A stretch of DNA of 47,910 bases from Rhodospirillaceae bacterium (GTDB taxonomy: Bacteria > Pseudomonadota > Alphaproteobacteria > UBA828). The translations under genes were made by a program, and so were the position numbers. Below, in pieces: positions 1 through 47,910 of this stretch; position 1 is the first letter of the stretch; each line of letters begins with the position of its first letter. The notes under the pieces were generated by a model. That model searched no databases, was not told where the DNA came from, and saw nothing but the letters and a program-made list of their open reading frames with translations. The stretch covers positions 3,974 through 51,883 of the forward strand of contig PBDG01000046.1 in the NCBI GenBank assembly GCA_002717225.1. The letters are read 5' to 3'.

Positions 1-1211
1 CCGGCAGGTCCGCCGCCGAGAGCAAGAAAAAGCTGCCCCACGTAAGGTTCTCCGCTGCGGCGCATATCAGAGCCAGAGATCACAGCCATCGCCGCTCCCA
101 TGCTGGATGCACCCTCGGCCAATCCATAACCTTCACCGAGGCGCGCGAACGCGCCCTGGATAGCGTAAATAAGACGCTCTGCGACATTGGTGGTGCAGAC
201 CGAACAGCTGTAAGGGAAAGCCGGGCGGCCAACGACGCAATTATCTCGCAGACGCACGCGGATGCGCCGGAAGGCCCCCGAATTATGTGGGATATCTTCA
301 TCGAGGCAGTTGAGTATAGCAGTGAGCGCGTTAGCGATGGAGCTTGCTTCAGTTTGGTTGAGGCCGCAATCGACACAATCCATGTTGTCGCGTAGGTCGA
401 TTTCGACCGTCTCTGCTTCGGCGTCGATGGTAAGGTTGACATTGATCGGTATACCTTCGGGCAGAATGGGTTGGACCGGATCATGGACGCTTTTGTGATG
501 CAATCTCGCCGAGGGCAGGGAGCGGATCGCATCTGCCATGCGCGCCTCGGAATAATTCATCCAGCGGGTGATGAAGCAGAGCACGGTTTCTTTGCCGTAT
601 TTTTTACAAAGCTCTTGGAGGCGCCGTTCGCCGATTCGCACTGCACCGATCAGTGCGAGGAAGTCGCCATGCCATTGATCCGGCACGCGGATGCGGCGTT
701 GGCACATGCGTATGATATCCGCAACCATCTCATAGTTACGTTGCACCCGGACGCAGGGAAATATCAGTGCGCCTTCTTCGTAAATATCGCGAGCGAACGC
801 GTGATAGGTGGTTGGCGCGCTGTTGCCAATATCGGCCTGATGTGCTTTTGCGCAGACGGTAAAACAATGCACGCCGTCAATGAAGATAGGTGCAAGCAGC
901 GTGTGGTCAGCGGCATGGGAATTGCCGAGATAGGGATCGTTATGAAGGAAAGCGTCGCCCTCAGTGAGATCATCATGCAACTCGCGCATCGCTTTCGATT
1001 GCAGGGAGGCACCGAATACATGTACGGGTAAGCCGTCCGCTGCAGTTACGAGTTCGTCATCGGCAGTTAGAATGGCGCAGGAAAAATCCTTTGCGGCGGC
1101 GATGACGGTTGAGCGGGCGGCACGCAACAATGTGTTCGACATTTCACGTACAATACCGTCGAAGCGATTGGCAAGGATCGCCATCGTTACCGAGTCTGCA
1201 GCCGTTGTCAT
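1..1211 (-). CDS. hyuB: Hydantoinase B / oxoprolinase-type subunit, partial
   Basis: The reading frame starts at the ATG at 1211 and runs off the left edge, giving about 403 residues and no stop. The N-terminus (MTTAADSVTMAILANRFDGI) and the block FLHNDPYLGNSHAADHTL near residue 90 are typical of the HyuB family, which pairs with an ATPase-like HyuA subunit for ATP-dependent opening of hydantoins, 5-oxoproline or related cyclic amides, or for ketone carboxylation. It is the last visible member of a leftward set (alcohol dehydrogenase, GYD protein, hyuB), 20 bases after the GYD gene. No hyuA for it lies in the window; it may lie beyond the left edge. A second, complete HyuB is at 42678-44306. 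Family assignment is firm; substrate is unknown. Confidence 0.9.
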   Translation of the reverse strand, partial: MTTAADSVTMAILANRFDGIVREMSNTLLRAARSTVIAAAKDFSCAILTADDELVTAADGLPVHVFGASLQSKAMRELHDDLTEGDAFLHNDPYLGNSHAADHTLLAPIFIDGVHCFTVCAKAHQADIGNSAPTTYHAFARDIYEEGALIFPCVRVQRNYEMVADIIRMCQRRIRVPDQWHGDFLALIGAVRIGERRLQELCKKYGKETVLCFITRWMNYSEARMADAIRSLPSARLHHKSVHDPVQPILPEGIPINVNLTIDAEAETVEIDLRDNMDCVDCGLNQTEASSIANALTAILNCLDEDIPHNSGAFRRIRVRLRDNCVVGRPAFPYSCSVCTTNVAERLIYAIQGAFARLGEGYGLAEGASSMGAAMAVISGSDMRRSGEPYVGQLFLALGGGPA

Positions 1212-1231
1212 AGGTGATCCGCTTGCCGAGT

Positions 1232-1567
1232 TTAGTCGACTCCCGGGAGGCGATAGACGCCGGTTTGCTCGCCAGCAATCTTCATCGCGTCGCACGCCTC
1301 TGCTGCGCTCACCAGAACAGTGGTTGTTACGTCGGTCAGGCTTCCCGCTGAGGTTGAGGCCATCAAGATCGCCATCATGGTCTTGTTGTCGGGTGCCTCG
1401 ATAATCTCGATCAAATCGTGCTCGCCGAAAGCAAAGAAGAGATTGTGTAGCTTGCCGCCGAAGCTTTCACACACTTTCCGGGCAAGTTCCGTTCGATCTT
1501 CTGGATTGCTCACAAGGCCTTGCCACGCCTTCTGAGTATATCGGCAGCGCACGAGATAAAGGGGCAT
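1232..1567 (-). CDS. GYD-domain small protein
   Basis: This is a 111-residue cytosolic protein. The start (MPLYLVRCRYTQKAWQGLV), the FGEHDLIEIIEAPD block in the middle and a small alpha/beta layout match the GYD-domain family, whose biochemical role is not established. It sits between the alcohol dehydrogenase (39 bases upstream) and the partial hyuB (20 bases downstream), on the same strand and probably in one transcript. GYD proteins often accompany oxidoreductase and hydantoinase genes, but no direct function follows from that. There is no signal peptide or metal site. Confidence 0.8.
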   Translation of the reverse strand: MPLYLVRCRYTQKAWQGLVSNPEDRTELARKVCESFGGKLHNLFFAFGEHDLIEIIEAPDNKTMMAILMASTSAGSLTDVTTTVLVSAAEACDAMKIAGEQTGVYRLPGVD

Positions 1568-1606
1568 AAGATCACCTCGCTTCCATTTGTGTGATGCTCC
1601 CGTGGG

Positions 1607-2650
1607 TTAAGGGATCAGCACCGCCCGACCCTTAACCACTCCGGCGTGGAGATCATGCAGTGCCTGATTGGCATCAGCGAGCTTGTATTCTTTGGTGGCA
1701 AGGGTAACGAGGCCACGATCAGCCAGAGCCATTAGTTCGACTAGCTCAGCATATGTGCCGACCAAATTGCCAATAATGTTCTTTTCGGAAATGATCATAT
1801 CGATCGCCGGAATTTCGATCTTGCCGCCATAGCCGACGATGTAATAGGAGCCGGCATTGCGCGTCATCGCCAGGCCTTTCTCGATGGCGCCGCCTTCGCC
1901 GACAAAATCTATCACCGCTTCGGCGCCCTTGCCCTGGGTCATTTCTAGAACTGATTCGACCTCGTTGCTGTCTGCCTTTATGGTGTGGTGTGCGCCGCTC
2001 TCCTTGGCGAGCCCGAGGGCGAGGTCCGACATATCGACGGCAATAATTTCTGCAGGCGATAGCGCCGCCAGGCATTGGATGCCGATATGACCTAGTCCAC
2101 CAGCGCCGATCACCACTGCATACTCACCGGGTACGAGATGTGCAGCTGCCTTTTTGGCTGCACGGTATGCAGTGAGGCCGGCGTCGGTATAGGGAGCGAC
2201 TTCCTTGGGTGCTAGGCTCTGGGGTAGTTTAATTAGGGAGCGCTCGCCAGTCTTTAGCAGGTCAGCATAGCCACCTGCAGCATTGATGCCAGGAAAGCTC
2301 GATTCTTCGGCATGCATGTCTTCGCCGCGGCGGCAGGCGAGGCAATGCCCGCTGGTGACCAGTGGGTGTACAATCACTGGGTCGCCTGTCTTGACGCTTT
2401 CGACGCCGGGGCCGGTTTCCTCGACCCACCCGGCATTTTCGTGACCCATGATGTGGGGGAATTTGGTCTCGATCAGACCGCGCCACACGCCTTCAACGAT
2501 ATGGAGATCGGTTCGGCACACGCCGGCGCCGCCAATGCGCACGATGACGTCGCCAGGAGCGGCAACTTTGGGGTCTTCAACATCTTCATATGTTACGAAA
2601 GTCTCTCCTGACAAAGATTCATCATAATCATGTAATACTGCCGCTTTCAT
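1607..2650 (-). CDS. Zn-dependent NAD(P) alcohol dehydrogenase (MDR)
   Basis: This 347-residue medium-chain alcohol dehydrogenase should oxidise an alcohol or reduce an aldehyde with NAD(P). Catalytic zinc ligands are visible as C45 (GVCRTDLH) and H70-E71 (GHEN). The Rossmann nucleotide site is near residue 183 (VIGAGGLGHIG). A GGGAGA ribosome-binding site precedes the ATG. The structural zinc lobe normally has four cysteines spaced C-x2-C-x2-C-x7-C; here they are S100, C103, C106 and A114, so two ligands are gone while the surrounding RRGEDMH sequence is kept. The gene heads the leftward set with the GYD protein and hyuB. Natural substrate is unknown. Confidence 0.9.
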   Translation of the reverse strand: MKAAVLHDYDESLSGETFVTYEDVEDPKVAAPGDVIVRIGGAGVCRTDLHIVEGVWRGLIETKFPHIMGHENAGWVEETGPGVESVKTGDPVIVHPLVTSGHCLACRRGEDMHAEESSFPGINAAGGYADLLKTGERSLIKLPQSLAPKEVAPYTDAGLTAYRAAKKAAAHLVPGEYAVVIGAGGLGHIGIQCLAALSPAEIIAVDMSDLALGLAKESGAHHTIKADSNEVESVLEMTQGKGAEAVIDFVGEGGAIEKGLAMTRNAGSYYIVGYGGKIEIPAIDMIISEKNIIGNLVGTYAELVELMALADRGLVTLATKEYKLADANQALHDLHAGVVKGRAVLIP

Positions 2651-2782
2651 AATTTTCTCCCTATTGGCTCCTGCATATCATTCAATCTTGTTGATAAAGG
2701 GCCAAGGCGTGCGGCCTGTCAACGCGCTTGCTTGATTCGGTAGCCCGATAGCTTATAAAGGGTTGCGAAAGGACGTTTAAGA

Positions 2783-3070
2783 ATGACGGCACGAATATAC
2801 CGACCGGCCAAATCAGCGTCGCAATCCGGACGGGCCAACACACGCCAATGGCTGTTAGAATTTGAGCAATCCGAGAAGCGGAATATCGACGGGTTGATGG
2901 GCTGGACCGGCTCCGCTGATACCCAGGCACAGGTACGTCTCAGATTTTCGAGCCGTGGCGAGGCCGAATCATATGCCAAAAAGAACGGCCTCGTTTATGA
3001 GGTAAAAGAACCGCAGATTCGGCACGTCCGGCCGAAATCGTATACCGACAATTTTCTTCGCAAGACCTGA
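2783..3070 (+). CDS. NDUFS4-type accessory subunit of respiratory complex I
   Basis: This 95-residue protein matches the 'ETC complex I subunit conserved region' family, the bacterial counterpart of the 18-kDa NDUFS4 subunit of NADH:ubiquinone oxidoreductase. Diagnostic stretches are the N-terminal ARIYRPAKSASQSGRA, the central LMGWTGSADTQAQVRLRF and the C-terminal VRPKSYTDNF. In alphaproteobacteria it is commonly coded away from the nuo operon, as here. It is expected on the peripheral arm, on the cytoplasmic side. It is divergent from the alcohol dehydrogenase, with a 132-base shared upstream region. Confidence 0.92.
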   Translation: MTARIYRPAKSASQSGRANTRQWLLEFEQSEKRNIDGLMGWTGSADTQAQVRLRFSSRGEAESYAKKNGLVYEVKEPQIRHVRPKSYTDNFLRKT

Positions 3071-3266
3071 GACTATCTGTTAACCGACCTCGCCGAAAAT
3101 TTTGTTTATAACGTCGCCGAGAGGCAAGGGGATTTTCTCAAGGGTTGAGGGATCGTCTTGTGCCGGATGGTCCTCGCGGACCGTGGTGCCCGGGAACTGC
3201 ATCACTGTTCATTCAACTTCGTCGGCGAAAGCGCAATAGCTATATTCTATGCTGATTCAATATTGC

Positions 3267-3602
3267 TTAATGATCTCGGGAATCCATTTCGCCTTCGATT
3301 GGCAGGCCCGCTGTTACAAGCGCCACATTTTGTCTGGCTTCTTCATCACCTTTGTCCGCGGCTCGATTCCACCAGGCAATCGCTTTGGATTCGTTTTGGT
3401 CGACGTGCTCACCCCAGTAATACATGTTGCCGAGCATGCGTTGAGCTTTTGGGTCTCCTTCCGCCGCTTTTATTTCCAAGCTGGTAACCGACTCTCCCGG
3501 CCAATAGATCCAAGTATGATCGAGATTGCGAAAACCACTTTGAGAGCAGGCCGCTAGCAGCCCTGCAGCTGCGATTGAGAATACGAGATGCCTCGTTTTC
3601 AT
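3267..3602 (-). CDS. Small lipoprotein with a Sel1-like repeat
   Basis: This 111-residue protein has a type II signal peptide: basic MKTRH, a hydrophobic core and lipobox LLAAC with the lipidated cysteine at residue 19. The mature part holds one Sel1/TPR-like repeat (about residues 46-90, with AEGDPKAQRMLGNMYYWG and KAIAWWNRAADKGDEEA). Such repeats mediate protein contacts; this copy should be membrane-anchored in the periplasm. It is isolated and transcribed opposite to its neighbours. Specific role unknown. A second, cytosolic Sel1 protein is at 23512-23772. Confidence 0.8.
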   Translation of the reverse strand: MKTRHLVFSIAAAGLLAACSQSGFRNLDHTWIYWPGESVTSLEIKAAEGDPKAQRMLGNMYYWGEHVDQNESKAIAWWNRAADKGDEEARQNVALVTAGLPIEGEMDSRDH

Positions 3603-4017
3603 GGATTACTCCCCACATTTATCCATTTAGCGCAACGAAATTAACCCAAGTTGTGTCCTCACACCAACACCTTGAACGTTTTTCGAGTTAGTTCATTGAT
3701 TACTTGTTGGTTAGCCTACTGCGGCTCATTGGCAATCACGTTTTGACGATCACACAATATGGTCACCGGTATTATATACCCGATGCCTATTTACGCCCGG
3801 TAACTATTGCGCTGCTCTGCTATTTCACAAGCTTTGCCAAAATAATTAAGCAAGTTTGCTTAAGGAGATTAGCATCACCCCACGGTTGCCTTGATCTCTA
3901 TAGTATCGCTAATTTTGTGCAGTAATAGGGAGTTCACGGCAATCAATTATCGATGGCGCATCAGACGCTTGCCGAGCGCGCCGAATCATGCGAAATGGCG
4001 GTTAGGGGGTGTTCGCG
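3603..4017. other. Intergenic region with divergent promoters, no gene seen
   Basis: This 415-base, comparatively AT-rich gap separates the leftward lipoprotein from the rightward dadA-like operon. Short open frames in it do not resemble proteins. It contains one perfect palindrome (3846-3863, listed separately) and ends with the AGGGG Shine-Dalgarno at 4004-4008. It probably carries promoters for both flanking units. Confidence 0.6.
3846..3863. promoter_or_regulatory. Palindrome, candidate operator
   Basis: TTAAGCAA-GT-TTGCTTAA is a perfect inverted repeat with 8-base arms and a 2-base centre, about 155 bases before the start of the dadA-like operon. Its symmetry fits a dimeric repressor or activator site. 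No T-run follows, so it is not a terminator. The regulator is unknown. Confidence 0.4.
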
Positions 4018-5268
4018 TTGAAAGTAATCATATTCGGGGCCGGCGTGGTGGGAACGGCGGCAGCCTATTATCTTAACCAGGCCGGCCATGAGGTCACGGT
4101 GATAGAGCGTAGACCGAATGCTGGACAGGAAACCAGCTTTGCTAATGGCGGCATCGTAAGTGCTTTCACCGCCCGACCATGGGCAACGCCGGAGGTGCCG
4201 CGCATGGTTCTAAATTGGCTTGGCCGTGCGGATGGACCCTATCTTTTTCGCCTCCGCGCCGATTGGGCGCAATGGAACTGGGCGATCAAGTTTCTCCGAC
4301 AATGCACTAAAGAGCGATTCGGCCGCAGCCAAAAAATTGCTCTTCGCCTTTCGACATATAGTTATGGCTGCCTCCGGGAAGTGCGCGAGCGAGAGCAGAT
4401 CCAATATGATCAGCGCGCAGACGGTGTGCTGCATCTGTTTCAGACGCAGCAGCAATTGGATGAAGCAGCGGCAGCCGAGATGGCCGATCCCGATCCGCGT
4501 TTTCACCCTGAGGTGATTGACATGCGACGTGCCGTCGAGGTTGAACCAGCACTAGCTGCTAGTGCAGGGCGATATGCCGGTGCTCTCTTTTTTCCGCAGG
4601 ACGAATCCGGCGACGCTCATAAATTTACCGCTAGGCTCGCCGAGGCCGCTGAACGCCAGGGAGTGAATTTCCGGTTTGGTGTGGCGCTTCGCCAACTGCA
4701 ATCAGAAGGCGGACGGATCGTCGCGGCGGATACGGACCAGGGCTGTTTCGACGCCGATGCCTATGTCATGAGCATCGGTGCATTTAGTCCCCTTATCCTC
4801 AAGAAGATTGGAATTCGGGTGCCCATCTATCCGCTCAAGGGCTATTCAGTGACCATCCCAACGGCCGGCTATCACGGCACGCCGAAGGTGGCCATACACG
4901 AGGGGTCCAGGCGAGTTGTCATGAGCCGCTTGGGTAACCGTCTGCGCGCTGCAGGTACGGCGGAGCTCACTGGCTATGACGACAGTATCTCCCATACTCG
5001 AACTCAGGCGATCCTGGACGTTACCATGACGCTATTTCCCGAATGTGGCGATTCGGCCAAAGCCGAGCGTTGGGCCGGTTTCCGCCCGATGACGCCAGAC
5101 TGTTTGCCAATCCTCGGGCGCACGCGTTACTCCAATCTTTATATGGACACTGGCCACGGCAGCACCGGTTGGACTTATGCTTGCGGTTCGGGCCGGGTAA
5201 TCGCCGACATAATTTCGGGGAAAAAACCCGAAATCGATCTTGGCGGTTTGACGGCGGACCGTTTCTGA
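4018..5268 (+). CDS. DadA-type D-amino acid dehydrogenase (FAD)
   Basis: This FAD-dependent oxidoreductase of the DAO superfamily is closest to the small subunit of D-amino acid dehydrogenase, which deaminates D-amino acids to 2-oxo acids and feeds electrons to the respiratory chain. The FAD motif is at the N-terminus (FGAGVVGTAAAYYLNQAG), followed by the family block ETSFANGGIVSAF; the C-terminus has GFRPMTPDCLPILG and a GHGSTGWT motif. I chose the TTG at 4018 because AGGGG at 4004-4008 lies 9 bases before it and MKVIIFGAG is the family start; a GTG at 4009 is in frame but abuts the Shine-Dalgarno. Length is 416 residues, normal for the family. It is the first gene of an operon with hpnB-like and hcnABC-like genes (4 bases to the next). 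Confidence 0.88.
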   Translation: MKVIIFGAGVVGTAAAYYLNQAGHEVTVIERRPNAGQETSFANGGIVSAFTARPWATPEVPRMVLNWLGRADGPYLFRLRADWAQWNWAIKFLRQCTKERFGRSQKIALRLSTYSYGCLREVREREQIQYDQRADGVLHLFQTQQQLDEAAAAEMADPDPRFHPEVIDMRRAVEVEPALAASAGRYAGALFFPQDESGDAHKFTARLAEAAERQGVNFRFGVALRQLQSEGGRIVAADTDQGCFDADAYVMSIGAFSPLILKKIGIRVPIYPLKGYSVTIPTAGYHGTPKVAIHEGSRRVVMSRLGNRLRAAGTAELTGYDDSISHTRTQAILDVTMTLFPECGDSAKAERWAGFRPMTPDCLPILGRTRYSNLYMDTGHGSTGWTYACGSGRVIADIISGKKPEIDLGGLTADRF

Positions 5269-5272
5269 GCAA

Positions 5273-6433
5273 ATGCCCTGGGTCGATTTTATCTGGATTT
5301 ACCTCGCTGCGGCAGGCGCCGCCATATGGCTTGGGATATTGCTCGCCCCCTGGCAATCTTGGCGCACCCGTGAGCGTCTGGAAGTTACCCGCGCACATGA
5401 GGATCGTGATCTGAGTAACGTCACTGTGCTAATCCCAGCGCGCAATGAGGCAGATGTTATCGGCGACGTCATTACCGCGCTAGGCAGGCAGGGTAGGGGA
5501 CTTTCTATCATCCTTGTAGACGATCGCTCCGAGGATGGCACCGCCGAAATTGCGCGCTGTGATGTACCAGAAAATTGCGACCTAGAAATCGTTTCCGGGA
5601 CGGAGCTGCCACCGGGTTGGGTCGGAAAAATGTGGGCGCTGGAGCAAGGTCGTGAGCGCTTGACTCGGCCCTTAGTACTCCTCCTTGATGGCGATATTTC
5701 CCTCGTGCCCGGCACGTTATCTGCGCTTCTTGACGCCAAAAGGGAGAAGGGCGTTGTTTTTTTGTCTCTTTTAGCGGCGCTTGACATGCGCGGTTTCTGG
5801 CAGGCGTTGTTGATGCCGGCTTTCGTATATTTTTTCAAGCTGCTTTATCCTTTCTACCTTTCAAATGGTGGTGGACGACTGATCGCCGCTGCAGCGGGCG
5901 GTTGCATTTTGACAGAGCGAGATACCCTTGAGGGTATTGGTGGCTTCGCTAGCATCAAAGGCGCAATTATTGATGATTGTAGTCTGGCCCGGGCCGTCAA
6001 GCGCCAGGGTGGGCGAACTTGGATTGGTTTAACCCATGCGGTCACCAGTCTCCGGCCCTATGACGGGCTGGGTGCCATCTGGTTTATGGTTGCGCGCAGC
6101 GCCTTTACTCAATTGCGCCACTCTTTGCTTCTGCTTCTGCTTTGCACGCTTGTTTTTGCTCTTGCCTGCGCGCTGCCGTCAGTCATCCTCGTCGCCATTC
6201 CCGTGCTCGGTGCCAAGTTGATCGCAATCGCGGCGCTCCTATTTATGGTGGTGAGCTATCTGCCCACCCTTCGCTATTACAGTATTCACCCCCTGCTCGC
6301 CTTGACTATGCCGTTCATTGGTATGCTCTACCTCGCCATGACTTGGAAGTCTGCTTATGATTATTGGCGTGGGCGTCGAAGTTTATGGAAAGGTCGGGTA
6401 TATTCTAGAAATCTAAAGAAAGTTAAGTCTTGA
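5273..6433 (+). CDS. hpnB: HpnB-type hopene-associated glycosyltransferase
   Basis: This 386-residue family 2 glycosyltransferase resembles HpnB, found with hopanoid biosynthesis genes. It has an N-terminal membrane helix (about residues 4-26), the GT-A domain with VLIPARNEAD (about 52), VDDRSEDGT (about 82), PPGWVGKMWAL (about 115) and LLLDGDISL (about 138), then IDDCSLARAVKRQGG (about 228) and three or so C-terminal helices. The ending WRGRRSLWKGRVY is characteristic. It starts 4 bases after dadA and overlaps the next gene by 4 bases. It should act at the inner membrane and attach sugar to a lipid acceptor. Finding it inside an amino-acid dehydrogenase operon rather than beside hopene cyclase is odd. 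No other hopanoid gene is in the window. Confidence 0.85.
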   Translation: MPWVDFIWIYLAAAGAAIWLGILLAPWQSWRTRERLEVTRAHEDRDLSNVTVLIPARNEADVIGDVITALGRQGRGLSIILVDDRSEDGTAEIARCDVPENCDLEIVSGTELPPGWVGKMWALEQGRERLTRPLVLLLDGDISLVPGTLSALLDAKREKGVVFLSLLAALDMRGFWQALLMPAFVYFFKLLYPFYLSNGGGRLIAAAAGGCILTERDTLEGIGGFASIKGAIIDDCSLARAVKRQGGRTWIGLTHAVTSLRPYDGLGAIWFMVARSAFTQLRHSLLLLLLCTLVFALACALPSVILVAIPVLGAKLIAIAALLFMVVSYLPTLRYYSIHPLLALTMPFIGMLYLAMTWKSAYDYWRGRRSLWKGRVYSRNLKKVKS

Positions 6434-6735
6434 GCAGCGATCTACAAAACGGCCAATTCATTCGTTTGAGCGAGACCGAGCGACCCGAAATCACTATCTG
6501 TGTTGATGGTGTAGCAGTGAGGGCACTCTCAGGCGACACAGTGCTGACAGCGTTGCTTTTGGCGGGCATAAGGCTGCGCGATTTTGAGTTTGGCCCCGGA
6601 TGGCGCGCCGGCTTTTGCTTGATGGGTGCGTGCCAGGATTGTTGGGTGCTCCAGGAAAATGGCGGTACGATCCGTGCTTGTACAAGCTATGTCGCTGAAG
6701 GTATGCGCCTCTTGACGGGCCGTGACGCTGAATGA
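6430..6735 (+). CDS. [2Fe-2S] small subunit of HcnABC/LhpF-type dehydrogenase
   Basis: This 101-residue ferredoxin-like subunit carries cysteines at 63, 68, 71 and 84 (C-x4-C-x2-C-x12-C, in GFCLMGACQDCWV), as in HcnA, LhpF and the N-terminal part of sarcosine oxidase alpha. It should hold one plant-type [2Fe-2S] cluster and pass electrons between the two flavoprotein subunits. The start is TTG at 6430, in a TTGA overlap with the hpnB stop; the end overlaps the next gene by 4 bases. Strict translational coupling supports a single heterotrimer with the two following genes. Confidence 0.88.
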   Translation: MSSDLQNGQFIRLSETERPEITICVDGVAVRALSGDTVLTALLLAGIRLRDFEFGPGWRAGFCLMGACQDCWVLQENGGTIRACTSYVAEGMRLLTGRDAE

Positions 6736-8132
6736 GCGGCGAGCAAAACATACTAATTATAGGCGCCGGGCCGGCTGGGTCTCGCGCTGCTGAGGTGCTC
6801 GCTACACGTGGCCTCAAACCCGTGGTAGTGGACGAAGCGCCAGCGAGCGGCGGGCAAATTTATCGCCGCCAACCCGCAAGTTTTTGCCGCCCGGCGAAAC
6901 TTCTATATGGCTTTGAGTCAGCCAAGGCCGAAGCGTTGCACCAGAGTTTCGATAATTTGCGTGACCTGGTTGACTACCGCCCCGATACGAGTGTTTGGTC
7001 AATAGAACACAATGTAGCTTTTACCTTCGGCCCCGATGGGGTCAGACGTGTCCCATTTACCGCGCTCTTGCTCTGCACCGGCGGGGTGGATCGCGTGCTG
7101 CCAATGCCCGGCTGGACTCTGCCTGGTGCCTATACTCTTGGTGGTTCGCAGATTGCACTGAAAGCGCAAGGATGCGCCATCGGTAAGCGCACTGCCTTTA
7201 TCGGTAGTGGACCGCTGCTTTATCTAGTCGCCTATCAATACGCCCATGCCGGCGCGAAAGTAGCTGCAGTACTCGATACCGCTAAACTTGCTGATGCACT
7301 GCCAGTTCTTCCCGGCCTTTTCTCCGGCGGTAAGACCTTCTTCAAGGGTTTGTGGTATCAGAACTGGATTCGTCTGAACGGTTTGCATTTTAAGCGTGGC
7401 GTGAGGCCGATCTCAATCGAGGGTGATGTGCGGGTGAATGGCCTGCGCTATCGCATAGCCTCTGGCGCCGAGCAACGCGTCGACTGCGACGCCGTGGCAT
7501 TTGGCTGGGGAGTAAAGCCAGAATGCCAATTGGCTGAGCTTGCGGGCTGCGAGATGCGCTTTGACAGGATGGCCCGGCAATGGTTGCCCAAGAGCGATGC
7601 CGAAGGCCGCTCAAGCTTGGCGGGGGTCTATCTTGCTGGTGATGGTGCAGGGGTAATGGGCGCCGATGCAGCGGAATATCGAGGCGAGTTGGCGGCGCTC
7701 GCGCTCCTCGACGATATTGGCGAGGCTGTAAATACTAAGCGTCGGGAGACCCTCAAATCGCGCTTACGTCGTTTGCAGCGCTTCCGCGTCGCTCTTGAAC
7801 GCGCGCTGCCTTATCCGGATGGCTGGGCGGCAACTCTACCGGACAATACTATTATCTGCCGTTGCGAGGGCGTAACGGCAGGTAATATCCGCCAGAGTCA
7901 GTCCTTTGATACGGAGGAGATCAATCGCGCCAAAGCATTTACGCGGGTCGGCATGGGGCGTTGCCAGGGGCGTATGTGTGGTATTGCGGCAGCGGAGATT
8001 CTAGCTCGTGAAAAGGGTATCCCCCTTTCCGAAGTCGGCCGCCTGCGGGGTCAGGCGCCTGTCAAGCCGCTTCACATTGGCATCGCTGGTAAAGCGGCAC
8101 GCGACGACCCTGAACGGGCAGCGTCGATATGA
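6732..8132 (+). CDS. FAD/NAD(P)-type subunit of HcnB/LhpE-type dehydrogenase
   Basis: This 466-residue flavoprotein has an N-terminal dinucleotide motif (IIGAGPAGSRAAEVL, about residue 9), a second one near residue 157 (AFIGSGPLLY) and a C-terminal BFD-like iron-sulfur region with C376, C378, C411 and C416 (ICRCEGV and GRCQGRMC). This is the layout of HcnB, LhpE and opine oxidase subunit A. Together with its neighbours it should oxidise an imino or amino acid such as D-hydroxyproline, an opine or glycine and pass electrons to the quinone pool. It overlaps both flanking genes by 4 bases. The exact substrate is undetermined. Confidence 0.88.
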   Translation: MSGEQNILIIGAGPAGSRAAEVLATRGLKPVVVDEAPASGGQIYRRQPASFCRPAKLLYGFESAKAEALHQSFDNLRDLVDYRPDTSVWSIEHNVAFTFGPDGVRRVPFTALLLCTGGVDRVLPMPGWTLPGAYTLGGSQIALKAQGCAIGKRTAFIGSGPLLYLVAYQYAHAGAKVAAVLDTAKLADALPVLPGLFSGGKTFFKGLWYQNWIRLNGLHFKRGVRPISIEGDVRVNGLRYRIASGAEQRVDCDAVAFGWGVKPECQLAELAGCEMRFDRMARQWLPKSDAEGRSSLAGVYLAGDGAGVMGADAAEYRGELAALALLDDIGEAVNTKRRETLKSRLRRLQRFRVALERALPYPDGWAATLPDNTIICRCEGVTAGNIRQSQSFDTEEINRAKAFTRVGMGRCQGRMCGIAAAEILAREKGIPLSEVGRLRGQAPVKPLHIGIAGKAARDDPERAASI

Positions 8133-9238
8133 ACCGAATCGACACGGAAATTCTTATCATCGGAGGTGGCATCGTGGGCTGCTCTACGGCTCTTCATGTC
8201 GCGCTCAGAGACATACCGGTTGTGCTTTTGGAGAAGCGCCAGGTTGGCGCAACGGCTAGCGGTGTCAATTTTGGCGGCGTGCGACGCAACGGCCGCGCCG
8301 TCGAAGAACTAGACCTTGCTGCGCGCGCCATAACCATCTGGCAACGCCTACCGGAGCTGGTAGGCAATGATTGTGAATATGCTGCAACCGGCCATCTCAA
8401 AGTGGCGCGTAACGATGAGGACATGGAGGCCATGGCGGCTCACGCAGAGGCGCAGGCAGTGTATGGCTTGAAAGTGGAGATGATCAGTCGTAATGCGCTC
8501 AAAGCGCTCTATCCTTGGTTCGGTGAGAGCGCCTATGGTGCCGCTTGGTGCAGCACGGATGGCCAAGCCAATCCGCGTTTGCTCGGTCCGTCCTTCGCCC
8601 GTGCAGCGCGTGCCGCTGGCGCCGATATTCGTGAGCATGAGCCGGTAGTAGAGGTCGAAAAAGAAGGAATTGGTTTTATCGTTCGCAGCGAAAACGGCCT
8701 CGAAGTGCGTGCGCATCAAGTAGTTAACGCCGCTGGCGCTTGGAGCGGGCGTGTTGCTGCTTGGTTCGGCGAAGAAGTCGAGTTATGGCCGATGATGCCA
8801 CAGATGGTGGTGAGCGAACCGGTGCCCTATTTTATGGAACCGGCACTTGGCGTGGTGGGTGGAGATGTCTATGTGCGTCAGATCCCACGTGGAAACCTTA
8901 TCTTCGGGGGGCGTAGCGGCACCGCTGATCTTGACGAAGGCTTTGGCCACGCCTTGTCTGAGGAGACGCTCTGCACGTTACAGCGCACGGCCAGGGTGAT
9001 TCCCTGTATGGCGGATATCAACATCATCCGCTTGTGGTCCGGCGTCGAGGGTTGTACAACCGATCATCTCCCTGTGCTTGGGCCGAGTGCCACGACTCCT
9101 GGTGTACTACACGCTTTTGGCTTTAGTGGCCATGGCTTCTGCCTCGGCCCCGGTGTTGGCGCGGTGATGGCGGAATTGCTGCTAGACGGCAAAACCTCGA
9201 CGGAAATCGCTGCTTTCGATATCAAGCGGTTTCAGTAG
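8129..9238 (+). CDS. DAO-type catalytic subunit of HcnC/LhpB-type dehydrogenase
   Basis: This 369-residue DAO-family flavoprotein has the FAD motif at the N-terminus (ILIIGGGIVGCSTALHVA) and the block GVNFGGVRRNGRAVEELDLA, as in HcnC, LhpB and sarcosine oxidase beta. It should bind the amino or imino acid substrate. Near the C-terminus are LWSGVEGCTTDHLPVLGP and FGFSGHGFCLGPGVG, both typical. It is the last gene of the 4018-9238 operon and overlaps the upstream gene by 4 bases. Given the dadA homologue in front, the operon probably handles D-amino acids, D-hydroxyproline or an opine; that is inference. Confidence 0.88.
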   Translation: MNRIDTEILIIGGGIVGCSTALHVALRDIPVVLLEKRQVGATASGVNFGGVRRNGRAVEELDLAARAITIWQRLPELVGNDCEYAATGHLKVARNDEDMEAMAAHAEAQAVYGLKVEMISRNALKALYPWFGESAYGAAWCSTDGQANPRLLGPSFARAARAAGADIREHEPVVEVEKEGIGFIVRSENGLEVRAHQVVNAAGAWSGRVAAWFGEEVELWPMMPQMVVSEPVPYFMEPALGVVGGDVYVRQIPRGNLIFGGRSGTADLDEGFGHALSEETLCTLQRTARVIPCMADINIIRLWSGVEGCTTDHLPVLGPSATTPGVLHAFGFSGHGFCLGPGVGAVMAELLLDGKTSTEIAAFDIKRFQ

Positions 9239-9320
9239 TGACTATCTCGGACCAAAGCTTCTGCATCTTCCTGATGACGAGGGCGAAGTTTGTTGCTTAT
9301 GCTCCGAAGCCAATTAATTA

Positions 9321-10337
9321 TCAAATATTAATATCGAGAACCACATTGCCCATCTGTCTGGCAGTGTTGAGATAGCGCAGTGCTTCAACGCCCTCCGAGA
9401 GTGGGAAGGCGCGATCAATAATAGGGTGGATCTGGTGCTTCTCGCTGAAGGCGAGCATTTCCCGAAATTCGTCACGGCTACCCATGGTGGTACCAATAAT
9501 GCTTTGCCAATGAAGAAAGAGACTGGCGAGGTCTACTTCGACCAAGCTGCCGGCGGTAGCACCGAACACCACAAGGCGGCCGCCATTCGCAAGTGCAGCT
9601 ATGGATTGTTTCCAAGTCGCCTCACCAATTGTTTCGATGACGATATCGGCGCCACGTCCATTGGTGAAGTCGCGTACCACTTGACCCCATGAGTCATCAC
9701 TTGCTACGGCGAGATCGGCACCGAGTTTACGTGCAGTCTCGAGCTTCGTACTATCACGAGATGTGACAAGCACCTTGGCGCCAGCAGCCTTGGCAAAGAG
9801 CAGGGCTTGTGTTGCGGCGCCTCCGCCGATGCCGGGGATGGCAACTGTCTGTCCAGTTTGAAGTCGCCCTTCGGTGAAAAGCGCCCGGTAGGTGGTAATG
9901 CCGACGAGGCAGAGGGCGGCGGCCTCACGCCAGTCGAGAAAGGCGGGTTTTGGCTCCAACTGATGGCGACCGATAATGATATATTCGGCGAAAGTACCGT
10001 GATCCGGAAAGCCGAGAATTTTGTAGCCGACATTATATTCCCCTAGCGGCACCTCCTCGCGGCTTTCCCAATCCTGACTCGAATTGATCACCACTTCGTC
10101 GCCTGGCGACATATCCGTCACGTCCAAACCGACTCGCTCAACGATACCGGCGCCGTCGGAGCCAAGAACACATGGCGGAGCAGCTGGCTCGGCACGCATG
10201 CAGGTCCAGATATCTCGGTGGTTGAGCGCTGCCGCTTTGAGTTTGACGCAAACTTTGCCCGGTCCGACATCGGCCAACACCATGTCTCGGTAACTGGCGC
10301 CGTCGAGGCCTTCTCCCTGGTGGACGATCGCTTTCAC
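9321..10337 (-). CDS. Zinc-free-type MDR oxidoreductase (quinone oxidoreductase-like)
   Basis: This 338-residue medium-chain dehydrogenase/reductase is of the NAD(P)-dependent quinone oxidoreductase-like group. It shows LNHRDIW (about residue 40), GSDGAGIVERVG (about 60) and a nucleotide-binding GIGGGAATQALLFAK segment (about 160). The catalytic-zinc and four-cysteine structural motifs of classical alcohol dehydrogenases are absent. I place the start at the GTG at 10337 because GGGAG lies 8 bases upstream and the protein then begins MKAIVHQGEG, the usual family start; the frame is open further upstream without protein-like sequence. It converges with the HcnC-like gene. Substrate unknown. Confidence 0.85.
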   Translation of the reverse strand: MKAIVHQGEGLDGASYRDMVLADVGPGKVCVKLKAAALNHRDIWTCMRAEPAAPPCVLGSDGAGIVERVGLDVTDMSPGDEVVINSSQDWESREEVPLGEYNVGYKILGFPDHGTFAEYIIIGRHQLEPKPAFLDWREAAALCLVGITTYRALFTEGRLQTGQTVAIPGIGGGAATQALLFAKAAGAKVLVTSRDSTKLETARKLGADLAVASDDSWGQVVRDFTNGRGADIVIETIGEATWKQSIAALANGGRLVVFGATAGSLVEVDLASLFLHWQSIIGTTMGSRDEFREMLAFSEKHQIHPIIDRAFPLSEGVEALRYLNTARQMGNVVLDINI

Positions 10338-10417
10338 TGTATTGTCTCCCGAATTTTCAGTTAGTTGGTTGCGGATTATAGTCGCGGGCTCAATTTTAGA
10401 AAAATATAGACACACTG

Positions 10418-11103
10418 GTGCCTCGAAAATTTTATGAATTGCAGGGGATGAACGATATTCATCCCAACCCCTATTGTTGGCCCATTCGCATGGCACTAGT
10501 TCATCAAGGATTAGAAGATGAGTTTATCACCGTGCGATTTGGTAAAAAAATACGAGACCGCTTCCAGCGGCCGAAACAAGGTGCCAGCATCGGTCGATGG
10601 CGGCCGAGTGATTCACGTTCATGGACGATCGCCTGTTCTCTGGAGGTATCTATCCAGACCGCCCAAGCCTATTTAGCTGTAGGACTGGGTGTGCCGGTGC
10701 GCATTCTGTCAATGAGTGGAGCGACCGTATCTCCTCTACAGGGATGCATCGTTTGCTCATGCCAGATATATATCAAAACGCCGCCGCTCCATCGAGAAAC
10801 GAATATTTCCGCACGACGCGTGAAAAATAGTTTGGAATAAATCTGGAAGAATTTTCCGACAGAAGCGAAAGCCGCTTAAAAGCCTTTCGTTGGAAGTTCG
10901 GGCCGGCGCGTTCTATGCTCGGAGAAAAATCGTGTCTCGCCGTGGCGAGCCAATATGTGGCGATCACGCTTTCTTTGGCACATGCAAATTCATGGAATTA
11001 TGTGGCTCTTTGACTATATTTACTGAAGACGATCCAATATCTAAATGGTACGAGCGAATGGTTTGCCTTTTTGGCGATTACGGGTCCTCAAGCGGGGCGA
11101 TTT
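10418..11103 (+). pseudogene. Glutathione S-transferase pseudogene, several frameshifts
   Basis: A full-length GST of the beta-etherase-like branch can be followed by jumping between all three forward frames. The thioredoxin-fold start KFYELQGMNDIHPNPYCWPIRMALVHQG (split here only by the reading) spans about 10424-10510. KVPASVDGGRVI follows in a second frame (about 10575-10612), SWTIACSLE returns to the first (about 10619-10645), and YPDRPSLF with the helical domain to YFRTTREK is in the third (about 10650-10830). FGINLEEFSDRSESRLKAFR follows after a stop, and the tail FTEDDPISKWYERMVCLFGDYG lies at about 11020-11085. At least five frame changes and a stop exclude a functional product. Its 3' end runs up to the next gene. 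Confidence 0.85.
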
Positions 11104-11130
11104 GAGTTATCAGGGAGCATGTGGGGAGCC

Positions 11131-11976
11131 ATGGCAGGGCAGGGTTCCAAGAATAGAGATTTTCAACTGCGTTTCTGGGGTGTGCGAGGCGGCATACCAA
11201 CAACAAAAGAAGAAACATTCCGATTCGGTGGCAATACGCCCTGTGTAGAAGTCCATTGCGGGAATCACCTAATCATTCTTGAATGTGGCACTGGAATTCG
11301 TCCGTTTGGTTCGGCACTCGACCAGTCGCGGCCAATTCATGCGGACATTTTCTTTTCCGTTAGCCGGTTTGATCACGCCTGCGGTCTTCCTTTTTTCAAT
11401 GCGGCCTACAATCCGGCCAACGAATTCAAGGTGTGGGCAGGGCATCTCGGCAACGATGGCAGTATCCAACGGTATCTGACCAATCTTATGTCTTCGCCGC
11501 TCTTCCCAATCCAGCTCAGCTTTATTCGAGGTCTCAAGGAGTGGGGTGATTTCGTTGCTGGTGATAGTTTCGAGCTGCGCGATGGTATCAGCGTAAAGAC
11601 AGCCACGATGAACAATCCGATCGGTGCAACCGGTTACCGAATCGAATATGCTGGCAAGGCGCTGGGCTATGTCAACAACACCGGGCACCAACCGGACCAG
11701 CCGGACAAAAATGTGTTAGAACTGATCGAGAACTGCGATTTGGTAATTTATGATTCCTATTATTTCGGAGAAGAGTTCATTAACGCCGAATTCACCGGCC
11801 ATTCTACATGGCAGGAGGGCGTGCGTCTCTGCAAGATGGCGGGCGCCAAGCACATGGCCGCCTTTCAGCACCATCCGAATCATTTCGATGATGCGTTAGA
11901 GGAGGTGCAGGGCTTACTCGAAACGCGTTTGCCAGGCTCTTGTGTAGCTTATGAAGGCCAGGTTATCAGGCTCTAA
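11131..11976 (+). CDS. Metallo-beta-lactamase-fold protein with lost metal ligands
   Basis: The intact frame codes for about 281 residues that follow an MBL-fold hydrolase family throughout (RFWGVRGGIPTT at the start, GNTPCVEVHCG, GHSTWQEGVRLC near the C-terminus). However, the HTHxDH zinc motif reads VSRFDH (codons 11359-11376): the first two histidines are V and R. The later NHPNGATGYR motif reads NNPIGATGYR, the DTEH motif reads NNTGH and the HHDP motif reads QHHP. The expected di-metal site is therefore largely gone. It could be a non-catalytic binding protein or an early pseudogene. The start is uncertain: ATG at 11131 or 11119, both beside purine-rich GGGAG/GGGGAG runs; the frame is open further upstream, into the GST relic. 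It shares 4 bases at its 3' end with the convergent DUF1499 gene. Confidence 0.75.
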   Translation: MAGQGSKNRDFQLRFWGVRGGIPTTKEETFRFGGNTPCVEVHCGNHLIILECGTGIRPFGSALDQSRPIHADIFFSVSRFDHACGLPFFNAAYNPANEFKVWAGHLGNDGSIQRYLTNLMSSPLFPIQLSFIRGLKEWGDFVAGDSFELRDGISVKTATMNNPIGATGYRIEYAGKALGYVNNTGHQPDQPDKNVLELIENCDLVIYDSYYFGEEFINAEFTGHSTWQEGVRLCKMAGAKHMAAFQHHPNHFDDALEEVQGLLETRLPGSCVAYEGQVIRL

Positions 11977-12356
11977 CCGGCCAAGCGCTTATTCAATAAA
12001 ACAAGCCATCGTTTCACCCGCCGTTTATTGACACCAAAATCTTCCACACCGTAGCGCGCTTTGCTGGAGATCGTAAGCGTGGCGCGGCCATCTTCGGTAG
12101 CGGCAACCTTGACCTCAATATAGTCGGGAAAACGCCATAAAGCGGTGCGCTGTACAAAGCACATTTTCAGTTCTTCGGGAGCTTCCGATTGCAGTATGGT
12201 ACGGGGTTGGGAGAGCGCCACTTCCCGCAGAGCTGCATAAAGGTGTACTGGATTGCAATCGAATGGCGGAACCCTAAGATCTGGTGGGCCGGCACTTGTG
12301 TCTCTAAATGCGGCGATAAAAAGGTTGCGCGGGCGTGCCTCTGCCATTTTTCTCAT
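11973..12356 (-). CDS. DUF1499 family protein
   Basis: This 127-residue protein matches DUF1499: the central FVQRTALWRFPDYIEVKV and the C-terminal SSKARYGVEDFGVNKRRVKRW blocks are the family signature. It has no signal peptide or helix of its own. The function of DUF1499 is not known. Its stop overlaps that of the convergent MBL-fold gene, and its start is divergent from the dehalogenase-like gene 40 bases away. An ATG three codons later is an alternative start. Confidence 0.8.
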   Translation of the reverse strand: MRKMAEARPRNLFIAAFRDTSAGPPDLRVPPFDCNPVHLYAALREVALSQPRTILQSEAPEELKMCFVQRTALWRFPDYIEVKVAATEDGRATLTISSKARYGVEDFGVNKRRVKRWLVLLNKRLAG

Positions 12357-12396
12357 AAGAAGTAACTAGAACTTATCTGCTCAAATGGGGAGCAAA

Positions 12397-13269
12397 ATGT
12401 TTCAGGGGTTCGAAAGCAGGACAGTAGTTGCCGACGGCGTCGCCATTAATCTTGTGCAGGGTGGTGTGGGGCCACCTGTATTGCTATTGCACGGCTATCC
12501 ACAAACCCATGCAATGTGGCATGCAGTCGCACCGATACTGGCGCAGCATTTTACTGTGGTGGCGCCTGATCTCCGAGGCTATGGTGACAGCGCTAAGCCG
12601 GAGACGGATGAAGGTCATCTTGCCTATAGTAAGCGCGCCAGCGCTGGCGATCAGGCTACAATTATGACAGCTCTCGGATTCGAGAAATTCGCTCTTGTCG
12701 GTCATGATCGCGGCGGGCGTGTCGCTCACCGCCTGGCTCTCGATTTTCCGGACAGGGTACAGCGCCTAGCCCCAATTGATATCGTGCCCACTTATAACGC
12801 CTTCGCCGAGACCGACAAGGAAAAGGCGATGAGCTACTATCATTGGTTTTTCCTTAGTCAGCCTTTCGATCTACCCGAGCGACTGATTGGTGTTGATCCG
12901 ATTTATTTTCTCCATTGGTGTCTCAAAAGTTGGGGCACTGGAGACCTGGATTATTTTGCGCCCGACGCGCTCGCCGAATATGAGCGCTGCTTCGTCGATC
13001 CAGCGGTGATCCATGGCAGTTGTGAGGATTATCGCGCGAGTGCCACCATAGATCTTGAACACGATACGGAGGATCTTGAACGAAAGATTGCTTGTCCGAC
13101 GCTCGCGCTCTGGGGCAACCGGCTCGAGAAATGGTACGATGATGTCAGTGAGATATGGCGAAATCGTGCTGACAACGTGACCGGCGGTGGCCTAAATGGC
13201 GGGCATTTTCTTCCCGAAGAGATGCCTGAGGAAATTGCCAGGGCACTATTTTTCTTTCTTCGAGTGTAG
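12397..13269 (+). CDS. Alpha/beta hydrolase, fluoroacetate/haloacetate dehalogenase type
   Basis: This 290-residue alpha/beta hydrolase carries the complete set of residues known for fluoroacetate dehalogenase: nucleophile D104 in GHDRGGR with carboxylate-binding R105 and R108, acid D128, halide-pocket H149-W150 (YYHWFF), W179, Y212 (CEDYRA) and general base H270 (NGGHFLPEE). Their spacing matches the characterised Rhodopseudomonas enzyme with offsets of 6, 7 and 10. The expected reaction is hydrolysis of haloacetate to glycolate and halide; related epoxide or ester hydrolysis cannot be excluded. ATG at 12397 is chosen because GGGGAG lies 4 bases before it; an in-frame ATG at 12385 has none. 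It converges on the membrane protein with a 3-base gap. Confidence 0.85.
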   Translation: MFQGFESRTVVADGVAINLVQGGVGPPVLLLHGYPQTHAMWHAVAPILAQHFTVVAPDLRGYGDSAKPETDEGHLAYSKRASAGDQATIMTALGFEKFALVGHDRGGRVAHRLALDFPDRVQRLAPIDIVPTYNAFAETDKEKAMSYYHWFFLSQPFDLPERLIGVDPIYFLHWCLKSWGTGDLDYFAPDALAEYERCFVDPAVIHGSCEDYRASATIDLEHDTEDLERKIACPTLALWGNRLEKWYDDVSEIWRNRADNVTGGGLNGGHFLPEEMPEEIARALFFFLRV

Positions 13270-13272
13270 GGT

Positions 13273-14175
13273 CTAGACCTTCAAGAAATATGCAATAGCC
13301 ACTGCGGCCAGGGCTGGTACGCAGCATACTGCGGCGAGCACGATTGGTGCGGCCGCACGCCCGGCGCGGCTTTCGCCAAGATTCATATGCCGTGCAGCAA
13401 TATCCGCAAAAAAGATAAGCAGCAATGCGATTAGCGCCGGTAGACTAACATCATGAAAATGCATTGCGGCGATCCAGGCGAGGAGAAACAGCGACCCGCC
13501 CGCGCCCATGAGCACTGAAGCACCGTACGGATAGATATTGGTTGGCCAGTTCCAGACAGTAAAGCCAAACAATGCGGTGGCCAGTGCGATGGCTAGATGT
13601 GCAATCTCCACGGCATCGCCGACGACTGCTACCGCCGCCAGACCAAGGGCTGCGATCAAGATCATGATGGTCGGGTTAATCCCATTGTGGCGCTCTCTTT
13701 CGAGACGCCACAGAGTAGCTATGCCGGAAAGCCACATGGCGCCGAGGCCGGCCCAGGCCCAGATGCCGGCGTTTTCAATGCCTGGCGCTTCCAGCCAACA
13801 AATTAGGACTGCCGCGCCGGCCGGAAAAAGTAGCCAGCGCGTGAATGGCGGCAGGCGAAGGCTGTCAAGGAGGAATCCGATTACCACACTGGCCGCTACA
13901 CCATAGACCAGCTTATCCAGAGAGCCCACCGGGGGATGCGGTGGAATGCCAACAATTATGAAATAGACCGAGGTAAAGGTCAGGCCAACGGCCGCGCTGG
14001 CAACAAGGGGTCCCCGTTCCCGCCCGTTTGCGAGGCGTATGGCCCCAGTAAGAAAAAAACCCAACAGGGCGGGAATGAGTGCGCTTTGAACCGCCGCCTG
14101 CTCAAAAAATCCGTTTTCTATCTCGCCCTCCCCGGGATAGTAACACCGACGCTGGAAATTCGGCTGCCGGACCAC
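13273..14175 (-). CDS. Polytopic membrane protein of unknown function
   Basis: This is about 300 residues with roughly eight hydrophobic segments and little polar sequence between them, so an integral inner-membrane protein. The first segment is near residue 30 (QSALIPALLGFFLTGAIRLA); short loops hold PPHPPVGSLDK and NWPTNIYPYG. The layout recalls putative tricarboxylate-type or other small permease-like proteins, but I do not recognise a family. The first 25 residues are not membrane-like and the real start may lie downstream; no good ribosome-binding site decides it. It converges with the dehalogenase-like gene and is divergent from fdhD. Confidence 0.65.
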   Translation of the reverse strand: MVRQPNFQRRCYYPGEGEIENGFFEQAAVQSALIPALLGFFLTGAIRLANGRERGPLVASAAVGLTFTSVYFIIVGIPPHPPVGSLDKLVYGVAASVVIGFLLDSLRLPPFTRWLLFPAGAAVLICWLEAPGIENAGIWAWAGLGAMWLSGIATLWRLERERHNGINPTIMILIAALGLAAVAVVGDAVEIAHLAIALATALFGFTVWNWPTNIYPYGASVLMGAGGSLFLLAWIAAMHFHDVSLPALIALLLIFFADIAARHMNLGESRAGRAAAPIVLAAVCCVPALAAVAIAYFLKV

Positions 14176-14237
14176 ATATTTTACTGTATGTCATATGTTG
14201 GCGCATTCGTTTAAAGGGTGGCGGTTAGAGGTTGATT

Positions 14238-15056
14238 ATGGAATTCAGTGTTAAGCCTGAACCGGGGCACGCTGGCCTCACGCGAGAGATGTTCGGTCTC
14301 GATCAGGACGGCAAAGACACGCAGATCTGTGTTGTCGAGGAACGCCCATTGACCATCTATTTAAACGGTCAGGAGATTGTCACGGTGATGACTATCCGCG
14401 ACTATCCGGAATATCTTGCTCTTGGCTATCTGCTCAATCAGCATATGCTGTTGCCAAATGATCACGTAACGGGGGTTGATTACGACGAGGATATCGAAAC
14501 CATTGTCGTACGTACCGAGCGCAAAACGAATTATGAAAAAAAGCTGCGTAAAAAGACACTCACTTCGGGTTGCGCCCAGGGTACAGTTTTCGGCGACTTA
14601 ATGGAGCATATCGATGGTGTTGAACTACCTACTGAGGCAGTATTGAAGACGTCGTGGCTGTTTGCCCTTAGCCGAAAGATCAACACCCAGCCGAGTCTTT
14701 ACCTTACTGCCGGTGCGATCCACGGATGTGTGTTATGCGAGGCTGACCGGCCGCTAATCTATATGGAGGATGTTGGACGACATAATGCAATAGACAAGAT
14801 TGCCGGTTATATGTTGCAAAATAGTCTAACGTCTAAAGGCAAGATCATCTATACCACAGGTCGATTGACCAGTGAGATGGTGCTGAAAACAGTTCAGATG
14901 CGTATCCCTGTACTGATTTCGCGCTCCGGTTTCACCGCTTGGGGTGTCGAGCTCGCACAGCGCACTGGTCTCACTCTTATCGGCCGCGCCAAGGGTAAGC
15001 GCTTTATTGCGCTTGCCGGCCAGGAGCGTATTCGGTTCGATAGCGAAACGCCTTAG
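14238..15056 (+). CDS. fdhD: FdhD, sulfurtransferase for formate dehydrogenase
   Basis: FdhD passes sulfur from a cysteine desulfurase to the molybdenum or tungsten bis-MGD cofactor of formate dehydrogenase, a step needed for activity. Family blocks are ERPLTIYLNGQEIVT (about residue 35), TSGCAQGT (about 112, one cysteine instead of a CxxC pair), EDVGRHNAIDKIAGY (about 178) and TGRLTSEMVLK (about 208). Length is 272 residues, normal. I chose the ATG at 14238 because AGAGG lies 6 bases before it; a TTG at 14232 is in frame. It is 174 bases upstream of mobA and faces the formate dehydrogenase operon. Confidence 0.95.
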   Translation: MEFSVKPEPGHAGLTREMFGLDQDGKDTQICVVEERPLTIYLNGQEIVTVMTIRDYPEYLALGYLLNQHMLLPNDHVTGVDYDEDIETIVVRTERKTNYEKKLRKKTLTSGCAQGTVFGDLMEHIDGVELPTEAVLKTSWLFALSRKINTQPSLYLTAGAIHGCVLCEADRPLIYMEDVGRHNAIDKIAGYMLQNSLTSKGKIIYTTGRLTSEMVLKTVQMRIPVLISRSGFTAWGVELAQRTGLTLIGRAKGKRFIALAGQERIRFDSETP

Positions 15057-15200
15057 ATGGGTGAAATATTTTTATATGAGGCAGTTCGGTAAGGAGGGAA
15101 AATCAAGCGTCGGCCGCAAGATTTGACAGCGAGGTGATCGTGGAGAACAAGTTTTTCGTAATCGTGGTGGTAAACAAAAAATGCTTTATTGCCTGATTAA

Positions 15201-15220
15201 CAACGCGCCGCCGCGCGTTG
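15201..15220 (+). promoter_or_regulatory. Hairpin overlapping the mobA ribosome-binding region
   Basis: CAACGCG (15201-15207) and CGCGTTG (15214-15220) form a 7-base-pair stem with a 6-base loop CCGCCG. The 3' arm ends at the first G of the GAGG Shine-Dalgarno (15220-15223) that serves the TTG start at 15230. In mRNA it could reduce ribosome access to mobA. There is no T-run, so a terminator is unlikely. Confidence 0.35.
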
Positions 15221-15229
15221 AGGTTACCT

Positions 15230-15850
15230 TTGTTTGAGCAGACAAAAGTCGCAGGCGTGCTGCTAGCTGGGGGCCAGGCGCGGCGCATGGGTGGCGGTGA
15301 CAAATGCTTGAGGCCGCTCGCTGGTCGGCCGATCCTTAGCTATGTGTTAGAAAGAGTGCGACCTCAGGTGGGCCCACTCCTTTTGAACGCCCATGGTGAT
15401 GCGCTGCGCTTTGCAGAATTCGATCTACCCGTAGCGACGGATGTGGTCGAGGGCCATGCTGGGCCACTTGCTGGTATTTTGACCGGTATGGAGTGGGCGC
15501 AACATAAAGCACCTGGTTGCGAATGGCTGGCGAGCTTCGCCACCGATGCGCCGTTCTTACCCGACGATCTCGTGGCGCGTCTGTTGCGTGCGGTGAAAGA
15601 GGAGGGTGCCGAAATGGCACGCGCGTTTTCACTAGGCCGAGCTCACCCCGTTTTTGCTCTTTGGCCGGTCGCCCTTGCCGGCGAACTACGCCATGCTGTT
15701 GTGGAAAAAAAATTCCGAAAGATTGATGCCTGGACCGGTCATTACCGCCTTGCCACGGTCGAATTCGCTTCTAAGTCGCACGACCCCTTCTTCAACGCTA
15801 ATCGCCCGGAAGATTTTGCTGAGGCGGAGCGTCTTATCGAAAAATCGTGA
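15230..15850 (+). CDS. mobA: MobA, molybdenum cofactor guanylyltransferase
   Basis: MobA joins GMP to molybdopterin to make the guanine dinucleotide form used by formate dehydrogenase. The nucleotide-binding signature GVLLAGGQARRMGGGDK is at the N-terminus, followed by the GRPILSYVLERV block and ATDAPFLPDDLV near residue 110. The TTG at 15230 is preceded at 6 bases by GAGG; an in-frame TTG at 15218 lies inside a hairpin. Length is 206 residues, normal. Its 3' end overlaps the convergent DUF364 gene by 17 bases. Placement with fdhD and the dehydrogenase genes makes this a self-contained maturation and enzyme locus. Confidence 0.93.
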   Translation: MFEQTKVAGVLLAGGQARRMGGGDKCLRPLAGRPILSYVLERVRPQVGPLLLNAHGDALRFAEFDLPVATDVVEGHAGPLAGILTGMEWAQHKAPGCEWLASFATDAPFLPDDLVARLLRAVKEEGAEMARAFSLGRAHPVFALWPVALAGELRHAVVEKKFRKIDAWTGHYRLATVEFASKSHDPFFNANRPEDFAEAERLIEKS

Positions 15851-16550
15851 CGTAACGCCCGAACGCCTTGAGAGCGCTGACGGTGCCGCCCTCGGCGATG
15901 CATTGTGCAGTCGCGTTGAGATCGTGGGGCACCAAGCCAGAGAGGGCATCGATGCCTAGGTCGAATAGTACCGGAGATAAAGGGGCGCTTGGACCGACTA
16001 GTACAGTAAACGCGGTTTTGGGCGTCAGTGTGAGAATCTTGCTTAAGGTGCCATTGGAGACGGTAGACGCGGTGATGGCGATGAAGTCGGCGGCCGGCAA
16101 CAGGTCAGCGGCAGCTTCCATCGGATATTCGCCGGGGTAGGGGTTTCGTTCAATAACGGCTGCACCAGGAAGCCTCTTATCAAGTCTCGGAAAGCGGCCG
16201 ATTATCACAGGATGCTCGCTGCGTGGGTGTATTATGTCGAGACCGTTAACTGATGCGCCCTTTAAATCGAAGCGGTTGTGATTAGCGTTGATCGCAGCAA
16301 AGCCGAGTACTCGTTCGAATATATTTTTTGACGCAGTAAGTCTAGCGATGTCGGCGAGGGCACGGCCCTGATAGTTGCCGGGCTCTGGTAGGCTGCGGCA
16401 ACCTTCGGTGCCGCGTGCTGGAGTGTGAACTATGCCGGCGCCCACCGGGCCTTCCACGTATGTCCAGTTGAGACCGATGACCACGCACTTGGCATGTCCC
16501 GTTATGCTGTTTTGGAGAGCGGAATCGAGCCGCTTCTCCATGTTAGTCAC
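15834..16550 (-). CDS. DUF364 (putative heavy-metal chelation) protein
   Basis: This 238-residue protein resembles the DUF364/DUF4213 family, described as putative heavy-metal chelating proteins with a Rossmann-like C-terminal half. Visible blocks are GLNWTYVEGP (about residue 26), LGFAAINANHNR (about 82), FPRLDKRLPGAAVIERNP (about 120) and ITASTVSNGTL (about 160). The GTG start at 16550 overlaps the stop of the formate dehydrogenase catalytic gene as GTGA, so translation is coupled; an ATG three codons in is an alternative. The location suggests a role in metal or cofactor supply to formate dehydrogenase, which is inference. Confidence 0.75.
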   Translation of the reverse strand: MTNMEKRLDSALQNSITGHAKCVVIGLNWTYVEGPVGAGIVHTPARGTEGCRSLPEPGNYQGRALADIARLTASKNIFERVLGFAAINANHNRFDLKGASVNGLDIIHPRSEHPVIIGRFPRLDKRLPGAAVIERNPYPGEYPMEAAADLLPAADFIAITASTVSNGTLSKILTLTPKTAFTVLVGPSAPLSPVLFDLGIDALSGLVPHDLNATAQCIAEGGTVSALKAFGRYVTIFR

Positions 16551-19300
16551 TCGGCCGCTGCCGCTGCCACCTTCTCCACCTTGGCGGCGCAGAATTTGAA
16601 TTCAGGGATTTTGCCGAACGGGTCAAGCGCTGGGTTGGTCAGCATATTGGCTGCAGCTTCCGCATAGCAGAAGGGAACGAATATTACACCCTTGGGTATG
16701 CCTGTATCCGCGCGAGCCTTGAGTGAGATGCGCCCTCTCCGGGTTGCTACTACAATTTGATCGCCTGGACGGATACCGAGGCGCTGCAGTTCTATGGGCG
16801 CGAGGCTGGCGACCGCCTCAGGCTCCAGATAGTCAAGAGTCTCGGAGCGCCGGGTCATTGCACCAGTGTGCCAATGTTCCAACTGGCGGCCGGTGGAGAG
16901 TACCATGGGGTAATCCGAATCGGGCATTTCGTCTGGCGGGATAATCCCAGCGGGCACGAACTTGCCGCGCTTTGAGGGTGTTGGAAAGCCGTCTCCGAAT
17001 ATTACGTCTTTTCCCGGTAAATCTTCCCCGTCGCAGGGATAGGTAACGACGCTGTCGCGCTCAAGGCGGGGCCAAGAAATATTGTTGAGCGAAGCCATGC
17101 ACTGTTTCATCTCAGCGAAAATGTCCGAGGGATGACCGTAATTCCAGTCGAGTCCTATACGCTTCGCAATCTCGCCGATAATCCACCAGTCTGGCATTAC
17201 GCCGTCCGGCGCATTTACTGCCTTACGGCCCATTTGAATCTGCCGATTGGTGTTGGTCACCGTGCCATCCTTCTCCGGCCAGGCGGTCGCGGGTAGGATG
17301 ACATCGGCAAAAAAGGCGGTTTCAGTGAGAAAGATTTCCTGGACCACGAGGTGTTCGAGCTTAGCAAAGGCTTCGCGTACGTGGTGAGAATTAGGATCTG
17401 ACATCGCCGGATTCTCGCCCATGATATACATGCCGGTAATATCGCCCTGATGAGCAGCATCCATGATCTCGACCACCGTAAGGCCGCGGTTGGGGTCAAG
17501 TGACGCGCTCCAGAGGTCCTCGAAGCGGCTCTGGGTCTCTGGATCAGTTACTGCTTGATAATCAGGATAGAACATCGGGATGAGGCCGGCATCGGAGGCG
17601 CCCTGCACATTGTTTTGGCCGCGCAGCGGGTGGAGGCCAGTACCTGGGCGGCCGACCTGGCCACTCATCAGAGCAAGGGAAATCAAGCAGCGCGCATTAT
17701 CGGTGCCGTGGATATGCTGTGAAATACCCATGCCCCAGAAGATGATCGCTGCTTCAGCATTAGCGTAAACTCGTGCGACCTCGCGAAGTACATCCGGCTC
17801 AATTCCGCAAACCGGTGCCATCTTCTCTGGCGAAAAGTCGTTTAGGTGGTCACATAGCTGCTCGAAGCCTTCTGTGTGTGCCTGAACGTACTGTTCGTCA
17901 TACAGCCCTTCGGAGACGATGACGTGCATCAGCGCGTTCAAAAGCGCTACATCGCGGCCAGGTTTGAATTGCAGGGAGTAGCTGGCATGTCGAGACAAGG
18001 CAGAACCACGCGGATCGATAATAATGAGCTTGGCCCCGCGCTTGGCGGCATTTTTTAGGAACGTCGCCGCTACAGGATGATTCGAGGTCGGATGGGCGCC
18101 GATGACAATGATTACATCAGAATTGCGGGCTTCATTGAAGCTCGCCGTCACTGCACCGGAGCCGATGGTCTCGAGGAGTGCCGCCACTGAAGAGGCGTGG
18201 CAAAGTCGTGTGCAGTGATCAACATTGTTGCTGCCGAATCCAGAGCGTACCAGTTTCTGGAAGAGATAGGCCTCCTCGTTGGAGCCCTTGGCCGAGCCAA
18301 AGCCTGCGAGCGCCTTGCTGCCTTTTTTGCTGCGGATGCGTGAGAGGCCCGAGGCAGCAGCGTCAAGCGCTTCCTCCCAGGTTGCTTCGCGGAAATGGCG
18401 GTGCATTTCTTCGGGCGGGATATAGATGTCTGCATATTTGGGCGGCGCATCCTCGCGGCGGATCAGTGGCGTGGTCAGACGGTGCGGATGGTTTACGTAA
18501 TCGAAGCCGAAACGGCCTTTGACACAAAGGCGTTCGGAATTTGATGGTCCATTGCGTCCCTCGACAGAAAGTATCTTGTTGTCCTTTACTTTGAAGGTGA
18601 GCTGGCAACCGACGCCGCAATAGGGGCAGACGCTCTCAACCTGCTTATCAGGTAAGATTTTGCCGACGCCATCCGCCGGCATAAGCGCACCAGTCGGGCA
18701 AGCCTGGATGCACTCGCCGCAGGCAACGCAGCTCGAAGCGCCCATTTGATCATCGAAATCGAATACAATCTTATTGCCGATGCCACGCCCCGCCATGCCG
18801 ATCACGTCATTGACCTGTACCTCTCGGCAGGCGCGAACGCAGCGAGTGCAATGAATGCAGGCGTCGAGATTAACTGCCATTGCTTTGTGGCTGGTATCCG
18901 GCGCCGGTGTTTGGCGGGTAGGGAAACGGCTCGCCGTTTGGCCCATTTCCTCGGCCCAGTGCCACAGCTCTGAATTGGGATCATGGCTAGATTCACGCGG
19001 CGGCTGATCAGCGACTAGCAGTTCCATAACCATTTTACGCGCCGTCTCCGCCCGCTCGGTCATGGTATTTACCACCATGCCCTCGGTGGGTGTACGGACA
19101 CAGGAGGCGGCAAGCACGCGCTCGTCCTCAATCTCGACCATACACACCCGACAATTGCCGTCGGCACGGTATTCCGGTGCTTTGGAATAGCAGAGATGGG
19201 GGATGTCGATACCGGAGCGGGCAGCACATTGCCAGATCGTCTCGCCTAGCTCCGCTTCCAGGGGCTTGCCGTCTAGGATAAAGCTGATCTTGTCACTCAT
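16547..19300 (-). CDS. fdsA: NAD-linked formate dehydrogenase, catalytic (alpha) subunit
   Basis: This 917-residue cytosolic subunit oxidises formate to CO2 at a Mo- or W-bis-MGD centre and passes electrons through iron-sulfur clusters to the NuoEF-type subunit. In order: a [2Fe-2S] domain with C37, C50, C53 and C67; an [4Fe-4S] pair domain with C148/151/154/158 and C191/194/197/201; the cofactor-proximal [4Fe-4S] with C225, C228, C232 and C259 (CPYCGVGC); and the metal ligand C367 followed by H368 (RLCHASSV), cysteine rather than selenocysteine. A molybdopterin dinucleotide-binding domain ends the protein. It overlaps fdsB upstream by ATGA and DUF364 downstream by GTGA. The two-subunit design resembles Methylorubrum Fdh1A/Fdh1B, a tungsten enzyme; the metal here is not determinable. 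Confidence 0.95.
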   Translation of the reverse strand: MSDKISFILDGKPLEAELGETIWQCAARSGIDIPHLCYSKAPEYRADGNCRVCMVEIEDERVLAASCVRTPTEGMVVNTMTERAETARKMVMELLVADQPPRESSHDPNSELWHWAEEMGQTASRFPTRQTPAPDTSHKAMAVNLDACIHCTRCVRACREVQVNDVIGMAGRGIGNKIVFDFDDQMGASSCVACGECIQACPTGALMPADGVGKILPDKQVESVCPYCGVGCQLTFKVKDNKILSVEGRNGPSNSERLCVKGRFGFDYVNHPHRLTTPLIRREDAPPKYADIYIPPEEMHRHFREATWEEALDAAASGLSRIRSKKGSKALAGFGSAKGSNEEAYLFQKLVRSGFGSNNVDHCTRLCHASSVAALLETIGSGAVTASFNEARNSDVIIVIGAHPTSNHPVAATFLKNAAKRGAKLIIIDPRGSALSRHASYSLQFKPGRDVALLNALMHVIVSEGLYDEQYVQAHTEGFEQLCDHLNDFSPEKMAPVCGIEPDVLREVARVYANAEAAIIFWGMGISQHIHGTDNARCLISLALMSGQVGRPGTGLHPLRGQNNVQGASDAGLIPMFYPDYQAVTDPETQSRFEDLWSASLDPNRGLTVVEIMDAAHQGDITGMYIMGENPAMSDPNSHHVREAFAKLEHLVVQEIFLTETAFFADVILPATAWPEKDGTVTNTNRQIQMGRKAVNAPDGVMPDWWIIGEIAKRIGLDWNYGHPSDIFAEMKQCMASLNNISWPRLERDSVVTYPCDGEDLPGKDVIFGDGFPTPSKRGKFVPAGIIPPDEMPDSDYPMVLSTGRQLEHWHTGAMTRRSETLDYLEPEAVASLAPIELQRLGIRPGDQIVVATRRGRISLKARADTGIPKGVIFVPFCYAEAAANMLTNPALDPFGKIPEFKFCAAKVEKVAAAAAE

Positions 19301-21003
19301 GTTAAATCCTCAGGAAAATACTTTAGCACCATCAGAAGGGGATTGGGCGCGGCTTGCCCGAGGCCACAGATCGAAGCATCCATCATGGTCTGGCTTAGCT
19401 CGGTTAGTAGAGGGCCGTCCCATTCGGGCGCTTGCATCAACTTGACTGCTTTTTCCGTTCCAACTCGGCATGGAGTGCATTGGCCGCAGCTTTCATATTC
19501 GAAAAAGCGCATGAGGTTAAGCGCAGCAGCGCGCAAATTGTCCTGATTCGAGAGCACAATCACCGCCGCAGAGCCAATCAGGCAGCCCTCGCTTTCTAAC
19601 GTGCCAAAGTCGAGCGGGATATCACCCTTGGATGCGGGGAGAATTCCGCCAGACGCTCCACCCGGCAGATATGCCTTAAAGATGTGGCCTTCCGCCATGC
19701 CGCCACAATATTCCTGAATTAGTTCGTTAACGGTTATCCCAGCGGGTGCCAGCTTTACTCCAGGGTCTGCCACCCGGCCCGAGACGGAGAAGCTACGCAA
19801 GCCCTTGGATCCGTTTCGACCCTCGTTGGCAAACCAATTGGCCCCGCGCTCAATGATGTCGCGCACCCAATAGAGGGTCTCAACATTGTTGATTAGTGTT
19901 GGGCGGCCGAACAGGCCAACCTGCGATGGGAAAGGCGGTTTATGGCGTGGCTCACCGCGTTTACCCTCGATGCTTTCAAGCATCGCCGATTCCTCGCCGC
20001 AGATATAGGCGCCAGCGCCGCGCCGGAGGGTGATTTTTGTATCTTTGGCGAGGCCGGCATTTTGAAGTTTGGTAATTTCCGTCTCCAATATGTGGCGAAT
20101 GCCAGGATATTCGTCGCGCAAATAAATGAAGCATTCTTCAGCTTCTACCGCCCAAGCAGCAATAAGCATGCCTTCTAGGAAGCGGTGTGGATCGCGTTCC
20201 ATATAATAGCGATCTTTGAACGTTCCAGGTTCACCCTCATCGGCATTGACTGCTAGCAATCGCGGTTTTGGCTCGGCGCGGACAAAACGCCATTTGCGTC
20301 CTGTAGGAAAGCCTGCGCCGCCTAGGCCACGCAAATTGCTGTCCTCCAGAATCGAGAGGATATTCTCGACGTTAAAATCTCCATTTAAACATGATCTTAT
20401 CAGGCCATAGCCGCCATTTTTCATATATTGATCAATCTCAATATAGGTCGCGATCTCTGGCTCGGTTTGGCCGGCTTCGGCTACCTTCGCGACGGATTCG
20501 GGGCTTGCAGATACAATGTGGCGATGGCCTATTTCGGCCACCGGCGCGCATTCACAGCGCCCCATACAGGGTGCGCGGAGAATGCGAATTTTGGTTTTAT
20601 CAAGACGCTCTTCCAGGGCCTGATAGAGTGATTCGGAACCTGCGATTTCACAGGACAGGCTGTCGCACACACGAATCGTCACTGGCGGCGGGCTCGTTTC
20701 TCCGTCTGCTACCGCGTCGAAATGCGCATAGAAGGTTGCGACTTCAAATACCTCCGCGAGGGACAGTTTCATTTCATGTGCGAGCGCCACCAAATGTGGG
20801 GTCGAAAGCTGCCCTTTGCTGTCTTGAATGAGATGAAGGTGTTCGATCAGGAGATCCCGTCGGCGTGGCGCTTTGCCGAGTAGTTTCTGGATGTCGGCAA
20901 GCGCGGCCGGGTCAATCTGGCGGCCCTTGCCTTCATAGCGCGCATTTCGCCGGCCTTTTCCAGGATGTCCGAACTTGCGGACCTTGTTTTCCGACGCTGC
21001 CAT
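19297..21003 (-). CDS. fdsB: Formate dehydrogenase NuoE-NuoF fusion (beta) subunit
   Basis: This 568-residue subunit reduces NAD with electrons from the catalytic subunit. The N-terminal NuoE-like part (about residues 35-180) holds the [2Fe-2S] cysteines in RVCDSLSCE and RAPCMGRCECAP. The NuoF-like part follows with the FMN/NADH block LRGLGGAGFPTGRKWRF (about 228), NADEGEPGTFKDR (about 257), GAYICGEESAM (about 335) and the [4Fe-4S] motif SCGQCTPCRVGTEK (about 512). The fusion replaces separate gamma and beta subunits; no fdsG or fdsD gene is present nearby. Its stop overlaps the fdsA start (ATGA). Confidence 0.94.
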   Translation of the reverse strand: MAASENKVRKFGHPGKGRRNARYEGKGRQIDPAALADIQKLLGKAPRRRDLLIEHLHLIQDSKGQLSTPHLVALAHEMKLSLAEVFEVATFYAHFDAVADGETSPPPVTIRVCDSLSCEIAGSESLYQALEERLDKTKIRILRAPCMGRCECAPVAEIGHRHIVSASPESVAKVAEAGQTEPEIATYIEIDQYMKNGGYGLIRSCLNGDFNVENILSILEDSNLRGLGGAGFPTGRKWRFVRAEPKPRLLAVNADEGEPGTFKDRYYMERDPHRFLEGMLIAAWAVEAEECFIYLRDEYPGIRHILETEITKLQNAGLAKDTKITLRRGAGAYICGEESAMLESIEGKRGEPRHKPPFPSQVGLFGRPTLINNVETLYWVRDIIERGANWFANEGRNGSKGLRSFSVSGRVADPGVKLAPAGITVNELIQEYCGGMAEGHIFKAYLPGGASGGILPASKGDIPLDFGTLESEGCLIGSAAVIVLSNQDNLRAAALNLMRFFEYESCGQCTPCRVGTEKAVKLMQAPEWDGPLLTELSQTMMDASICGLGQAAPNPLLMVLKYFPEDLT

Positions 21004-21100
21004 CTTGATCGCCCGTATTTGTTTTGGATGGGTAACGTCTCAAAATCACCTTAATTTGTAAAATCTATTATAATTATTATTCAATATAAAATAACTATCA
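21004..21100 (-). promoter_or_regulatory. Probable fds promoter and LysR target region
   Basis: This 97-base AT-rich gap lies between the LysR gene and fdsB on the same strand. The segment 21065-21098 is almost free of G and C, begins and ends with CTAT on the plus strand, and has roughly 10-11-base spaced AT/TA blocks, as LysR-type sites often do. No exact consensus is assigned. It is the natural place for activation of the formate dehydrogenase genes by the adjacent regulator. Confidence 0.35.
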
Positions 21101-22015
21101 TTAGCAGGTGAAGATCTCATCTTCGCGTAATCCATCGACCAAGGCGAGCATGGCTTTGGCTGTTGGCGGCTGAGGCTCGCGGTCAGCGACCACCAGTCCC
21201 ACCGTATAAGAGACTTCTGGCTCGACAAGATCAAGCGTCTCCGAGCCTGTGGGTAGGTCAAGCATATCAAGCACGTGGCGTGGTACGATTCCAGCCCATT
21301 TTCCTGTTTTTACATGGAGGCCGATATCGGCCAAATCGTTGGTTTCAATCTGTGGCGATGCACGGCATCCGGCGGCAGAGAAGGCAGCGTCAATGATGCG
21401 CCGATTTTGCATGTCGGGCGACAAAAGACAGAGCGGCAAATCTGCGGCTTGTCGCCAAGTAATTTTTTCAACTGGAGACTTACAATTATCAAGGCGTGCG
21501 CGGACTAAACAATAATACTCGCGGTAAAGTAGTGCTGAGGATACGCCCGACATGGGTTCATTGTTGAGATAGGTGATACCAAGATCGATTTCGAAATTAT
21601 CGAGACCCTGCTGGATTTCGAGAGAGCTCATGGCGCGTGCTGCAATGGTTACATCGGGATAGTTCTCGCAGAAAGGTAGCGTCAGACGCGAAACCACTGG
21701 CAGTGCCGTAGGCACCACGCCGATGCGCAGCCGGCCATGCAGGCTACCGCGCATTTCACTTAACTCCTGAATCATGGCGTCCTGATCCGCTACTATCCGT
21801 TCAGCCCATTCTAGGACGCGCTGTCCCTCTGCAGTGAAGCCAATAAAATGCTGACCGCGCATCACGATCGGTATGCCCAATTCGTCCTCAAGCCGGCGAA
21901 TTGCGGTAGATAGGGTCGGTTGGGCGATATTGCAGCGTTTTGCCGCGCGCCCGAAATGTCGTTCCTGGGCCAGTGCAATGAGATAATCAAACTGTTTGAA
22001 ATTCATACTTTTCAC
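21101..22015 (-). CDS. LysR-family regulator next to formate dehydrogenase
   Basis: This 304-residue LysR-type regulator has an N-terminal helix-turn-helix (QFDYLIALAQERHFGRAAKR, then CNIAQPTLSTAIRRLEDELG) and a periplasmic-binding-protein-like effector domain from about residue 95 (LRIGVVPTALPVVSRLTLPF). It lies directly upstream of fdsB in the same direction, so it may activate that operon; formate or a related signal as effector is inference. The GTG at 22015 overlaps the stop of the DUF3553 gene as GTGA; the ATG three codons later (22006) gives the commonest LysR start, MNFKQ. Confidence 0.92.
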   Translation of the reverse strand: MKSMNFKQFDYLIALAQERHFGRAAKRCNIAQPTLSTAIRRLEDELGIPIVMRGQHFIGFTAEGQRVLEWAERIVADQDAMIQELSEMRGSLHGRLRIGVVPTALPVVSRLTLPFCENYPDVTIAARAMSSLEIQQGLDNFEIDLGITYLNNEPMSGVSSALLYREYYCLVRARLDNCKSPVEKITWRQAADLPLCLLSPDMQNRRIIDAAFSAAGCRASPQIETNDLADIGLHVKTGKWAGIVPRHVLDMLDLPTGSETLDLVEPEVSYTVGLVVADREPQPPTAKAMLALVDGLREDEIFTC

Positions 22016-22218
22016 TCATCCGCATCAGCTTGTGGAGGCTCTGCTCGGACCAGCGACAATAACTCCGCGTTGATTGACTGTTTACCCGCATGCTCGAAGG
22101 TTGCTGTCAAGCGGTTGCCGAGAGCAGACTGCACCCGTCCGAGGCCCCATTCAGGACGGGTTGGGTGTCGCACCCAATCACCTGGAGCGAAATGGCTGGT
22201 GGATCTGTTGCTCGACAT
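22012..22218 (-). CDS. DUF3553 small protein
   Basis: This 68-residue protein has the DUF3553 core: FAPGDWVRHPTRPEWGLGRVQS and ATFEHAGKQSINAELLSLV, an SH3- or CarD-like beta fold also found at the end of UvrD-type helicases. The function is unknown; nucleic-acid or RNA polymerase contact is a guess from the fold. Its stop overlaps the GTG of the LysR gene, so the two are translationally coupled. Confidence 0.8.
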   Translation of the reverse strand: MSSNRSTSHFAPGDWVRHPTRPEWGLGRVQSALGNRLTATFEHAGKQSINAELLSLVRAEPPQADADE

Positions 22219-22335
22219 TTTTCTAGGATAGCGCGCTTCACAGAGTCGGTCGATTCAAAGGCGGATGAAGGCCGTTAACTTTTCCTTGAACTAGCAATTC
22301 CCATCTTCATAAATAGTCTCTCTTGCTGAACGAGT

Positions 22336-22710
22336 TTAGAGTGGCGTTAAATCATAACGTGAATCGGTTGTATCTGACGAAACGTTGTGCGAGTGGGATC
22401 GATGACATGCCAAACATTTTTCGGTTATAGGAAAAGATAGCGCTTCGGTGCTGGCCATAAATTGGCAGAACCTTGGGTGGGCCAATTTGCCATGTTCTAG
22501 CGTTTCAGGAAGTTTTCCATTCAACTTTTCCTGAACCCGAAAAACTAGCTCGTGTGTTGAAAATTCCTGATCATCTCGGCAGAAACCGCGTTGAAGCACA
22601 TGACTTTTGTTGATTGAACTAAAGGTGACCCGTGCTGAGAACACCGGCACCGGCGCGCTCACGGTTTTGGGCGAGATCGCGCTGAGTACCGCGTAAAATT
22701 TGCCAAACAC
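22336..22710 (-). CDS. Hypothetical protein with one CxxCH motif
   Basis: An open frame of 124 codons fills most of the 657-base gap between the DUF3553 gene and dksA. Its composition is protein-like, with HELVFRVQEKLNGKLPETLEHG in the middle and EKCLACHRSHSHN near the C-terminus. The CLACH sequence is a class I c-type haem-binding motif, but there is no clear signal peptide, so haem attachment would need a different start or the motif is chance. I recognise no family. Start and reality of the gene are uncertain; the remaining parts of the gap (22219-22335, 22711-22875) hold only the dksA promoter. Confidence 0.4.
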   Translation of the reverse strand: MFGKFYAVLSAISPKTVSAPVPVFSARVTFSSINKSHVLQRGFCRDDQEFSTHELVFRVQEKLNGKLPETLEHGKLAHPRFCQFMASTEALSFPITEKCLACHRSHSHNVSSDTTDSRYDLTPL

Positions 22711-22804
22711 AAAGATTCAATCCTCTAAAAGCTGTTTTGTAGTCACTTAGTCTAAATCGATATCTTCGCGATTTTGGGTAAATCATCAAACTTGTCACGG
22801 TATC

Positions 22805-22833
22805 TTGTCGAGCGGCGTTGAGATTCCTATACT
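22805..22833 (+). promoter_or_regulatory. Sigma-70-like promoter for dksA
   Basis: TTGTCG (22805-22810) and TATACT (22828-22833) are separated by exactly 17 bases, a good match to housekeeping promoter boxes. The start codon of dksA at 22876 would follow an untranslated leader of about 35 bases. Confidence 0.55.
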
Positions 22834-22875
22834 CCGCGCCCGTCAGCAAGTTCGCACAGGGAAAATAAGAACACC

Positions 22876-23304
22876 GTGGCTCGCAAGAAAACTGTCAAAA
22901 TTCCAAAAAACTACAAGCCAACGAAGTCCGAACCGTTCATGAATCCGGTGATGCGGAAGTATTTCCATCACAAGCTCTTGGATTGGAAAGCGGAGATATT
23001 GGAGGATACCGGCACGACGCTTGAGAAATTAAAGACCGAGACCGTTCAGGAAGCCGATCTGGCGGACCGCGCCGCATCGGAAGCGGAGCGCACCGTCGAA
23101 TTAAGGACGCGAGAGCGAGCACGCAAGCTGATCTCCAAAATCGATTCTGCGATCCAGCGTATTGAAAATAATACCTATGGCTATTGCGAAGAAACCAGAG
23201 AGCCCATAAGCATCAAGCGGCTTGAAGCGCGCCCCATCGCAACCCTTAGCATTGAGGCTCAAGAGTTGCATGAGCGCCACGAAAGAACCCACCGCGACGA
23301 ATAA
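22876..23304 (+). CDS. dksA: DksA, RNA polymerase-binding transcription factor
   Basis: This 142-residue DksA/TraR-family protein works with ppGpp at the secondary channel of RNA polymerase to adjust transcription of rRNA, amino acid and stress genes. A long coiled-coil helix pair (about residues 35-100) carries the tip, and the globular part contains GYCEETREPISIKRLEARPIATLS. Only one cysteine remains in the zinc-finger position, the usual alphaproteobacterial form. The start is GTG at 22876. The gene has its own promoter and is not in an operon with its neighbours. Confidence 0.93.
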   Translation: MARKKTVKIPKNYKPTKSEPFMNPVMRKYFHHKLLDWKAEILEDTGTTLEKLKTETVQEADLADRAASEAERTVELRTRERARKLISKIDSAIQRIENNTYGYCEETREPISIKRLEARPIATLSIEAQELHERHERTHRDE

Positions 23305-23511
23305 TATACTCCCAAACGCCGCATAATCTCATCTTCGCGGGTGCTCTTGGGATCTAGCGATGAAAAAGACACATTTAAGGAGGCCCTGAGGGCGTGTATT
23401 CTGCGGGTTGCTTGGCAGTCTCGGGCATTAAGGAGCCTAATGACTTCAAGGAAACAGTTTGGATAACGTTGATTATGATATGGGTTGTTGCCGCAATTGT
23501 TGGAGAATTCA

Positions 23512-23772
23512 ATGCTGAGACGTGTCCAATTGTGGGCTAGAAAGGCTCGAGAGGAAGCGGAGAACAAACGAGATATGTTGAAGGAAGTGGCTGGGACATT
23601 AAGAGCTGCTGAACAAGGTGACGTAGATGCTCAAAATTTTCTCGGTTGGATGTACTCTCATGGTTCTGGTGTTCGAAGGTCTAAAGTTGAAGCGATCAAG
23701 TGGTATCGCAAGGCTGCTAAGCAAGGAGACAGCGACGCCAAGCAGGCGTTGAAAGAACTTGAAGCTGAATAA
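23512..23772 (+). CDS. Small Sel1-repeat protein
   Basis: This 86-residue protein has a basic helical N-terminus (RVQLWARKAREEAENKRDM) and one Sel1-like repeat pair (about residues 35-75: GDVDAQNFLGWMYSHGSG, then KAIKWYRKAAKQGD-like). There is no signal peptide. ATG at 23512 is preceded by GGAG at 6 bases; an earlier in-frame TTG at 23485 has none. The role is likely protein-protein contact. A hypothetical gene follows after 25 bases and is probably co-transcribed. Confidence 0.7.
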   Translation: MLRRVQLWARKAREEAENKRDMLKEVAGTLRAAEQGDVDAQNFLGWMYSHGSGVRRSKVEAIKWYRKAAKQGDSDAKQALKELEAE

Positions 23773-23797
23773 CTAAAAACTTTAGAAGGCGTTAAGC

Positions 23798-24154
23798 ATG
23801 AACCAGAAAGCAGAAAATGCAGTCGCTGCTAACCAATTTCATGCAGACACTGCTAAAGCTAATGAGTTATTCGTCGAGGCAGCGAAGCTATTCATGAAGA
23901 GCCAAGACCCAGAGTCAAAAAATCATGCACAGGCATGGCTCGAAGAAGGTTTTCATCGCCTTACTAGAATTATAGAGCATTATCCGTCCACTGATTTGGC
24001 GGTCAAGCTGATCAGCGGCCAGAGCGTTGGGGGTATCTCTCTTGAATCCTACGGTGAGGAAATTTCGCACTGGGACAAGTTTGGGCGCGCCAAGTCAACT
24101 TCAGTTGAAAGGGATATTTTGGATGAGGCGGCAACATTCCTTGGGCTGGATTAA
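23798..24154 (+). CDS. Hypothetical protein
   Basis: This 118-residue soluble protein is mostly helical by composition, with AKANELFVEAAKLFMKS and a LEEGFHRLTRIIEHYPSTDLAVKL block that resembles a TPR-like pair of helices, then a Gly-rich SGQSVGGISLESYG stretch. I recognise no family. It follows the Sel1 protein by 25 bases with a GAAGG upstream, so the two may act together. The gene converges with the ABM-like gene 25 bases away. Confidence 0.6.
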   Translation: MNQKAENAVAANQFHADTAKANELFVEAAKLFMKSQDPESKNHAQAWLEEGFHRLTRIIEHYPSTDLAVKLISGQSVGGISLESYGEEISHWDKFGRAKSTSVERDILDEAATFLGLD

Positions 24155-24179
24155 ATAAGCCTGAAAATTCACGATAGTT

Positions 24180-24479
24180 TTATTGTTCCTGCGTCAATAT
24201 TACTGGTCCAGAAACCGGGTCTGTTAGTCCCAACTCAGGTGATATTTCATCAAGTAGGTGCCGGCCCGAATCAAGGGTTGCAATCATATTTGGTCTAGCA
24301 TTAACCATCGCTGCTTCACTCTCCCAGAGGCCATAAGAAACATAGCTGCGGTCTCCAGTCTTGGCGAGAACATGTAGCGTTAAACCCTGCCAGGTTCGCG
24401 TTGCCTTAAATAGGTCTTCAAATGTCTGTTGTTGGCCTTCCTTAACTAGAAACCGGACGACGTTCGTATACTTTGTCAT
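24180..24479 (-). CDS. Dimeric alpha-beta barrel (ABM-like) protein
   Basis: This is about 99 residues starting MTKYTNVVRFLVKEGQQQTF. The pattern of a beta strand, helix EDLFKATRTWQGL, strands LHVLAKTGD and SYVSYGLWES, and a second helix fits the antibiotic-biosynthesis-monooxygenase/stress-responsive dimeric barrel superfamily. Members are monooxygenases, haem-degrading or stress proteins; catalytic identity cannot be read. The start at 24479 was chosen by homology to family starts; a longer frame to 24527 is possible. Confidence 0.55.
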   Translation of the reverse strand: MTKYTNVVRFLVKEGQQQTFEDLFKATRTWQGLTLHVLAKTGDRSYVSYGLWESEAAMVNARPNMIATLDSGRHLLDEISPELGLTDPVSGPVILTQEQ

Positions 24480-24635
24480 AGCGTTGATTGTTCTCCCTTG
24501 AAAAATCGAATTTATAGATTGGCGCAATTATACCTGTATGAAATTAATTGACCTTAAAAATTCTTGAAGGATCTTCTCACCGGCCTTTTCGTGCTCTTCC
24601 GTTTAGGGGCGGGGCAGTTTGGGTAGTGTTAGGTG

Positions 24636-25064
24636 CTAGGGGGGGGCGCAGGGTTTGGTGCCCATATCAGCCGGTACGCTAATTTCCACGAGTTCGAAGG
24701 AATCTGAGGTAGCGATTTCGTTATGTGGTGTATTGCCGGGGATATAGACACTATCGCCGGCTTCTAGCCGCTCAACTCTATTTCCTGCAAACTCAAGATC
24801 AATCCAGCCGGTCAGCATATATACGAACTGACCTTCGCAAAGGTGTGTGTGCCAACCCGTAGGTTCCGACAGGGCTTTCGAGGCAGATGTTACTTGAGCG
24901 CGAATGCGCCCGTTACTTCCTTTGGAGACACCAAGCTCACGATATTTCATCCATTCTCGTCGTCCAACCACGTAGTTGGCTTGTTCTTTCCTGGCAATTA
25001 CGATGCGTTCTACATCCTCAATTGCTTGCGATTTATTGACTTTCGCAGTTGATCCCATGCTCAT
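24636..25064 (-). CDS. Cupin-domain protein
   Basis: This 142-residue single-domain cupin has the first metal motif in GWHTHLCEGQFVYMLTG (two His and a Glu, about residues 72-87) and the second region with GDSVYIPGNTPHNE (about 105-118). It may bind a divalent metal and a small molecule. GAGG lies upstream of the ATG. It is a lone gene divergent from the EamA transporter; the last residues are Pro- and Ala-rich. Function unknown. Confidence 0.75.
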   Translation of the reverse strand: MSMGSTAKVNKSQAIEDVERIVIARKEQANYVVGRREWMKYRELGVSKGSNGRIRAQVTSASKALSEPTGWHTHLCEGQFVYMLTGWIDLEFAGNRVERLEAGDSVYIPGNTPHNEIATSDSFELVEISVPADMGTKPCAPP

Positions 25065-25252
25065 TCATCTCGCCTCATTTGGATTAAAGCCTGCAAATAT
25101 ATTGAATCTTAAGCTACTTGATGACCATTAACCGCTGGATGGTGACATTAAGCATGGATCATATGAGAAGCAGAAGCTGATGTCGCTAATCAATCTTTTG
25201 CGGACCCGCAGGATGCCAATGGGTTGTCCACTGAGATCATGAAATTTCTACA

Positions 25253-26143
25253 ATGAATATAATGGCACGTGGAGCGGGCAGGCGTCAGATCTTTGGCATC
25301 CTATGGATGTGCTTCGCGTCTATGCTGATGTTTCCCGCGTCAAACGCTGCAGCGAAATTTCTAGCGGCAGACTATCACCTTATCCAGATAATATGGTTTC
25401 GAAGTGTGATTCACATTGCCTTTCTTTTGGTCATATTTTTACCAGTGCAAAGCTTGCCAAAGCTTTTTACTACACTCGACTTGAGGGGGCAGCTTTCCCG
25501 TTCGCTTGTACAAGTCGTTGCCGTTGCATGTTTTTGGGTCGCACTGATCTGGTTACCAATTACGAACGCTACAGCAATTGGTCTGACGGCCCCGCTGATG
25601 GTTGTGGTTCTCTCTGTTTTTTTGCTTGGTGAAAGAGTGAGAGCACCTCGCTGGATTGCCGTCGCAATCGGTTTCGTTGGCGCGTTGATCATCATTCGAC
25701 CAGGCGGTGATGTTCATTGGTCGGTGGTATTAGTGATTATATCGATGATCCTTTATGCACTTTTCATCATTCAGACCCGCCGCTTGGCTGCTTTAGATGA
25801 TCCTCGGACAACAGCTGTTTATGCAATGGTAGTTGCTTGCGTCGCATCCACAGTTTTATTGCCGTTTTTCTGGGTAACACCACAAAATCTAACCGATTTA
25901 CTCGTCTTTACGGGCCTTGGATTCGCTGGTGCACTTGCACACATTGGGATGATTAAGGCAGTCCAATATACTGAGGTTTCGCTTGTAGCTCCGTTTGACT
26001 ATTCCCAACTCATTGGGGCGGCAATACTGGGCTACGCGATTTTTGCAGAACTACCAGACCTTTGGACCTGGGTTGGTGCAGCCATTATCGTAGCCAGCGG
26101 CGTTTATGTTGCGCGACGGGAAGCAGCGTGCGCAAACAATTGA
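25253..26143 (+). CDS. EamA/DMT-family membrane transporter
   Basis: This 296-residue protein has about ten transmembrane helices in two EamA repeats, the drug/metabolite transporter layout. The first repeat includes FPASNAAAKFLAADYHLIQI and ALIWLPITNATAIGLTAPLM; the second ends with AELPDLWTWVGAAIIVASGVY. It should export or import a small metabolite across the inner membrane; the substrate is unknown. Start may be ATG at 25253 or 25262; no clear ribosome-binding site decides. It is the only gene in its transcript. Confidence 0.88.
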   Translation: MNIMARGAGRRQIFGILWMCFASMLMFPASNAAAKFLAADYHLIQIIWFRSVIHIAFLLVIFLPVQSLPKLFTTLDLRGQLSRSLVQVVAVACFWVALIWLPITNATAIGLTAPLMVVVLSVFLLGERVRAPRWIAVAIGFVGALIIIRPGGDVHWSVVLVIISMILYALFIIQTRRLAALDDPRTTAVYAMVVACVASTVLLPFFWVTPQNLTDLLVFTGLGFAGALAHIGMIKAVQYTEVSLVAPFDYSQLIGAAILGYAIFAELPDLWTWVGAAIIVASGVYVARREAACANN

Positions 26144-26325
26144 CCCGATAAATTCTCAAAATCGCTTTGTGATGGCAGCTTGGCGCTGGCCCTTTTGGGG
26201 CACCTCAGTTACGGGGACACGCTCTTGCCAAGCTCGCTAAGGCGAATTTGTGCAGGGTTAGGGCAAAATGGAGAAAGTAAAATTTGATTGCTTTGCTCTC
26301 AGGTTGATTGTCTCGCCGTTAACTG

Positions 26326-26358
26326 AAAAAAAACGGGCCAATTCCCAAATTTTACCCG
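26326..26358 (-). terminator. Possible terminator of csrA
   Basis: Read on the minus strand, CGGG (26358-26355) pairs with CCCG (26337-26334), with an alternative GGG/CCC inner pairing, and is followed at once by eight T (26333-26326). The stem is short, so this is a weak candidate about 20 bases after the csrA stop. Confidence 0.35.
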
Positions 26359-26375
26359 AGAGTATGATTTGCTGA

Positions 26376-26630
26376 TTAACCGCCCCGCTCGGCCGATCCA
26401 ATTGCCCGTTTGCTGGGTTCGGAGGAAGAGTCTTCGAGCGCTTCTCTCACTTGTGCGGTGTTCGGGCTATTGCGCAAGATCTTTTCATAAATCTCTTTAC
26501 GAAGCACAGTAGCGTCTTTCGGAAAGGTAAATCCGAGTTTCACTGATCGCCCGCGTACTTCAACCACAGTGACTTCGATGTTGTTGTTGATCACTACGGT
26601 GTCGCCTATCTTGCGCGTTAAATAAAGCAT
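26376..26630 (-). CDS. csrA: CsrA/RsmA-type translational regulator
   Basis: This 84-residue RNA-binding regulator starts MLYLTRKIGDTVVINNNIEV and continues VRGRSVKLGFTFPKDATVLRKEIYEKI, the complete CsrA beta-barrel with the RNA-contacting first strand and the conserved Arg near residue 46. CsrA dimers bind GGA-containing leaders and alter translation, often of flagellar or carbon-storage genes. The C-terminal tail of about 25 residues (rich in Ser, Glu and Gly) is longer than the 60-65-residue gammaproteobacterial form. No flagellar gene is in the window. Confidence 0.92.
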   Translation of the reverse strand: MLYLTRKIGDTVVINNNIEVTVVEVRGRSVKLGFTFPKDATVLRKEIYEKILRNSPNTAQVREALEDSSSEPSKRAIGSAERGG

Positions 26631-27001
26631 TTTGCACTATAATGACGATTCTCGCCTCCGACATTAACGCGATTTTATAATTGGTGTAAGCCCTTATTAA
26701 ACTTTCGAGACTTCACTACATTCAGCCGCCAGTTGCGGATGGGATGGATTTGGTTTGATGCTTCTAGAATTAACATTCCTCGCCAAGGACTGGGTAAGCC
26801 ACAAAATCGATCTGGTTAACTCAGTCACGTAGCGTGGTTTTTTTGGCCTTGGAGCATGGCCGATTATTGGCGTTTTTCAGATCGTACGGGAATTTGAACA
26901 AGCTTCATTCAAATTTAAAATTTCGGCTAATCGCGTATTCTCCATTGTTCACCCGCTTCTGCTGTAGTTTCATCCCGTGCGAAACTTCGCTGGGGGACGG
27001 A
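26631..27001. other. Intergenic region between csrA and ubiX
   Basis: This 371-base gap is flanked by divergent genes. It is AT-richer than the coding regions and should hold both promoters. A forward open frame extends through it into ubiX but is not protein-like; the ubiX homology begins only at 27002. Nothing else was recognised. Confidence 0.5.
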
Positions 27002-27577
27002 TTGAAAAAGATCGTTATTGGCATTACCGGCGCTAGCGGCGGGGTGCTTGGCATACGCACGCTCGAGGCCTTTGGCGCAGCTGGTGTGGAAACCCACTTG
27101 GTGGTGAGCCGCTGGGGTCAGCAGACCCTTGAGCATGAGACCGGTCTCCGGCTTGAAGATCTCCGGGCGCGGGCAGACATGCTATACAGCGCCGGAGATA
27201 TGGCTGCAGCAATTTCGTCAGGCTCCTTCCGTACCATAGGCATGGTGATCGTCCCATGTTCGATGCACAGCTTGGCGGCTATCGCTCTTGGTATGAGCGA
27301 GAATCTCGTTCACCGAGCGGCGGATGTAGTGCTTAAGGAGCGTTTGCCGCTGGTCCTGGTGCCGCGCGAGACTCCGCTGAACGATAACCATCTTGAAAAC
27401 ATGTTGCGCCTGAGCCGCATGGGAGTGCGTATCTTGCCGCCCAATCCGGCTTTCTATAATCATCCTCAAAGCGTCGAGGATATTACCGATCATATTGTCG
27501 CCCGTATCCTTGATCAGTTTAGTGTTTCGTCCGATATTTCGCGGCGTTGGGACGGTGAGATGAACCGCGTTCGGTAA
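27002..27577 (+). CDS. ubiX: UbiX-type flavin prenyltransferase
   Basis: This 191-residue enzyme joins dimethylallyl phosphate to FMN to make prenyl-FMN, the cofactor of UbiD-type decarboxylases. The hallmarks are GITGASGGVLGIRTLEAF at the N-terminus, VPCSMHSLAAIALG (about residue 82), LVHRAADVVLKERLPLVLVPR (about 100) and PPNPAFYNHP near the C-terminus. The TTG at 27002 follows GGGGGACGG and gives the family length; an upstream extension is not conserved-looking. No ubiD is in the window. It is the first gene of an operon with a Gfo/Idh dehydrogenase and two amidases. Confidence 0.92.
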   Translation: MKKIVIGITGASGGVLGIRTLEAFGAAGVETHLVVSRWGQQTLEHETGLRLEDLRARADMLYSAGDMAAAISSGSFRTIGMVIVPCSMHSLAAIALGMSENLVHRAADVVLKERLPLVLVPRETPLNDNHLENMLRLSRMGVRILPPNPAFYNHPQSVEDITDHIVARILDQFSVSSDISRRWDGEMNRVR

Positions 27578-27610
27578 GCTTGAATGTTGACTTCGAGCAG
27601 GGGGGAAGTC

Positions 27611-28597
27611 GTGAAGAAGACAGATAAGAACAAGAAAATTGGCTGGGGCGTGGTTGGTTCGACAAGCTGGTCCGAGCACACTTTTTCACCGGCGATCGAA
27701 AAGGCGCGAGGGGCAGAACTGCGCGCCGTGCTTGCGTCGACACGGAATAAGGCCGCGGCTTTTTGCCAACGCCATGGTATTGAAAACGGCTATTCTAAGC
27801 TTGAGGAATTTGTCGCTGACACTTCAATTGACGCGGTATGGATTGGCGGGCCAACCCATATGCATAAAGACCACGCAGTGGCAGCGCTTAAGGCAGGTAA
27901 GCATGTTTTGTGCGAGAAGCCGATGGCAATAACACCGTCGGAGTGCCGTGCTATGATGCGTGCTGCTAAATTGGCGCGCCGCAAGCTGAATGTAGCCTAT
28001 AACACTCGCCACAGCCCGAAAATCCAGCAACTGCAAAAAGACTGGCGAGCTGGCCGTTACGGAAATCCAGTGCATGGGCGTGCACATTACTATTATCCCT
28101 ATCCGGCCAAACCTGGCGGCTGGCATTCGCGAGAAAAACAGGTAGGGAGTTGGGTTTTCAATGATATCGGTACTCACTTGATAGATCAGCTACGATGGTT
28201 TTTGGGCGATGCCAAGAAGGTCATGGCGGCACACAAATCGAGCCCGAGTTGGGGCTACGGAACGCCGGATCATGCTGTGGCTATGATCTCCTTTAAGAAT
28301 GGCTCTGTTGGCACGTTGAGTGCGTCCACCGGCATGGCACCGGGGCGCTCTCGCCTTGAGTTTTACGCCGACAACGGTTTTGTCATCATCGATAATGGTA
28401 TGATGGGCACAGAGGGGTCTATTACCACAGGGCTAAAGGGCGGCAAGGAAAAGACCGTTAAGCTACCTTTTTCGCCTACATACAAGCTGCAAGTCGAGGC
28501 ATTTGGGCGTCATATAATGTGCCACGCGCCCTATCCGCTTAATCCGGAAGACGGCTTGGAAAATGTTAAACTCATCAGCCAAGCACGGGGCTGGTAA
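27611..28597 (+). CDS. Gfo/Idh/MocA-family NAD(P) oxidoreductase
   Basis: This 328-residue dehydrogenase has the N-terminal Rossmann start WGVVGSTSWSEHTFSPAI, the VWIGGPTHMHKDHAVAALKAG segment and the family's CEKPMA motif near residue 100. A C-terminal mixed sheet domain with GSWVFNDIGTHLIDQLRW (about 178) holds the likely catalytic His. The enzyme should oxidise or reduce a sugar-like or cyclic polyol substrate; which one is unknown. I chose the GTG at 27611, which follows GGGGAAG closely; an ATG at 27584 is in frame. It is in one transcript with ubiX and the amidases. Confidence 0.85.
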   Translation: MKKTDKNKKIGWGVVGSTSWSEHTFSPAIEKARGAELRAVLASTRNKAAAFCQRHGIENGYSKLEEFVADTSIDAVWIGGPTHMHKDHAVAALKAGKHVLCEKPMAITPSECRAMMRAAKLARRKLNVAYNTRHSPKIQQLQKDWRAGRYGNPVHGRAHYYYPYPAKPGGWHSREKQVGSWVFNDIGTHLIDQLRWFLGDAKKVMAAHKSSPSWGYGTPDHAVAMISFKNGSVGTLSASTGMAPGRSRLEFYADNGFVIIDNGMMGTEGSITTGLKGGKEKTVKLPFSPTYKLQVEAFGRHIMCHAPYPLNPEDGLENVKLISQARGW

Positions 28598-28615
28598 TTA
28601 GGAGGAACAAGAACG

Positions 28616-30016
28616 ATGGCATCGGACGAACTGCATTATCTTACAGGCCTAGAAGCCGGGCAGCGCATCCGCAGCGGCGAGTTTTCCTCGGCCGAGTTGA
28701 CCCAGGCAATGCTGACGCGCATTGAAAAATTAGATGCCGAGCTCCATTCGTACGCTACCGTTTTGCCGGAGAGTGCTATGGCCGAGGCTGCCGAGGCCGA
28801 TGCGGCGCTGGCCAAAGGCGAGAATCGGGGGCCGCTCCACGGCGTGCCACTCGCCGTCAAGGACCTGATCGCCATGAAGCATGTCCGCACCAGCGCCGGC
28901 ATGCCGATCCTCAAGAACCGCATCACCGATCATGACGCTACTGTGGTGACACGCCTTCGTGCCGCTGGAGCGGTCATTCTCGGTAAGCTGGAGTTGACTG
29001 AAGGCGCTTACGCTTCGCATCACCCTGACGTTACCGCCCCTGTCAATCCCTGGAATTTTGACTATTGGACTGGCGTCTCCTCGAGTGGTTCTGGCGTGGC
29101 GACGGCCGGCGGGCTCTGCTTCGGTTCACTTGGCAGTGATACCGGAGGCTCTATCCGCTTTCCCTCGCTCGCCTGCGGTACCGTTGGTCTCAAGCCGACA
29201 TTCGGTCGGGTGAGCCGCTATGGTGTCTGGCCGCTATCCGAAACACTTGATCATATCGGCCCGATGACGCGGAGTGTCGGAGATGCGGCAGCGATGTATA
29301 ACGCTTTGGCTGGCGAGGATCCGCGTGACCCAACGACCCTCACCGCCCCGGTGCCGGATTTCCTTGCAGGACTCGAGCAGGGCGTGCGCGGGCTTGTAAT
29401 TGGCGTCGATGAGGCCTTCAACAGCCGCGATGTTGAGCCCGAGGTTGGGGACGCGCTGGGCGCGGCGATTGAGGTGCTTCGTGGCGAGGGTGCTGAGATT
29501 CGCCCAGTTACATTGCCGCCTTATGACGATGTAGTTGATAATTGGGTGGTGATTTGTGGCGCCGACGCCGCGGTAACCCATGCCGATACTTATCCTGCGC
29601 GCAAGGAGGAATACGGTCCGGTTATCAGTGGTCTTATAGACACAGGCCATGATGTGACGGCGGCAGATTATGCTCGCGCAACTATCATGCGGCAGAATTT
29701 CTCTGGCGCCTTGGCGAAGCTATTCGACGAAATCGATATGATCGTGGCGGCTTCATTCGTTGTGCCGACGCCGCGACTCGACGCAATGGACGACCTAATG
29801 GGCGCGCCCGGTGCGTTGGAGCGACTGATCCGCTTTACCTGCCCGTTCGATCACAGCGGCAGTCCGACACTTTCGTTGCCATGCGGTTTTACTGACGCAG
29901 GTACGCCGCTTGGCTTTCAATTGATCGGGCGTCATCTTGGTGAGGATCTGCTGCTTCGTGCCGGTCACGCTTACGAGCGCGCTACTGTTTGGAATTCACG
30001 CCACCCGGACATCTAG
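28616..30016 (+). CDS. Amidase-signature enzyme (first of tandem pair)
   Basis: This 466-residue amidase has the Ser-cisSer-Lys triad: K82 in LAVKDLI, cis-Ser S157 in VSSSGSG and the nucleophile S179 in GSDTGGSIRFPS. It should hydrolyse a linear or aryl amide to a carboxylate and ammonia. The C-terminus holds the usual FDHSGSPTLSLPCGF and LGFQLIGRHLGED blocks. GGAGG precedes the ATG. It is 18 bases downstream of the Gfo/Idh gene and 2 bases before the second amidase. Substrate is not readable from sequence; GatA-type tRNA function is unlikely because no gatB/gatC is near. Confidence 0.92.
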   Translation: MASDELHYLTGLEAGQRIRSGEFSSAELTQAMLTRIEKLDAELHSYATVLPESAMAEAAEADAALAKGENRGPLHGVPLAVKDLIAMKHVRTSAGMPILKNRITDHDATVVTRLRAAGAVILGKLELTEGAYASHHPDVTAPVNPWNFDYWTGVSSSGSGVATAGGLCFGSLGSDTGGSIRFPSLACGTVGLKPTFGRVSRYGVWPLSETLDHIGPMTRSVGDAAAMYNALAGEDPRDPTTLTAPVPDFLAGLEQGVRGLVIGVDEAFNSRDVEPEVGDALGAAIEVLRGEGAEIRPVTLPPYDDVVDNWVVICGADAAVTHADTYPARKEEYGPVISGLIDTGHDVTAADYARATIMRQNFSGALAKLFDEIDMIVAASFVVPTPRLDAMDDLMGAPGALERLIRFTCPFDHSGSPTLSLPCGFTDAGTPLGFQLIGRHLGEDLLLRAGHAYERATVWNSRHPDI

Positions 30017-30018
30017 TC

Positions 30019-31353
30019 ATGGCCGCGAGTAACGCTGCACCGCCCTGCCGGGGTGCGGCGGAGATTGTTGATGCCGTTGTCGCTGGCGAGACCCGCGCGA
30101 TCGACGAGACGAATGCGGCCTTCGCTCGGATCAAGGCGCGCGATGGAAGGGTGCGTGCCTGGCGTTGGCTCAATACTGATTTTTCACGTTCGCTGGCATA
30201 CGCGGTTGACGAAGCACCGGTCAAGGGACCACTTGCTGGCGCAGGAGTTGGCCTAAAGGACATAATTGATACCAAGGATTGGCCGACAGAGAACGGCGTC
30301 GATACCGACAAGGGGCGGCGACCCGGGACGGATGCCACTGCTGTTACTCGGTTGATCGCAGCAGGCGCGGTGATCTTGGGTAAGACGGTAACTACCGAAT
30401 GCGCTTTTCTCCACCCCCGCGAGACAGTTAATCCGCATGACCCTGAGCGTACACCCGGCGGTTCCTCGATGGGGTCGGGTGCGGCGGTTGGTGGCGGGAT
30501 GGTGCCGCTCGCCCTAGGCAGCCAGACTGTTGGCTCAGTATTGCGACCGGCTTCTTTTTGCGGTGCCTGGGCTATGAAACCAAGTTGGGGGCTTATTCCG
30601 CGGACCGGCATGCTTCAGCTTTCGCACTATCTTGACCATATCGGTGTCTATGGCCGCTCGGCTAGAGATTTGGCGCTCGCCATCGATGTCTTATCTGGCG
30701 ACGATGGCCACGACCCGGCGAGCCAAGGCGTAGCTCCTAGCCGCCTGACCGCTGGTCTCGGCGCTCGTCCGCTCAATAGGCCTCGCTTTATTTTTCTGCG
30801 AGATTACGCTTGGCCGGAAATCGAGCCGTCGAGCGCCGAGCTGTTTGGCAATTTGGCTGAACAGTTGAAAGCACCAACAGCCAATATGCCGCCACTTTAC
30901 AATGACATATTCGATATCGCGCAGGACGTGTTAGCGCGTGATGCGGCGTTCAATCTCGGGCAGCGCTACCGCAAAGCCGGTGATTTGATATCGGCGCCCC
31001 TACGTGAGTGGGTTGTGCGCGGTTTTTCCGTCGGAGTGGAGCGATATTTAACTCAGATGAATCGCTTGCAAAAAATGCGCGTAGCTTTTCCAAAGGTGAT
31101 TAGTGAATTTGATGCCGTTATCGCACCTGCTACACCCGGTGAGGCGCCAAAAGATCTCACCAATACCGGTAGTCCTAAATTTAATCTCCTTTGGACTTCC
31201 ATTGGTGTGCCGGCGGTCAATGTGCCTGCGCTCAAGGGGCCAGCGGGTATGCCAGTCGGTGTACAGGTAATTGGTCGGTATGGCGCCGATCTCGAGACAT
31301 TGCGAGCTGCTGCGTGGCTTGGGCACGAACTTGGCGCAAAAGTCGTAGACTAG
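30019..31353 (+). CDS. Amidase-signature enzyme (second of tandem pair)
   Basis: This 444-residue amidase is distinct from its neighbour. Triad: K80 in GVGLKDII, cis-Ser S149/S150 in GGSSMGSGAAVGGG and nucleophile S173 in GSQTVGSVLRPASF. The usual D of the GSDTGGS motif is replaced (SQTVGS), so specificity probably differs from the first amidase. The ATG at 30019 is 2 bases after the previous stop; a longer frame begins inside that gene. Tandem amidases from one transcript suggest successive or alternative amide substrates. Confidence 0.9.
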   Translation: MAASNAAPPCRGAAEIVDAVVAGETRAIDETNAAFARIKARDGRVRAWRWLNTDFSRSLAYAVDEAPVKGPLAGAGVGLKDIIDTKDWPTENGVDTDKGRRPGTDATAVTRLIAAGAVILGKTVTTECAFLHPRETVNPHDPERTPGGSSMGSGAAVGGGMVPLALGSQTVGSVLRPASFCGAWAMKPSWGLIPRTGMLQLSHYLDHIGVYGRSARDLALAIDVLSGDDGHDPASQGVAPSRLTAGLGARPLNRPRFIFLRDYAWPEIEPSSAELFGNLAEQLKAPTANMPPLYNDIFDIAQDVLARDAAFNLGQRYRKAGDLISAPLREWVVRGFSVGVERYLTQMNRLQKMRVAFPKVISEFDAVIAPATPGEAPKDLTNTGSPKFNLLWTSIGVPAVNVPALKGPAGMPVGVQVIGRYGADLETLRAAAWLGHELGAKVVD

Positions 31354-31506
31354 TACCATTGGTTTCGCGACCCATTAAGCTGACCATGGTTGCGCACTCG
31401 GAGCACCTAGTATGAATCATTCTCCCCCATTGTCCGGCTATCCAGCGCTTGCTGCTGCAACCCGTCCGAGGCATATTATCGGGAGCCCTTTTCAAGGAGA
31501 GCACGT

Positions 31507-32676
31507 ATGACCGCCTGTATTGTCGGCTGGAGCCACACACCGTTCGGAAAACACGAAAACGATGATGTTGAGTCGTTGATCATCGAGGCGGCAAAGGGTG
31601 CATTGATCGATGCTGGCCTCGAAGCCACGGAGATCGACGAGATCTTTGTTGGCCATTGTAATGCAGGCTTTTCGCGTCAGGAATTCACGGCTTCCCTCGC
31701 ACTGCAAGCAAGTGAGGATTTTCGCTATACGCCGGCGACACGTGTCGAGAATGCCTGTGCTACCGGCAGCGCAGCCATTCATCAGGGCATCCGAACCATT
31801 GAAGCCAAGCGCGGCCGTTTCGTCCTTGTCGTTGGCGTCGAAAAAATGACTAGTACCAAGGGAGCTGCCATTGGTGAAAATCTACTCCGAGCCTCTTATG
31901 TAAAAGAGGAAGCGGATATTGAGGGTGGCTTCGCTGGCGTGTTCTGCACCATCGCTGATAATTATTTTCAGCGCCATGGAGATCAAAGTGATGCGCTCGC
32001 GAAGATTGCCGCAAAAAACCACAAAGCTGGCGTGCGCAACCCATTGGCGCAGATCCAGAAGGATCTTGGCTATGATTTCTGTCGCGACGTTTCGGACAAA
32101 AACCCGCTGATAGCAGGCGGACCGCTAAAGCGCACCGATTGCTCACTTGTCTCCGATGGTGCAGCTGCACTCGTGCTAACCGATGTTGAGACTGCGCTTC
32201 ACATGCCAAAGGCGGTAATTTTTCGTGCGGCGGCGCATGTCAACGACTTCCTTCCGATGAGCCGGCGAGACATTCTCATGTTTGACGGCTGTGAGAAGGC
32301 CTGGGGTCAAGCGCTCGGTGATGCTCGCCTCACCCTTGATGATCTTGATTTCGTTGAGACCCATGACTGCTTCACCATCGCCGAGTTGCTTGAATACGAG
32401 GCCATGGGCTTGGCAAAGCGCGGCGATGGCGCCCGTGCGATCCATGAAGGTTGGACCGAGATGGATGGCAAACTTCCGGTCAATCCCTCTGGTGGCCTCA
32501 AATCCAAGGGCCACCCGATCGGCGCGACTGGGGTCTCTATGCATGTGCTGAGCGCACAGCAGGTGACTGGCACCGCTGGCGGTATCCAGGTTGAGGGCGC
32601 GAAACTTGGTGGGGTCTTCAACATGGGCGGGACGGCCGTCGCGAATTTCTGCTCGATTTTGGAGCCGCTTAGATAG
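31507..32676 (+). CDS. Thiolase / acetyl-CoA acetyltransferase family, catalytic
   Basis: This 389-residue thiolase-fold enzyme has the acyl-accepting cysteine C84 in ENACATGSAA, a THDCFTIAE His region and the GHPIGATG motif near the C-terminus, so it should catalyse thiolytic cleavage or Claisen condensation of an acyl-CoA. The sequence is closest to the SCP-x/lipid-transfer type of thiolase. A GGAG Shine-Dalgarno precedes the ATG. It stands alone between the amidase operon (154 bases upstream) and the convergent MaoC gene. It differs from the non-catalytic homologue at 37501. Confidence 0.9.
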   Translation: MTACIVGWSHTPFGKHENDDVESLIIEAAKGALIDAGLEATEIDEIFVGHCNAGFSRQEFTASLALQASEDFRYTPATRVENACATGSAAIHQGIRTIEAKRGRFVLVVGVEKMTSTKGAAIGENLLRASYVKEEADIEGGFAGVFCTIADNYFQRHGDQSDALAKIAAKNHKAGVRNPLAQIQKDLGYDFCRDVSDKNPLIAGGPLKRTDCSLVSDGAAALVLTDVETALHMPKAVIFRAAAHVNDFLPMSRRDILMFDGCEKAWGQALGDARLTLDDLDFVETHDCFTIAELLEYEAMGLAKRGDGARAIHEGWTEMDGKLPVNPSGGLKSKGHPIGATGVSMHVLSAQQVTGTAGGIQVEGAKLGGVFNMGGTAVANFCSILEPLR

Positions 32677-32737
32677 TGCCTGTGCACTAAGTACGTCCCT
32701 TCTTTAAAATCATTCCTAATTGCCGGAGAAGAAGGTT

Positions 32738-33259
32738 CTAATACAATTCCGCTTTGTCATCCACTGCGTGGCCTTGCTTCGGAATCAGCATACTGCGCTC
32801 ATAGGTCATGAAAACCGTACCGTCCTCTTTATGTCCAGTGGTTTTAACCGTGACGATGCCCGCGTTCGGGCGAGATTTTGATTCGCGTTTGCTCAGCACT
32901 TCAGACTCGGCGTAAATCGTGTCGCCGGCGAAAACCGGGGCGGTCAGCTTGATATCGTTCCAACCGAGGTTGGCGATCGTCTTTTGGCTGACGTCGGAGA
33001 CACTCATGCCAGCGACCACAGCAAGGGTGAAAGCGCTGTTGACTAGTGGTTTTTCGAACTCGCTGTTCTTCGCGTAATCAAGATCAAAATGGAGCGGGTG
33101 CTTGTTCATGGTCAAGAGAGTGAACCAAGTATTGTCAGCCTGAGTCATAGTGCGGCCAGGCCGGTGCTCATATATGTGGCCAATCTCAAAATCTTCGTAA
33201 TATCGGCCGTAATCCTCACGATATCGATTTGGCCCGACCTCTTTCATGCGTGCTACCAT
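32738..33259 (-). CDS. MaoC-family hydratase/dehydratase
   Basis: This 173-residue hot-dog-fold enzyme has the MaoC catalytic region in RTMTQADNTWFTLLTMNKHPLHFD (Asp and His pair; about residues 35-58) and the following PLVNSAF segment. It should hydrate or dehydrate a 2-enoyl-CoA. GGGAGA precedes the ATG at 33259. Together with the CitE-like lyase upstream it recalls the mesaconyl/itaconyl-CoA hydratase plus citramalyl- or methylmalyl-CoA lyase pairs of C5-dicarboxylate catabolism, but this is inference from the pairing. Confidence 0.88.
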   Translation of the reverse strand: MVARMKEVGPNRYREDYGRYYEDFEIGHIYEHRPGRTMTQADNTWFTLLTMNKHPLHFDLDYAKNSEFEKPLVNSAFTLAVVAGMSVSDVSQKTIANLGWNDIKLTAPVFAGDTIYAESEVLSKRESKSRPNAGIVTVKTTGHKEDGTVFMTYERSMLIPKQGHAVDDKAELY

Positions 33260-33286
33260 CTTTTATCTCCCCTATTTACAGTTTGG

Positions 33287-33481
33287 TTAGATTAATAGGT
33301 TTGTGGCAGATGGAGCACGTATAAGTCCAGATGACCATCGGCTATTTCTTGATTCGCCGGGGAGATCTTCGCTGGGTGGAGCCAACTTGAGTTCCAACTT
33401 GATTGTTCCCGTGTTCTTATCAGCAAGTTGAGTTACACACCAAAGCCTCGCCACGCTGATCTCGGCAGTGAGTAGCGTCAT
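33287..33481 (-). CDS. Short ORF coupled to the CitE-like gene
   Basis: A 64-codon frame starts at an ATG overlapping the CitE-like stop (ATGA) and ends 27 bases before the MaoC gene, on the same strand. The sequence begins MTLLTAEISVARLWCVTQLA and is followed by a Pro/Ser-rich tail with no recognisable fold. The coupling is the main support. It could be a small protein, a remnant of a lost gene or chance. Confidence 0.25.
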   Translation of the reverse strand: MTLLTAEISVARLWCVTQLADKNTGTIKLELKLAPPSEDLPGESRNSRWSSGLIRAPSATNLLI

Positions 33482-34350
33482 ACCGTTTCTCCGGAAATCT
33501 TCTGGTGAATAGCGATTGCGCGTTGCATGGCACGTACCACCGGTATCTCTACCACTTTGCCGTCAAGCAGTGCCACTCCGGCATTGCTTTCTGCATATGC
33601 AGCGAGTACCCGTTTGGCAAAGGCGATGGTCTCCGCATCAGGCGAGAAAACGTCGTTGATCGTTGGCAATTGAACAGGATGGATCGCTGCCTTGCCGGTG
33701 AAGCCCATGCGCTGGGCGAGGCGCGCTTCACGCCGTAATCCGTCGTTGTCATTTATGTCGAGGCTCGGTACATCGATCAGGTCAAGCCCGGCGGAGGATG
33801 CTGCGTGCACGGCGCGTCCCCGAGCGTAATGAAGCGCTTCCCAATCGAGACTGGAGCCGAATTCGGCGGAGAGATCGGCACCGCCGAATAGGAGAGTGTC
33901 TGTACGTGAGCTGGCAGCAGCGATTTCCAATGCTGCCTCGAGCGCTCGGCTGGTCTCGATGATCACCATTAGGTGTGTGGTTTCGTAACACGCTTCGTCC
34001 AGCATCTCCGCAACCCAGCGGACTTCTTCGGGCGATTCGATTTTAGGTAGTGCTATAGCCGGTGGTGCGGCGCCGAAATCGATTAGCGTTAGCATGTCAC
34101 GCATGCCCTCGCGTGTTCTGATCGGATTTATTCGGATGGCGCGTGATGCTGTTTCGCCGAGAGCAGCGTCATGTAGAGAGGGAATCGCCTTGTTTCGAGC
34201 TTCAGTTTTGAAATCCGGTGCAACGCCATCCTCCAAGTCTATACATACCATGTCAGCGTCGCCAGATAGCGCCTTGGCGAAGCGATCGGTTCGGAGACCG
34301 GGCGTGAAGAGCAGACTGCGGCGAAGGATAGGAATGCCTGTATTCGTCAT
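33478..34350 (-). CDS. CitE-like CoA-ester lyase (HpcH/HpaI family)
   Basis: This 290-residue TIM-barrel lyase resembles CitE, citramalyl-CoA and beta-methylmalyl-CoA lyases. It starts RRSLLFTPGLRTDRFAKAL; DADMVCIDLEDGVAPD (about residue 30) and IETSRALEAALEIA (about 130) bear the metal- and substrate-binding Glu/Asp, and GGADLSAEFG follows (about 155). GKAAIHPVQLPTIND is the C-terminal signature. The likely reaction is aldol-type C-C cleavage of a 3-hydroxyacyl-CoA. GAGG lies 7-9 bases before the ATG. It is the first gene of the leftward MaoC set and is divergent from the third amidase. Confidence 0.88.
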   Translation of the reverse strand: MTNTGIPILRRSLLFTPGLRTDRFAKALSGDADMVCIDLEDGVAPDFKTEARNKAIPSLHDAALGETASRAIRINPIRTREGMRDMLTLIDFGAAPPAIALPKIESPEEVRWVAEMLDEACYETTHLMVIIETSRALEAALEIAAASSRTDTLLFGGADLSAEFGSSLDWEALHYARGRAVHAASSAGLDLIDVPSLDINDNDGLRREARLAQRMGFTGKAAIHPVQLPTINDVFSPDAETIAFAKRVLAAYAESNAGVALLDGKVVEIPVVRAMQRAIAIHQKISGETV

Positions 34351-34663
34351 ATATTTTCCTCAGTTGCGTGATCGTGCGCTTCAGTATGGTTAAGAATTTT
34401 GCCTGAATAGTCGGCGCTGGCAATATCACCGTCAATACAGTCGCGTCGGTTTTCGCGAACACGCGCATGGTTTCTCGCTGGATGATAGAATTTACCTTTG
34501 CAGATTGATCGCTCGCTAGAACTCTTAGCCGCATGGCTGGGGCAGAGCGGATTATAACTGCACCGGTCTTTCTCACTTCGGATTCTGCAGCTACGATCTC
34601 CGAACGTATGCTCAATATATTTAGTGACTTGTTGATGCACCAAACCAATTGGGAGAGAAAGTA
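34351..34663. other. Divergent promoter region, no gene seen
   Basis: This 313-base gap separates the leftward lyase/MaoC genes from the rightward amidase. Two leftward open frames cross it but run into the amidase coding region, are rich in His, Ser and Arg and match nothing. The right end carries GGGAGA for the amidase. Promoters for both units are expected here. Confidence 0.5.
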
Positions 34664-36118
34664 ATGACATCAGGCAACGAAATCTGCCGCATGGATGCGG
34701 GTACCTTGGCAAGCAAAGTGCGGGCTAAGGAGCTTTCGCCGGTCGAAGTGATAAATGCCAGCATTGAGCGCATGGACAAGCTTGAGCCATTACTGCATGC
34801 TTTTTGCACGCCAGGTCCGGAGCAGGCGCGCGCCGCAGCGAGGCAGCTTGAAGCTGACATTATGGCTGGCAAGGATCCTGGAGTGCTTGCCGGCGTTCCT
34901 GTAAGCATTAAGGACCTAGTTTGCACGAAGGACCTGCCAACCGTTTCCGGATCAAACGTATATAAGGGTTTTTGCGGCGGTGTTGATGATGTGGTGGTTG
35001 AGCGTCTTCGGGACGCCGGGGCCATCATCATCGGTAAGACCAATGTGCCGGAATTTGGCTATTCCGGGGTCGGCCATAATCCGGTGTTTGAGACCACGCG
35101 CAACCCTTGGAACCTGCAGCGCACGCCTGGAGGCTCCAGCGCTGGCGCAGGGGCAGCTGTAGCCTCCGGAATGGGACCCTTCGCTATTGGTAGTGACGGT
35201 GGTGGCTCGGTAAGAATTCCGGCTTCATTCAGCGGCATTGTTGGTATCAAGGCTTCTATGGGCCGGGTGCCACTCTGGCCTGGCACTAAAGATGAGACCA
35301 TGCCCGGTGTCTCAAGTTGGGAGAGCCTAGAGTGCATTGGTCCGATGAGCCGTACCGTTGCTGATAGCGCGCTTATGCTCTCCGTTATCTCTGGCCCCGA
35401 CATGCGCGATCGACGCACGCTTCCTAAAGCTGAGTTTGATTGGATGGAATGTCTGCAAGGTGACCTCAAGGGATTACGCGTTGCCTATAGTGCAGACTGG
35501 GGCTATGCCGCGGTAGATCCCGAAGTGCGCGAGGTCGTTGGTAATGCGGTGAAAGTGTTTGAAAGTGAACTCGGCTGCACCATTGAAGAAGAGAATCCGG
35601 GTTGGGAAGATCCTTATGAAGCTTTCTGGGGCTTGGTCGCTGCTGAGACAGATCTCGTTGGCATGCGCAAACTGGTCGATCAGCATGCCCATCACATGAC
35701 ACCGCACCTAGTTGATTTTCTTAATACTCCTTGGACGGCAGAGCAATTGACTAGCGCCGTGATGGCGCGAAAGGGTGTCGCCAATAAGGCAGCAGAATTC
35801 ATGTCTAATTACGATCTTTTGCTGACACCAACTCTCGCCGTGCCGCCCTTCGCACTACATATTCAGGGTGTAGAAAAAATTGACGGCCAGATTGTACCGC
35901 CTTTTCAATGGCTCGCATTTACCTTCCCGTTCAACATGACCGGTCAGCCTGCGGCATCGGTGCCGGCGGGTTTTACCAAGGACGGATTGCCGGTGGGCCT
36001 GCAAATTGTTGGTCGTCACCTTGATGACCCAGCAGTGATTCGCGCCTGTGCTAATTTCGAGATGGCGCGGCCATGGGCTGACAAGTGGCCCGAGTTGTTG
36101 GGCGACATGGGGTTGTAG
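34664..36118 (+). CDS. Amidase-signature enzyme (third)
   Basis: This 484-residue amidase has K83 in VSIKDLVCTKD, cis-Ser S159 in PGGSSAGAGAAVASG and nucleophile S182 in GSDGGGSVRIPASFSG, so the triad is complete. The C-terminal LPVGLQIVGRHLDD block is standard. The ATG at 34664 has GGGAGA a few bases upstream; an upstream in-frame TTG at 34649 is less likely. It stands as the first gene before the broken TSUP transporter and is divergent from the CitE-like gene. Substrate unknown. Confidence 0.92.
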   Translation: MTSGNEICRMDAGTLASKVRAKELSPVEVINASIERMDKLEPLLHAFCTPGPEQARAAARQLEADIMAGKDPGVLAGVPVSIKDLVCTKDLPTVSGSNVYKGFCGGVDDVVVERLRDAGAIIIGKTNVPEFGYSGVGHNPVFETTRNPWNLQRTPGGSSAGAGAAVASGMGPFAIGSDGGGSVRIPASFSGIVGIKASMGRVPLWPGTKDETMPGVSSWESLECIGPMSRTVADSALMLSVISGPDMRDRRTLPKAEFDWMECLQGDLKGLRVAYSADWGYAAVDPEVREVVGNAVKVFESELGCTIEEENPGWEDPYEAFWGLVAAETDLVGMRKLVDQHAHHMTPHLVDFLNTPWTAEQLTSAVMARKGVANKAAEFMSNYDLLLTPTLAVPPFALHIQGVEKIDGQIVPPFQWLAFTFPFNMTGQPAASVPAGFTKDGLPVGLQIVGRHLDDPAVIRACANFEMARPWADKWPELLGDMGL

Positions 36119-36276
36119 TGAAGGTCGATTGTTGTGACTGGTCGCGTCTTTATCACCTTACATGAGAAGTGGAGAAGTGGCGGCAGTCAAAGCCGTCTGG
36201 ACAAGAGGCTGGTGTGGCAGGTTCATCTCATTGCAAACGATGCGATGGAACCGGCGCAAGATAGTTTAGTCATATT

Positions 36277-37073
36277 TTGAGCGAGCTAGCCCCGCAAATC
36301 ATAACCCTGACACTGCTTAGCGGAGCGATCGTTGGCTTATCCCTAGGCGCGTTTGGCGGAGGTGGGTCTGTACTTGCTGCACCCTTGTTGCTCTTCGTGG
36401 TTGGCGTCGATGATCCACATGTCGCGATTGGGACATCAGCCGCTGCGGTAACGGCAATAGCGTTTCTCAGCCTATTCGGTCATTGGCGTGGTAATCGAGT
36501 CAAATGGCCATGTGCTATTGTGTTCGCTGTGTCAGGGTTTGCCGGCTCACTTGTTGGTTCGAGTCTTGCTAAAGTTACTCAGGACGATGTCTTGTTACTA
36601 AGCTTTGCTGCTGCGATGGCAATGATCGGAATTTCCATGTTCCGAAAACCAATGAATGCCGGAAATTCGGATGTTACCCTTACGCCGAGCCTGGTGCTCC
36701 GCCTCGCTCCAATGGGTCTGTTGGTTGGAACTGCGTCGGGCTTTTTCGGAATTGGGGGGGGGGATTTTTGATCGTGCCGGGGTTGATGTTGGCGTCCGGA
36801 ATGACCATAGCCAATGCCACGGCTTCGTCCCTCGTATCGGTGACCATATTTGGTGCGACTACTTCGGTTAATTATGCGATCTCCGGCCTGGTGGACGGTC
36901 GTTTGACATTACTGCTCCTAGCTGGTGGCGGAGTTGGTGGAATTGTCGGCATCCGTCTCTCAAAGTGGCTCGCTGGTAGGCCCCGCACGGCGCGCATTGT
37001 CCTCGCGATTATAATTCTAGCCGCGTCAGTATTTGTCGCTATGCAAGCCGGTCGTAATCTGTGGCACACCTAA
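36277..37073 (+). pseudogene. TSUP (TauE/SafE) permease, frame broken at a G10 run
   Basis: A TauE/SafE-type permease of about 264 residues and eight hydrophobic segments is split by ten consecutive G at 36754-36763. The first frame (TTG start at 36277) ends at 36771 soon after GFFGIGGGD; the rest, IVPGLMLASGMTIANATASS to the end at 37073, is in another frame. Eight or eleven G would restore GIGGGFLIVPG, the family's repeat motif. Such permeases export sulfonates, sulfite or organic acids. The break may be slippage in culture, phase variation, a true mutation or a sequencing error in the homopolymer. The rest of the protein shows no decay. Confidence 0.75.
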
Positions 37074-37500
37074 ATGCTTAGTGTTCAATAATCGCCTAAA
37101 GAATCTGCATAAGACGGGCTCAGTTATCCAAGGTTGCCGGTCCGATAAGAATAATTGAGATAATTTTTTCTGATAGCCCTGATATTAGCCTCACAACATT
37201 GCGCATCCATTTTCAATCGAAATATAGATGCAGCGAGAATAGTATTTGCCTTTTAGTTTATAAAGAATCACAAACAAGACCTCCTTATTTTTAGGTACAG
37301 ATCGGGTTAATAAATTTTTAAACTCGTTAGAACGGGCTTGCCAATCAGACCAGACGACAGCTACTTACAATGCACCTGGATGCTTCATGTTTTGGTGCCT
37401 TGTTGCTGACGCCAATACAAAAAAGGGCTGAATTGCACTCGATGACTGAATATTTCACAGCACTTGCTGGATATTTTGATCGGCGCCCGAAAACGCGGTT
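37074..37500. other. AT-rich leader before the large catabolic operon
   Basis: This 427-base gap is clearly AT-richer than the flanking genes and has no protein-like frame. It probably carries the promoter and any regulator sites of the 37501-46568 operon. No -35/-10 pair, palindrome or structured RNA is convincing. The following ATG at 37501 has no clear Shine-Dalgarno. Confidence 0.5.
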
Positions 37501-38673
37501 ATGACGCCGCGCGGTTATCGTCACGTCGCGGCTGCAGTCCCGGTAACCATTCCCTACGTGAGACGTTCCGAGCATGGCGTTTACTGGTGGCTTGGTCGTG
37601 CGCTTGGTGAACTGGTGCGCCGCTCGGGCATTTCTAAACAGGAGATCGACGGACTGATTGCAGCCAGTTATACGCTCCGCCCCGATAGTGTTGTTTCACT
37701 CACCGAGTATTTTGGTCTGACGGTACGCTGGCTTGAGGATTTGCCTATGGGTGGAGCATCGGGGCCGGTCGCCCTGTGCCGTGCCGCCCGCGCGGTCGAG
37801 GCGGGAGATGCAGAAATTGTAGCCTGTATCGCCGGAGATGTGCTAGGCGGCGCGGCTTTTGGAAAACTTATGGACAATTACAGTAGTTTTTCCCGCGACG
37901 CCGTGCTGCCCTATGGTATCGTTGGCCCCAACCTACCCTTTGCGTTGATCACCCGCCATTATATGGAGCGTACGGGAGCAGTACGCGAGGATATGGGTCG
38001 TATCTGTATCGCTCAGCGTCATAATGGTCATTATTTTCCCCACGCGCTCCTCAAAAACCCACTCACCATGAAGGAGTATCTCGCTGCTCGCCCTATTGCG
38101 GAGCCACTTCACCTTTTCGATTGCGTCATGCCATGTTCCGGCGCGGAAGGTTTTCTCGTGATGAGCGAGGACCGGGCCCAAGCAGGTGGCTTACCCTATG
38201 CAAGTATTTTAGCCGGTGTTGAGCGGTACAATGCTTTTCCCGAAGACAAGGTGCAGGTCTCGGGTGGCTGGCCAATGGACCGGGATAGACTCTACGCTGC
38301 TGCGGGCCTTGGCCCCGGCGATATGCACTTCCTCCAGGCCTATGACGATTACCCGGTTATCGTGATGTTTCAATTGGAGGGTCTCGGTTTCTGTGAAACA
38401 GGGGAGGCACCGGAATTTGTCCGCGCGGTCGATCTTACCGCCGACGGGGTTGGTCTTCCGCTCAATACCGGTGGCGGACAACTCTCTCTTGGCCAGGCTG
38501 GTGCGGTCGGTGGCTTTGTTGGGATAACTGAGGGCTTGCGTCAGGTATCCGGTCAGGCGCTCGGCCTCCAAGTGATGAATGCTACAGTCGGGCTGGTTTC
38601 TGGTTACGGGACGGTGAATTTTGATCGGGGGCTTTGTTCGTCAGCGGTGATTTTAGCTCGGGGTAGCGCATGA
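37501..38673 (+). CDS. Thiolase-fold protein lacking catalytic Cys and His
   Basis: This 390-residue thiolase homologue aligns with the catalytic one at 31507, but the position of the acyl-accepting cysteine reads MGGASGP (Gly in place of Cys), and the GHPxGATG motif reads LGQAGAVGG (Gln in place of His). The remaining fold motifs, such as LNTGGGQLS, are kept. Claisen chemistry is therefore unlikely. Lipid-transfer-type thiolases that pair with DUF35 partners act as aldolases in steroid side-chain breakdown (Ltp2-ChsH2 type); the DUF35 gene that overlaps by 4 bases makes that the leading guess. It is the first gene of the nine-kilobase operon. Confidence 0.85.
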   Translation: MTPRGYRHVAAAVPVTIPYVRRSEHGVYWWLGRALGELVRRSGISKQEIDGLIAASYTLRPDSVVSLTEYFGLTVRWLEDLPMGGASGPVALCRAARAVEAGDAEIVACIAGDVLGGAAFGKLMDNYSSFSRDAVLPYGIVGPNLPFALITRHYMERTGAVREDMGRICIAQRHNGHYFPHALLKNPLTMKEYLAARPIAEPLHLFDCVMPCSGAEGFLVMSEDRAQAGGLPYASILAGVERYNAFPEDKVQVSGGWPMDRDRLYAAAGLGPGDMHFLQAYDDYPVIVMFQLEGLGFCETGEAPEFVRAVDLTADGVGLPLNTGGGQLSLGQAGAVGGFVGITEGLRQVSGQALGLQVMNATVGLVSGYGTVNFDRGLCSSAVILARGSA

Positions 38674-39002
38674 ACCTGTGCCTGCCGCATTGCCAAGTTT
38701 GCGCCCGATCGCATTGGCCGTCGCGCGAAATTTGCCCCCATTGCCTTGGTCATGAGATTCAATGGACCGAGATAGAATCGAGTGGAAGTGTGGTGACGGC
38801 GACGCTTCTGCATCATAGTCTTGAGCCCCGCTTTCGTGAGCACCTGCCGGTTTGTGTCGCGACTATTCAACTTGATTGCGGCGTGTGCGTTTTGGTATAT
38901 CTTGAACCCGGTGACCTCGCTATTGGCAACCGTGTTATCGTATCTACCGGCACTGGGCCGACTGGGCAAGAAGCGCTAGTGGCAAAGTCTGTGACACGCT
39001 AA
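38670..39002 (+). CDS. DUF35 zinc-ribbon/OB-fold protein
   Basis: This 110-residue protein has a rubredoxin-like zinc ribbon with C8, C11, C22 and C25, followed by an OB fold (about residues 35-105: GSVVTATLLHHSLEP, CVLVYLEPGDLAIGNRV). DUF35 proteins bind thiolase-fold partners and may help position acyl-CoA. The ATG overlaps the stop of the thiolase-like gene (ATGA), so a one-to-one complex is likely. It is 24 bases before the amidase gene. Confidence 0.88.
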   Translation: MNLCLPHCQVCARSHWPSREICPHCLGHEIQWTEIESSGSVVTATLLHHSLEPRFREHLPVCVATIQLDCGVCVLVYLEPGDLAIGNRVIVSTGTGPTGQEALVAKSVTR

Positions 39003-39026
39003 GCTAAATATTTTGGGGGGAGGATC

Positions 39027-40592
39027 ATGGCTCGAGGACCGGAACTGCCGAGTGTGGCACAACTGCTTGAGATCGCTGGGGATTTCGGAATTGATATGAC
39101 ACCTGAACGGGCTGCAGAATATCGCGTTACCATGGCAGGGGGCATCCGTGCCATGCGGCGCATTGATGATCTTCCAGAAGACCAGCCAGAAGTGAAATAT
39201 CCGCGCACCACCGGTCGTCGTCCGAAACCCGAAGAAAACCCCTATAACGCTTGGTATTGGGTAACAGATATTAAGGGGGCAGCGGACGGACCCTTGAAGG
39301 GGGAACGTATTGGTATTAAGGACGTTATCTCCGTCGCTGGCGTCCCGATGATGAACGGGTCGCGTGTTCTTGAAGGCTATGTGCCGCAGATTGATGCCAC
39401 AGTCGTTACTCGGTTGCTTGATGCCGGCTCGGTGATTGTCGGCAAAACTGCGTCTTCTGACTTTTCCTTCTCCTCTGGAGGTCATACCAGTGCCTTCGGG
39501 CCGGTGCGGAACCCCCATAAACCAAGTCACTCACCGGGCGGTTCGTCCAAGGGTAGCGGCGCCGCAATCGCGGCTGGCGATGTAAAGATGGCGCTCGGTG
39601 GCGACCAGGGAGGTTCGATCCGCATCCCTGCCGCTTGGTGCGGCGTGGTTGGCTTCAAACAGACTCATGGTTTAGTGCCCTATACCGGTTGTATGGGCAT
39701 CGAGATGTCGTTCGATACCGTCGGACCAATGGCAGACAGCGTCGAAAATGTTGCGCGCATGCTTTCGGTGCTCGCGGGTCCGGATCCGCTCGACCCACGC
39801 CAGCGGGGTGTGATCCCGGATGACTACGTGGAGGACTATCTGCCGGCGATTGGACAGGGTTGTGAGGGACTCACCATAGGCGTCGTCGAGGAGGGTTTTG
39901 GCCACAAGGCGGATACTTGGCCAGATCTGCAATTTTTGCCGAGCGACCGCCGTGTCGATGCAAAGGTGCGTGCAACTGTAAAAGGCATGAAGCAGATGGG
40001 CGCCAAGGTACGCAAGGTCTCCGTACCGATGCATTACGATGGTATGCGTATCTGGTTTGCCCTCGCGGCGGAGGGTGCAGTTGATGTGATGCATCACCGT
40101 GCTGGTCTCGGCTCTAACTGGCAGGGCTATTACGACACACCGCTGCTTGATCATGTGGCGAAGAGCTTGAAAGCGCGGCCTAACGATATCCCGATGACGG
40201 TGATCAACGTCCTCCTTATGGGCGAGTATCTCCGCCGTCATTATCACGGACGCTATTATGCCAAGGCGCAAAATCAACGCGGCTCACTTGCAGCCTCCTA
40301 TGATGCGGCGCTGGAGGAATGCGATGTTCTTGTCATGCCGACAATTCCACAGCTTTCCGGACCGATTCCACCGCCGGACGCGCCGTTCAGCGAATATATG
40401 TTTCGTTCGCTCAATATGCTCAACAATTGTCCACAAATGAATGCAACCGGTCATCCTGCTATCAGCGTGCCCTGCGGCATGATTGATGGCCTGCCGGTCG
40501 GGCTACAGATCATCGGCCGGCATTTCGATGACTTTACAGTGCTACGCGCTGCCGATGCTTCGGAGAAGCTCGGCGATTGGCGCAAGAGATAG
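39027..40592 (+). CDS. Amidase-signature enzyme (fourth), with N-terminal extension
   Basis: This 521-residue amidase has K98 in GIKDVISVAG, cis-Ser S174 in SPGGSSKGSGAAIAAG and nucleophile S197 in GGDQGGSIRIPAAWCG. An extra helical N-terminal region of about 75 residues resembles that of enantioselective Rhodococcus-type amidases. GGGGGGAGG lies before the ATG. It follows DUF35 by 24 bases and precedes hyuA by 16, in one operon. It should cleave a linear amide, possibly one made by ring opening by HyuAB; that order is inference. Confidence 0.92.
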   Translation: MARGPELPSVAQLLEIAGDFGIDMTPERAAEYRVTMAGGIRAMRRIDDLPEDQPEVKYPRTTGRRPKPEENPYNAWYWVTDIKGAADGPLKGERIGIKDVISVAGVPMMNGSRVLEGYVPQIDATVVTRLLDAGSVIVGKTASSDFSFSSGGHTSAFGPVRNPHKPSHSPGGSSKGSGAAIAAGDVKMALGGDQGGSIRIPAAWCGVVGFKQTHGLVPYTGCMGIEMSFDTVGPMADSVENVARMLSVLAGPDPLDPRQRGVIPDDYVEDYLPAIGQGCEGLTIGVVEEGFGHKADTWPDLQFLPSDRRVDAKVRATVKGMKQMGAKVRKVSVPMHYDGMRIWFALAAEGAVDVMHHRAGLGSNWQGYYDTPLLDHVAKSLKARPNDIPMTVINVLLMGEYLRRHYHGRYYAKAQNQRGSLAASYDAALEECDVLVMPTIPQLSGPIPPPDAPFSEYMFRSLNMLNNCPQMNATGHPAISVPCGMIDGLPVGLQIIGRHFDDFTVLRAADASEKLGDWRKR

Positions 40593-40608
40593 AGGGCGTG
40601 TGATCACG

Positions 40609-42678
40609 ATGAGTTACCGTCTTGGCATCGATATTGGCGGCACCTTTACAGACTTTGCCCTATTCGACGAAGCGAAGGGCAAAATGTGTATCCACAAGCA
40701 ACTCACCACTTCGGACGATCCCTCCCGCGCAGTGCTTGAAGGTTGCACCCATTTGCTGAAGCGCAAAGGGGTAGATTTTGCTGATGTCGATACCATCGCC
40801 CATGGCACCACGTTGGTGACCAACGCGGTGATTGAGCGGCGCGGCGCGATAACTGGCATGCTGGTTACCGAAGGATTCCGTGACGTGCTCGATATGGCGC
40901 GCGAGACGCGTTATGATCTGTTTGATCTCCGACTTGCCTTTCCGGACCCACTCGTGCCGCGCCATTTGCGCCGCGAGGTGGCAGAGCGCGTGAAGTTTGA
41001 CGGTTCGATTGAGACGTTGCCGGAGAAGGCAGAGCTACTCGCCAGCATCGCTGATCTGGTGGAGAAGGGAATAGAAGCGCTCGCTATTTGCTTTCTCCAC
41101 TCCTATGCCAATCCGGCCCATGAGCGTCTCGCGCGCAAAGTTGCGGAATCCAATTTTCCTGACCTCTATGTCTCCACTTCGGCAGACATCTTTTCCAACA
41201 TGCGCGAGTTTGAACGCTGGACCACTACGGCTGTCAACGCCTATACGCAACCACTGTTCGACAGTTATCTCGCCCGTCTTGAAGGCGGTCTGCAGGCGGC
41301 TGGCTTCTCCGGACGGCTTCTGGTGATGACCTCTTCTGGCGGTATGCTGGCGCCCGAGGCAGCTCGGCGCTACCCAGTGCGTGCGCTCGAGTCCGGCCCG
41401 GCGGCGGGAGCACTGATGTCTGCCTATCACGGGCGGGCGCTGGATATTCCCAACCTCTTGTCTTTCGACATGGGCGGGACCACAGCGAAGGGCGCGCTGG
41501 TCAACGGGTATCAACCGCTCAAACAATACGATATGGAGGTCGCACGGTTGCACGACTTCAAGCGCGGTAGCGGCCTGCCGGTTAAGGTGCCGGTAATTGA
41601 TATGGTCGAGATTGGCTCGGGTGGTGGCAGCTTAGCGGAAGTCGATGAGCGTGGCCTCATTCGCGTTGGACCGAGAAGCGCCGGTGCTGATCCGGGGCCG
41701 GCCTGCTACGGTAAAGGCGGAAGACGTGCGGCCCTGACCGACGCCAATCTCCTGCTTGGCTACCTCGATGCGGAATTTTTCCTTGGTGGTGATATGATGC
41801 TTGACTGTGATGCAGCTCGTGCCGCTATCCAGAAACATGTAGCCACCCCGCTCGGCGTGACGGTGGAGCGCGCGGCTTGGGGAATACACGAGATCATTAA
41901 TGAAGATGTTGCGCGCGCTTTCCGTATACATGCCTCTGAACGCGGCTTCGATTATCGCGGTGCAAGTATGGTTGCATTCGGCGGCTCGGGCCCGGCCCAC
42001 GCCATGGCCGTGGCGCGCAAGCTGAAGATTTCACGCGTCATCTTTCCCGCCGGAGCTGGAGTGATGTCGGCCTTTGGCCTCTTGGTCAGCCCGCTTGCCT
42101 TTGAATTGTCGCGCTCTGAGCCCTGCGTGCTGGCCGAGCTCGACGAAACACGTTTTGCCGAGCGCTTTCGGGTCATGGGGGAGGAAGCTTCGGAACTGCT
42201 GCTCGCCGCTGGCGTCAGCGCGGCCAGTATTCGCCACCGGCGCCGGCTCGATATGCGCTATCAGGGGCAGGGCTACGAGATCGAGGTGGCGCTGCCGGAG
42301 AATTGCGCTTTCGCCGACCTGCCGGCGCTGTTCCGCAAAACCTACGCCCAAACTTTTTCCACCAGCATGTTGGATGAACCTCTCGAAATCGTTACTTGGA
42401 AAGTTGAAGCGGTTGGGCCGGAGGCGGCATTGACCGACGGTTTTCGCCTAGAGGATTCGGCTGGTACCGGCCCTGCACAAAAAGGTAGCCGTCAGGCATA
42501 TTTTACCAACGGGTATACCGATTGCCCGGTCTACGACCGTAGTTTGCTCGAACAGGGAGCTGCAATCACTGGACCAGCGCTGATCGAGGAGCGTGAATCG
42601 ACTTGCGTCATCGGTCCGGGAGATTTGGTGCGGGTGGACGAGATGCGCAATCTTGTCGCCGAGTTGGGAGAAAGCTAA
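40609..42678 (+). CDS. hyuA: Hydantoinase A / oxoprolinase ATPase-type subunit
   Basis: This 689-residue HyuA homologue carries ATPase-type phosphate motifs: GIDIGGTFTDFALFD at the N-terminus, AHGTTLVTNAVIERRGA (about residue 66) and LLSFDMGGTTAKGALV (about 285). The substrate part has AFGGSGPAHA and PAGAGVMSAFGLL, and the C-terminal domain ends with VYDRSLLEQGAAITGPALIEE. It phosphorylates a cyclic amide or ketone and acts with HyuB. The ATG at 40609 follows GAGGG; a GTG at 40600 is possible. The stop and the next ATG overlap (TAATG). It is complete at the C-terminus even though a second copy of that domain follows HyuB. Confidence 0.93.
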   Translation: MSYRLGIDIGGTFTDFALFDEAKGKMCIHKQLTTSDDPSRAVLEGCTHLLKRKGVDFADVDTIAHGTTLVTNAVIERRGAITGMLVTEGFRDVLDMARETRYDLFDLRLAFPDPLVPRHLRREVAERVKFDGSIETLPEKAELLASIADLVEKGIEALAICFLHSYANPAHERLARKVAESNFPDLYVSTSADIFSNMREFERWTTTAVNAYTQPLFDSYLARLEGGLQAAGFSGRLLVMTSSGGMLAPEAARRYPVRALESGPAAGALMSAYHGRALDIPNLLSFDMGGTTAKGALVNGYQPLKQYDMEVARLHDFKRGSGLPVKVPVIDMVEIGSGGGSLAEVDERGLIRVGPRSAGADPGPACYGKGGRRAALTDANLLLGYLDAEFFLGGDMMLDCDAARAAIQKHVATPLGVTVERAAWGIHEIINEDVARAFRIHASERGFDYRGASMVAFGGSGPAHAMAVARKLKISRVIFPAGAGVMSAFGLLVSPLAFELSRSEPCVLAELDETRFAERFRVMGEEASELLLAAGVSAASIRHRRRLDMRYQGQGYEIEVALPENCAFADLPALFRKTYAQTFSTSMLDEPLEIVTWKVEAVGPEAALTDGFRLEDSAGTGPAQKGSRQAYFTNGYTDCPVYDRSLLEQGAAITGPALIEERESTCVIGPGDLVRVDEMRNLVAELGES

Positions 42679-44306
42679 TGGACGCCATCGCCCTTGGCAT
42701 CATGTGGGATCGGTTGATCTCGATCACCGACGAAATCGTTTCCACTCTGGTGCGTACCTCCTTTTCGACTATTGTGCGCGAGGCTTACGACCTCACTGCC
42801 GTGATCACCGACGCAGACGGTCATCTGCTGGCACAGGGCAGTTGGAGCGCGCCGCCTTTCATTGGCACCGCACCTTTGACCATGGCCCACACCATGAAGA
42901 AATTTCCGCCGCATACGCTGAAGCCTGGCGATGTGCTGGCGACTAATGATCCCTGGATTGGTACCGGCCATATGTTCGATATCACCGTCATGCGTCCAGT
43001 GTTCAAGGGCGACCGGCTAGTTGGCTATACTATGAGTATCACCCATTTGCCGGATATCGGCGGTACCGGGTTTGGCGCGACAGCAACGGAAATTTATCAC
43101 GAGGGCTTGCGCCTGCCGCTCTGCAAACTGTTGAAGGAAGGCGAGGTCAACGAATTTCTGCTCGAACTGATCGAGGCAAATGTACGCGTGCCGGAACAGG
43201 TTTTGGGCGATGTGATGGCTAATGTCGCCTGCAACGAGGTGGGCGGACGGCAGTTACTCGAATTCATGGAGGAGCAGGATCTCGATGATCTTACTGACCT
43301 ATCAGTCGCTATTCGAGATCAATCAGAGCGTATGACTCGCGCTGCCATAGCTGAAATTGAGGATGGCACCTACTGGAACAGCCTTCAGATAGAAGGCATC
43401 GACGAACCTATCACGCTCGCCTGCCGCATCGATGTCGAGGGTGAGAGAGTTCATATCGATATGGCGGGAACAGACCCAGCGGTGGAGCGCGGCATCAACG
43501 TGCCTTATTGCTATACCAACGCAATGTCGCTCTATTCCCTGAAATGTCTAACCGTTCCTTCCTTACCAAATAATGAAGGCGCGACTAAACCGATCACCGT
43601 AGCGGCGCCCGAGGGCTGTATACTCAACGCCCAGCCGCCGTCGCCGACCGGTGGGCGACACATCATCGGCCATTTTGTTTCGCCACTTATTTTTGGTGCC
43701 TTGGCTGAGGCCGCACCGGACAGCGTGCAGGCTGATACCGGCATGCTCGATTTGATGAACTTCGTTGGCACACACAAGAGCGGTCGCGGCGTTTCAACAA
43801 TTTATTTCGCGTCCGGCGGATTCGGCGCACTGCAAAATCATGACGGTCCGCCGACTTTACCGGGTCCGTCGAACATGGCGGTGGTGCCGGCGGAGGTGTG
43901 GGAGAGTGTGACTAGTACGCTCATAGAAAAGCGTACGCTGTTGCCGGATTCGGGCGGGTCAGGCGCGGCACGCGGCGGGCTTGGCCAAGAGGTCGTCATC
44001 CGCAACGATTCCGGACATCCGATGACCGTGTTTTCTATGGCGAACCGCTGCGAATTTCCACCACTCGGCCTGCTCGGCGGCAATGATGGGCCTTTGCGAG
44101 AGCACCTCATCAATGGCGAGACCGTACACCCCAAGGCTCGTCACGTGCTTGCGCCGGGAGACCGGGTCACACTGAAACAACCCGGCGGCGGTGGCTTCGG
44201 TCCCGTAGCCGAACGCCCGCGCGATAAAATAATTGCGGACGTGCGGCACGGCTTCGTTAGCATTGAGGGTGCAAAACGTGATTACGGCGTCGATGTAGAC
44301 GGGTGA
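42678..44306 (+). CDS. hyuB: Hydantoinase B / oxoprolinase-type subunit
   Basis: This 542-residue HyuB homologue pairs with hyuA. It contains WDRLISITDEIVSTLVRTSF at the N-terminus, LATNDPWIGTGHMFDITVM (about residue 93), YHEGLRLPLCKL (about 142) and near the C-terminus GQEVVIRNDSG and LKQPGGGGFG. The two together catalyse ATP-dependent ring opening of hydantoins, lactams or 5-oxoproline, or ATP-dependent ketone carboxylation. It overlaps hyuA (TAATG) and the next small gene (GTGA). It is a divergent paralogue of the partial HyuB at the left end. Confidence 0.93.
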   Translation: MDAIALGIMWDRLISITDEIVSTLVRTSFSTIVREAYDLTAVITDADGHLLAQGSWSAPPFIGTAPLTMAHTMKKFPPHTLKPGDVLATNDPWIGTGHMFDITVMRPVFKGDRLVGYTMSITHLPDIGGTGFGATATEIYHEGLRLPLCKLLKEGEVNEFLLELIEANVRVPEQVLGDVMANVACNEVGGRQLLEFMEEQDLDDLTDLSVAIRDQSERMTRAAIAEIEDGTYWNSLQIEGIDEPITLACRIDVEGERVHIDMAGTDPAVERGINVPYCYTNAMSLYSLKCLTVPSLPNNEGATKPITVAAPEGCILNAQPPSPTGGRHIIGHFVSPLIFGALAEAAPDSVQADTGMLDLMNFVGTHKSGRGVSTIYFASGGFGALQNHDGPPTLPGPSNMAVVPAEVWESVTSTLIEKRTLLPDSGGSGAARGGLGQEVVIRNDSGHPMTVFSMANRCEFPPLGLLGGNDGPLREHLINGETVHPKARHVLAPGDRVTLKQPGGGGFGPVAERPRDKIIADVRHGFVSIEGAKRDYGVDVDG

Positions 44307-44710
44307 AGTCTATGAGCGCGACCTGCTACAGCCCTTCCTGTATCTTCGACGGCGCCGAAATTTCTTGTGCCGCCGATATGTTGTATCAGGGTCAGAGTTA
44401 TATAGTTGAGGTTTGGATCCCGTTAGCGTCGGTGGCGCGGAGAAAGGCGTCTAACTTTTCGGTGCGCGCGCTGCAGGTGGATGCAACTCTGAAGGACATT
44501 GTGCTTGGAGTGCGCCGGGTCTGGCGCAACGGCGATTGGTGCAGCGCACAGATCTATGATCGCCTTCGCCTCATATTTGGTGCTATCGTGCTGGGCTCCA
44601 CCAACCTGGAGAAACCGGATAGCACGACTTTCGTCGATCCTGGATTGGCTGGTGAGGTTGATGGGTATAGAAATTTGATCTTGGCGCTGAGCGATGACGA
44701 AAACCGGTGA
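44303..44710 (+). CDS. Free-standing HyuA C-terminal domain protein
   Basis: This 135-residue protein matches the C-terminal domain of HyuA: DMLYQGQSYIVEV corresponds to DMRYQGQGYEIEV in the upstream HyuA, and IYDRLRLIFGAIVLG, STTFVDPGLAGEVDGYRNLIL correspond to VYDRSLLEQGAAITG and the HyuA ending. The span between these two parts is about 30 residues shorter than in HyuA. The GTG start overlaps the HyuB stop (GTGA) and its 3' end overlaps the monooxygenase gene by 17 bases, so it is translated as part of the operon. It may be a third small subunit, comparable in size to the small subunit of acetophenone carboxylase, or a remnant of a second hyuA. Homology is firm, role is not. Confidence 0.75.
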   Translation: MKSMSATCYSPSCIFDGAEISCAADMLYQGQSYIVEVWIPLASVARRKASNFSVRALQVDATLKDIVLGVRRVWRNGDWCSAQIYDRLRLIFGAIVLGSTNLEKPDSTTFVDPGLAGEVDGYRNLILALSDDENR

Positions 44711-46172
44711 GACTCATATCGAAGCCTTGCGCGATGGGCGCAATGTGATTCTCAAGGGCGAAAACGTTTCCGACGTCACGACCCATGCGTCCTATCGCAA
44801 TTCGGTGGCGACATCAGCCCTTCTATATGATTTCCAGGCAGCGCCAGAGAATGTCGAGGCGCTGACATACATCTCTCCCGACAGCGGTGAGCGGGTAAGT
44901 CGCTGCTGGCAGCTCTGCGAGAGCTATGAAGAGCTGCGTGCGCGCCGCGCCGCGCTCGAAAGTTGGGCAGAGTGCCATTTCGGTTTTCTGGGCCGCTCGC
45001 CCGATCACGTCGCTTCCGGTCTTGCTGGGCAGATTATGGGGATCGAGGTGTTCGAGCGTTGGAATTCCAGTCGGGCCGGCGCGCTCAAGGATTACTACCG
45101 TTACGCTCGCGACAAAGATCTTTACCTTAGCTATGTGATTATCAACCCCCAGGCCGACCGTTCCAAGGGTGCGGGTGAGCAGGATGACCCCTACCTTACT
45201 GCACGCATCGTTGATGAAGATGCCGAGGGCATCACCGTACGTGGCGCCAAGATGCTTGGCACGAGTTGCATCATGTCGAACGAGGTCTGGGTAACAACGA
45301 TCCAGCCCCTGAAGGAGGAGGAAGGCGTTTACGCTCTTAGCTTCGCTATTCCAATGAACCAGAAGGGCTTGAAGATTCTTTCGCGCAAATCCTACGAGGA
45401 GGCAGCGGTCTCAGAGTTTGATAATCCGCTTTCCTGCCGCTTCGACGAAAACGATGCAGTGCTTTATTTTGATGATGTGAAGGTACCGTGGGAGCGGGTG
45501 TTCATAGCCGGTGACGTTGAGATGTGCGGCGCACAGTTCCATGGCACGCCGTCTCATGTGCATCAGAATTATCAGTGCCAGATCCGCCTCAATGTAAAAA
45601 TGCGCTTCCTCACTGGCCTGGCGCATAAAATCGCCGAGGCCAATGGCGTGATCTCAATCCCTTCAGTGCGTGAGATGCTCGGCCAAATGGCTGCAGATGC
45701 GGCGTTAGTTGATTCCATGTTGAATGCGATGGAAGTCAAGGGTAGGCATTGGGGGCCTTATTACGTGGTTGATCGCCACACGCTCTATGCTGCTCAGGTG
45801 CAGACCCAACAACTTTATCCACGGTTCATCTCAGCGCTTCGAGAGTTGGCAGGCGGCGGTATGATCATGCTGCCGTCATCGGCGGAGGATTTCGCCAATC
45901 CTCAAGTTGCAGACTATATTCACCGGACCCAGGGCTCTCCGGTGTTTACGCCCGAGGAGCGAGTAAAATTTTTTAAATTAGCATGGGACGCTGTTGGCAG
46001 TGAGTTCGCCTCGCGTCATCTGCAATATGAAATGTTCTACGCTGGCGCCAGCTTTGTTACAAAGTCCCATTCATACCGTACCTACGATTGGGGAGAAGCG
46101 GCAGACCTGTTCGGTCGCATGTTCGATAGCTATAGCTTGGTGGATTCACTCGGTGGTGCAAATGATGCATAG
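44694..46172 (+). CDS. HpaB-type FADH2-dependent monooxygenase
   Basis: This 492-residue protein belongs to the 4-hydroxyphenylacetate 3-hydroxylase (HpaB) family, flavin monooxygenases that hydroxylate phenols or N-heterocycles with O2 and reduced FAD. Visible are ESYEELRARRAALESWA, FLGRSPDHVAS (about residue 98), YVIINPQADRSKG (about 145), GAKMLGTSCIMSNEVWV and a C-terminal MIMLPSSAEDF region. Aligned by eye with the [4Fe-4S] 4-hydroxybutyryl-CoA dehydratase branch, the cluster cysteines are not in place, so oxygenase chemistry is more likely. No HpaC-type flavin reductase is in the window. It is in the HyuAB operon; the substrate is unknown. Confidence 0.88.
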   Translation: MTKTGETHIEALRDGRNVILKGENVSDVTTHASYRNSVATSALLYDFQAAPENVEALTYISPDSGERVSRCWQLCESYEELRARRAALESWAECHFGFLGRSPDHVASGLAGQIMGIEVFERWNSSRAGALKDYYRYARDKDLYLSYVIINPQADRSKGAGEQDDPYLTARIVDEDAEGITVRGAKMLGTSCIMSNEVWVTTIQPLKEEEGVYALSFAIPMNQKGLKILSRKSYEEAAVSEFDNPLSCRFDENDAVLYFDDVKVPWERVFIAGDVEMCGAQFHGTPSHVHQNYQCQIRLNVKMRFLTGLAHKIAEANGVISIPSVREMLGQMAADAALVDSMLNAMEVKGRHWGPYYVVDRHTLYAAQVQTQQLYPRFISALRELAGGGMIMLPSSAEDFANPQVADYIHRTQGSPVFTPEERVKFFKLAWDAVGSEFASRHLQYEMFYAGASFVTKSHSYRTYDWGEAADLFGRMFDSYSLVDSLGGANDA

Positions 46173-46187
46173 GGGAGATCAAGTGAT

Positions 46188-46568
46188 ATGGCGATAGATA
46201 AGCAGCACCTTGAATTTCACGCCCTAGATTTGAATTCAGGGTGGGAGACCCCAATTGGCTATCCTAAGGGTATTGAGCAGAAAATTTTGGCGGGTAGTTT
46301 GGATGAGGAAAACAAAACCGGGGGGCGTTCGCGTCTTCTCCGCATCCAGCCCGGAATACATACTACGGCGCCATTTCGCCACGATTACTGGGAAGAGGTC
46401 TACCTGCTATCGGGCGATTTGACAGTCGGTAACGATGCTGATGGCAGGGGGGGCGAGAGCTTTAAGCCTCCGACTTATGCCTGCCGCCCACCGCACACCG
46501 ATCACGGACCATTCAAATCAGAAGGTGGCTGTGTGATGTTTGAAATCCACTACTACGACCCGGCTTAA
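46188..46568 (+). CDS. Cupin-domain protein of the HyuAB operon
   Basis: This 126-residue single-domain cupin has a metal-binding region in APFRHDYWEEVYLLSGDL (His and Glu ligands) and a C-terminal PPHTDHGPF block with further histidines. It may be a dioxygenase or a small-molecule isomerase; the ChrR-like/acetylacetone-dioxygenase-like shape is only suggestive. GGGGAGA precedes the ATG by a few bases. It follows the HpaB-type gene by 15 bases and is the last gene of the coupled operon. Confidence 0.75.
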   Translation: MAIDKQHLEFHALDLNSGWETPIGYPKGIEQKILAGSLDEENKTGGRSRLLRIQPGIHTTAPFRHDYWEEVYLLSGDLTVGNDADGRGGESFKPPTYACRPPHTDHGPFKSEGGCVMFEIHYYDPA

Positions 46569-46628
46569 TATTGTGCTTTAGCCGTATATTTTGCCTTTCA
46601 TCAAATAAATTGTCTGCGTTTCGATGCC

Positions 46629-46644
46629 CTTAATTTCAATTAAG
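46629..46644. promoter_or_regulatory. Palindrome upstream of the cysteine hydrolase gene
   Basis: CTTAATT-TC-AATTAAG is a perfect inverted repeat with 7-base arms, in the 138-base gap between the cupin and the isochorismatase-family gene. A TTTT sits after it, so a weak terminator is an alternative, but the AT-only stem makes an operator or promoter element more likely. Confidence 0.35.
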
Positions 46645-46706
46645 TTTTAGTAATTTATGCCAATACGGCGCTACTAATTCTCCAGTGGGTTTTAAGGGGG
46701 GACAGA

Positions 46707-47342
46707 ATGACGAAGTATGCGGTCGATCTAGCGCGGATGGCGTTAGTCAATGTGGATATGCAGGTCGCCTTCGTTGAGGGCACGCCACTTTCCGCGCCGA
46801 ACGGCGTAGCGCTTCTGCCGATTGTCAATCGTCTGGCGGAGGCGTGCCGCCGGGCGGGCATGATGGTGATTCACACAAGGCATGTCACGCGCCCCGATGG
46901 TAGCAATCTTGGCACTATGGGCGAGCTTATCGACGCGGTGCGCGAGGGATATATTATGGACGGCTCGGAAACTGCCAAGCTGCATCCTGGGCTTGATATA
47001 AAAGAAGGCGATATAGTCCTGGATAAACCGCGCTATGGCGCCTTCAGCGGCACCGATCTTGATAACCTGCTGCGCGCTAATGGTGTTGATACCATCATAG
47101 TGAGCGGAATTTGCACGAACATTTGCTGCGAGACGACAACCCGGGAAGCTGGAATGCGCGATTATCATGTCTTCTTTATGGAGGACGGCACCGAGACCTT
47201 TCCTGCCGGTGGCCTCACGGTCGAAGAGATCAAGAGGGCAGTGCATACCACTCTTGGCCTCGCTTTCGCGAACGTGATTCCCGTCGCCGAGATGATCGCG
47301 CGGATCGGCAGAGCTTCTAGAAAGGCTACGGCCGCCGAATAA
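46707..47342 (+). CDS. Isochorismatase-family cysteine hydrolase
   Basis: This 211-residue hydrolase has the triad D17 (VNVDMQVAF), K107 (VLDKPRYGAF) and C136 (VSGICTNICCETT), as in N-carbamoylsarcosine amidohydrolase, biuret hydrolase and RutB. It should release ammonia, often with CO2, from an N-carbamoyl or ureido compound, which would fit the product of a hydantoinase-type step. AAGGGGGG lies before the ATG. It is in the same direction as the HyuAB operon but separated by 138 bases with a palindrome, so it may have its own promoter. Confidence 0.9.
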   Translation: MTKYAVDLARMALVNVDMQVAFVEGTPLSAPNGVALLPIVNRLAEACRRAGMMVIHTRHVTRPDGSNLGTMGELIDAVREGYIMDGSETAKLHPGLDIKEGDIVLDKPRYGAFSGTDLDNLLRANGVDTIIVSGICTNICCETTTREAGMRDYHVFFMEDGTETFPAGGLTVEEIKRAVHTTLGLAFANVIPVAEMIARIGRASRKATAAE

Positions 47343-47349
47343 CGATTAT

Positions 47350-47910
47350 TCAGCCGGCGATTGGCAGTGACATGATGTCGTATCCGTGGGAGATGCGGCG
47401 ATTCAACACTGGATCTTCCAGTTCGAACTCGAAACGTGGTGCTGAGGCTATGCCGCCGATCGCTGGCAGCGTGCCGCCAAACATTATCGTGCCTGGTGTG
47501 AGAGTGCCGCCGCTGTTCGTATAGCGAGCAATAAGATCATCTGGCGTTCGCATTCCTATTACGCTGCCTTCTTGATATAGGCACCGATCGCCATTTACCA
47601 CTCTCCAGGATCGCAATATCAGTTCATCCCAATGTTCTGCGACTTCCGCATATGGCCACGCAGTGTCGGCAAGGGGCTTGTCGCACATTTGTTTTGAGAC
47701 GGTTACGCCGTAGGTTTCAACATCCCGGTCTGTATGATCGGAGCCGGCACCGACATAAAGACCATGATCGGATTGAAAAAGTACAAATTCTACTTCCCCA
47801 CTCGATTGGTCGCCGCTTGTTTCTATCGTACTTGCCGTGGTGAGGCGGGCTGCAGCGACGCGGTAGAATAACGGTGTAGCGGCGGGACGCTTGACGCCGA
47901 GTTTTTCGAG
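47350..47910 (-). CDS. DUF2848 family protein, partial
   Basis: About 187 C-terminal residues are present; the N-terminus lies beyond the right edge. The match is to DUF2848: GVKRPAATPLFYRV, VGAGSDHTDRDVETYGVTVS, SKQMCDKPLADTAWPY, LYQEGSVIGMRTPDDLIARY and the end FELEDPVLNRRISHGY. The fold resembles the fumarylacetoacetase group, so a hydrolase is plausible but undemonstrated. It converges on the cysteine hydrolase gene with an 7-base gap. DUF2848 genes often lie near amidases. Confidence 0.85.
   Translation of the reverse strand, partial: LEKLGVKRPAATPLFYRVAAARLTTASTIETSGDQSSGEVEFVLFQSDHGLYVGAGSDHTDRDVETYGVTVSKQMCDKPLADTAWPYAEVAEHWDELILRSWRVVNGDRCLYQEGSVIGMRTPDDLIARYTNSGGTLTPGTIMFGGTLPAIGGIASAPRFEFELEDPVLNRRISHGYDIMSLPIAG

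Follow-up and report, generated by a model that had tools for sequence, protein, structure and literature searches.

Introduction

Acetophenone carboxylase (Apc) has a separate small subunit, ApcB. Its large subunits are of the HyuA/HyuB type (PDB 5l9w; PMC5214803), and caprolactamase CapAB, like ATP-dependent hydantoinase/5-oxoprolinase encoded by adjacent A and B genes, holds its metal through the CapB tetrad D41, H99, D102 and H124 (PDB 6yra, 7hk5; PMC8453981). Further described systems that bear on the present locus are the 4-hydroxyphenylacetate 3-monooxygenase HpaB (PDB 2yyg, 6qyh, 9lft), and the Ltp2–ChsH2 thiolase–DUF35 aldolases (PDB 6ok1) and lipid-transfer proteins (PDB 9myr), in which the thiolase fold lacks the nucleophilic Cys. 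In addition, the lumichrome/riboflavin cluster of Nocardioides is a heterocycle pathway in which, as at the locus considered here, amidases occur together with a cupin, a retro-aldolase and a putative fumarylacetoacetate hydrolase (FAH) protein; the likeness is one of description, and the available sections of that paper give a P450 and thiamin-dependent decarboxylation and do not mention HpaB or HyuAB (PMC12746152).

Here, we analysed a window of 47,910 nt from Rhodospirillaceae bacterium GCA_002717225.1 (genome G000), contig PBDG01000046.1, positions 3,974–51,883 of the forward strand. Eight of its genes had been read in an initial annotation as a coupled operon, possibly for a cyclic N-compound, with a small HyuA-domain protein as a working member. 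From comparison with relatives, the region is best explained as one copy, scarred by a deletion, of a catabolic array of ∼12 genes that is shared across the genus and centred on an older and widespread HpaB–cupin–amidase–DUF2848 module.

Results

Gene array of the window and its relatives

All eight ORFs were found on the + strand, and the family name given to each is backed by Pfam matches. The array contains a pseudo-thiolase (SCP2-thiolase/Ltp2-like, 37501–38673; Thiolase_C_1), its DUF35/ChsH2-like OB-fold partner (38670–39002; PF01796), an amidase (39027–40592; PRK07235 above cut-off, closest solved relative the Rhodococcus amidase 3a1k/3a1i), HyuA (40609–42678, with GTG 40600 also possible), HyuB (42678–44306), a small ORF (44312–44710), an HpaB-type FAD monooxygenase (44694–46172) and a small cupin (46188–46568). 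As described, no gap is larger than the 24 bases between DUF35 and amidase. Overlaps number four instead of the five originally reported: thiolase/DUF35 (4 bp), HyuA/HyuB (1 bp, TAATG), HyuB/small ORF (4 bp, if GTG 44303 is the start, for which ATG 44312 is likelier) and small ORF/HpaB (17 bp), while the amidase/HyuA junction is a gap of 7–16 bp, barring an unlikely upstream TTG start.

The best-preserved relative, G390 of the same genus, carries the array amidase-2, pseudo-thiolase, DUF35, amidase, HyuA, HyuB, amidohydrolase X, HyuB2, HyuA2, HpaB, cupin and isochorismatase hydrolase, and overlapping pieces of this arrangement are present in four further relatives (G391, G392, G196 and G389). 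Between G390 and the window, thiolase–DUF35–amidase–HyuA–HyuB keep identical order at 80–84% protein identity (DUF35 56%), and HpaB–cupin share 84–87%. Because gene order is kept in G390, the eight-gene grouping is more than chance; the operon reading holds as far as a co-directional catabolic set with conserved neighbourhoods is concerned. Its eight-gene boundaries are too narrow, since two more + strand genes of the window sit in the same array in relatives. One is amidase-2, of the amidase signature family (34664–36118), which is the first array gene in G390 and whose orthologs (69–92% identity) adjoin the thiolase in G390 and HyuB–HpaB in G081, G393 and G367; amidase-2 also lies inside the array in a neighbouring genus. 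The other is an isochorismatase-fold amide hydrolase (46707–47342; PF00857), the last array gene in relatives, where orthologs with 69–89% identity come after the cupin or HpaB. In the window the array is broken up by a TauE/SafE permease gene (36277–37073, + strand) split into two frames (36277–36771 and 36768–37073), the halves of which match positions 2–148 and 150–235 of the TauE profile; this gene is missing at the G390 site, where only 75 bp separate amidase-2 from the thiolase. Promoter and terminator scans returned sites no more numerous than in shuffled sequence, and so do not delimit the operon.

Judging from these comparisons, the gene set is a mixture of layers of different age. 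HpaB and cupin, usually with DUF2848 and amidase, occur in many Proteobacteria. At the family level HyuAB and the isochorismatase hydrolase were added, and at the genus level the thiolase–DUF35 pair.

The small ORF between HyuB and HpaB

Window DNA aligns to G390 until the end of HyuB and then resumes 4.5 kb further on, within HyuA2. The 11-bp direct repeat GACGGCGCCGA is present in G392 in two copies, one close to where X begins and one within HyuA2, at a distance of 4489 bp from each other, and in the window in a single copy (44348–44358, + strand), which is flanked by X-like sequence on the 5′ side and HyuA2-like sequence on the 3′ side, with an ATG at X-like distance. On sequence comparison it is very probable that, in the ancestor, HyuB and HpaB were separated by X, HyuB2 and HyuA2, and that the window lineage lost ∼4.5 kb, apparently via the 11-bp repeat. 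The small ORF would then probably be an in-frame fusion of the start of X (first ∼16 codons) with the C-terminal part of HyuA2, its frame running from the HyuB end into the HpaB start, although the stretch from the ATG to the repeat is only weakly similar to X. Neither X nor HyuA2 was found elsewhere in G000 (a draft assembly in 74 contigs, with a completeness of 87%).

Substitution estimates indicate that the small ORF is evolving under relaxed constraint: its omega is 0.37 versus 0.14 on other branches, with HpaB showing no relaxation, pN of its tail is 0.35–0.38 versus 0.12–0.22 among relatives, and its divergence rate is ∼2-fold that of intact copies. A further 37-codon (111-nt) deletion lies in the HyuA2-derived part. 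On the other side, the frame has stayed open over ∼130 codons, the later deletion preserved it, and the data speak mildly against omega = 1 (2ΔlnL 4.7), thus some constraint may remain.

Two other accounts of this ORF were weighed. It could be a functional accessory subunit of HyuAB in an intact eight-gene pathway, as the initial annotation had proposed; its open frame, the 17-bp overlap with HpaB, a Hydant_A_C match of 30.4 bits (cut-off 21) and the mildly disfavoured omega = 1 all agree with this. However, a separate small gene was seen in no relative examined, and a full-length HyuA2, preceded by HyuB2 and the amidohydrolase, occupies the site there. Moreover, the domain is short of 37 residues and diverges at twice the rate of its intact counterparts, and its AlphaFold model, weak evidence with four sequences only, is not confident (pLDDT 46). 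An accessory role is thus very unlikely, and the order HyuA–HyuB–small–HpaB, which had been offered as a search key, matches no relative examined. More improbable still is a faulty assembly of this metagenome-derived genome in place of a real loss of the segment. The draft state of G000 would allow it, but divergence is much higher in the surviving tail than in the flanking genes (80–87% protein identity), and the tail has its own 111-nt deletion, whereas wrongly joined sequence would show a tail no more diverged than the genes beside it; nor would an ordinary assembler be misled by a repeat of only 11 bp. Comparison of the small ORF with solved structures gave weak matches to the HyuA C-terminus only, and no small subunit. 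As a candidate conserved subunit the small ORF was rejected, on the full-length HyuA2 at the same site in relatives and the GACGGCGCCGA joint; in this the locus differs from Apc, the HyuA2 remnant being no conserved gene.

HyuAB and the thiolase–DUF35 pair

HyuA, the ATP-binding subunit of a predicted ATP-dependent hydantoinase/oxoprolinase/lactamase, has complete N, core and C domains (PF05378, PF01968, PF19278; PDB 7hk5, 6yra), and HyuB, the metal-binding subunit, is likewise complete (PF02538). Aligned to 6yra chain B, HyuB residues D38, H98, D101 and H123 fall on the four CapB ligands, so that the Asp-His-Asp-His metal tetrad is kept. The pair thus resembles CapAB in the HyuA domain set, the tetrad and the adjacency of its genes, but scores only 498 and 220 bits against the CapA and CapB equivalogs of NCBIfam, far under the caprolactamase cut-off of 1000, and is embedded with a monooxygenase. 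These aquatic bacteria have ∼29 HyuB genes.

The pseudo-thiolase lacks the nucleophilic Cys in alignment with PDB 9myr and 6ok1, and its gene overlaps that of DUF35, as in pairs of the Ltp2–ChsH2 type. Unlike those, the window pair has no steroid-type neighbours and was found here in this genus only. An AMP-binding ligase neighbours one related locus.

The HpaB–cupin clade and DUF2848

The monooxygenase, the oxygenase component of a putative two-component system, has both HpaB domains at full length (PF11794, PF03241), but reaches neither HpaB equivalog cut-off, with 325 bits for TIGR02309 (480.2) and 280 bits for TIGR02310 (885.2), and belongs to a distinct clade. An Arg equivalent to Thermus R100 is conserved. 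At the positions of Thermus HpaB Y104 and H142, which we take to bind the phenol hydroxyl in the substrate pocket, it has His105 and Tyr147, and neither residue varies among 11 orthologs. The cupin (Cupin_7/DUF4437-like) has a Pfam score of 27.0, exactly at the cut-off of 27.

Neighbourhoods were counted at 64 loci of this clade outside the window's family. A flavin reductase lies within 6 kb in 58 of them, an HpaC-like companion as in the HpaB system; this cupin is present in 59/64, in 57 cases directly adjacent to HpaB and co-directional, DUF2848 in 44/64 and an amidase in 33/64, while HyuAB occurs near HpaB in just 1–3. At one locus UbiX–UbiD adjoins HpaB–cupin. In contrast to this pattern, no flavin reductase was found in the window array, and a PF01613 profile search with positive controls placed two elsewhere in G000.

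The DUF2848 gene (47350–47910, − strand; PF11010), whose 5′ part extends past the window end, is predicted to encode an FAH fold. A model of the G392 ortholog (73% identical; pLDDT 92) matched FAH-family structures in Foldseek with E ∼1e-9 to 5e-10 and TM-scores of 0.55–0.68. The acidic residues E86, E88, D105 and D108 are invariant, and are putative metal ligands.

Discussion

With the small ORF set aside as a deletion remnant, we infer that the remaining enzymes quite likely serve the catabolism of an N-containing (hetero)aromatic ring or a cyclic amide. The cyclic N-compound reading survives in part: the co-directional catabolic set, the HyuB tetrad and the Cys-less thiolase speak for it, while the small HyuA domain finds no support as a pathway member, and C–C cleavage by thiolase–DUF35 as the pathway end falls outside the conserved pathway, the pair being a genus-level addition. 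A deletion scar together with N-compound catabolism, the order of steps left aside, is fairly likely. As for that order, our proposal is doubtful. In it, the FAD monooxygenase would hydroxylate the ring, supplied with reduced flavin by a reductase whose gene lies elsewhere, and HyuAB would use ATP to open the resulting lactam or imide. Ammonia would be released by the amidases and the isochorismatase-fold hydrolase, the cupin and the FAH-fold DUF2848 protein may process an oxygenated or opened intermediate, and thiolase–DUF35 would act as a later side branch on a CoA ester.

The chemistry of cupin and HpaB would also fit an N-free phenol pathway in which the side chain is the target of the amidases. 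The core would then comprise HpaB-type phenol hydroxylation, cupin ring cleavage and an FAH-type hydrolysis step catalysed by DUF2848; the amidases would trim an amide side chain, and HyuAB would have joined later for another compound. Phenols are the main substrates of those HpaB relatives that have solved structures, FAH-fold enzymes often come after ring cleavage (HpcE and fumarylpyruvate hydrolases are among the Foldseek matches of the DUF2848 model), and both the near absence of HyuAB around HpaB outside the family and the UbiX–UbiD locus point the same way. However, an amidase is near about half of the loci, the exchange at the Y104/H142 positions argues against a standard para-phenol substrate, given the role we assume for these residues, and two or three amidases plus HyuAB join the set in the window's family. 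On balance an N-free core is unlikely, and catabolism of an N-containing ring or cyclic amide is the reading that we prefer.

That no described pathway has exactly this set, as had been stated at the outset, agrees with our search of open-licence papers: none on DUF2848, on HpaB with amidase, cupin and flavin reductase, on pyrrole-2-carboxylate or on HyuAB of marine Alphaproteobacteria describes the set, and none was found linking it to pyrrole-2-carboxylate, nicotinate/picolinate or indole-acetate pathways. It is possible, though short of probable, that HpaB–cupin–amidase–DUF2848, with its His/Tyr exchange at two HpaB active-site positions and its predicted FAH fold, represents a pathway for oxidative ring opening that has so far gone undescribed in many, perhaps hundreds of, Proteobacteria, and to which the window's aquatic family added one or two ATP-dependent HyuAB ring openers.

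The stand-alone HyuA tail, the oddest part of the cluster, is explained as a deletion fusion, and thus assays should not be built around it. A better target is the widespread HpaB clade with its fixed cupin, usually accompanied by DUF2848 and an amidase. No description of its function was found in the open-licence literature, and its hosts include culturable Burkholderia, Cupriavidus and Xanthobacter. For DUF2848, a family annotated as being of unknown function, an FAH fold is now predicted. The window holds a real enzyme-gene cluster, which in this water-dwelling alphaproteobacterium probably serves to oxidise and open N-containing rings, and if the pathway were solved in culturable hosts, this would help to say which N-ring compounds these aquatic bacteria consume via their many HyuB genes.

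Gene content of the operon

ORF and family-profile checks recovered the eight reading frames between 37501 and 46568 at the positions, on the + strand and in the families given by the initial annotation, and the widest intergenic gap was 24 bases, as it had reported. Five overlapping junctions had been claimed, of which we counted four: 4 bp between thiolase and DUF35, TAATG between HyuA and HyuB, 17 bp between the small ORF (44312..44710, +) and HpaB, and 4 bp between HyuB and the small ORF if the latter starts at GTG 44303. The checkable catalytic features of the operon enzymes appear intact. In alignment, HyuB residues D38, H98, D101 and H123 form the metal tetrad as in caprolactamase CapB, and the amidase score exceeds its subfamily cut-off. 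The thiolase lacks the nucleophilic Cys, like aligned Ltp2-type enzymes.

The array in related genomes

The window's genome is a 2.8-Mb draft of 87% completeness, and its nearest named relatives are uncultured Alphaproteobacteria, marine or freshwater for several according to record titles. In G390, of the same genus, a longer array runs amidase-2, thiolase, DUF35, amidase, HyuA, HyuB, amidohydrolase X, HyuB2, HyuA2, HpaB, cupin and isochorismatase hydrolase, followed by DUF2848 on the opposite strand. Four more genomes of the genus (G392, G391, G196 and G389) hold overlapping array pieces, each with X, HyuB2 and/or HyuA2. Three genomes of a second genus of the family (G081, G393 and G367) have HyuA, HyuB, amidase-2, HpaB, cupin and isochorismatase hydrolase without thiolase or DUF35, the cupin not being called in the G367 array. 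Judged by this order, the array includes amidase-2 (34664-36118, +) and the isochorismatase hydrolase (46707-47342), and the eight-gene limits are thus too narrow.

Amidase-2 is now separated from the thiolase in the window by a split TauE/SafE permease gene (36277-37073), whose two overlapping frames jointly cover the family profile and likely reflect a frameshift; relatives carry no gene inside the array at this site. In G389, an AMP-binding gene of acyl-CoA ligase type (L173:893-2437) lies between amidase-2 and the pseudo-thiolase, where the window and G390 have none; a ligase beside the thiolase at this one locus fits a CoA-dependent side branch.

This part of the genome is rich in amide hydrolase genes. 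Two adjoining amidase-signature genes lie upstream of the operon (28616-31353), and another lies downstream beside a pyruvate-carboxylase-like gene (L082:3225-4631). At the left window edge lies another HyuB gene, which is partial (1-1295, -) and unrelated to the operon position. Hydantoinase_B matches number 29 over the 2.8 Mb of the whole genome, which is unusually dense; first-look candidates numbered 25 in G081 and 58 in G053, of another lineage, and most genomes in the class sample had few or none.

Origin and state of the small HyuA domain

HyuA2 is full length, or cut only by a contig end, in all five other genomes of the genus. When window DNA was aligned with G390, the alignment ran to the end of HyuB and resumed 4.5 kb downstream, in the 3′ portion of HyuA2. 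The 11-mer GACGGCGCCGA occurs twice in G392: one copy lies close to the X start (..CRIFDGAE) and the other, 4489 bp away, within HyuA2 (..VGDGAEISFAADM). The window has a single copy, with ATCTTC on its 5′ side as in X and HyuA2 sequence on its 3′ side, and the window ATG places DGAE at codons 13-16 of the small ORF, exactly as in X. In the simplest account, a deletion between the 11-mer repeats would have joined the first part of X in frame to the HyuA2 tail, and the true start of the small ORF would then be ATG 44312. Because similarity to X is weak between the ATG and the repeat, derivation of the 5′ part from X is probable, not proven. By these comparisons, the small HyuA domain, one of the eight 'genes' of the initial annotation, reads as a scar.

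The sequence divergence of the remnant speaks against a misassembly. A later in-frame loss has removed another 37 codons from it. In whole-genome search, at the thresholds used, neither HyuA2 nor X was found elsewhere in this genome. Under a purpose-written codon model comparing the window branch with other branches, omega of the remnant was 0.37 versus 0.14 elsewhere (2dlnL 4.3), and that of HpaB was 0.05 versus 0.08. Omega of 1 was mildly disfavoured for the remnant (2dlnL 4.7), as expected if the window branch covers time before the deletion. Some constraint may nevertheless be retained, possibly because the frame still carries ribosomes from HyuB into HpaB.

Enzyme assignments and the HpaB-cupin core

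The HpaB clade scores under both HpaB equivalog cut-offs, and it invariantly has His and Tyr at the positions equivalent to Y104 and H142 of the Thermus enzyme; it should therefore not be named 4-hydroxyphenylacetate hydroxylase. The G392 ortholog of DUF2848 gave a confident predicted model with a fumarylacetoacetate-hydrolase fold, matching Cg1458, FAHD1 and fumarylpyruvate hydrolase, and it has conserved acidic residues. X matches metal-dependent amidohydrolases. Together with HyuAB, the amidases and the isochorismatase-fold hydrolase, these enzymes point to oxidation and hydrolysis of an N-containing ring or amide; both the substrate and the sequence of reactions are matters of inference.

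Relatives of HpaB, which belongs to an older core module, are common. Searches found 506 HpaB-related stretches, and the best 80 of these, at no less than 62% identity, came from Burkholderia, Caballeronia, Cupriavidus, Pandoraea, Xanthobacter, Mesorhizobium and others. Within 6 kb of HpaB, at 64 sufficiently flanked loci outside the family of the window, which are not independent since many come from related genera, we found flavin reductase at 58, cupin at 59, DUF2848 at 44, amidase at 33, HyuB at three and HyuA at one, and neither thiolase nor isochorismatase hydrolase at any. Annotated records have the same core order; the genes close by include ABC transporters of branched-chain type and MarR or GntR regulators. 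At some Aquabacter and Bradyrhizobium loci (L154, L156), a pair of HpaB-clade genes no more than a few kilobases apart suggests that the gene was duplicated locally. In a Tardiphaga MAG, UbiX and UbiD directly follow flavin reductase, HpaB and cupin (L159:5292-7914), hinting at decarboxylation of an aromatic acid in this variant; in the window, a UbiX-like flavoprotein gene is located 10 kb upstream (26834-27577).

Relation to known systems

Precedents exist for single parts, namely caprolactamase and hydantoinase (PMC8453981), HpaB, and Ltp2-ChsH2, and the lumichrome cluster (PMC12746152) is one for a heterocycle cluster of mixed content, combining amidases, a cupin and a retro-aldolase. As far as could be seen, none of these systems has the window's combination. 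Its proteins fall within the wider families and outside the CapAB and HpaB equivalogs. The observations of the initial annotation largely stand, and its interpretation in part: that the operon serves to degrade an N-compound is plausible, and such an operon is, as far as found, undescribed in the literature, while the intact eight-gene set gives way to an eroded, layered array with one scar. The part worth pursuing is the widespread core module.
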